Assembly: GCA_030524715.1 (NCBI GenBank)
Contig: JAUNGB010000060.1
Span: 1-32,944, forward strand
Origin: Eubacteriales bacterium
GTDB taxonomy: Bacteria; Bacillota; Clostridia; Lachnospirales; Lachnospiraceae
Length of the DNA: 32,944 nt
Direction of reading: 5' to 3'
The translations under genes and the position numbers were made by a program. Under the pieces are notes generated by a model. It saw only the letters and a program-made list of their open reading frames with translations, made no database searches and was not told the DNA's origin. Within the stretch, counting starts at the first letter, position 1; every line of letters starts with the position of its first letter. This document shows positions 1 through 32,944 of the stretch, piece by piece.

Positions 1-40
1 TCTTTGCCATGCCCTTCTTTGTGTTTTTAAGTTTCGTCAT
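1..40 (-). CDS. N-terminal end of an unidentified protein, cut by the window edge
   Basis: Only 13 codons are visible, reading MTKLKNTKKGMAK. The ATG is preceded by an AAGGGGAA ribosome binding site about 8 bases upstream, and a strong promoter lies further upstream at 118-146. The basic start could be the n-region of a signal peptide, but nothing more of the protein can be seen, so no function is proposed. Confidence 0.5.
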   Translation of the reverse strand, partial: MTKLKNTKKGMAK

Positions 41-117
41 GTTATAGTTCCCCTTTCCTTAATATAACTATTTCTTTTTGGGTAAAGATTCCTAGACATA
101 ATCTGTCCGTTATGGAT

Positions 118-146
118 AATATAGTTCTTTTCGGCCGGTTTGTCAA
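118..146 (-). promoter_or_regulatory. Sigma-A type promoter for the gene leaving the left edge
   Basis: On the minus strand a perfect TTGACA (141-146) is followed by a 17-base spacer and TATATT (118-123). The spacing and hexamers match the vegetative consensus. The 5' untranslated region would be about 70 bases. Confidence 0.75.
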
Positions 147-649
147 GAGAATTGGATGAAAATTTTACGATTTTTTTAAATTTCCTGAAATGGAAATTTT
201 ATCATTTTCTTTCTCCCGCCCTGGCAGAAACTATATTTAGTTTCTGTCGCCCGTACCAGTCCGCTCTGAACACAACATCATGTATTCATAGTCAATTCTC
301 CACTATATTTCTCATGTTTTCCGGTGTATCCAATGCGTGGCCGGAAGTTTTCCTTCTTTATAATATGTCTCCGATTTTGCATTGCCCTCCGACAGGACCG
401 CTCATCCGGGAATCAGGTTTCTATTGCCTCATATTCATTGATCATCGATACAGCTTCTCAGATATATTACAACATTTAATAATTTGTGCCCTTACTGCCG
501 CTTCATACTTTCAAGCATAAGCAGAATTTTTCTGTGTCTCACCGATACGCAGAACGGTGCAGGCCTGCCATCCTGTATGAGTGCCACAGTAAATTCATTT
601 TTTAGTTGTATCTCTATATCCTATCTTTGTCTTATCCTGTATCTCTTTT

Positions 650-734
650 CCAGACTCGCTCACGAATCTTGGTGCGGGATTCGGGTCATCTATGCTGACA
701 TAATCCCAACCCGAATCCCTGCACATCTGATATA
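650..734 (+). repeat. Dispersed structured repeat, copy A (partial)
   Basis: This copy shares the left half of the full element at 6952-7130: a CTTGGTGCGGGATTCGG segment, a short internal hairpin and the returning arm CCGAATCCCTGCAC, which folds back on GTGCGGGATTCGG with one bulge. It ends at CATCTGATATA, the end of the right-hand half of the full copy, so the middle appears deleted. Confidence 0.75.
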
Positions 735-779
735 CTTATTACTTCTATGCTTATTACTTCTATACTTATTGCTTCTTTA
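735..779. repeat. Three tandem copies of a 15-base unit
   Basis: The unit is CTTATTACTTCTATG. It occurs at 735, 750 and 765, the last copy being the most diverged. It abuts the dispersed repeat and lies just past the 3' end of glgP. No function is evident; it may be a replication-slippage product. Confidence 0.7.
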
Positions 780-803
780 TATTACTGCATTACTGCTTTT
801 CTC

Positions 804-3260
804 TTATTTCACATAAACCTTATCCAGATGCCAGATATCGTCTACATACTCCTGGATGGTTCTGTCTGAAGAGAACTTGCCGCTGCATGCTGTATTGAGG
901 ATAGCCATCTTAGCCCAGCGTTTTTCATCGCGGTATGCTTCTTCGATCTTCTTCTGCGCTTCTGCGTAGGATCGGAAGTCTGCCAGAATGAAATACTGGT
1001 CTGCGCGGTCGCAGTTCTTTGTATATAATAAGGAATCATACAGGTCGCGGAACAGCTCCGTATCATTGGAGAAGGTTCCGTTGATCAACTGCATCAGCAC
1101 TTTACGGATATCGCCGTCTGTATTGTAGATCACAGTCGGATCGTAGCCGCCGTTGTTTTCGTAGTTGATGACCTCATCGGAGCTTAAACCAAAGATCACT
1201 GCGTTTTCTGCGCCGACCTCTTCTACGATTTCCACGTTCGCGCCGTCCATGGTTCCGATGGTGATCGCGCCGTTGAGCATGAACTTCATGTTACCGGTAC
1301 CGGAAGCCTCTTTACTTGCAGTAGAAATCTGCTCGGATACATCTGCTGCCGCAAAGATCATCTCTGCATTGGATACGCGGTAGTTCTCAATAAATACAAC
1401 CTTCAGCTTGCCGTTAATGGAAGCGTCGTTGTTCACAACGTCCGCTACTGCATTAATCAGCTTGATGATCTTCTTTGCACGGTGATAGCCAGCGGACGCC
1501 TTAGCGCCGAAGATAAAGGTTCTCGGATAGAAATCCATCTCCGGATGCATCTTGATCTGGTCATACAGGTAAATAACGTGCAGGATATTCAGAAGCTGAC
1601 GTTTGTACTCATGAAGTCTCTTAACCTGAACGTCGAAGATAGAACGCGGATTTACCTCTACTCCGTTGTGCTCCAGGATATATTTTGCAAGGCGCACCTT
1701 GTTCTGATATTTGATATTCATGAATTCCTGCTGCGCTTTTTCATCATCAGCATAAATTGCAAGCTTCTTAAGCTGCGGAAGGTCTGTAACCCACTCAGAA
1801 CCAATATGGTCTGTGATCCAGTCTGCAAGAAGCTGGTTTCCATGAGCAAGGAAACGTCTCTGGGTAATACCGTTTGTCTTGTTGTTGAATTTCTCCGGCA
1901 TCATCTCATAGAAATCTTTCAGAGTTTCTTTCTTCAGGATTTCTGTATGAAGCTTTGCAACACCGTTTACAGAGTAGCCTGCAACGATTGCAAGATTTGC
2001 CATCTTAACCTGACCGTCATAAATAATTGCCATGTTTTTGATCTTTTCATAGTTTCCAGGATATTTAGCCTGTACTTCAATAATGAAACGACGGTTGATC
2101 TCTTCGATGATCTGGTAAATACGCGGAAGCAGTCTGGAAAACAGCTCGATAGGCCATTTCTCCAAAGCTTCTGCCATAATGGTGTGGTTGGTGTATGCGC
2201 AGCACTTTGTAGTAACTGCCCATGCCTGATCCCATCCAAGGCCCTCTTCGTCCATAAGGATACGCATCAGCTCTGCTACCGCTACGGTCGGATGTGTATC
2301 GTTCATCTGGAAGGTTACCTTCTCATGAAGCTTTGTGATATCGTCATGGCTCTTTTTATATTTTGCAATTGCTGCCTGCAGGCTGGCAGATACAAAGAAA
2401 TACTGCTGTTTCAGACGCAGTTCCTTACCTGCATAGTGGTTATCGTTAGGGTAAAGAACCTCTACGATGTTGCGGGCAAGGTTTTCCTGCTCAACGGCCT
2501 TATGATAATCGCCCTTGTCAAAGGAATCCAGACCGAAGTCTACGATCGGCTCTGCATCCCAGATACGGAGAGTATTTACGATCTTGTTGTTGTATCCAAC
2601 GATCGGCATATCATAAGGAACTGCTTTTACCGCCTGATATCCCTCATGGATAAATTTATTCTCGCCCTTGACCGGATCATATTCAACTCTTACATATCCG
2701 CCGAAATGTACTTCTTTTGCGTATTCCGGACGGCGCAGCTCAAACGGATATCCGTTCTTCAGCCAGTTATCCGGAACCTCTAACTGGAAGCCGTCCTTGA
2801 TCTGCTGTTTGAACATACCGTAACGGTAACGGATACCGCAGCCATACGCACAATAGTTCAGGGTTGCAAGAGAATCCAGGAAACATGCTGCCAGACGTCC
2901 CAGACCGCCGTTTCCAAGGGCCGGATCCGGCTCCTGGTCTTCGATCACATTAAGATCAAGTCCCAGCTCGTCAAGAGCTTCCTTAACCTCGTTGTACGCA
3001 GTAAGGTTGATCAGATTGTTTCCAAGTGCGCGGCCCATCAGAAATTCCATGGACATGTAGTAAACAATCTTCGGATCCTGTTTTTCATAGGCCTTCTGTG
3101 TTTCCAGCCAGTTATCAATGATAACGTCTTTAACAGTGTAGCTTACTGCCTGGAAGATCTGCTCCTGTGTTGCTTCCTCTAAAGTTTTGCGGTAAAGAAA
3201 CTTTACATTTTCTTTTACGCTCTCTTTAAATGCTTCCTTCTTAAACTGCTTATCAATCAT
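804..3260 (-). CDS. glgP: Glycogen/starch phosphorylase
   Basis: An 818-residue cytoplasmic enzyme that phosphorolyses alpha-1,4-glucan ends to glucose-1-phosphate. Length and sequence fit GT35 phosphorylases throughout: the N-terminal QDPKIVYYMSMEFLMGR segment, NGGLGRLAACFLDSLA, and the C-terminal pyridoxal-phosphate region EASGTGNMKFMLNG, whose Lys binds the cofactor. The ATG start has an AGGAGG site upstream. The gene begins 31 bases after the ileS stop on the same strand, so it may be read from the ileS promoter as well as any of its own; I see no strong promoter in the gap. Functional coupling to ileS is not expected, so co-transcription is only positional inference. No motif is missing. 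Confidence 0.97.
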   Translation of the reverse strand: MIDKQFKKEAFKESVKENVKFLYRKTLEEATQEQIFQAVSYTVKDVIIDNWLETQKAYEKQDPKIVYYMSMEFLMGRALGNNLINLTAYNEVKEALDELGLDLNVIEDQEPDPALGNGGLGRLAACFLDSLATLNYCAYGCGIRYRYGMFKQQIKDGFQLEVPDNWLKNGYPFELRRPEYAKEVHFGGYVRVEYDPVKGENKFIHEGYQAVKAVPYDMPIVGYNNKIVNTLRIWDAEPIVDFGLDSFDKGDYHKAVEQENLARNIVEVLYPNDNHYAGKELRLKQQYFFVSASLQAAIAKYKKSHDDITKLHEKVTFQMNDTHPTVAVAELMRILMDEEGLGWDQAWAVTTKCCAYTNHTIMAEALEKWPIELFSRLLPRIYQIIEEINRRFIIEVQAKYPGNYEKIKNMAIIYDGQVKMANLAIVAGYSVNGVAKLHTEILKKETLKDFYEMMPEKFNNKTNGITQRRFLAHGNQLLADWITDHIGSEWVTDLPQLKKLAIYADDEKAQQEFMNIKYQNKVRLAKYILEHNGVEVNPRSIFDVQVKRLHEYKRQLLNILHVIYLYDQIKMHPEMDFYPRTFIFGAKASAGYHRAKKIIKLINAVADVVNNDASINGKLKVVFIENYRVSNAEMIFAAADVSEQISTASKEASGTGNMKFMLNGAITIGTMDGANVEIVEEVGAENAVIFGLSSDEVINYENNGGYDPTVIYNTDGDIRKVLMQLINGTFSNDTELFRDLYDSLLYTKNCDRADQYFILADFRSYAEAQKKIEEAYRDEKRWAKMAILNTACSGKFSSDRTIQEYVDDIWHLDKVYVK

Positions 3261-3291
3261 TCCTTGTCCTCCTAATAATTCAGGAACTTTC

Positions 3292-6200
3292 CTATAAACG
3301 GGAAACTCCCATGGTTACCTTTTCTTTATTGATATTCCAATCCTTTACATAACCGTCGGTTTCGCCCAGAATTACCTTTTCTGCAAGTACCTCTGCCATA
3401 ATCTCATCCTGATGCTTTTTCATAAGATCGATGATCTTATCATTATCTTTTACGTAAATGCAAATCTTATCCATCACCTCAAAGCCGGCTTCTTTTCTCA
3501 TAGTCTGTACCTTGCTGATGATTTCACGGACAAAACCTTCTTCAATTAATTCCGGAGTCAGGTTGGTATCCAGAACAACTGATGTTTCATTGTTGCTTTC
3601 TGTTACATAACCCTCTGTCTGCGCTGTCTCGATAAGTAAGTCTTCCTCCGCTAAATCTACTTTATTTCCATCGATATCCAGTGAAAGGACACCTGTAGAT
3701 TTCAATTCTTTCATTGCCTTGCTGCCGTCGATCTCGGAAAGAGCCTTGCGGATGCCTCCTAAAAGCTTACCGTATTTCGGCCCTACTGTACGCAGCTGCG
3801 GCTTGAAGCTGTAGGAAATAAAGGATTCTACATCATTTGCAAATTTTACTTCTTTTACATTCAGCTCGTCTGCAATGATATCTGTAAAGAATTTGTCCAT
3901 TTCCTTTTCTGCTTTTACATACATAGTTCCGATGGGCTGGCGGTTCTTGATGTTTGCCGTATTTCTGGCAGCACGTCCGAGAACTACGATTTCCAGCAGC
4001 TCTTCCATATTTGCTTCCAGCTCCTTGTCGATCCATTCTTCCTTCACCGTCGGGAAGTCGCACAGATGGATACTTTCAGGAGCATCTTTATCGATGCTTC
4101 TTACAAGGTTCTGGTAAATATCTTCTGTCATAAACGGAATCATCGGCGCTGCAGTCTTTGCCACAGTGACCAATGCCGTATACAAAGTCATGTATGCGTT
4201 GATCTTATCACTCTCCATGCCCTTTGCCCAGAAACGCTCACGGCTTCTTCTGACATACCAGTTGCTCATTTCATCCACAAAATCCTGCAGCGCTCTGGCG
4301 CTTTCCGGGATCCTGTAGTTTGCAAGATTATCGTCCACTGTCTTTACCAGGGAATTCAGCCTGCTCAAAAGCCACTTGTCCATTACCGGGAGCTTTTCAT
4401 AGTCCAGAGTATATTTTGTCGCGTCGAATTTGTCAATATCTGCATACAAAACAAAGAACGCATAAGTATTCCAAAGGGTGTTCATAAACTTACGCTGTCC
4501 TTCCACTACGGCCTTGCCATGGAAACGGTTGGGCAGCCACGGAGCGCTGTTAATATAGAAGTACCAGCGGATCGCGTCTGCGCCGTACTTCTCCAGCGCG
4601 TCAAACGGATCAACGGCATTTCCCTTGGATTTGCTCATCTTCTGTCCGTTTTCATCCTGTACATGCCCCAGAACGATAACATTCTTATACGGAGCTTTGT
4701 TAAAGATCAACGTAGAGATCGCCAGCAGGGAATAGAACCATCCTCGCGTCTGGTCTACCGCTTCCGAAATAAAATCTGCCGGGAACTGCTGCTCGAACAG
4801 GTCTTTATTTTCAAACGGATAATGATGCTGTGCAAAAGGCATTGCGCCGGAGTCAAACCAGCAGTCGATTACCTCGGGAACACGATGCATTTCTTTGCCG
4901 CACTTGGGACATTTAATAGTCACCGCGTCAATATACGGGCGATGAAGCTCAATATCATCCGGGCAGTTGTCGGACATGGATTTCAGTTCTTCCCTGCTTC
5001 CGATGGAATGCATATGCCCGCAGTCGTCGCATACCCATACGTTCAGAGGTGTTCCCCAGTAACGGTTACGGCTGATGCCCCAGTCCTGGACGTTTTCCAG
5101 CCAGTCGCCGAAACGTCCCTTGCCAATGCTCTCCGGAATCCAGTTGATGGTATTGTTATTGCGGATCAAATCTTCCTTTACGGCTGTCATCTTGATGAAC
5201 CAGGATTCTCTTGCATAGTAGATAAGCGGGGTATCGCATCTCCAGCAATGAGGATAGCTGTGCTCAAACTTCGGAGCGTCATACAGAAGCCCTCTGTCCT
5301 CCAGGTTCTGAAGGATCGGCATATCTGCTTTTTTACAGAAGGTTCCCGCCCAGTCTGTTTCCTCGGTCATCTCGCCCTTTTCATTTACAAGCTGTACAAA
5401 CGGCAGTCCGTAGCGGCGTCCGACCTGCGCGTCGTCTTCGCCGAAGGCTGGCGCGATATGAACGACGCCGGTACCGTCTGTCAATGTTACGTAATCTGCG
5501 CAGGTCACATAGAAAGCCTTCTGTGTAACCTTTGCAAAGGTAAACAGCGGTTCGTATTCTTTAAATTCCAGATCTTTTCCCGTATAGGATTCAAGGATCT
5601 CCACATCCTCGCCCAGTACCTTTTCCACAAGGGCATGAGCCATGTAGTAAACCTTCTCATCCTTCAGATTCTTAACTTTTACATATTCTTCTCTCGGGTT
5701 TACGCACAATGCGACGTTGGACGGCAATGTCCACGGCGTCGTCGTCCATGCCAGGAAATAAGCGTCCTCTCCTGCCACCTTAAAGCGCACTACTGCAGAA
5801 CGTTCCTTTACGTCCTTATAGCCCTGCGCTACCTCGTGGCTGGAAAGAGGCGTCCCGCACCTTGGACAATATGGCACGATCTTATAGCCCTTATATAAGA
5901 GTCCTTTTTCCCAGATCTGTTTCAGCGCCCACCACTCAGATTCAATATAATCATTATGGTAGGTTACATATGGGTGATCCATATCCGCCCAGAAACCAAC
6001 GGTATTGGAAAAATCCTCCCACATCCCCTTGTATTTCCAGACGCTTTCTTTACAATGGTTGATAAACGGCTCCAGACCATACTGCTCGATCTGTTCCTTG
6101 CCGTCCAGGCCAAGCATTTTCTCTACTTCCAGTTCAACAGGAAGACCGTGCGTATCCCAGCCAGCCTTACGCGGAACCATATATCCTTTCATGGTACGGT

Positions 6201-6411
6201 ATCTGGGGATCATATCCTTAATAACACGGGTCAGTACATGGCCGATATGCGGCTTGCCATTTGCTGTAGGCGGACCGTCATAAAAGGTGTAAGTCTCGCC
6301 GTCTTTGCGGTTTTCCATACTTTTTTCAAAGATATGGTTTTCTTTCCAGAATTTTTCAACTTTTTTTTCACGATCCACAAAATTCAGGTTCGTGTCTACT
6401 TTCTGGTACAC
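3292..6411 (-). CDS. ileS: Isoleucyl-tRNA synthetase, long (type 2-like) form
   Basis: A class Ia aminoacyl-tRNA synthetase charging tRNA-Ile, 1039 residues. The HIGH motif appears as KPHIGHV near residue 57 and KMSKS as GQKMSKSKGN near residue 600. Several Cys pairs (CPRCGTPL, CWRCD, CDDCGH, CPKCGKEMH) are likely zinc ligands. The length is nearer to the IleS2/eukaryote-like class than to the roughly 920-residue type 1 enzymes. The start is GTG, placed by a GGAGGG site 8 bases upstream and conserved sequence from the first residues (YQKVDTNLNFVDREKKVEKFW). Expression should be controlled by the T-box leader at 6570-6872 from the promoter at 6879-6908. From family knowledge, type 2 enzymes tend to be less sensitive to mupirocin; this class assignment is by length and feel only. 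Confidence 0.97.
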   Translation of the reverse strand: MYQKVDTNLNFVDREKKVEKFWKENHIFEKSMENRKDGETYTFYDGPPTANGKPHIGHVLTRVIKDMIPRYRTMKGYMVPRKAGWDTHGLPVELEVEKMLGLDGKEQIEQYGLEPFINHCKESVWKYKGMWEDFSNTVGFWADMDHPYVTYHNDYIESEWWALKQIWEKGLLYKGYKIVPYCPRCGTPLSSHEVAQGYKDVKERSAVVRFKVAGEDAYFLAWTTTPWTLPSNVALCVNPREEYVKVKNLKDEKVYYMAHALVEKVLGEDVEILESYTGKDLEFKEYEPLFTFAKVTQKAFYVTCADYVTLTDGTGVVHIAPAFGEDDAQVGRRYGLPFVQLVNEKGEMTEETDWAGTFCKKADMPILQNLEDRGLLYDAPKFEHSYPHCWRCDTPLIYYARESWFIKMTAVKEDLIRNNNTINWIPESIGKGRFGDWLENVQDWGISRNRYWGTPLNVWVCDDCGHMHSIGSREELKSMSDNCPDDIELHRPYIDAVTIKCPKCGKEMHRVPEVIDCWFDSGAMPFAQHHYPFENKDLFEQQFPADFISEAVDQTRGWFYSLLAISTLIFNKAPYKNVIVLGHVQDENGQKMSKSKGNAVDPFDALEKYGADAIRWYFYINSAPWLPNRFHGKAVVEGQRKFMNTLWNTYAFFVLYADIDKFDATKYTLDYEKLPVMDKWLLSRLNSLVKTVDDNLANYRIPESARALQDFVDEMSNWYVRRSRERFWAKGMESDKINAYMTLYTALVTVAKTAAPMIPFMTEDIYQNLVRSIDKDAPESIHLCDFPTVKEEWIDKELEANMEELLEIVVLGRAARNTANIKNRQPIGTMYVKAEKEMDKFFTDIIADELNVKEVKFANDVESFISYSFKPQLRTVGPKYGKLLGGIRKALSEIDGSKAMKELKSTGVLSLDIDGNKVDLAEEDLLIETAQTEGYVTESNNETSVVLDTNLTPELIEEGFVREIISKVQTMRKEAGFEVMDKICIYVKDNDKIIDLMKKHQDEIMAEVLAEKVILGETDGYVKDWNINKEKVTMGVSRL

Positions 6412-6437
6412 AGCTTTTCCCTCCTAAATTTATATTT

Positions 6438-6488
6438 TCAAGACTCGCCGCAAATCTTGGTGCGGGAGTCATCTTACCTCTGATATAT
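6438..6488 (+). repeat. Dispersed structured repeat, copy B (truncated) in the ileS leader
   Basis: A short form of the dispersed element: AAGACTCGCCGCAAATCTTGG, GTGCGGGAGTCAT and then CTGATATAT, matching the start and end of the full copy at 6952-7130 with most of the middle missing. It lies between the T-box terminator and the GTG start of ileS, so it is transcribed in the ileS mRNA. Confidence 0.65.
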
Positions 6489-6569
6489 CCGTCAGATTCT
6501 TCCGGATATTTTTACTTCACAGGAAACCGCTTTGTTCTCAGAACAACACGGAGTACTTTCCTGTGAAAT

Positions 6570-6601
6570 AAAAAAGCTTCCGTCCGTAAAAGGACGAAAG
6601 C
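6570..6601 (-). terminator. T-box regulatory terminator
   Basis: On the minus strand GCTTTCGTCC, a short loop, and GGACGGAAGC (6601-6576) form a hairpin followed by TTTTTTATTT. The 5' TTCGTCC arm is the segment that pairs with the T-box bulge in the antiterminator state. Confidence 0.9.
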
Positions 6602-6872
6602 ATATTTACACATTCGCAACCACCTGTTACAACATACGGGCATACTATTGCCGATACATGCTCCCTGTAACGGTGGAATTACCGTCAATTCCTACACACA
6701 CCTGCTGCCTTTCCATTGGGATCCATTGGGGTCAGGATGCTTTTCAGAAATGAAACTCCGGAGTGATTTTCTGCTGAACCTACTCGCACCGGGCTTCCAC
6801 CTCCCCCGGCTCGCTTTGCCTTTCAGACACAGCATACTGTCTCCATCACAGTCTTTTTCATATTTCGTGTGT
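6570..6872 (-). promoter_or_regulatory. T-box riboswitch leader of ileS
   Basis: A tRNA-sensing leader read on the minus strand. Stem I includes the GAAGCCCGGTGCGAGTAGG segment typical of T-boxes. The probable specifier codon is ATC (Ile) at 6767-6765, preceded by a run of A and followed by A, next to ACTCCGGAGT. The T-box bulge region is AACAGGTGGTTGCGAA (about 6612-6628), a variant of the AGGGTGGNACCGCG consensus, directly before the terminator hairpin. Uncharged tRNA-Ile should favour antitermination and ileS expression. The Ile specifier agrees with the gene downstream. Confidence 0.9.
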
Positions 6873-6878
6873 TGCTTT

Positions 6879-6908
6879 ATTATAAGGGCTTGAAAATCTA
6901 TATGTCAA
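6879..6908 (-). promoter_or_regulatory. Promoter of ileS
   Basis: A perfect TTGACA (6903-6908) and a perfect TATAAT (6879-6884) on the minus strand are separated by 18 bases. Transcription would start near 6872, at the 5' end of the T-box leader. This is the strongest promoter visible in the window. Confidence 0.85.
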
Positions 6909-6951
6909 GTGTTTTTTTTCATAAGCGATATCTGATGATTTGCCATTACTG

Positions 6952-7130
6952 TTCAAGACTTGCGAGCGAGTCTTGGTGCGGGATTCGGGTCAGCTACGCT
7001 GACATAATTCCAAACCGAATCCCTGCACATCCTCACGGAACGTATATCAGATGTGGGATTAAATCCCGCCACTGATACAAATTTGTTAATCACCGCCTAT
7101 AGCGGCGGGAGTCATTCCACATCTGATATA
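6952..7130 (+). repeat. Dispersed structured repeat, copy C (full-length)
   Basis: About 180 bases with two folding halves. The left half has GTGCGGGATTCGG pairing with CCGAATCCCTGCAC around an inner GTCAGC-TAC-GCTGAC hairpin. The right half is bounded by a perfect 14-base inverted repeat, TATATCAGATGTGG (7043-7056) with CCACATCTGATATA (7117-7130), enclosing smaller hairpins such as CCGCC-TATAG-CGGCGG and ACAAATTTGT. It lies between the divergent ileS and dacA promoters. No coding potential is seen. Confidence 0.85.
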
Positions 7131-7173
7131 TAGAAATTTAATAAGTCAGGGAGTGGCTTTCAAATAAAAATGA

Positions 7174-7182
7174 TGTTATAAT
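7174..7182 (+). promoter_or_regulatory. Extended -10 promoter of the carboxypeptidase gene
   Basis: TGTTATAAT gives a perfect TATAAT (7177-7182) with the TGn extension. The -35 region 17 bases upstream (TGGCTT) is weak, which is common for extended -10 promoters. The 5' untranslated region would be about 70 bases. Confidence 0.5.
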
Positions 7183-7259
7183 TATCTGCGAAAGCGGAAA
7201 TAATTTACAGGTAAATAGTAATTACTTACGAATTACTTACAAATGAAGGGTTGTTGAAT

Positions 7260-8513
7260 ATGTTTAGAAAAAAATTTTTACGTCTGGCGGTCTGCGCCGT
7301 CCTTTGTACATGTATGCTGACCGGCCAGCCATATGGCCTTTATGCGGCCTCAGATACTTCGGCGTCAGACACTTCCGGCACGGGAACGGCTGCCGCCACG
7401 CCCACGCCGGAGAACCATACGCAGGCTTATAATGAAGCGGCAGATACCGATGCAATAGAAGGATGGCCCGAAGGTCCTAAGATCGAAGCGGAATCCGCCA
7501 TTCTTATGGATGTGGTCACCGAAGCGGTCTTATATTCCAAGAATGCGGACAAACAGCAGTATCCCGCCAGCATTACCAAGATCATGACCGCTCTCTTAGC
7601 CTGTGAAAATCTTGATATGAACGGCAGTATGGTCGTCTCCGAAAGCGCCGCTTACGGTATTGAACCGGGAAGTTCCACAATCTATGCAGAGACGGACGAA
7701 CAGCTTACTTATGAACAGGCAATGATGGGGCTTATGCTGGAATCAGCCAATGAAATGGCTCTCGCCCTTGCGGAGGAAACCTCCGGCTCCACCAAGAAGT
7801 TTGTCGAACTTATGAACCGGCGCGCCGCACAGTTAGGATGCACCAACACGCACTTTAACAATCCTAACGGATTGCCGGATGAAACCCACTATACCACGGC
7901 AAATGATATGGCAAAAATCGCAAAAGCGGCCTGGTTTAATCCTCTGTTCCGTAAATTTGTCACAGAGGACTACTATGAAATTCCGCCTACAAATAAGCAG
8001 CCTGAAACGAGATACCTTTTAAACCACCATAAAATGATGGCAGGCCGGGAATATGCTTATGACGGTGTTCTCGGAGGAAAAACCGGATACACGGATGTTG
8101 CAGGAAGCACGCTGGTCACCTACGCCAAAAGAGGAAACACGATCTTAATGGCCGTTGTTCTGAAATCCATAAACGGAGCTTATTCCGACACTGCCGCGCT
8201 TCTGGATTACGGATTTAACTGTTTTGAGAAAAAAGACCTGAATCTGGACAAAGAACCTGTTCCTGTAAAGAACCTGCCCTCTGAGAAATATATCCTCAAA
8301 AATTGCGGGAACACCTTCCCCTTCTACTATCAGAGACGGGTTTATGTTACGGTTCCCGTAGGAACAGATGTCTCAAGCCTTGCAAAAAGACAGGCCGTGC
8401 TCTTTAACTCCGTGGGCCCGCTCCGTATGAAAAGCAAATATTACTTCAATAAACAAATGGTCGGATGGGGAATGCAGTACGAAAGGAGTATCCTTACGGA
8501 TCTCCTTCTGTAG
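7260..8513 (+). CDS. D-alanyl-D-alanine carboxypeptidase (low-molecular-weight PBP)
   Basis: A 417-residue exported serine carboxypeptidase (peptidase S11) that trims the terminal D-Ala of peptidoglycan stem peptides. Residues 1-30 form a signal peptide (basic MFRKKFLR, hydrophobic core, ending near LYAAS). The catalytic motifs are all present: SITK at Ser104-Lys107, SAN at 162-164 and KTG at 274-276. After the catalytic domain comes a beta-rich C-terminal domain like PBP5 domain II. A clear amphipathic anchor helix is not obvious at the end (ERSILTDLLL is short). The ATG at 7260 was chosen because GAAGGG lies 9 bases upstream; a TTG nine bases earlier is less likely. It is monocistronic, ended by the terminator at 8519-8558. 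Confidence 0.93.
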   Translation: MFRKKFLRLAVCAVLCTCMLTGQPYGLYAASDTSASDTSGTGTAAATPTPENHTQAYNEAADTDAIEGWPEGPKIEAESAILMDVVTEAVLYSKNADKQQYPASITKIMTALLACENLDMNGSMVVSESAAYGIEPGSSTIYAETDEQLTYEQAMMGLMLESANEMALALAEETSGSTKKFVELMNRRAAQLGCTNTHFNNPNGLPDETHYTTANDMAKIAKAAWFNPLFRKFVTEDYYEIPPTNKQPETRYLLNHHKMMAGREYAYDGVLGGKTGYTDVAGSTLVTYAKRGNTILMAVVLKSINGAYSDTAALLDYGFNCFEKKDLNLDKEPVPVKNLPSEKYILKNCGNTFPFYYQRRVYVTVPVGTDVSSLAKRQAVLFNSVGPLRMKSKYYFNKQMVGWGMQYERSILTDLLL

Positions 8514-8518
8514 ATAAT

Positions 8519-8558
8519 CGAACTGCCAGGGAAATGCTTACCTGGCAGTTCGATTTTT
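8519..8558 (+). terminator. Intrinsic terminator of the carboxypeptidase gene
   Basis: A perfect 12-base stem, CGAACTGCCAGG with CCTGGCAGTTCG, around a 10-base loop, followed by ATTTTTCT. It begins five bases after the stop codon. Confidence 0.9.
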
Positions 8559-8667
8559 CTCTGATTTCTCTGTTATTTTTCTTTGATTCTTCTCTGGTTT
8601 TTCTTCGGTTTTTCCTTGATTCTTCTTTAATTTTTCGCTGCTCTTTCCCTGAATTTTCTCTTGCAGT
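8559..8667. repeat. Degenerate pyrimidine-rich tract between convergent genes
   Basis: The plus strand is a run of imperfect TTTTTCTTTGATTCTTCT-like units (GA-rich on minus) lying past the exonuclease stop. It is low-complexity and shows no gene. It may be an eroded extension of the lysine/arginine-rich exonuclease tail. Confidence 0.5.
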
Positions 8668-9615
8668 TCAGTTTTGCCGCTTCATTTTTCTTTTCAGCCG
8701 GAGAGATTCCCGCTTCTGACGGATTTCCTCCACCTCTTCTGTCCCTATAAGCTTTATTGTCTTTACCGCATAAAAATTTTCGTCCTCACTCTTGCGTATT
8801 CTGACCTTTCCTTTTACGTAGCCATGCTCCGCACATACGGAAACACTGTAATAATTCTTGGAATTATTGGTAAACCAACGGATCTTCCTCTTTGCCGGAC
8901 AGCCGCACAAGGGACAGCGAGTGCTGGTAACCTCTCTGTCTTTCATTACCTTTTCTTTATTTACAAACTCTCTGGAAACATATTTATCATAGGTGGGATA
9001 GGAAATATGGATCTCATCCCTTTTCCTTTTGGGATTCTGATAAACATCTATAGAAGAATTGGGGAATATCCAGGAAGGCTCGATTTTCGTAAGCACCTGC
9101 GCCGTATAATATGCGTCCGCCAGCGCCCTGTGAAAACCAAGCGTCTTCTCAATTCCCAAATAGTCAATGGCAAATTCCAGGGATCTTCGTGTTTTCCTGT
9201 CCTCATAACGGATGCTGAATAATTTCTGTACATCATAATAAGTGACAGGACCGGGAAGCAAAGACAATATCCCATAATAATTCATATTTCTCTGGAGCTC
9301 CATTACATCCTGATTTCCCCATGTAAAAAAAATCCATTCTTCCCCGCACCAGTCCATAAATTCCTCTGCCGCCCGGGTAAAAGGAATCCCTTTCGCAAGG
9401 TCCTTATAATCCACATGAATCACATCATGAATACTGTCATGGATCCAGTTATACACCTTAGGCTTAATCAGTGTCTGGAAGTTATCCACAATCTCCATGT
9501 CTTCATTCAGCTTTACCGCGCCGATCTCTATAATCTCAAAGGGCAGACGGGCATTCGTATGTCTCTTTCCTGACGGGCTTTGGTTCCATTCCAAATCAAA
9601 GACAATATAATTCAT
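8668..9615 (-). CDS. DEDDh 3'-5' exonuclease with C-terminal zinc-ribbon-like segment
   Basis: A 315-residue protein of the RNase T/DNA polymerase III epsilon exonuclease superfamily. FDLEW gives the first acidic pair (Asp7, Glu9), WGNQDVMEL the second Asp, and GFHRALADA the His and last Asp of the DEDDh set. After the nuclease domain (about 1-180) comes RCPLCGCPAKRK and a later Cys/His (SVCAEHGY), probably a metal-binding module, then a basic tail. The natural substrate is unknown; KapD-like and other family members act on RNA or DNA 3' ends. The ATG overlaps the stop of the nucleoside hydrolase gene by four bases (ATGA), so the two are probably translationally coupled. Beyond the stop the minus strand is purine-rich and repetitive (8553-8667). 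Confidence 0.85.
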   Translation of the reverse strand: MNYIVFDLEWNQSPSGKRHTNARLPFEIIEIGAVKLNEDMEIVDNFQTLIKPKVYNWIHDSIHDVIHVDYKDLAKGIPFTRAAEEFMDWCGEEWIFFTWGNQDVMELQRNMNYYGILSLLPGPVTYYDVQKLFSIRYEDRKTRRSLEFAIDYLGIEKTLGFHRALADAYYTAQVLTKIEPSWIFPNSSIDVYQNPKRKRDEIHISYPTYDKYVSREFVNKEKVMKDREVTSTRCPLCGCPAKRKIRWFTNNSKNYYSVSVCAEHGYVKGKVRIRKSEDENFYAVKTIKLIGTEEVEEIRQKRESLRLKRKMKRQN

Positions 9616-10595
9616 TGATCCAAACCTTCTTTTTTGCCATATAAAGCCTCTCCAAGCTCATATAAAGCCGTGATCAGATATTCCTGAAATTTGCTCTTAT
9701 CCGCGTCCATCAGCACAAAAGAGTCCAGTTCTCCCTCTTCATGCTTCCACCAGCGGAAATCGCACAGGGTGGCTCCTCTGGAAATTCCTTCTGAACAGTC
9801 CACATCCAGTATTGCCGGTTTTACTGTAAAAATCTCCGGATGGATAAGATACATATACGGCACAACATCATGGATACTGATCTCCCCCCTGTATTTGCTG
9901 GAAGTATTCTCCAGAGAAAAGCCCGCCATATCGCCGCAGGCCTTTGCCACTTTGTCTCCTGACTGACACAGCTTCGCCACCTGTCTTCTTGTAAGCGTGC
10001 ACTTCATTGTGGCATCCAGCCCGCACATTACCAACGGAACTCCCGAATGAAATACTATTTTGGCGGCTTCCGGATCCGTATAACTGTTAAATTCCGCACA
10101 GGGGGTTATATTTCCTCCGCAGGCAGCTCCGCCCATAAAAACAATTTCCCGGATTTTTCCTTTTACCTCCGGAAAAAGCTTCAGCAGCATAGCAAGGTTT
10201 GTCAGGGGTCCGGTGGCAACTAACGTGATCTTTTCATTTCCGGGAAGAGCCGACAGAATATTTCTGAGATACATAACTGCGTGCTCTTCTTCTGCACAGC
10301 GTGAAGATACAGGAAGGACGCAATGGCCAAGTCCTGTTTCTCCATGGGTTCTCTCTGCATAGACAGGAACCCGGGTGATCGGCTCTGCCATTCCCCTGGC
10401 CACAGGAATATCCAGCTTATAAAAATCAACTAAATTCAATGCATTCCGCGTCACCTTCTCTATCGATTGGTTTCCGCTGACTGTTGTAATTGCCAGCAGC
10501 TCAAAAGCCTCCTGATGAGCGGCTGCAAAAGCCAGAGCCACTGCGTCATCTACGCCGGGGTCACAATCCATTATAATCTTTCTCTTCATTGTCAT
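9612..10595 (-). CDS. Inosine-uridine preferring nucleoside hydrolase family protein
   Basis: A 327-residue cytoplasmic N-ribohydrolase releasing a base from ribonucleosides for salvage. The N-terminal DCDPGVDDAVAL carries the Asp cluster that binds Ca2+ and ribose. VATGPLTNLAML, FMGGAACGGN and EFNSYTDPEAAKIVF are family landmarks, and SIHDVVPYMYLIHPE supplies the late His-Asp pair. The start was chosen at the ATG of MTMKRKIIMD, with GAGGAAA upstream, rather than an in-frame ATG 66 bases earlier. Its stop overlaps the exonuclease start, so the two form an operon. Base specificity cannot be read from sequence. Confidence 0.92.
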   Translation of the reverse strand: MTMKRKIIMDCDPGVDDAVALAFAAAHQEAFELLAITTVSGNQSIEKVTRNALNLVDFYKLDIPVARGMAEPITRVPVYAERTHGETGLGHCVLPVSSRCAEEEHAVMYLRNILSALPGNEKITLVATGPLTNLAMLLKLFPEVKGKIREIVFMGGAACGGNITPCAEFNSYTDPEAAKIVFHSGVPLVMCGLDATMKCTLTRRQVAKLCQSGDKVAKACGDMAGFSLENTSSKYRGEISIHDVVPYMYLIHPEIFTVKPAILDVDCSEGISRGATLCDFRWWKHEEGELDSFVLMDADKSKFQEYLITALYELGEALYGKKEGLDQ

Positions 10596-10701
10596 GGGTA
10601 TTTCCTCGTTTTCATTCTCTTTTCTGTTGTCCGTAAAGCGGACATGGATAAATAAACACATTTTGCCTTCAGAGATTTTAACCTTAATCAGTAAGAAGTC
10701 C

Positions 10702-10721
10702 CCCGCCTCTTAAATGGCGGG
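10702..10721. other. GC-rich hairpin upstream of the nucleoside hydrolase
   Basis: CCCGCC and GGCGGG form a 6-base stem with an 8-base AT-rich loop. There is no T-run on either strand, so it is not a standard terminator. On minus it resembles the GGCGGGAGTC core of the dispersed repeat and may be a relic of it. Confidence 0.4.
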
Positions 10722-10776
10722 CGCATGTTATATCTAGTATAGCAGACCTTCCCTGCTCTTTCAATACAACGGGCAT

Positions 10777-10802
10777 AAAAAACCGGCAGCCAAAGCTGCC
10801 GG
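10777..10802 (-). terminator. Intrinsic terminator of htrA
   Basis: On the minus strand CCGGCAGC-TTTG-GCTGCCGG is followed by TTTTTTATG. It lies about 100 bases past the htrA stop. On plus the hairpin is followed by only TCCCTTTTTG, so it works best for the minus strand. Confidence 0.85.
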
Positions 10803-10906
10803 TCCCTTTTTGAATCCTTTGTTGTTCCTTTATTGCTCTTTTATTATTCCTTTATCCTGCTGTCCTGCCTTATTACCACCCTTCTCATTAATTAATCTAA
10901 ATTTTT

Positions 10907-12397
10907 TTACTGCCACTGCTCAAAAAATTCCCGGATATCCCGTCCTTCTTCGCTGTTTTCCCAATCGTCAAAGAGATTGTCTGAATCCTCTTCCTCGTCG
11001 GCGTCGCTGTTATCTTCACTGCTGCCGTCGTCCTGTCTGTCATCTTTGTTTTCATCTTTGCCGTCATCTTTACTATCGTCCCTTTTATCTTCCTGCTCAT
11101 CAGCATTGGTGTTTTCCCCAAGGGTTACAGTTGCAGTTGCTTCCTTGTAGCCTTCTCCGTCCATAACCTCCATGGTAACCTCAATCTCTTCGCCTGGTTC
11201 ATAATAAGTAAGTAAATCTACTAAATCCTCAATGGTACGAACTCTCTTTCCGTCAAAGTATGTGATTACGGAATTTTTCTTAATACCGGCATCCTCAGCA
11301 GCTCCGCCTTCTGTTACCTCTACTACGAATACGCCTTCCGGAATTCCGTATGCTTCAGTAACATCATCGCTTACTGATCTTCCCTGGATTCCCAGGATAC
11401 CGTGGTCTGCATCCTCCAGTTTTTCTCTTGGCTCTTCATTCATCAGGTTTTCCAGAATATCCGCTACGTCTGTGATAGCAATGGCATATCCCATACCTTC
11501 TACCTCTGTGGAAGCAAGCTTCGCGGAGTTAATTCCAACAACCTCTCCATCCATGTTCAAAAGTGCACCGCCGCTGTTTCCGGGATTGATGGCTGCGTCT
11601 GTCTGGATCAGGTTTACACCGTCGTCTTCCTCTAAATCCTCTTCGCTGAGAACGCTTCCGTCAAGCCTGCGGTTCTTTGCGCTTACAATACCTGTTGTTA
11701 CGGACTGGCCGTATCCGAGGGCGTTACCGATAGCAACTACCTGCTCTCCAACCTTCAGATCATCAGAGTTTCCGATAGACGCGATAGAAATCGCATCCAT
11801 GGTATCATCCGAAATATCATCCAGCGGAACAGATACAACAGCCAGATCCTTGTCTTCATCGAAGCCTCTTACCGTTGCTTCACATGCATTTCCGTCAATA
11901 AAGGAAACAGACAACGTATCCGCATCTTCTACAACATGATAATTGGTCGCGATCAAAAGATAGTCGTCATTCTTTCCGATAATAATACCGGAACCGCTGC
12001 CTTCTACCTCCTGCTCTTGCTGCTGAGGCGCATAGCCGTAACCTCCGTATTGGAAAAATCCGTAATAATCCTGAATTTCCTGTACTGTCTTTGTAGTAAT
12101 GGAAACAACCGACGGCATAGCCTCTTCCACGATATCAGACACATCCAGACTGCCTTTTACCGTTGTTTCAGATTTATCTTCGTCATCTGACTTAGATTCG
12201 GATTTCGTAAGAGTTAATTCAGTCCCATTATTCACTGCTGCTTCCACTGTGGACGGCTGATTCCAGCCGTTTAACCGGTTGACTCCCTCAAAAGCTCCGG
12301 CAGCGACGCCTCCGGCCAATGCTGCGCATAAGCTGATCGTCAAACCTTTCTTTGCAATCTTTCTAACCTGTTCATTCTTATTATCTCTATTTTTCAT
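10907..12397 (-). CDS. HtrA/DegP-like membrane-anchored serine protease
   Basis: A 496-residue envelope quality-control protease. A short cytoplasmic N-terminus is followed by one membrane segment (GLTISLCAALAGGVAAGAF, about residues 18-36). The trypsin-like domain has its triad at His154 (ATNYHVVED), Asp184 (DKDLAVV) and Ser275 (NPGNSGGAL). One PDZ domain follows (about 340-425), then a tail of about 50 residues that is almost entirely Asp/Glu/Lys/Ser. The ATG was chosen because AGGGAGGG precedes it; the longer frame upstream has no ribosome binding site. It is monocistronic, ended by the terminator at 10777-10802. Regulation is not evident; no CssR-type box was recognised. Confidence 0.93.
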   Translation of the reverse strand: MKNRDNKNEQVRKIAKKGLTISLCAALAGGVAAGAFEGVNRLNGWNQPSTVEAAVNNGTELTLTKSESKSDDEDKSETTVKGSLDVSDIVEEAMPSVVSITTKTVQEIQDYYGFFQYGGYGYAPQQQEQEVEGSGSGIIIGKNDDYLLIATNYHVVEDADTLSVSFIDGNACEATVRGFDEDKDLAVVSVPLDDISDDTMDAISIASIGNSDDLKVGEQVVAIGNALGYGQSVTTGIVSAKNRRLDGSVLSEEDLEEDDGVNLIQTDAAINPGNSGGALLNMDGEVVGINSAKLASTEVEGMGYAIAITDVADILENLMNEEPREKLEDADHGILGIQGRSVSDDVTEAYGIPEGVFVVEVTEGGAAEDAGIKKNSVITYFDGKRVRTIEDLVDLLTYYEPGEEIEVTMEVMDGEGYKEATATVTLGENTNADEQEDKRDDSKDDGKDENKDDRQDDGSSEDNSDADEEEDSDNLFDDWENSEEGRDIREFFEQWQ

Positions 12398-12544
12398 AAT
12401 CCAATCCCTCCCTGGATTTCTTTTTTCCTTTTGATGTTTGTAGTATAGGAAATATTTGTGTTCACTTTGTGGGAAAATTGTGTTTAATTTGTTAAAACGG
12501 GAATCTGCATTCAATCAACACAAATTCCCGTCCTCTTATACATC

Positions 12545-12730
12545 TCAGTCTTTCTTTTCCAAAAGCTTCTTTGTTAATTTCTTAACCTTTTTCTTACATT
12601 TACCGCAGCCTTTTCCGGCTTTGGTAGCTTTTTTCACTTCCCTAAATGAAGCGGCCCCGTTTTTTACTGCATCTGCCACATCGCCCTTTGTCACATGATA
12701 GCATGGACAGATAACCTTGTCGCGGTTCAT
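12545..12730 (-). CDS. Bfd-like [2Fe-2S] ferredoxin
   Basis: A 61-residue protein with the BFD-like (2Fe-2S)-binding pattern: CPC at Cys8 and Cys10 and CGKC at Cys42 and Cys45, followed by a strongly basic Lys-rich tail. Family knowledge: Bfd binds bacterioferritin and passes electrons to its heme to release stored iron. Here it begins two bases after the ferritin stop, in the same operon. The neighbouring ferritin is of the non-heme type, so the electron route would differ from that of E. coli Bfd. The partnership is inferred from position. Other BFD-like domains serve unrelated oxidoreductases. Confidence 0.8.
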   Translation of the reverse strand: MNRDKVICPCYHVTKGDVADAVKNGAASFREVKKATKAGKGCGKCKKKVKKLTKKLLEKKD

Positions 12731-12732
12731 AA

Positions 12733-13245
12733 TTATAATACCAGGGAAGGAGCCGTATATACTCTTGCGCCCAGTTCGTTGTCAAGCATGTACAGGCTCT
12801 TCGGATCATCTCCGAACAGCTCATATTTCTTTACAAGATTGTCCGCGTTTGTTTCTTCTTCGCCCTGCTCCTTCACAAACCAGTCTAAGAACTGCATAGT
12901 GCGAAAATCCTTTACAGAATATGCCGCATCATAAATATTATGTATCAGGCTTGTAACATACTGTTCATGCTTTAAGCCCTCTGCCAGAACAGCCTTAGCG
13001 CTTTCTAATTCTACTCCCGGCTTCTCAATAGCGCCCAATTCTACTTTCTCGCCGTTATTCTGTAAATACTGGATAAACAGCAGCGCATGGTCGCGCTCCT
13101 CCTGCGCCTGGATCTTATACCAGTTTCCGAATCCGTCTAACCCCTTATCATAATAGAAATTAGAAAAATCCAGATAAAGATATGCGGAATAAAATTCCTT
13201 ATTAACCTGTTCATTCAACAGCTCTACTACTTTTTTGTCTAACAT
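12733..13245 (-). CDS. ftnA: Non-heme ferritin
   Basis: A 170-residue iron-storage protein assembling as a 24-mer shell. The ferroxidase ligands are in the expected places: Glu17 (NKEFYSAYLY), Tyr24, Glu49/Glu50 and His53 (QEERDHALLF), with further acidic residues in the third and fourth helices (KEQGEEETNADNLV). No Met corresponding to bacterioferritin heme ligation is apparent at the usual place. The ATG has a CGGAGGA site. It heads a two-gene operon with the Bfd-like ferredoxin downstream. A promoter is proposed at 13310-13338. Confidence 0.95.
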   Translation of the reverse strand: MLDKKVVELLNEQVNKEFYSAYLYLDFSNFYYDKGLDGFGNWYKIQAQEERDHALLFIQYLQNNGEKVELGAIEKPGVELESAKAVLAEGLKHEQYVTSLIHNIYDAAYSVKDFRTMQFLDWFVKEQGEEETNADNLVKKYELFGDDPKSLYMLDNELGARVYTAPSLVL

Positions 13246-13309
13246 GATGATTCCTCCGTTTCCTTTATTGATCGTAAGTCAAAAGCCATAAACAATGTTC
13301 ACTGTAGTA

Positions 13310-13338
13310 AGTATAGCGAATAATGCATCAAAGCGCAA
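13310..13338 (-). promoter_or_regulatory. Likely promoter of the ferritin operon
   Basis: On minus TTGCGC (13333-13338), a 17-base spacer and TATACT (13310-13315). The -10 box is good and the -35 weak. The start would be about 65 bases before the ferritin ATG. I did not recognise a Fur or PerR box here. Confidence 0.4.
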
Positions 13339-13424
13339 GAATTTCCCCAAAAAAACTTGCCGTTTAAAAATTTCAGGGTTACTGTAAAGCATTCATGATA
13401 CGTGATGTTTTCTTGTAAATAATA

Positions 13425-13433
13425 TGGTATAAT
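13425..13433 (+). promoter_or_regulatory. Extended -10 promoter of the ATPase/HEPN operon
   Basis: TGGTATAAT holds a perfect TATAAT (13428-13433) with the TGn extension, about 49 bases before the ATG. No good -35 hexamer lies 16-18 bases upstream. An AGGAG site at 13470-13474 precedes the ATG by 7 bases. Confidence 0.65.
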
Positions 13434-13481
13434 TAGGAAGCACCCCTTTGATAAGGAAATAAAATATACAGGAGAAAATAT

Positions 13482-16400
13482 ATGCATGATGTAAATTCTA
13501 TTACAGATTTACGAGAACAGCTCCATTCACTGAGCGGAATGTATAGCGATCTGAATCAGCTTTTGGAACAATTAAAAGCAGTATTGGACGATCAAAAATT
13601 TATACCTGAGCTTCTCAATAAATCTCTTCATGAAAAAATGGATCTTATTATTTCTTCACAAAGAGCATTTATCGTAAGATATCACATTCTTCAAATAGGC
13701 CGCTTGCCAAACGATATCCCTTCCATAGATCAAAAAATCGAAGAACAGTACAGGTTTCTTACGGAAAAGAAAAAATTTAACGATATCATCAGTTTTATAA
13801 TGGGGCTCCATTCAGACCAGGCTGACATTGAAAATGATCTGTCGCATGAAAAAGAATTCCTGAAAAGTTACGATACGTCTTCAAAGTCAGTTGAGGAATG
13901 TGAGGAAGCCTTAGAAAAGTATTTTCTTTTGAAAAATGCGTTTGAAGAAAATGACCCCCGCCAGAAATTTATGCTGATCATGGAAAAGCTTGGCAGCCTG
14001 TTTAGTATACCTATTACTTACGGACTTAATACCAATGCGATTTATTATTCTGCGGACAATGGGAAAGACTCCTCCCGGCCGGCAGTAAACTCATCTGAAG
14101 AGGAAGCTATGGAGAAAGAATGCGTTTCTCCGGCTGAGAAATCCGAAATTTCTTTACAGGATCCTGTCTCAGAAAAGAGCGTAACGGAAGACTGGAGCGA
14201 TCTGGGAATTTCCGATAAAGCTTCTGTCGTTTACAGTGTGGATAATAATGCTCTGCATGTACAGGTTGCCCGCCGCCAGAAGAAATTCAATACGGGCAGC
14301 TTCAGAAACGAGCTTTATTCCCAGTCATACGGTATGGAAAAAATGCATCTCTTAAAAAAAGCCTATGAACTGTGGGGAATCACGGCTGAGACAGTTGCCT
14401 GTATGGCACACTATGATGATGTTGAACCGCTCCGGATCGCGGCTGATAAATTAGTCCAATCCGGATATTTTAAGAAGTATATATTAGAGGAAAGCCAGCA
14501 TACTCACTATGAACCGCTCTATGTATTAACCCCTAACGGCGCGAAAGCGTTTACCAACAGGGAGGCTTGCGCCGTACTTAACCGGGAGCCTGTAAAAAAT
14601 GACTCACGTGCCAATGAGCTCCGGGATACTGCCGCTTCTGTACTGGTTAGGATTTTAGCGGGCAGATCTCATAATTTAATGCGCTCTATCTGCAATAACG
14701 CAGCCTGTAAAAACAGAATATTACATTTGAGTGAAAACGGAGCAATCAACATTTACCCCGTTGTTGGAGGCCGCAAATACGCATTTATCACCATTATCAG
14801 CAACGAACTCCGTTCATTTACAGATCTTTATCATACTATTCTTGATAATCTGGATGATATGGAAATTATTATTGCCATGGGCATGGACAAAGCTCATGCA
14901 AGAGCGCTTGGCTTATGGATCAAAAATATTGTCAACAGCAAAAACTATACGAAACAGATACTTTATTACAATATCGAAGAACAAAAATACCATTCTTCAG
15001 ACGACGACACAGAAATCGATCCCGCCATGGATTACGCGGCTTCTGTAATTTCTCCTGCTGCTGAAGCAGATGAAGTTACCACGACTATCTCTGATGCTAA
15101 CACTTATTCAAATTCCGACACGATCTTTGATATTGCCTCAGATGCTGATGTCAGCTCAGACTCCGGCGCGGATACCGGACCTAAGATTGCCTCTGAGTTA
15201 ATTATTAATGATGCTTTTACAAAAACAAATACGCCCTTAAAGCTCTTGCCCCCAAAGCCGGCGGCTTTTGCAGCAGCTTCTGATTTTGAAGCATATACCG
15301 CTAAATACCTGCAGATGCTTATTACGGATAACTTTTACTGTGCATGTGCGTACGTAAATGCATTATCTTTAAAATATACGGATTTTGGGTCTGTGTATCA
15401 GCAGTTGGCTTATGCCTTGAACGATCCTATGGCAAATTGCAATTATACATCAGACTGCTTATTTTCAATTTATTTTTCAAAAGATCAGCAGATTTCTGAG
15501 TATTATGTAATATCCGCCGTAATCAGAAACTATTTTCTGGATCATTGCAGCTACGACTATTCTGTGCAGATGCTCCAGGGCGCGATTTCAGGTTTTGATC
15601 TGTTATCAAAAAATACTGCTTTAAACCGGGCGATCTATTCCCTTCAGAAGTTTAAAGCCACCTATCACCGGGGCATGGATTATTATGCCGATTACAGGCA
15701 GAAAAAGCGTGAAACCTTTGAAATGACCATCAGGAAGATCTGCCATGAAGCAAAAGTCTATTATGATAATTACTGCTGCGGCAAAGAAACCGGGTTTCAC
15801 CGGCGTATGATCGAAACCAATAAGATCATCTATGCCGAAGGAACTGAAATTGCAGCATATCTGGAAGCGGTAAAGGATGACAATCGTGATTTCCTTGCGC
15901 TTATGACGGATTTTCTCTCTTCCACTTACATTAAAGACAGTATGGATATTATTTCGGCAAATATTGATTCGGAAAAAATTGAAAAAGTAATTGATACCGC
16001 CTGGGAAGAGGCAGGAAACCGAATGGATCGCAAAATTAAAACTTCAGATTTAATGGGCAGCTATCGTATGCATGTCTTTAAGCAAATCCGGAAGATGGTC
16101 GCCGTTCTCTGTGATTATGTTTCCCTGGTGGGAAATGCAGCGATCGATGATGATGATTCTGGTTTCATAGCATACAGGAGAGAAAAGGCAGGTCTTTCTG
16201 AAGATATTACAGAAGCCATTCATTATCTGGATCAGAACGTCCTGTCCACACTGGAAGAGCATTCCGGCCAAAGAGTCCTTCGCTATACTTTGACGGATTT
16301 GCTTTCACGTTTAGACGGTACATATAACGACAATGACGATCAGTATTTCTATATGGGATTTCTGCAAAACGATAAAGTTCTTTTGGATGAAGACTATTTG

Positions 16401-18860
16401 CCGGTTCTGGACGATGTTACAGAAATCAGCAGCCTTTCCATTCTTAACCGGATTGAAGAACATGCCAATGAAACTACTGCTTCATCAACTGAGTTTTCTA
16501 CCTCATTAGAAAAAAGATTAGTTGATATTTTAAACGGTGAAGACGATTATGGTTCGGCAAGACTGATCATCGATTACTTTGCCGATCATACAGAACAATT
16601 GGATAACAGAGAATTACTCAACGTCAGTATTGAAAAGGCTGTTGTTTATCCAAAGAAAGATATGGAAACCAAACGCAGGGAGTTTATTGAAGACCTTGAG
16701 CTTGCCCAAAGCTATGGCCAGATTGACAACACCACGGAGGACCGTAAGGAAACACTGATCCAGATGATGGATTCATGGTACGAATGGGCAATGGAAACAG
16801 AAAATTTCGGGTTCTTTTATAAGATCCTGGAGGCAATTCGTAATAAGATAAAAGAAGACGCCCAGGTTCGCTCTGTGGAGTTAAAACGCAATTTATCCAT
16901 TTATCAGCAGAAGCATACCGATCTGGCATCAGACGAACAACAGAAATCAATTATCAGAAAGATTGAATCCAGTATCGACACCCAAAACTATGCTGCTGCG
17001 GAGGATATGCTCAACAGATTAATCGCAGGGGATATCAACAGCGACATTAACTTTATTCAGGATGACTATCTTGCCCAATTTTTGGAGGAATATACTTCAA
17101 ATTCAATCCGGGCAGGTAAAGCTGGCGCAACATTACAGTCCGCTCTTACCAGAGGATATAATAAAGACAGCCGCGGCGCGGTACGCTTAATTGAAAGCTG
17201 GCCCAAGCATAACGGTACGTCTTCTTCCAGAATCAAGGATTTACTGACGTCCCTTGGTTTTTCCGTTGAAGACGTCACGTCACAGCCTGCCATTCAGGGA
17301 AAAGATCATTTTCTGGTAATGTTAAAGAAGCCTGTCAATGGGCGGAAAGCAAATTATAAGCACCCTATCGCTGTATTTGGTTCCGATGCTGAAGAAAAGG
17401 GCTTTCGAGTGGTCAGTATTTTTGGAAAAATGGATGCCGGAAGGTTGATCGATACCTTTAAAGAAATCGGAACTGCAAAAAACACGCTGATCCTATTAGA
17501 CTATTCTCTCACATTACCGGACAGACGTGAACTTGCGCGCAGAACAAAAACAGAATTTAACAGTAAAACATTTGCTGTTATTGACCGGGTTGTTCTTGTA
17601 TATCTTGCAACCCATTACTCCGAAACGGCGATCAATCGTATGCTTATGGCTGTTACAATGCCATTTGCCGCATGTCAGCCATATGTAGCGGATTCTTCCA
17701 AGATCATGCCTCCTGAAATCTTTATGGGCAGAAAAACCGAACTTGATAAAATCGAGTCTGCTTCCGGTGTTAATATTGTTTATGGAGGACGGCAGCTTGG
17801 TAAATCGGCTTTGCTTCGTATGGCTCAGAAAAATATCGATCACAATGAAAACGGCGACCGTGCTGTCCTGATCGATATTAAAGGTCTTGATTATAAGGGC
17901 GCGGCAAAAAAGATCTCGGCGGCTTTATACGATGAAAAGATATTAAAAACCGAACATATCACTGATAATTGGGAAGAATTGTCCCGCGATATCCAAAACA
18001 GATTGCGTGAGGAAGAAGATAAGATCCCATATCTTCTTTTGCTGCTGGATGAAGCGGATGTATTTATCGAAAGCTGTGAAAATGTAGATTATCATCCGTT
18101 TGACGTTTTAAAAGAGATCCAAAATGTGGGTTCCAAACGTTTTAAGTTTGTAATTGCCGGTTTGAGAAATATCGTTCGCTTCAAGAAAAATATCGCGCTC
18201 AGCAACAATCGCGTATTGACACAATTAAGCTCCTTAACCGTTATGCCCTTTAAATCAACAGAAGCAAGAGAGCTTTTGCAGGTTCCTCTTTCTTATTTAG
18301 GCTTCAGATTCCCTGAGGATAATAAGACTGATATGCTTATTTCCATGATTTTTGGCACAACAAACTATTTTCCCGGCCTTATCCAGTTATACTGTTCCAA
18401 ACTGATCGAAGCTGTAGAACGGGATTATGCCGGATACGATGAAAATGTAACTCCGCCTTATGTTGTAAAAGAAGCTCATATTAAGAAGGTATTGGCCGAT
18501 AAAACTCTGGAAGAACAGATCAGGGAAAAATATTTCATTACCCTTAAAGTAGATGAAGATGATTACTACTATCTGATCGCGTTAATTATTGCTTTTAATT
18601 ACCACAATAACAAGATGCAGAATGGCTGCAGCGCAGACGATATTATTGACATCGCTGCCAGTTACGGAATCAATAAAATTTCCTCTCTCTCGGCCGATAA
18701 GATTCTTGCATTGATGGAAGAAATGCGTGAATTAAATGTTCTTCAGCAGGTTGGCAACGGAAATTATCGTTTTGCAAGACACAGCTTCTGCCAGATGATG
18801 GGCAGTATGTCACAGATCGATGATGAAATCATGGAATATGCTATTACGCAGGAGGATTGA
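13482..18860 (+). CDS. Giant STAND/Orc-like P-loop ATPase, candidate defence sensor
   Basis: 1792 residues, not assigned to a named family. Visible layout: a helical, coiled-coil-like N-terminus (about 1-170); a winged-helix-like segment (about 285-360, KKAYELWGITAETVACMA, ending LYVLTPNGAKAF); an acidic Ser/Asp-rich linker (about 515-575); a long helical middle (about 590-1240); an unassigned alpha/beta domain (about 1250-1400); and a C-terminal ATPase. The P-loop is GGRQLGKSA with Lys1441, Walker B is LLLLLDEADVF with Asp1523-Glu1524, and a sensor-like VIAGLRNIVRF and NYFPGLIQL follow. The last 100 residues look like another winged helix (NYRFARHSFCQMM). Such layouts are typical of STAND-type signalling ATPases and of several phage-defence sensors. 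It ends one base before the next gene, so the two are co-translated. The plain alternative is a DNA-maintenance ATPase. Confidence 0.75.
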   Translation: MHDVNSITDLREQLHSLSGMYSDLNQLLEQLKAVLDDQKFIPELLNKSLHEKMDLIISSQRAFIVRYHILQIGRLPNDIPSIDQKIEEQYRFLTEKKKFNDIISFIMGLHSDQADIENDLSHEKEFLKSYDTSSKSVEECEEALEKYFLLKNAFEENDPRQKFMLIMEKLGSLFSIPITYGLNTNAIYYSADNGKDSSRPAVNSSEEEAMEKECVSPAEKSEISLQDPVSEKSVTEDWSDLGISDKASVVYSVDNNALHVQVARRQKKFNTGSFRNELYSQSYGMEKMHLLKKAYELWGITAETVACMAHYDDVEPLRIAADKLVQSGYFKKYILEESQHTHYEPLYVLTPNGAKAFTNREACAVLNREPVKNDSRANELRDTAASVLVRILAGRSHNLMRSICNNAACKNRILHLSENGAINIYPVVGGRKYAFITIISNELRSFTDLYHTILDNLDDMEIIIAMGMDKAHARALGLWIKNIVNSKNYTKQILYYNIEEQKYHSSDDDTEIDPAMDYAASVISPAAEADEVTTTISDANTYSNSDTIFDIASDADVSSDSGADTGPKIASELIINDAFTKTNTPLKLLPPKPAAFAAASDFEAYTAKYLQMLITDNFYCACAYVNALSLKYTDFGSVYQQLAYALNDPMANCNYTSDCLFSIYFSKDQQISEYYVISAVIRNYFLDHCSYDYSVQMLQGAISGFDLLSKNTALNRAIYSLQKFKATYHRGMDYYADYRQKKRETFEMTIRKICHEAKVYYDNYCCGKETGFHRRMIETNKIIYAEGTEIAAYLEAVKDDNRDFLALMTDFLSSTYIKDSMDIISANIDSEKIEKVIDTAWEEAGNRMDRKIKTSDLMGSYRMHVFKQIRKMVAVLCDYVSLVGNAAIDDDDSGFIAYRREKAGLSEDITEAIHYLDQNVLSTLEEHSGQRVLRYTLTDLLSRLDGTYNDNDDQYFYMGFLQNDKVLLDEDYLPVLDDVTEISSLSILNRIEEHANETTASSTEFSTSLEKRLVDILNGEDDYGSARLIIDYFADHTEQLDNRELLNVSIEKAVVYPKKDMETKRREFIEDLELAQSYGQIDNTTEDRKETLIQMMDSWYEWAMETENFGFFYKILEAIRNKIKEDAQVRSVELKRNLSIYQQKHTDLASDEQQKSIIRKIESSIDTQNYAAAEDMLNRLIAGDINSDINFIQDDYLAQFLEEYTSNSIRAGKAGATLQSALTRGYNKDSRGAVRLIESWPKHNGTSSSRIKDLLTSLGFSVEDVTSQPAIQGKDHFLVMLKKPVNGRKANYKHPIAVFGSDAEEKGFRVVSIFGKMDAGRLIDTFKEIGTAKNTLILLDYSLTLPDRRELARRTKTEFNSKTFAVIDRVVLVYLATHYSETAINRMLMAVTMPFAACQPYVADSSKIMPPEIFMGRKTELDKIESASGVNIVYGGRQLGKSALLRMAQKNIDHNENGDRAVLIDIKGLDYKGAAKKISAALYDEKILKTEHITDNWEELSRDIQNRLREEEDKIPYLLLLLDEADVFIESCENVDYHPFDVLKEIQNVGSKRFKFVIAGLRNIVRFKKNIALSNNRVLTQLSSLTVMPFKSTEARELLQVPLSYLGFRFPEDNKTDMLISMIFGTTNYFPGLIQLYCSKLIEAVERDYAGYDENVTPPYVVKEAHIKKVLADKTLEEQIREKYFITLKVDEDDYYYLIALIIAFNYHNNKMQNGCSADDIIDIAASYGINKISSLSADKILALMEEMRELNVLQQVGNGNYRFARHSFCQMMGSMSQIDDEIMEYAITQED

Positions 18861-18861
18861 C

Positions 18862-19932
18862 ATGGATCAGATTTGGTGGAAACAGATTTCAAGAGCCAGT
18901 CATTTTATAAGAAATACAGCTAACGCAGCTCTTGACGGCAAAAACATCATATTAAGCTTTCCGGAATTTATTCCCTGGCAGAATACGATGTATGAAATAA
19001 TTGAGGGGATTCTTCACACGGAGAATCCCGAATACCGTCTTGTGTTCCATGAATGTCCTGCCGGAGATATCGGCGAGTTTCTATTAAAGGAATACTGCAA
19101 ACGGGAAAAAAGAGCAAGCTATAGATTTGGCATGTCATATGCGGCTTTTCTTGCAAAGAGTGAGGATATTGTTTTAAATACCCGGTATTTATGGATCAAA
19201 AATGTATCAGGAAAAAAACTGGAGGAATGGGCCAGGTTTATTCTGGATTATAACAAAAATCTTCCCAAACATAAGTCGCCGGCTATATTTATCCTGGAAA
19301 CCCATAGCGCAGGCATCCGGCCGCCCAAAATAAAAGGCATAAGATATATCAGCTTTGACGATAATGTGGATTCATACGATAAATTCACCTTCTGCGCTCT
19401 TGCCAGTACAGATACTGATGTAAAAGGATATCTCCGTCCCTACCTTGCCGATTTAGTATCTACTGTATGTAAAGACGATATTGAACTGTGCGCCGCCTGT
19501 ATTCAGCATTGGAGAGATTTTCTTGAAAATCCCCTTCAAACCCTGAAACGGATCGCAAAACAGGAGGTTCACAGCGACGGTTCCTCTTTTTGTCTCGACC
19601 TGAAGCAGGAAACGGTAGAGAAATCCATTTGGGAAGGACAAATAAAATTACTGTTTCCGATCGTGGAAAAATATCGTTCCAAATTTATAAAGCGGCACTA
19701 CGCGGAAATAAACAAAGCCCTGCCTGTCCAGACATCTTACGGAGATTTCATAAAAAATCCGTTGGATGTGGAACTGGGCTGTATTATTCAGATGGTCGGT
19801 AATAAATATATCACTCTAAACGACTCAGAATATACTCAACTTGACAATTTCCGCCATGCAAGAAACGATCTTGCGCATAGTACGCCAATCAGTTTCACAA
19901 GAGTAGATTGGATTCTTTCACAAAAAATATAA
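18862..19932 (+). CDS. Uncharacterised protein with C-terminal HEPN-type RNDLAH motif
   Basis: 356 residues, no family recognised. The ATG was chosen because AGGAGG at 18850-18855 (inside the end of the ATPase gene) precedes it by 6 bases. Residues 1-220 alternate hydrophobic strands and helices (KNIILSFPEF, YRLVFHECPAG, TRYLWIKNVSG, SPAIFILETHSA), suggesting an ATPase-like Rossmannoid fold without a P-loop. The last 100 residues are helical and carry RHARNDLAHSTP; Arg334-His339 fits the RX4H signature (R-polar-x3-H) of HEPN ribonucleases. No signal peptide or membrane segment is seen. A HEPN nuclease triggered by the partner ATPase is my inference; a non-catalytic HEPN-like helical domain is the main alternative. 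The coding region ends just before repeat copy D. Confidence 0.65.
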   Translation: MDQIWWKQISRASHFIRNTANAALDGKNIILSFPEFIPWQNTMYEIIEGILHTENPEYRLVFHECPAGDIGEFLLKEYCKREKRASYRFGMSYAAFLAKSEDIVLNTRYLWIKNVSGKKLEEWARFILDYNKNLPKHKSPAIFILETHSAGIRPPKIKGIRYISFDDNVDSYDKFTFCALASTDTDVKGYLRPYLADLVSTVCKDDIELCAACIQHWRDFLENPLQTLKRIAKQEVHSDGSSFCLDLKQETVEKSIWEGQIKLLFPIVEKYRSKFIKRHYAEINKALPVQTSYGDFIKNPLDVELGCIIQMVGNKYITLNDSEYTQLDNFRHARNDLAHSTPISFTRVDWILSQKI

Positions 19933-19936
19933 ATAA

Positions 19937-20130
19937 TTATCAGATGTGGGATGACTTCCGCCTCTATAGGCGGTGAGTAACAAATTTATATCAGTGGCGG
20001 GATTCAATACCCCATCTGATATACGCTCCGCGAGGATGTGCAGGGATTCGGTTTGGAATTATGTCAGCGTAGCTGACCCGAATCCCGCACCAAGACTCGG
20101 GTCAACTATGATGACATAATTCAAAATCCG
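19937..20130 (-). repeat. Dispersed structured repeat, copy D (full, inverted, with extra arm)
   Basis: The reverse complement of copy C at 6952-7130. Outer arms ATCAGATG and CATCTGAT bound the CCGCC/GGCGG hairpin, then comes the GGGATTCGG...CCGAATCCC half with the GTCAGC-GTA-GCTGAC-type inner hairpin. A further degenerate piece (20098-20130, GGGTCAACTATGATGACATAA) repeats the inner hairpin in the opposite orientation. It lies between the convergent HEPN and flavodoxin genes, where its stems might also help end transcription. Confidence 0.85.
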
Positions 20131-20140
20131 GGTTCCATTC

Positions 20141-21046
20141 TTACTTTGCTTTTTTCTGGATCCATGATTTCACTCTGCTGTCACTGTTTGTCACATCCGT
20201 CCGGTAAATTTCCAGCCCTTTATATACCGTAGCCTGCGGTTCCAATTTTTTTATTCTTTCAACGGTACCGGAAAGTCCGCTTCCCCCATGGGTACAGAAT
20301 GGGATGATATTTTTTCCTTGTAAATTATAGGCGTCAAAAAATGTATACATGATCTGCGGCATATCTGACCACCAGATCGGATAGCCCACATAAATCGTAT
20401 CATATTGCGAGATATTTTTAATCTTATTTTTGATTCCCGGGCGCGCGTCCTTTTCCTGCTCTTCCTGTGCCTGCTGCACCATCAGCTCATAGGTATCCGC
20501 ATAAGCTTTCTGCGGCACAATTTCAAAGAGATCCGCCTTTGTTTCTTTGCTGATCAGCTCCGCAATATATTCTGTGTTCCCTTTGTATGTTTTGCTCCTG
20601 GTTGTCCTGCTGGCTGAAGAAATCCCGTCTACCTGTCCGCTGCGTTCCTGTACCGGCGCGCTGAAATATACAACCAGATTTTTTCCGGAAGTTTTTTGCT
20701 TCTTTGTAATTGTAACTCTGCAGGAAAAATTTCTTGTACGTTTCTTTCCGCCGCTGGTATAGGTTAATTTTGCCTTAATGTTTGTCTTGCCCTGCTTCTT
20801 TGCCGTAACAACTCCCTTGCTTGAAACAGTGGCTTTTGACTTAGAATCGCTTGTCCATGTGACTTTCCCATTTTTAGGGATATTTCTCACGGAAAGCCGA
20901 TATTTTCCCCCAACCTGCAGCGTTATAGCCGTCTTATTCAACTTTGACGTTCCCGCTGCGCTTACAGGTACTTTAACGTTTCCCAAAATACTGACCACCA
21001 GAAAAAGCACTAATAAAATACTTCCGATTCTTTTTTTCACCTTCAT
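20141..21046 (-). CDS. Secreted flavodoxin with N-terminal bacterial Ig-like (Big_2) domain
   Basis: 301 residues. Residues 1-30 are a signal peptide (MKVKKRIG, hydrophobic core, VPVSAAG). Residues about 32-110 are a Big_2-type Ig-like domain (ITLQVGGKYRLSV, VTWTSDSKSKATVSSKGVVTAKKQG). The rest is a flavodoxin: NLVVYFSAP for the phosphate loop, YVGYPIWWSDMPQ for the aromatic FMN-stacking loop, and IPFCTHGGSGLSGT near the end. The domain order implies a flavin protein outside the membrane, possibly for extracytoplasmic electron transfer; that role is inference. The start at the third ATG is favoured by AAAGGAG 7 bases upstream. No LPXTG or lipobox Cys is present, so surface attachment is not evident. 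It converges on the ATPase/HEPN operon. Confidence 0.88.
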   Translation of the reverse strand: MKVKKRIGSILLVLFLVVSILGNVKVPVSAAGTSKLNKTAITLQVGGKYRLSVRNIPKNGKVTWTSDSKSKATVSSKGVVTAKKQGKTNIKAKLTYTSGGKKRTRNFSCRVTITKKQKTSGKNLVVYFSAPVQERSGQVDGISSASRTTRSKTYKGNTEYIAELISKETKADLFEIVPQKAYADTYELMVQQAQEEQEKDARPGIKNKIKNISQYDTIYVGYPIWWSDMPQIMYTFFDAYNLQGKNIIPFCTHGGSGLSGTVERIKKLEPQATVYKGLEIYRTDVTNSDSRVKSWIQKKAK

Positions 21047-21206
21047 CCTCATTCTCCTTTCATTATTGCTGCACATATTTCTCCCCTGCTGTCAATTCTC
21101 TTGCTGTCAATCCGGTTGATTTTCCGGTAAAGCATTCAACCTGTTTAACCCGATTAACCTGTTTTAGCTGTTTTAACTGCTCCATGTTGTTTCCTGCTGT
21201 GCTTTT
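21047..21206. other. Short intergenic region upstream of the flavodoxin gene
   Basis: AT-rich with reiterated CTGTTTTAACTG and CTGTTTAACC-like words at 21130-21185. No gene is seen. Confidence 0.4.
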
Positions 21207-21431
21207 TTATATTATATCAAGCGGTTGTAACAACCGGTCAATAGCTTTTTTAAAAAATGAGTAAAAAAAACAGCCTGCATTATTACAAGCTGCCCTCGGT
21301 TTTAAACAATACTTCTTTGCTTCCACAATCGATGCCGAAAGTGTTGGATCTGCTTTGATCCAGGCCAAAGTGTCCTGAAAGATTTCAACACGTTCTTCTC
21401 TTGTGGAATATCCTGTCTTATTATGAAACAT
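21207..21431 (-). pseudogene. Truncated TIGR02452/PARG-like macrodomain protein remnant
   Basis: The 74-residue frame starts at an ATG with a GGAGGTG site 7 bases upstream. Its first 45 residues (GYSTREERVEIFQDTLAWI, then KADPTLSASIVEAKKY) resemble the N-terminus of the TIGR02452 family of microbial PARG-type macrodomain proteins, normally about 260-300 residues. The remainder (CLKPRAACNNAGCFFYSFFKK) looks like out-of-frame or unrelated sequence, and none of the catalytic domain follows. I read it as a 5' remnant. A genuine short protein cannot be excluded. Confidence 0.45.
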
Positions 21432-21454
21432 AACTTTCACCTCCTTCAGTAATT

Positions 21455-21550
21455 TTAGTCCCACAAGGCAAAGAAGTGTTCTTTCATCAAATCCATAACT
21501 TCGTCTTTACAGGCGATTCTGTACTGTTCTAACTTCTTTTCTTCGTCCAT
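21455..21550 (-). CDS. Small 31-residue open frame between two accessory genes
   Basis: Starts with ATG directly after the TAA of the gene upstream (TAAATG) and ends 23 bases before the start of the macrodomain remnant. The product is charged and mostly helical (MDEEKKLEQYRIACKDEV, then MDLMKEHFFALWD). There is no strong ribosome binding site, so translation would depend on coupling. It may be a real small protein or a piece of a larger decayed one. Confidence 0.4.
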   Translation of the reverse strand: MDEEKKLEQYRIACKDEVMDLMKEHFFALWD

Positions 21551-22129
21551 TTATTTTTCCGATATTTCTTTGTATTCGGGTAGTTCACTCATAAAGTGGA
21601 CAGTTCCACCGCCGCCTTGTTTTCGGTTGGCTTCCAGTTCTTCCGGGGTCTGAAGTTTTTTCCCAAGTACACCATATTTATCTCTGAATTTATCGAGAGC
21701 TTTCATATACTCCTCTTCGTATGAATTCTTTTTAGAGCATGTTTCTTCGTCTGTTTCTCTCCAAAGAAAAATCATACGGTCCAATATCTTATCCCAGACC
21801 TCATGGCAAGTATCGTTTACAAGAATCCCATCCTCGTTTGTATAATTCTCTCCAAGATAACCCGGAGAACCGCAACGATGATTTTTCAGATATTCCAGCA
21901 TGTCTGGCAGTAATACCTGCAGATATCCATACATATTCCAAATATCCGAATCCGCATATCCTCTGACAATTCTCTGCTTACTCCACTTGATGCACCTTCT
22001 AATATACTTAACGATTGCCAGCGTTCTGCTTTTTTCTCCCAAACCGCACATTACGAAATCGTGCCTGTTCCATATATTATTTGTGTGTCCTTCCTCGAGG
22101 GCCTTTTTTCTTCTTTTCTTAAGCATCTG
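21551..22129 (-). CDS. Phage-type hypothetical protein
   Basis: 192 residues. The start is set by AGGAGGG 6 bases before the ATG; a longer frame of 19 more residues lacks a site. The segment KYIRRCIKWSKQRIVRGYA, SDIWNMYGYLQVLLPDMLEYL, then HRCGSPGYLGE has the look of a small protein family common in Firmicutes prophages, with no known function. The C-terminus is polar and charged. It leads a minus-strand run with the 31-residue frame and the macrodomain remnant. No other phage gene is adjacent, so this is a stray piece rather than a prophage. Confidence 0.6.
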   Translation of the reverse strand, partial: QMLKKRRKKALEEGHTNNIWNRHDFVMCGLGEKSRTLAIVKYIRRCIKWSKQRIVRGYADSDIWNMYGYLQVLLPDMLEYLKNHRCGSPGYLGENYTNEDGILVNDTCHEVWDKILDRMIFLWRETDEETCSKKNSYEEEYMKALDKFRDKYGVLGKKLQTPEELEANRKQGGGGTVHFMSELPEYKEISEK

Positions 22130-22206
22130 ATCCCTCCTGAACCCGTACAGTATTTCACAATAATTGCAATACTTTAATCTTATCAAATTCTATTATAGTT
22201 GTCATT

Positions 22207-22332
22207 CTACACGTAGTATAATGGCCATCCCTTATTCCTCCCATCCTCCGCAAGCAATTTCTTCAGCATATATTCCCTGTTATCCAGGAACATCTTCGTG
22301 ATCTGATAACTTTCCGTAACGCTCCATTTAAT
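22207..22332 (-). pseudogene. Short coding relic between the phage-type and Nudix genes
   Basis: An uninterrupted frame with protein-like composition (WSVTESYQITKMFLDNREY, then MLKKLLAEDGRNKG) bounded by TAG codons at both ends. There is no start with a ribosome binding site at its beginning. It is probably a piece of a deleted gene; the parent family was not recognised. Confidence 0.35.
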
Positions 22333-22341
22333 CTATCCGTT

Positions 22342-22743
22342 TTAGTTCATATACTGTCTGATTTTATCAATCAATGTAATATCTGCCGGCAGCCAGGCAA
22401 CACTCTCTAGCTGATCCTTGGTAAGCCATTTCGCCGTCTCAGCCTCTCTGAGTTCCAGTTGACCTGTGATAACTTCAGCCCAAAAACAATCCATAGAAAG
22501 ATGGAATGTCGGATAATCATATTCTATCGTATCAATTAATTCTCCAACCTTGATTTCCGTGCTAAGCTCTTCCATGATTTCTCTTTTCAGTGCCTGCTGT
22601 GGAGTTTCACCTAGCTCTACCTTTCCACCAGGAAACTCCCATCCGCCTTTCAGATCACCATAGCCCCTGGCGGTTGCAAAAATCCTATTCTTTCGTTCCA
22701 TATCGTTACAAATAATGGCTGCGACTACTTTAATTGTCTTCAT
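22342..22743 (-). CDS. Nudix hydrolase (MutT-type, (deoxy)nucleoside triphosphate pyrophosphohydrolase)
   Basis: 133 residues. The Nudix box is complete: Gly40, Glu46, then Arg54-Glu55 and Glu58-Glu59 (GGKVELGETPQ, KREIMEEL), fitting Gx5Ex7REUXEEXGU. WEFPGGKVE and the size match the small MutT-like pyrophosphohydrolases that clean up non-canonical dNTPs. The start ATG lies one base after the helicase stop, so it is the second gene of a coupled pair. Pairing of such Nudix proteins with PLD-helicases is something I recall from Firmicutes genomes, which would suggest a joint role in nucleic-acid surveillance; that link is inference. Confidence 0.9.
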   Translation of the reverse strand: MKTIKVVAAIICNDMERKNRIFATARGYGDLKGGWEFPGGKVELGETPQQALKREIMEELSTEIKVGELIDTIEYDYPTFHLSMDCFWAEVITGQLELREAETAKWLTKDQLESVAWLPADITLIDKIRQYMN

Positions 22744-22744
22744 A

Positions 22745-25504
22745 TTATTCCTTCATCAATCCAAAATCATATTGCAGATACTCTGGCAACTCATTCTCCA
22801 TATGAATATCAAACAGGTATGTTCCATTATCCCCGTCTGTTTTGCGAGGATTCGACATCTTTCCTTTTCCTACATAGGTAAAGGGAAGAACTAAACCATT
22901 CTCGGTGGTCATCTTGCGGATAAATACATGTGCAAATGTGCTCTTCATCAGTTTTTCAAGATGTGACTGCGGAAGATTTGTCATAGACTCCCACTGGAAC
23001 AAATCCGGTTGCAGGAATTTATCCTTATAATTCAGCTTATCTGCTTCCTCCAGATCCTTCTTCAATGATGCGAAAATCACTACATAGTCATCATAATAGT
23101 AGGTTCCTACCATAATATTTCCAGGGTTCTTTAGGAGCTTTAATTGCACCTGATCCATTCGGTAATTCAGCCAAAGCTTAAAGCCCGTCTCATTTCCATT
23201 GTCAATTACATAGCGTATCAAACCATACTCGATGAGGTCCTGCACATACTCCAGAAGCTGATCATCCATAGGTACAGACAGTCTCAGAATATCCTTGTCT
23301 TTTTCAACAAACTGCAGGTATGTCAGCGCATGCTCCATCTCTGCCAGAACGAATCCTTGAACTGTTTCTGTCAGGTACATTACTATCTCCCGATGTGTTT
23401 TCGGTCCGTCGATCAGTAACTTTACGATCTGATACTCATGTACACGCACAAGTGGAAGCAACCCAGACAGATAATTGATAAAATCTATCTGTTTCTCCGT
23501 GAAGACCGGCAGGTTCTCTTCTCCGATACCTCTGAGGAAATTATAATAGCTGCAGTTCTTCTTTCCCCTCGTCTTAATGCTCATAAAACGAATCATATCC
23601 GGAGCACAGTCATTGTTGATATAATCTACATGACGCGGATAAAATTCTGATCCGATGTATTTTTTGAAATTGAAATAATCCTGCTTCAGATACTTCAGAG
23701 CGTTGAAATTCTCTTTATCAATGTATTCCAGGATCTCTTCCTTGCTCAAATCATCAATATGAATCTCTACACCGTAATCAGCCAAACCAAGAGCTATAAA
23801 ATCATCCTTCACTAATGATGCAAGCAATCTTTTTTCCATAACAAAATTCTCAGATAAAGCCCCCAACGCAAAAGCGATCTGCACACTTCGCTTATAGCCA
23901 TTGCCGATAAAATCCAGCACGGTAACATACTCCTTATTTGTATATTTACGCAATCCACGGCCAAGCTGCTGAATAAAGATCGTCATAGACTCGGTTGGTC
24001 TAAGGAACAGCACCATATTCACGCCGGGAATGTCGACACCTTCATTCAGGATATCCACTGTAAACAGGATCTCAAGATTACGAGCATCATTTTGCAAATC
24101 ATTATAAGCTCTGACACGCTCACCAATATCATTACGGCCAGTCAGATAAGCGGTATGATACCGCTCTCCCAATGCTTCACACATCATTCTGGCATGGGTA
24201 ACATTTCTACAGAACGCAAGTGCCTTCAGCTTTCCTTTTGGAAGATGCTTCTCAATCTGCTCGGCAATAAAATCGCAGTGATCTTCCTTTGCCATCTGCG
24301 CAATCATTCTGCGTTCTTCATTTCCGGTCAGCCCATAATCCACCAGCTTGTCTCGAATACCAAAATATTTAAACGGAACAACTAGATCATTGGCGATTGC
24401 ATCACGCAATCTTAGTTCATAAGGCACATTATAGTCGAATAATTCGAAAACATCCTGGTTGTCCAAACGTTCCGGTGTAGCAGTCAATCCAAGTAAGAAT
24501 TCCGGTTCAAAATAACCGATAATCTTTTTATAAGTCTCTGCTGTGGCATGATGACACTCATCAATAATAATGTAATCAAATTCATTCTTTGAGAATAGTT
24601 CCAGTGTTTTGCACATGGTAATGTTAGTGGCAAATACAAAATCTGCATCCGATTCTTTACTGGTGCCGCTATAGATGCCATAGGATACATTTTTACCGAA
24701 CACCTCTTGGAAGGTCTCCAGGGATTTTCTCAAAATAGATCCTTCATGTACAATGTAAAGCAATCTCTTCGGGTTGAAATTCAATGCATCAAAAGCTGCC
24801 AAATATGTTTTTCCACTACCTGCCGATGCAATCGTGAGAGCACGATTAACACCTATGGCACGGTAACGATTCAACTCCTTCAAGGCCTTCTTCTGCATAT
24901 AATTCGGCTTGATCTTTGACGCTGACAGATCATAATCCATATCCCAGCGCTCAATAGCATAACTCAGTCTCTGAGCATATTTAACGATCAGTTCTGCATT
25001 CAATAATTCCGTTGCGGTCCATTTTTCTTCAAATTCTTTCAACGCATCATCATATGCACCGTTTACAAAATAGTCCTTTACCGATACATCCCATTCAATA
25101 TTTTTAAGAAGCGCATATCGTGTGATATTTGAAGAGCCAATCACTAACTCTCTGTGATCATCGAATTCAAAAAGATATCCCTTGGAATGGTAGCCAAGAG
25201 TGGAATAACCGGTATCATGAAAGCTCTCATAATCCAAATGGCATTGAAAATTAGGACATCTTCCCATGAGCGCATAGAAACTCTTCAAGGATTCAATATC
25301 TGTGAAATTCTGGTAAGTTGAGGTGATGATACGTCCCTTACAACCTCTTTCCACGGCTGCTTCAATATCCTTGAACAACAAAACAAGGCCAGCTTTCTTA
25401 ATAAAGCTGACAGAGAAATCAAAAGACTTACAATGCCTTAGATTATCTTTGATTTTGTCCAGAAAAGTAATATCTGTATAATTTGTTAAAAACTCATGTT
25501 CCAA
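22745..25504 (-). CDS. PLD-nuclease/superfamily 2 helicase fusion with DUF3427-like C-terminus
   Basis: 919 residues. Residues 1-190 are a phospholipase-D-like nuclease: HSK at His106-Lys108 with GSSNITRYAL at 123-132 replacing the classical Asp-containing tail. The SF2 helicase core has its P-loop ASAGSGKT with Lys232, motif II DECH at 315-318, LLGLTATPERL, and motif VI QQLGRGLRKYTNKE. The last 400 residues fit DUF3427 (YYDDYVVIFASLKK, LPFTYVGKGKM). The start is TTG, fixed by GGAGG 9 bases upstream; no ATG serves. Proteins of this build are often found in defence islands as stand-alone restriction-like enzymes, but I cannot show that for this one. Decayed HNH-type and methyltransferase genes lie just upstream on the same strand. 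Confidence 0.9.
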   Translation of the reverse strand: MEHEFLTNYTDITFLDKIKDNLRHCKSFDFSVSFIKKAGLVLLFKDIEAAVERGCKGRIITSTYQNFTDIESLKSFYALMGRCPNFQCHLDYESFHDTGYSTLGYHSKGYLFEFDDHRELVIGSSNITRYALLKNIEWDVSVKDYFVNGAYDDALKEFEEKWTATELLNAELIVKYAQRLSYAIERWDMDYDLSASKIKPNYMQKKALKELNRYRAIGVNRALTIASAGSGKTYLAAFDALNFNPKRLLYIVHEGSILRKSLETFQEVFGKNVSYGIYSGTSKESDADFVFATNITMCKTLELFSKNEFDYIIIDECHHATAETYKKIIGYFEPEFLLGLTATPERLDNQDVFELFDYNVPYELRLRDAIANDLVVPFKYFGIRDKLVDYGLTGNEERRMIAQMAKEDHCDFIAEQIEKHLPKGKLKALAFCRNVTHARMMCEALGERYHTAYLTGRNDIGERVRAYNDLQNDARNLEILFTVDILNEGVDIPGVNMVLFLRPTESMTIFIQQLGRGLRKYTNKEYVTVLDFIGNGYKRSVQIAFALGALSENFVMEKRLLASLVKDDFIALGLADYGVEIHIDDLSKEEILEYIDKENFNALKYLKQDYFNFKKYIGSEFYPRHVDYINNDCAPDMIRFMSIKTRGKKNCSYYNFLRGIGEENLPVFTEKQIDFINYLSGLLPLVRVHEYQIVKLLIDGPKTHREIVMYLTETVQGFVLAEMEHALTYLQFVEKDKDILRLSVPMDDQLLEYVQDLIEYGLIRYVIDNGNETGFKLWLNYRMDQVQLKLLKNPGNIMVGTYYYDDYVVIFASLKKDLEEADKLNYKDKFLQPDLFQWESMTNLPQSHLEKLMKSTFAHVFIRKMTTENGLVLPFTYVGKGKMSNPRKTDGDNGTYLFDIHMENELPEYLQYDFGLMKE

Positions 25505-25554
25505 GATATTTTTCCTCCTTCAGATACACGGCTAAAACCAGGGATGTAATACCT

Positions 25555-25780
25555 CTAACTATAATTCCAGATTTCATATCCCTGTCGTCTGGCCGAATCA
25601 TAGACCATCCGCCTAGATTCCACTAAGATGAATGTGAAATTCTCTTACAGAATACCATGCATTGCATATCATCTCATCAATGATTGCATCGAACGTAGTA
25701 TCCTGAATACCCTCCGAAATGATATCTACAATGGATTCCAGCCAATAGAACTTATAACAGTATGACGGATCCTTCATCAT
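25555..25780 (-). pseudogene. Internally deleted HNH-type endonuclease gene
   Basis: A start at ATG 25780 (GAAGG upstream) gives MMKDPSYCYKFYWLESIV, then SEGIQDTTFDAIIDEMIC and WYSVREFHIHLSGI before a stop at 25613. This resembles the N-terminus of a family of HNH endonuclease domain proteins. Shifting by one frame, the DNA just past that stop reads YDSARRQGYEIWNYS and stop (25557-25555), which I recall as the C-terminal end of the same family. The whole middle, including any HNH core, would then be missing. The family assignment and the end match are from memory. No functional nuclease can be made. Confidence 0.5.
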
Positions 25781-25842
25781 CTGAGAAAAGCCTTCTATAT
25801 CCAGGGTGTTGTGGTACTCTCCATTGATATGTAGTGAATATC

Positions 25843-26224
25843 CTATTTGCGGAGTATTAAATTCAGCCACCTCTCATCACCCTTCCTGGTCTGACATCAA
25901 ATGCAAAATAGAGGCGCATGCCCAAATGCCATCATATGTATCAATCTCATCCAGTTCCCCAAACATCATTTCTTTCACTGCAATACCGGTAAAGCTACTT
26001 GCTGATCTACAGATTTCTGCAGAACCATCCGTTGCAGTAACCTGATACCCTTTATCCAGAAAATATCTGGTATCGCGGCCAGAACCGCATCCGAAATCAA
26101 GAATAGATGCGTTTTCATCCAACAATCGCAGAAATCTATCCTGAGTCTGATGCATATCAACATTCTTTGTATTCTCTATGAAACTTTCTGCATTAAGATT
26201 GTAATAATCAATTGTATGATTCAT
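25843..26224 (-). pseudogene. Internally deleted class I SAM methyltransferase gene
   Basis: The frame from ATG 26224 encodes a normal methyltransferase N-terminus: motif I LDFGCGSGRD (residues 42-51), VTATDGS for motif II, and YDGIWACASILHL for motif IV. It then runs into MSDQEG and stop at 25877. In the other frames the next DNA reads DVRPGR and then DERWLNLILRK followed by TAG (25843-25845), which fits the C-terminus of the same enzyme family. So about 80 residues seem to be missing at the ILHL/DVRPGR junction, and a one-base loss lies in the GGGT after AGACCAGGAA. The 5' end overlaps the upstream gene by 17 bases. The product would lack the second half of the Rossmann fold. Confidence 0.6.
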
Positions 26225-26444
26225 TTTTGTCCAACACTTTTGCTAAATTATGTTCCTCATCAAAATAGACCTTATCGCCTTCATTGATACTACGTTCATA
26301 AAGCATAGCATCCTCAAACTTTACACATATCTCTTCTTCGGAAGAATCAACGAGTGTGACAAACGCCATAACAGGTGCATCTTTTGCTCTTTCTTCACAG
26401 CCAAAGTCTAAGTCTTCATCGATTCGTTTTACTGTATAGATCAT
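26208..26444 (-). CDS. Small conserved-looking hypothetical protein
   Basis: 78 residues from the ATG at 26444 (MIYTVKRIDEDLDFGCEER); a TTG 12 bases earlier is possible. Neither has a strong ribosome binding site (GAGAAAG is 12 bases away). The sequence is acidic with beta-like stretches (APVMAFVTLVDSSEEEICVKF), suggesting a small beta-barrel or SH3-like fold. It overlaps the methyltransferase gene by 17 bases, so the two were probably translated together. I recall similar short proteins in clostridia with no known role. Confidence 0.65.
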   Translation of the reverse strand: MIYTVKRIDEDLDFGCEERAKDAPVMAFVTLVDSSEEEICVKFEDAMLYERSINEGDKVYFDEEHNLAKVLDKNESYN

Positions 26445-26627
26445 CTTTTTACTCAACTTTCTCTAAAGCGCATTCTTGTAACTTCTTATATTACGATTTA
26501 GACATCAAAAGGATAATTCAATAGCCGAAATTACTATATTTAATATATTAAATTCGTTAATCATAGCAATATATTGTAGCAGAATTTGGAAAGAAAGACT
26601 TTTGACGCTTTAATCATATTATTTCCA

Positions 26628-26669
26628 ATAAAAAACGGAATGATTTCGCAATTTCTGCTAACCATTCCG
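26628..26669 (-). terminator. Terminator of the original tRNA-Arg gene
   Basis: On minus CGGAATG (26663-26669) pairs with CATTCCG (26636-26642) across a 20-base loop that may pair further, followed by TTTTTTATT. It directly follows the tRNA 3' fragment, as expected for the end of a tRNA transcript. Confidence 0.75.
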
Positions 26670-26713
26670 TGACGTCCCGTGCGGGAATCGAACCCACAGC
26701 TAGCGCTTAGGAG
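26670..26713 (-). other. 3' half of tRNA-Arg(CCU): attachment-site remnant 1
   Basis: On minus the sequence starts at the anticodon loop CTCCTAA (anticodon CCT), then GCG, the variable loop and a T-arm GTGGG-TTCGATT-CCCGC, acceptor strand ACGGGAC, G and TCA. The 5' half (which would contain GTCCCGT) is not upstream. The original terminator still follows it. This is the scar expected when an element integrates in the anticodon loop of a tRNA. Confidence 0.75.
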
Positions 26714-27009
26714 TAGCACCCAATTTGAACAATCAGCTCCCTTGTAGTGTTATCTAATCCCCGTATTTCCTTGCTTTTCACGAATTACGAATGTTATTTC
26801 GTACCGCCCTGTTATTGCTGATTTTAAGGTGTTTTAAGCCCTCATTTTTGCAGGCATTTAGCAAGGAGAGTGAAATTAGGGAAATGTTACGGTGTTAAAT
26901 TCATCCCCCAAAACCATCCGCCTTTCCGGCGTGTGTTATCGCATCCCATGTGGTTTGAGTTATTAACATTCTAGCACGATTCGTTAAGAATCTGCAATCG
27001 TTTTTTAAG
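26714..27009. other. Intergenic stretch between the tRNA scar and the ORF6N gene
   Basis: About 300 bases without a supported gene or recognisable element. It may be what remains of the end of an integrated element (integrase region), but no integrase fragment could be read in any frame. Confidence 0.4.
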
Positions 27010-27024
27010 GTCGCAAATTGCGAC
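27010..27024. repeat. Palindrome P1, just past the ORF6N stop
   Basis: GTCGCAA-A-TTGCGAC, a perfect 7+1+7 palindrome within TTAAGG...CTTCAA flanks, nine bases past the stop codon at 27033. Its core CGCAAATTGCG is identical to that of P2 and P4. Confidence 0.8.
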
Positions 27025-27032
27025 TTCAAATC

Positions 27033-27989
27033 TCATTCCTCTGTTTCCAGTTCTAATCTCTGTAATATATCTTTGATTATCCCTGCATCTTGAATAAGGT
27101 TGATACCAAAGCATTTCTTTCCTGCGTCTTTTAAGGACGCCCCTACATGATAGGCTGTTTCTCGGTCAAGAATTAAGAAACGGTCATGGAACGCTTTTGT
27201 ATATTTCACTTCTAATGTTGGGTACTGTGCATTAAAATTCTCTGTATCTGTTTTTGTGAGCCTTGTCCGCTTCTGGGTATAGATTGTCACGGACACGTTC
27301 TCATTCTTTTTGGAAAGCAAATTCAATGTTCCCACATCCACATATCCATCTATCAGCGTGATTTCTTTTTCCGCCTTTTGGATAAGGCTGACAATCAAGC
27401 TGAACGCATCATAAATCTGCCCGTCAAAGAATACCTTTTGACTGGCTTCTTCATGTTCGGATATGTACTCAAATATCTGCTCGAATTTCTCATCCGTCTG
27501 TTTCTGATATTCCAACTGTTTCAATTCTACATTGCTGATACGCTCAAAGAGCAGGGCATTATTGGAGATAAAACGACGCATCTCCACAAAAGTATCCATG
27601 ATACGAATACTTGTCTGAATGGCAACTTCGCTTCGCAATACTGTTGAAAGCATGGCTATTCCTTGCTCTGTAAAAGCATATGGTAAAGTTCTTCGTCCGC
27701 CATAGTTATTCAAACTTGAAATCGCAAATTGCGATTTCAAGTTTGCGTATTCCTCTTTAGTAAGCTGAAACCTAAATCTTTCTGGGAAACGAGATATGTT
27801 ACGTTTAACAGCCTCATTCAGTCGCCCTGTTTCTACTTGGTATAGCATAGCCAAATCGCTATCTATCATTACTTGCTGATTGCGAATTACATATATCAGA
27901 TTTTTTATATCAGCTTGTATCAGCTCTACTGTTTCCACCTGTGTTTGATTATTTTCTTTTGTTAAAGCAGTCTGGTCTGATTTAGCCAT
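27033..27989 (-). CDS. ORF6N-domain protein with PLD-like C-terminal domain
   Basis: 318 residues. Residues about 24-110 form the ORF6N (KilA-N/BRO-like) DNA-binding domain typical of phages and mobile elements (IDSDLAMLYQVETGRLNEAV, then SRFPERFRFQLTKEEY, GGRRTLPYAFTEQGIAMLS). A coiled coil follows (about 130-175). The C-terminus (about 190-300) looks phospholipase-D-like (ITLIDGYVD, FHDRFLILDRE, HVGASLKDAGKK); His-Asp-Arg replaces the HxK motif, so catalysis is doubtful. The ATG has AAAGGAT upstream. A 35-base perfect palindrome lies inside the DNA-binding-domain coding sequence, and related palindromes flank the gene. Autoregulation through these sites is plausible but unproven. Confidence 0.88.
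   Translation of the reverse strand: MAKSDQTALTKENNQTQVETVELIQADIKNLIYVIRNQQVMIDSDLAMLYQVETGRLNEAVKRNISRFPERFRFQLTKEEYANLKSQFAISSLNNYGGRRTLPYAFTEQGIAMLSTVLRSEVAIQTSIRIMDTFVEMRRFISNNALLFERISNVELKQLEYQKQTDEKFEQIFEYISEHEEASQKVFFDGQIYDAFSLIVSLIQKAEKEITLIDGYVDVGTLNLLSKKNENVSVTIYTQKRTRLTKTDTENFNAQYPTLEVKYTKAFHDRFLILDRETAYHVGASLKDAGKKCFGINLIQDAGIIKDILQRLELETEE
27711..27745. repeat. Palindrome P2, inside the ORF6N coding sequence
   Basis: A perfect 17+1+17 inverted repeat (35 bases) centred on 27728, running CAAACTTGAAATCGCAA then A then the exact complement. It encodes about residues 82-93 (NLKSQFAISSLN). It matches P4 upstream of the gene in 31 of 33 overlapping positions by my reading. Confidence 0.95.
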
Positions 27990-28008
27990 TTTTATAATCC
28001 TTTCATAA

Positions 28009-28039
28009 AACTTGAAATGTCAGATTGTAATATCAAGTT
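28009..28039. repeat. Palindrome P3, 20 bases before the ORF6N start
   Basis: Arms AACTTGA and TCAAGTT, seven bases each, the same outer arms as P2 and P4, around a partly symmetric interior. Its position in the leader suits an operator, but this is inference. Confidence 0.65.
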
Positions 28040-28054
28040 ATTTTTCATATTCCT

Positions 28055-28087
28055 AAACTTGATATCGCAAATTGCGATTTCATGTTT
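28055..28087. repeat. Palindrome P4, upstream of the ORF6N gene
   Basis: A 33-base inverted repeat centred on 28071 with two mismatched pairs and core CGCAAATTGCG, nearly the same sequence as P2 inside the gene. It is 66 bases upstream of the ATG. Confidence 0.85.
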
Positions 28088-28102
28088 CTATGTATCATTC
28101 AC

Positions 28103-28129
28103 TTTAAGGTCACAACTTTTGACCTTAAA
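28103..28129. repeat. Palindrome P5, upstream of the ORF6N gene
   Basis: Perfect ten-base arms TTTAAGGTCA and TGACCTTAAA with a seven-base centre. The arms resemble the TTAAGGTC flank of P1 rather than P2/P4, so P1 looks like a blend of the two types. Confidence 0.8.
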
Positions 28130-28252
28130 CATTTTTTCTCGACAAATCCATTATACCATGCGGCAGATTTTTTACCATATAATTCTGCAAAGAAAAAGGG
28201 CAATCTTTTTGACTGCCCCTTTAGGTTATAAATTTTTTGCCTTCCCCGCATA

Positions 28253-28528
28253 CCTGAAGATGTTAGCAAGGTCACAACTCAGACTTCCTTAAAACTTTTG
28301 GAAGCTTACCCTCTTGCAGCGGACATGCTTGCCGCCCCAAAAGATACACTTGTGGAACTCATCCGCAGTACAGCTCGCTTTGGAAAAAAGTATGCCCTTG
28401 CCAAGTATGACGCTATCTGTGCCGCTGCAAAGGATGCCTCTGTTTTCGGACATTCCCTTCCAAGCAATGCGCTCCGGATCAGGCTGTATATCGATTCTTA
28501 CAAGGAATACCAGAAGCGATTTTATTAG
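28253..28528 (+). pseudogene. IS110-family transposase fragment
   Basis: An open frame of about 90 codons (PEDVSKVTTQTSLKLLEAYP, then LAADMLAAPKDTLVELIRST) matches the middle of IS110-family transposases as I remember them. It has no start codon with a ribosome binding site and stops at 28528 without the conserved C-terminal domain. The catalytic N-terminus is absent. It is a relic, probably left by rearrangement of the integrated element. Confidence 0.7.
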
Positions 28529-28690
28529 CATAACCCCAAAAAATCTTGCTAATTATTAGCTGGCTAATACGGGGCAAATGTTTCCCGTTCGACTATTCCC
28601 TTTCAAAATTTCATTAGCAAAAAGCACTCCTGCTAATCAATTCCGGCAGACAGTTCGATATTTACCCGGTGAATTTCAGACATAAGAAAA

Positions 28691-28802
28691 GCCAGAAAAC
28701 CTTGATTTGCGCGAGGCACGAGCCAAGCGGAAATGCTTGCATTTCCATTTGGCGACGCCCGCGACAGTGAGAAACTTGTTTCTCACTATAAGGATTTCTG
28801 GC
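28691..28802. repeat. Multi-hairpin element downstream of the second tRNA scar
   Basis: Outer arms GCCAGAAAACCTT (28691-28703) and AAGGATTTCTGGC (28790-28802) pair at 12 of 13 positions. Inside are a hairpin GCCAAGCGGAAATG/CATTTCCATTTGGC (12 of 14) and a perfect AGTGAGAAAC-TT-GTTTCTCACT hairpin. The outer arms followed by TTTTCTTATG on minus look like a tRNA terminator into which a repeat has been inserted. Confidence 0.75.
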
Positions 28803-28811
28803 ATTGTGACC

Positions 28812-28856
28812 TGGCGTTCCTAGCGCGATTCGAACGCGCGGCCTTTCGCTTAGGAG
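28812..28856 (-). other. 3' half of tRNA-Arg(CCU): attachment-site remnant 2
   Basis: Starts with the same CTCCTAAGCG as remnant 1 (26713-26704), then differs: T-arm GCGCG-TTCGAAT-CGCGC, acceptor strand TAGGAAC, then G and CCA. The 5' half is absent to the right. The shared 10 bases mark the probable crossover core. The intact tRNA should lie at the far end of the element to the right, outside the window. Confidence 0.75.
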
Positions 28857-29029
28857 TTCCTTGTGAACCGTGATAGCTGGTAGTTCGATTATCCTTTTAG
28901 GGGCGTTTAATACCGTAAATCAAAGCAAAAGTCTTTGTTCATGCTAGAAGCTGATAGTCATAAGTGTACTGACATACACCACAGAGTGTTAGCAAGCTGT
29001 TAGCAAAATGAATTTGTCTGCTGCAATGA

Positions 29030-29057
29030 TTCACAAATAACTACATATAAATATAAA
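29030..29057 (+). promoter_or_regulatory. Possible promoter of the adhesin gene
   Basis: TTCACA (29030-29035), a 16-base spacer and TATAAA (29052-29057). The match is fair. It would give a leader of about 90 bases containing the hairpin at 29096-29125. The preceding stretch 28857-29029 shows no gene. Confidence 0.4.
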
Positions 29058-29095
29058 TCATTTGTCACTAGAAATCAAGATACTCGTATGACTTT

Positions 29096-29125
29096 AGACG
29101 TTCAGAAATGAGCGTCTATTTTTTT
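29096..29125 (+). terminator. Leader terminator or attenuator before the adhesin gene
   Basis: AGACGTTCA and TGAGCGTCT form a nine-base stem (one G-U) with a GAAA tetraloop, followed by ATTTTTTT. It ends ten bases before the AAAGGAG site of the adhesin gene, so it lies in that gene's leader. It may end transcription from the left or act as an attenuator. Confidence 0.7.
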
Positions 29126-29152
29126 ACCAAAATGAAAGGAGAATCAAAAGAT

Positions 29153-32100
29153 ATGAAAAAGTTTATAAGACGATTGCTTACAGGTGTACTCACCCTTGCG
29201 ACCGTATTTACCGCATTACCTGTCACACAGGTTCATGCAGCGGATTCCGTCTATACCCATTCTGACGGAAAAACGGGTACGGTCATTAAAGAAACAGACA
29301 GCGGAGAACAAGAGTCTGTTTTTGAGGAAGGCTGGATGAAAGCAGACGGGGAAACTGCCTATTGTATTCAATTAGGTGTGGCGTTCCAGTCTGGCTATAA
29401 GACACGCAAGGACGCAACCGAGCGATTGAGCGAATCACAGATTACCGATATTGCTTTGAACCTTGAATACGTCAAAAATTATACAAAAGACAGGTTTTCT
29501 AGCGAACAGGCGTATTTATTACAGCAATGTACGGTATGGCGTAGATTGAGTGTTCATTTAGGTTGGGGATTTGGAAATACACACGTTGCCTATGATGAAA
29601 TCTCTAAAAGTGTACAGGATAAAATCTATGAGAACGCAAAGGCTTTCGCTAAGGAAAATAAAGACCGTTACGATTGTTATGGTTATATCTATACTGGCGA
29701 GGGGCAGGACTTAGGACAGTTCTATGCAAAGTTAGCTGTCGGGAATGGAAAGATTCAAAAATCTTCCAGTAATGTCACAGTCACGAACGGGAACGACTGC
29801 TATTCTCTCTCTGGTGCGACTTATGGTGTTTATTCTGATAAAGGCTGCACGAAGTCTGTTGCCACACTTACGACAAATGCCAATGGAAATACTGACACTG
29901 TGGAATTAAGAGCCGCAACATACTATGTAAAGGAAACGAAAGCTCCAAAGGGATTCCAGTTAGATAAGAACATCTATACCCTTACGGTCAAGGCTGGCGA
30001 AACTTCCACATTGAAAGTGAACGATACTCCAAAAGTCACAGACACTTTGGTTGAGCTTTTCAAGATTGATATGGAAACAGGAAAAGCCCCTGCACAGGGT
30101 AACGCTTCTTTAGAGGGTGCAGAGTTTGTTTGGAAGTATTATGGCGGTTATTACACAAAAGATAATCTTCCATCAGAACCAACACGCACATGGACGACAA
30201 AGACAATCGCTGAAAAAGACAGCAATAACGAAGTCCATTACATCACAAGATTAGCGGATTCTTACAAGGTGTCTGGTGACAGCTTCTATACACAGAATGG
30301 TACTATCTGCCTGCCACTTGGTACTATCACTGTGGAAGAAAAGGCAGCTCCAAACGGTTACTTATTGGAGGGTGCTTATATGCAGGCTGCCGGAAGTTCG
30401 GAACAGATAAAAGGTGTCTATGTGGCACAGATTACAGAAGATGGTGAGCTTGCAGCGTTAAGCGGCAGCAACCAGTATTCTGTATCAGACAAGGTTATCC
30501 GTGGCGGTGTCAAAATCCAAAAACGTGACTTTGAAACCAAAGATACAAAAGCACAAGGCGGTGCGACTTTGAAAGATACTGCCTTTGAAATCATTTCCTT
30601 AAATGATAACGCTGTCTTGGTAGATGGTAAGCTATACAGCAAGAATGAAGTTGTCAAGACAATCCATACAGGTGTTGACGGTATCGCTGCAACTGCCGCC
30701 GATACATTACCATATGGAAAATACCGTATTGAGGAAAGCAATGCCCCAGAGGGATATTTGACGGACGGTGCAAAACCGATTGAATTTGATATTGTGAATG
30801 ATGGTGAAATCGTAGATTTAACTGACGAAACACACTCCGTCTATAATCAGATTAAACGTGGTGATTTGGAGGGCGTGAAAATCAGTGATGGTACACACAA
30901 GCGACTTGCGAATGTTCCCTTTAGGATCACAAGCAAGACGACTGGTGAAAGCCATATCATTGTGACAGATAAAAACGGTCAGTTCTCCACTTCCTCTGAC
31001 TGGGTATCTCATAAGCAGAATACCAATGCCGGAAAGACCAGTGAAGATGGTATCTGGTTCGGTACTTCCACACCAGACGACAGCAAAGGTGCTTTACTTT
31101 ACGATACTTACACAATCGAAGAATTACGCTGTGATTCCAACAAGGGAATGACACTGATTCCTGCTTTTGATGTAGTGGTTTCAAGAAATAAAGTTGTTGT
31201 TGATTTAGGTACGCTCACAGATGATTATGAGCCGGAAATCACTATCCATACGACTGCAACAGATAAGGTGACAGGTGAGAAGTCAATCGTTGCTGGTAAG
31301 AGCGTGACAATCGTTGATACCGTCACTTTAGATGGATTGAAAAAAGGTACGAAATATCAGTTGAAAGGCTGGCAGATGGTGAAATCTGAAAATGCACAGC
31401 TTCTTGTAGATGGTAAACCTGTGGAGAGTGATTATACATTCACTGCTAAAAAATCAGAAATGGAAGTGGAGGTTTCCTATACGTTCAACGCTTCCGCTCT
31501 TGGTGGTAAAGACCTTGTGACCTTTGAAGAATTATATGATTTATCCAATCCAGATGAGCCTGTTAAAGTAACTGAACACAAAGACATTGAGGACGAGGGG
31601 CAGACCGTGACGATTGAAGAACGTGTGATTGAAATTCATACCAACGCTGCCGATAAAGCCACAGGTGAAAAGATGATTGTTGCTGGCAAAGAGGTAACTG
31701 TCATTGATACGGTCACTTTAGATGGCTTGGAAAAAGGTACAACCTATCAGCTCAAAGGCTGGCAGATGGTGAAGTCTGAAAACGCACAGCTTCTTGTAGA
31801 TGGTAAACCTGTGGAAAGTGATTGCACCTTTACTGCAAAAGATTCCAGTATGGAAGCCCAGATTGCTTTTACATTCAATGCCAGCGAGCTTGCAGGCAAA
31901 GACCTTGTGACATTCGAGGAATTATACGATTTATCTAATCCAGACGAGCCTACAAAGGTAGCGGAACATAAAAACATTGAGGACGAGGGGCAGACTGTGA
32001 CGATTACAGAACGTATTATCACTATGCACACAACCGCCACAGATAAGGCAACAGGCAAAAAGACATTCGAAGCTGGTAAGGACGTAACTATCGTTGATAC

Positions 32101-32578
32101 CGTTACTTTAGATGGTCTTGAAAAAGGCGTGAAATATACCCTTAAAGGTTGGGAAATGGTGAAGTCTGAAAATGCCGAGCTTATCGTAGGTGGTAAACGT
32201 GTAGAAAACGACCTTACTTTCACTGCTACTGACACGAAAATGGAAGTTCAGATTGAATTTACATTCAATGCCAGTGAGCTTGCAGGTAAAGAGCTTGTGA
32301 CCTTTGAAGAATTGTATGATACGTCCAATCCAGACGAGCCTATCAAAATGGCTGAACATAAGGACATCAAGGACGAGGGGCAGACTGTAACAATCAAAGA
32401 AAAACCAGAATCCCCTACCACACCAGATGAACCTAGCACACCAACTAAGGCAAGTACATCACCAAAGACAGGTGACAATACGCCATTTGTTGCATTGTTC
32501 GCCATGATGGGAATTTCCGCTGCTGGTCTTATCTTTGCCGGATATAAGAGATTCCGCAGAGTAAAGAAATCTGACTGA
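29153..32578 (+). CDS. VaFE-repeat, sortase-anchored surface adhesin with thioester domain
   Basis: 1141 residues. A signal peptide (about 1-29, ending QVHA) is followed by a domain with the hallmarks of a Cys-Gln thioester adhesin: YCIQ at Cys71 and QCTVW at Gln125. Then come SpaA/Cna-B-like beta domains (ETKAPKGFQLD, EEKAAPNGYLLEG, EESNAPEGYL), and three 130-residue VaFE repeats, each with LVTFEELYD, probably stabilised by isopeptide bonds. The C-terminus has a Thr/Pro spacer, the sorting motif SPKTG (LPXTG variant), a hydrophobic helix and a basic tail. The ATG was chosen from AAAGGAG 11 bases upstream; an earlier in-frame ATG lies in the terminator stem. It sits at the end of a conjugative element and is probably cargo that helps host-cell or partner-cell attachment. 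Confidence 0.93.
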   Translation: MKKFIRRLLTGVLTLATVFTALPVTQVHAADSVYTHSDGKTGTVIKETDSGEQESVFEEGWMKADGETAYCIQLGVAFQSGYKTRKDATERLSESQITDIALNLEYVKNYTKDRFSSEQAYLLQQCTVWRRLSVHLGWGFGNTHVAYDEISKSVQDKIYENAKAFAKENKDRYDCYGYIYTGEGQDLGQFYAKLAVGNGKIQKSSSNVTVTNGNDCYSLSGATYGVYSDKGCTKSVATLTTNANGNTDTVELRAATYYVKETKAPKGFQLDKNIYTLTVKAGETSTLKVNDTPKVTDTLVELFKIDMETGKAPAQGNASLEGAEFVWKYYGGYYTKDNLPSEPTRTWTTKTIAEKDSNNEVHYITRLADSYKVSGDSFYTQNGTICLPLGTITVEEKAAPNGYLLEGAYMQAAGSSEQIKGVYVAQITEDGELAALSGSNQYSVSDKVIRGGVKIQKRDFETKDTKAQGGATLKDTAFEIISLNDNAVLVDGKLYSKNEVVKTIHTGVDGIAATAADTLPYGKYRIEESNAPEGYLTDGAKPIEFDIVNDGEIVDLTDETHSVYNQIKRGDLEGVKISDGTHKRLANVPFRITSKTTGESHIIVTDKNGQFSTSSDWVSHKQNTNAGKTSEDGIWFGTSTPDDSKGALLYDTYTIEELRCDSNKGMTLIPAFDVVVSRNKVVVDLGTLTDDYEPEITIHTTATDKVTGEKSIVAGKSVTIVDTVTLDGLKKGTKYQLKGWQMVKSENAQLLVDGKPVESDYTFTAKKSEMEVEVSYTFNASALGGKDLVTFEELYDLSNPDEPVKVTEHKDIEDEGQTVTIEERVIEIHTNAADKATGEKMIVAGKEVTVIDTVTLDGLEKGTTYQLKGWQMVKSENAQLLVDGKPVESDCTFTAKDSSMEAQIAFTFNASELAGKDLVTFEELYDLSNPDEPTKVAEHKNIEDEGQTVTITERIITMHTTATDKATGKKTFEAGKDVTIVDTVTLDGLEKGVKYTLKGWEMVKSENAELIVGGKRVENDLTFTATDTKMEVQIEFTFNASELAGKELVTFEELYDTSNPDEPIKMAEHKDIKDEGQTVTIKEKPESPTTPDEPSTPTKASTSPKTGDNTPFVALFAMMGISAAGLIFAGYKRFRRVKKSD
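31238..32407 (+). repeat. Three tandem 390-base units encoding the VaFE repeats
   Basis: Units begin at 31238, 31628 and 32018, exactly 390 bases (130 codons) apart with no length variation, and share long near-identical stretches (for example around AAAGGCTGGCAGATGGTGAA in units 1 and 2). Equal length and high identity point to recent duplication and allow copy-number change by recombination. Confidence 0.9.
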
Positions 32579-32596
32579 TACGGGAGGTAACAGCTT

Positions 32597-32650
32597 ATGA
32601 AAGCAACGCCCCGTTCACCGCCTGTCATGGAAACGTCAGTCCGTGGCTGA
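32597..32650 (+). CDS. Possible 17-residue peptide downstream of the adhesin
   Basis: ATG with GGGAGG 9 bases upstream encodes MKATPRSPPVMETSVRG. The ribosome binding site is good but the peptide is very short. It could be a leader peptide or the broken start of a gene. Its 3' end falls in a GTCAG-TCCGTGG-CTGAC hairpin (32635-32651). Confidence 0.25.
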   Translation: MKATPRSPPVMETSVRG

Positions 32651-32823
32651 CACTATATCTAACTTCTGCTTGATTACGATTTATCTTTCTGAATGGGGAT
32701 TGTCAAGGGTGCTTTCAGCACAACGCTTGCCCTTGATGATTCACAGGCAGACAGATATTATCCCAACAGAAGAATGACACAATCAATTATTAAAAATATA
32801 GAAAGAAAAGAGGTAAACAATTT

Positions 32824-32944
32824 ATGGAATTAAAGCACGTTATCCCAAACATGGAAAAGACATTCGGGAATTTAGAGTTTGCAGGTGAAAATAAGGTGGA
32901 ACAGCGTAGGATCAACGGACGTATGACGGTCGTTTCCCGTAGCT
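32824..32944 (+). CDS. DUF961 conjugal-transfer protein (Tn916 orf23-like), cut by the window edge
   Basis: The visible 40 residues (MELKHVIPNMEKTFGNLEFA, then GENKVEQRRINGRMTV) match the N-terminus of the DUF961 family, the first gene of the Tn916/ICESt-type conjugation module. AAGAGG lies 10 bases upstream of the ATG. It marks the start of an integrative conjugative element's transfer region, which continues beyond the window. The gene is incomplete. Confidence 0.85.
   Translation, partial: MELKHVIPNMEKTFGNLEFAGENKVEQRRINGRMTVVSRS

What the first reader, a model, noticed from the sequence alone, without database searches (positions are those of the whole stretch)
13482..19932. Two-gene ATPase/HEPN module that may be an undescribed defence system
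Seen: a 1792-residue protein with winged-helix-like segments, a long helical middle and a C-terminal P-loop ATPase (Lys1441, Asp1523-Glu1524), coupled with a one-base gap to a 356-residue protein ending in RNDLAH. Known: HEPN ribonucleases use an RX4-6H motif, and STAND/Orc-like ATPases act as sensors in many toxin-effector immune systems. Inferred: the giant protein senses phage or foreign nucleic acid and unleashes a HEPN RNase. The pair has its own promoter, is flanked by a structured repeat, and neighbours accessory genes.
Basis: partly seen in the sequence, partly recalled or inferred. Interest (0 to 1): 0.85.

Follow-up and report, generated by a model that had tools for sequence, protein, structure and literature searches.

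The report
ATPase-gated HEPN ribonuclease gene pair
Two adjacent genes encode a giant ATP-driven, sensor-like protein and a small partner with a probable RNA-cutting domain; the pair recurs as a unit in many distantly related bacteria and most likely is an immune module of a kind predicted in print but not, as far as we could find, tested.

Summary
A 1792-residue protein (13482-18860) and a 356-residue protein (18862-19932) lie one base apart. The giant ends in an ORC/Cdc6-like AAA+ ATPase and a winged-helix-like fold. The small protein is modelled with high confidence (pLDDT 96.6): an AAA+-like domain without Walker motifs, then a helical domain with an invariant HEPN signature (R334, N335, H339 in 67 of 67 aligned relatives). 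The pair is a real unit: a partner lies beside the giant in 94 of 103 loci; 3 of the 9 exceptions are contig ends. N-terminal halves fall into dissimilar classes, one with TPRs. Presence is patchy; close relatives lack the pair beside the same genes. Some relatives adjoin CRISPR-Cas, DISARM-like or E1-E2/JAB genes, but in the clostridial set the neighbours seen are largely housekeeping. The likeliest reading is an ATP-gated RNase immune module. It is not wholly undescribed: Kaur et al. 2021 (PMC8195603) predicted a mobile two-gene 'nSTAND2' operon whose inactive STAND domain is fused to HEPN or GT4. Ours fits that layout; sequence membership was not testable. Defence is unproven. The flanking 'structured repeat' is a genome-wide repeat, unrelated to the pair.

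The parts
13425..13433 (+). extended -10-like promoter element TGGTATAAT, 48 bases before the giant's ATG (putative)
   Evidence: Read directly from the sequence; the consensus scan gives no support beyond chance.
13482..18860 (+). giant ATPase gene, 1792 aa
   Evidence: 279 relatives among 297 pattern matches in the species genomes.
13482..15317 (+). N-terminal part (residues 1-612), variable between relatives; probably coiled coil, then a winged-helix-like stretch near residues 300-360
   Evidence: Of 64 giants over 1700 aa, 34 share this class, 26 another, 4 neither; profile matches a designed helical bundle (E 0.001) and, weakly, a cullin (E 0.34).
15261..17246 (+). long all-helical middle (about residues 594-1255)
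   Evidence: AlphaFold2 model of residues 594-1792, mean pLDDT 87.9.
17265..17612 (+). alpha/beta domain (residues 1262-1377), identity unresolved
   Evidence: Secondary structure of the model.
17730..18401 (+). [quoted passage not shown]
   Evidence: Foldseek best match Aeropyrum ORC2 1w5s, E 4.5e-6, target TM 0.51; weak Pfam ATPase_2, E 0.049.
17781..17807 (+). Walker A, Y1434-S1442, with Lys1441
   Evidence: K1441 in 62 of 62 aligned giants.
18048..18053 (+). Walker B, Asp1523-Glu1524
   Evidence: Both in 62 of 62.
18564..18773 (+). winged-helix-like domain (residues 1695-1764) after the AAA+ domain
   Evidence: Helix-helix-helix-strand-strand order in the model; ORC proteins, which end in a winged helix (recalled), are the best matches.
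18862..19932 (+). partner gene, 356 aa
   Evidence: relatives beside the giant in 94 of 103 loci.
18862..19581 (+). AAA+-like domain without Walker motifs (about residues 1-240); P38-W39 stand where a P-loop would be
   Evidence: Model pLDDT 96.6; Foldseek Apaf-1 1z6t E 1.4e-5, ORC2, RuvB, RFC, NLRs; column contents.
19606..19920 (+). HEPN-like helical domain (residues 249-353)
   Evidence: Helices in the model; profile link to DUF4145; weak Pfam HEPN hits.
19861..19878 (+). RNDLAH, the HEPN Rx4H signature (Arg334, His339)
   Evidence: R334, N335, H339 in 67 of 67.

Best explanation
The two genes form one mobile immune module. Shown by computation: a giant protein with a variable N-terminal half, a long helical scaffold, an ORC/Cdc6-like AAA+ ATPase with intact Walker A and B and a C-terminal winged-helix-like fold, co-encoded with a small protein made of a Walker-less AAA+-like domain and a domain with an invariant HEPN signature. 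Inferred: the Walker-less domain docks on the giant's ATPase as a non-hydrolysing subunit of a mixed AAA+ assembly and keeps the HEPN domains inactive or apart. When the variable half or the helical scaffold meets a sign of infection (phage protein or nucleic acid), ATP binding or hydrolysis rearranges the assembly, pairs the HEPN domains and switches on RNA cleavage. That stops phage production, probably at the cost of the cell's own translation.
For: Pairing: a partner on the same strand next to the giant in 94 of 103 loci; in 32 of the 76 loci with a listed downstream ORF the genes overlap by 4 bases. Reverse test: the 8 other genomes found with the partner profile and the 2 all have a giant beside it. 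Catalytic residues: R334/N335/H339 67 of 67, K1441/D1523/E1524 62 of 62; 91 of 94 and 102 of 103 in the wider set. Fold. HEPN: HEPN_Swt1, DUF4145, HEPN_RiboL-PSP and HepT-like models touch 4, 3, 1 and 1 of 67 members weakly, and again two plasmid partners; in-register profile link to DUF4145 at P 0.0018, against P 0.71 for ferritin and P 0.022 between two accepted HEPN families. Sensor-like variability: two main N-terminal classes without detectable similarity, one with TPRs. Accessory status, own genome included: 3 of 61 relatives, 3 of 392 of the order, 9 of 398 of the phylum; relatives G007, G009, G020 have degP and ferritin together without the pair; the tree mixes families and classes. 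Defence company in some relatives: CRISPR array and Csn2 by L026, Cas10d after L017, Cas56g before L105, DrmE_C and DrmA after the giant of L120, E1-E2/JAB after L119.
Against: No phage experiment on any member was found. The neighbours seen in the clostridial set are largely housekeeping genes, and the enrichment test is crude. No sequence signal links the partner's AAA+-like domain to the giant's ATPase (P 0.1), and no arginine reaches 60 of 67 in its residues 1-240, so the mixed ring rests on fold and on the 2021 prediction. Foldseek TM-scores are low (0.26-0.37 over the query). No complex was modelled. Pfam HEPN hits stay under the curated cut-offs and unrelated models score as well. L080 has 5.6 kb downstream and no partner; five plasmid giants have other partners or none found; the partner of L117 lacks RN-x3-H. 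The window's partner itself has no match in the plasmid collection and the giants none in phages.
Confidence: 0.6

Rival explanations
1. A host-serving RNA quality-control or stress-response machine: the giant is an ORC-like remodeller that directs a HEPN RNase to cellular RNA, with no role against phage.
For: Clostridial neighbours are largely housekeeping genes in ever different settings; no hit in the phage collection and one in viral contigs.
Against: Patchy presence (3 of 392 in the order; 9 of 398 in the phylum), tree mixing classes, variable N-terminal halves, distant giants on plasmids and some beside defence genes.
Confidence: 0.17
2. A toxin-antitoxin or addiction module: the partner is an RNase toxin and the giant its ATP-dependent antitoxin, kept for stabilising mobile DNA.
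For: Two-gene layout; HEPN toxins occur in such pairs (recalled); distant giants on plasmids.
Against: An antitoxin of 1700-2400 residues with an intact ATPase and exchanged N-terminal halves would be unlike known ones (recalled); in L009 the partner frame and its motif stay open although the giant lost its ATPase core.
Confidence: 0.13
3. The HEPN-like domain is not an RNase but a dimerisation or nucleotide-binding part, and the giant's own alpha/beta domain is the effector.
For: The HEPN assignment rests on motif, helical fold and weak profile hits; the alpha/beta domain at 1262-1377 is unassigned.
Against: R334, N335 and H339 are among the nine invariant columns of 67 aligned partners, as expected of a catalytic motif.
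Confidence: 0.1

Closest known systems
nSTAND2 two-gene counter-invader operon predicted by Kaur et al. 2021 (PMC8195603; section 15 read in full)
   Same: Mobile two-gene operon; one intact and one eroded STAND/AAA+ NTPase; the eroded one fused to a HEPN effector; mixed multimer proposed.
   Different: No GT4 partner among the 8 plasmid partners scanned and none looked for beyond them; the paper's alignments could not be read, so identity of the families is untested; the section does not mention a giant of this size, exchanged N-terminal classes or a winged helix.
BREX BrxC ATPase with inactive-STAND BrxB/BrxF, and DUF499 'BR' systems with HEPN (PMC12839542, passages)
   Same: ORC/Cdc6-type ATPase with an inactive STAND partner; HEPN recruited as effector in DUF499 ATPases.
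   Different: No third gene is common to our loci; BrxC and DUF499 carry the ATPase at the N-terminus; no Pfam DUF499 or PADLOC match of our two proteins.
STAND/Avs-type immune NTPases (Apaf-1, plant NLRs, Avs5)
   Same: Fold similarity of the partner's AAA+-like domain (Apaf-1 E 1.4e-5, NRC2, a plant resistosome, Avs5) and ATP-gated effector logic.
   Different: Here the effector sits on a separate protein with a dead AAA+ domain, and the variable part is N-terminal to the ATPase.
DISARM-like loci of Burkholderia and Cupriavidus plasmids (L118, L120)
   Same: A homologous giant ATPase is encoded directly before a DrmE_C protein, in L120 followed by a DrmA-type frame.
   Different: There no HEPN partner was found; the PADLOC scan of six window proteins named Drm models only as weak hits of the helicase (DrmC).

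Membership tests
nSTAND2 two-gene operon (Kaur 2021) | two-gene operon with one intact and one eroded AAA+/STAND domain | tested here: met
   the eroded domain is recognised by fold only.
nSTAND2 two-gene operon (Kaur 2021) | eroded NTPase fused to a HEPN or GT4 effector | tested here: met
   HEPN-type C-terminus.
nSTAND2 two-gene operon (Kaur 2021) | conserved arginine finger in both proteins | tested here: inconclusive
   No arginine reaches 60 of 67 in residues 1-240 of the partner; no finger was assigned in the giant.
nSTAND2 two-gene operon (Kaur 2021) | sequence membership (match to the authors' alignment) | not testable with these tools
HEPN superfamily | Rx4-6H motif in an all-helical domain | tested here: met
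   R334-N335-x3-H339 in 67 of 67; helices within 249-353.
HEPN superfamily | significant profile match to a HEPN family | tested here: inconclusive
   Best Pfam E-values 0.002-0.01, under the cut-offs, few members; hhalign P 0.0018 but probability 15% to DUF4145, and no useful match to RiboL-PSP (P 0.021).
HEPN superfamily | RNase activity with paired domains | not testable with these tools
   Needs an assay or a structure of the dimer.
ORC/Cdc6-STAND AAA+ ATPases | AAA+ fold with Walker A and B, followed by a winged helix | tested here: met
BREX | PglZ and DNA methyltransferase as conserved neighbours | tested here: not met
   Apart from the pair no gene cluster occurs in more than 8 of the loci. 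A short methyltransferase-like frame at window 25877-26224 was not tested further.
DUF499 BR (Hma) systems | DUF499 ATPase, often with N-terminal HEPN | tested here: not met
   No DUF499 match of the giant; HEPN is on another protein, at its C-terminus.
anti-phage defence system | protection against phage | not testable with these tools
   Needs an experiment.

The most novel reading that the evidence does not exclude
The ORC-type giant is a general chassis of bacterial immunity, found here in six phyla, whose N-terminal sensor and whose downstream partner are both exchanged: HEPN, HEPN plus a P-loop kinase-like domain, a PLD-helicase, or DISARM parts. The Walker-less AAA+ domain of the HEPN partner is the docking adaptor, so that an origin-recognition-like assembly gates an RNase.
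Probability: 0.4. Interest if true: 0.75.

Novelty: new member of a known kind. Interest (0 to 1): 0.55.

Why it matters
A predicted class of ATP-gated RNase immunity gets a defined family with about a hundred compared loci, invariant residues to mutate, named isolates that carry it (Eubacterium ramulus ATCC 29099, Butyrivibrio proteoclasticus P6B7, Clostridium asparagiforme DSM 15981), and a testable idea: a dead AAA+ domain used as a docking adaptor that couples an ORC-like ATPase to a HEPN effector. Neither protein reaches a curated cut-off in Pfam or NCBIfam or any PADLOC model, so annotation pipelines based on them will miss it.

Tried and rejected
Single-protein searches against Pfam, NCBIfam, PADLOC and the PDB gave nothing usable; profile searches of the PDB with the partner and with the giant's C-terminal 1200 residues gave chance-level matches. 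The idea that the flanking structured repeat belongs to the module was dropped. The idea that the partner's AAA+-like domain is a recognisable sequence copy of the giant's ATPase, or is fused into the long giants of L112, L118 and L120, found no support in profile comparison (P 0.1 and 0.35). A conserved third gene was sought and not found: apart from the pair, the largest cluster is ABC-transporter ATPases in 8 loci, then a 4-locus and several 3-locus clusters. Defence enrichment in the clostridial set was tried with 128 neighbour proteins of 61 loci against 93 proteins of 16 stretches of three genomes. The 128 come from 216 candidates of 70 loci (up to two frames of about 150 to 1300 residues on each side), sampled at random to 150 and then cut to the residue limit; six near-duplicate or viral loci were left out; some frames are probably not genes. 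At E 1e-15, 40 PADLOC families match neighbours and 5 match controls. Families are counted, not proteins; many are Csn2 or Cas10 models of one locus each; only 25 of the 40 are listed; the mad3 model hits more controls (6 of 93) than neighbours (2 of 128); and the control genomes are not those of the loci. I call it a hint only. Pfam gave 123 families for the same neighbours, of which the 25 listed are largely metabolic or regulatory. The first hhalign run had strand errors in its control sets and is void; the corrected run is.
Full report
What is there. The window (genome G000, contig C202) holds a 1792-aa frame at 13482-18860 and a 356-aa frame at 18862-19932 on the plus strand with one base between them. 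A longer start for the second gene (18820) exists, but the conserved region begins at the shorter one (W5 and W6 in 66 and 64 of 67). Neither protein reaches a curated cut-off in Pfam or NCBIfam, or matches any PADLOC model at E 0.1.

Relatives. All counts include the window's own genome. With the single proteins, 3 of 61 related genomes carry both genes, the same three each time; with a 3-row profile of the partner, 3 of 392 genomes of the order; with a 67-row profile, 9 of 398 genomes of the phylum. A scan of the species genomes with the giant's C-terminal part gave 297 pattern matches of which 279 encode relatives; the best 80 were kept. They come from Lachnospiraceae, Oscillospiraceae, Selenomonadaceae, Erysipelotrichaceae, one Spirochaetales bin and others. 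One relative came from viral contigs; phage records gave none, and the window's partner none in plasmids. Distant giants are on plasmids: 27 and 24 records with two queries, in Streptomyces, Brasilonema, Azospirillum, Bradyrhizobium, Agrobacterium, Burkholderia, Cupriavidus, Salinibacter and others.

Strict pairing. 103 loci were examined: 81, the window, L008, L009, L012, L013, eight fetched after (L104-L111) and nine plasmid loci (L112-L120). A profile of the partner finds a same-strand gene next to the giant in 94. The nine without: three end at a contig end (L033, L042, L087), L080 has 5.6 kb and no partner, and five are plasmid loci of other phyla (L112, L113, L116, L118, L120). Ten of the 103 (L012, L013, L104-L111) were found through the partner, L008 and L009 through both genes, the others through the giant, so the pairing is seen from both sides. 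RN-x3-H stands in 91 of the 94 partners; the exceptions are L085 (cut by its contig end), L111 (decayed) and L117, which has RRGMAH. In 32 of the 76 loci with a downstream ORF listed the genes overlap by four bases (one entry there, L083, shows a wrong ORF; one search found the right one).

The partner protein. AlphaFold2 with 67 sequences gives mean pLDDT 96.6. Its first 240 or so residues resemble AAA+ modules: Apaf-1 (E 1.4e-5), archaeal ORC2, RuvB, clamp loaders, plant NLRs and Avs5; viral clamp loaders come up in the viral library. TM-scores are low, 0.26-0.37 over the query, partly because the chain carries a second domain. At the Walker A place stand P38 and W39 (64 and 63 of 67) and no acidic pair stands at the Walker B strand, so it should not hydrolyse ATP. 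The C-terminal 100 residues are helical. W123, D173, W257, P266, E269, R272, R334, N335 and H339 are invariant in 67 of 67. Scanned one by one, few members touch HEPN_Swt1 (4), DUF4145 (3), HEPN_RiboL-PSP (1) and HepT-like (1) weakly, among unrelated models that score as well; two plasmid partners touch HEPN_Swt1 again. Profile comparison aligns the motif in register with DUF4145 at P 0.0018 (probability 15%), against P 0.71 for ferritin; RiboL-PSP gives P 0.021, and DUF4145 against RiboL-PSP P 0.022. I judge it HEPN with about 85% confidence.

The giant. The model of residues 594-1792 (mean pLDDT 87.9) shows a long helical stretch, an alpha/beta domain at 1262-1377 that I could not name, an AAA+ domain and a C-terminal winged-helix-like fold; the best solved matches are archaeal ORC2 and eukaryotic ORC subunits. 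K1441, D1523 and E1524 are in 62 of 62 aligned giants. The N-terminal part varies: of 64 giants over 1700 residues 34 fall into the window's class, 26 into another, four into neither, by BLAST at E 1e-4 over 120 residues. The second class carries TPRs: TPR_12 in 11 of 23 members scanned and solved TPR proteins down to E 2.8e-22 for its profile. The window's class looks like a coiled coil followed by a winged-helix-like stretch, on weak evidence. A genome of the window's own genus (G035, L008) holds the second class.

Mobility. A quick tree of the giants' last 600 residues places Selenomonadaceae in two separate places and the Spirochaetales member inside a clostridial clade; this suggests transfer, but several branches are long and a quick tree is no proof. 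In G009 and G020 dacA, exonuclease, nucleoside hydrolase, degP and ferritin keep the window's order, with 2.4-3 kb more between nucleoside hydrolase and degP and with ferritin turned round; G007 keeps degP and ferritin. The pair is not in these stretches and was not found anywhere in these three genomes. It thus sits at the border between a conserved block and an accessory block. Two damaged copies were seen: L009 lacks the ATPase core while the partner frame is open; L111 has its giant in two frames and a stop in the partner match.

Company. Apart from the pair no gene cluster occurs in more than 8 of the clostridial loci, and the neighbours seen are largely metabolic or regulatory. Some relatives are beside defence genes: Eubacterium ramulus L026 has a CRISPR array ending about 100 bases before the giant and Csn2 beyond it; L017 is followed by Cas10d; L105 has Cas56g upstream; L109 has a DUF262-like frame (HEC-05, E 2.8e-35) and a helicase; L119, on a Ti plasmid, has an E1-E2/JAB frame and a gene annotated patatin-like downstream; L118 and L120 have DrmE_C partners and L120 also a DrmA frame. 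These were looked at because they caught the eye, so they are examples, not a rate. The one attempt at a rate is a hint only, for reasons given under what was tried. In the window a NUDIX gene and a PLD-helicase (mREase_IV model, E 2.9e-101) lie 2.4-5.6 kb beyond the pair.

What it most likely does. Shown: a conserved two-gene unit, an intact ATPase, and a dead AAA+-like domain fused to a domain with an invariant HEPN signature. Inferred: the dead domain docks on the ATPase; the variable half senses; ATP-driven rearrangement frees the RNase. I give 0.6 to this as a whole and about 0.7 to a conflict role of any sort.

What is known. Kaur et al. 2021 (PMC8195603; section 15 read in full; passages) describe a mobile two-gene operon, nSTAND2, with two STAND NTPases, one eroded and fused most often to GT4 or HEPN. 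The layout is ours. Whether the sequences are the same family could not be tested; the name nSTAND2 occurs in one relevant paper of the library. Parallels: BREX BrxB/BrxF inactive STAND and HEPN-DUF499 (PMC12839542, passages); the HEPN survey (PMC3710099, passages); ORC/Cdc6 systems around DndFGH (PMC10853773, passages); in PMC7159879 the word HEPN occurs once, in the references. Other papers were seen as search listings only. I found no experimental test of such a pair in searches of a library that lacks most subscription journals.

Verdict. A real, conserved, probably defensive two-gene module; most likely a member of a kind predicted in 2021, with added anatomy and reach.

Noticed in passing
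window 19938-20099 and 6967-7128: A dispersed repeat of about 162 bases with palindromic parts; 46 matches reported in the genome with 40 of 163 candidates scored. Not part of the pair.
   Followed up: partly
window 22342-25504: NUDIX gene (PDC-S07 model, E 8.7e-48) and PLD-SF2 helicase (mREase_IV model, E 2.9e-101) in tandem, a likely restriction-type defence module.
   Followed up: no
window 27033-27989: Gene matching the PADLOC candidate PDC-S05 (E 8.7e-133).
   Followed up: no
window 25877-26224: Short methyltransferase-like frame.
   Followed up: no
L009 4468-9915: Giant of genome G030 lacks the ATPase core while its frame and the HEPN partner stay open.
   Followed up: partly
L111 4149-7812: Decayed copy in genome G757: giant in two frames, a stop in the partner match.
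   Followed up: no
L117 9749-11422 and L119 10280-11869: Partners extended by an AAA_33 kinase-like domain behind the HEPN-type region; L117 lacks RN-x3-H but has RRGMAH.
   Followed up: partly
L118 9758-12526, L120 9827-15365: Giant homologue followed by a DrmE_C protein, in L120 also a DrmA frame: an unusual DISARM-like locus.
   Followed up: partly
L113 9810-13094: Giant homologue on a Brasilonema plasmid followed by a PLD-SNF2/ResIII helicase and no HEPN partner found.
   Followed up: partly
L026 3239-4245: CRISPR array with 36-base repeats ending about 100 bases before the giant in Eubacterium ramulus, with Csn2 at 2517-3185.
   Followed up: yes
L080 after 9701: A giant with 5.6 kb of sequence downstream and no HEPN partner.
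   Followed up: partly
A11 (second N-terminal class), first 70 columns and around column 340: By eye the consensus shows a small beta-rich motif at the start and a cold-shock-like GxI...GxI...YxFxxxDI motif before the TPRs, perhaps nucleic-acid binding; no Pfam hit among the 25 families listed supports it.
   Followed up: partly
window 29108-32578: Large VaFE-repeat surface protein.
   Followed up: no
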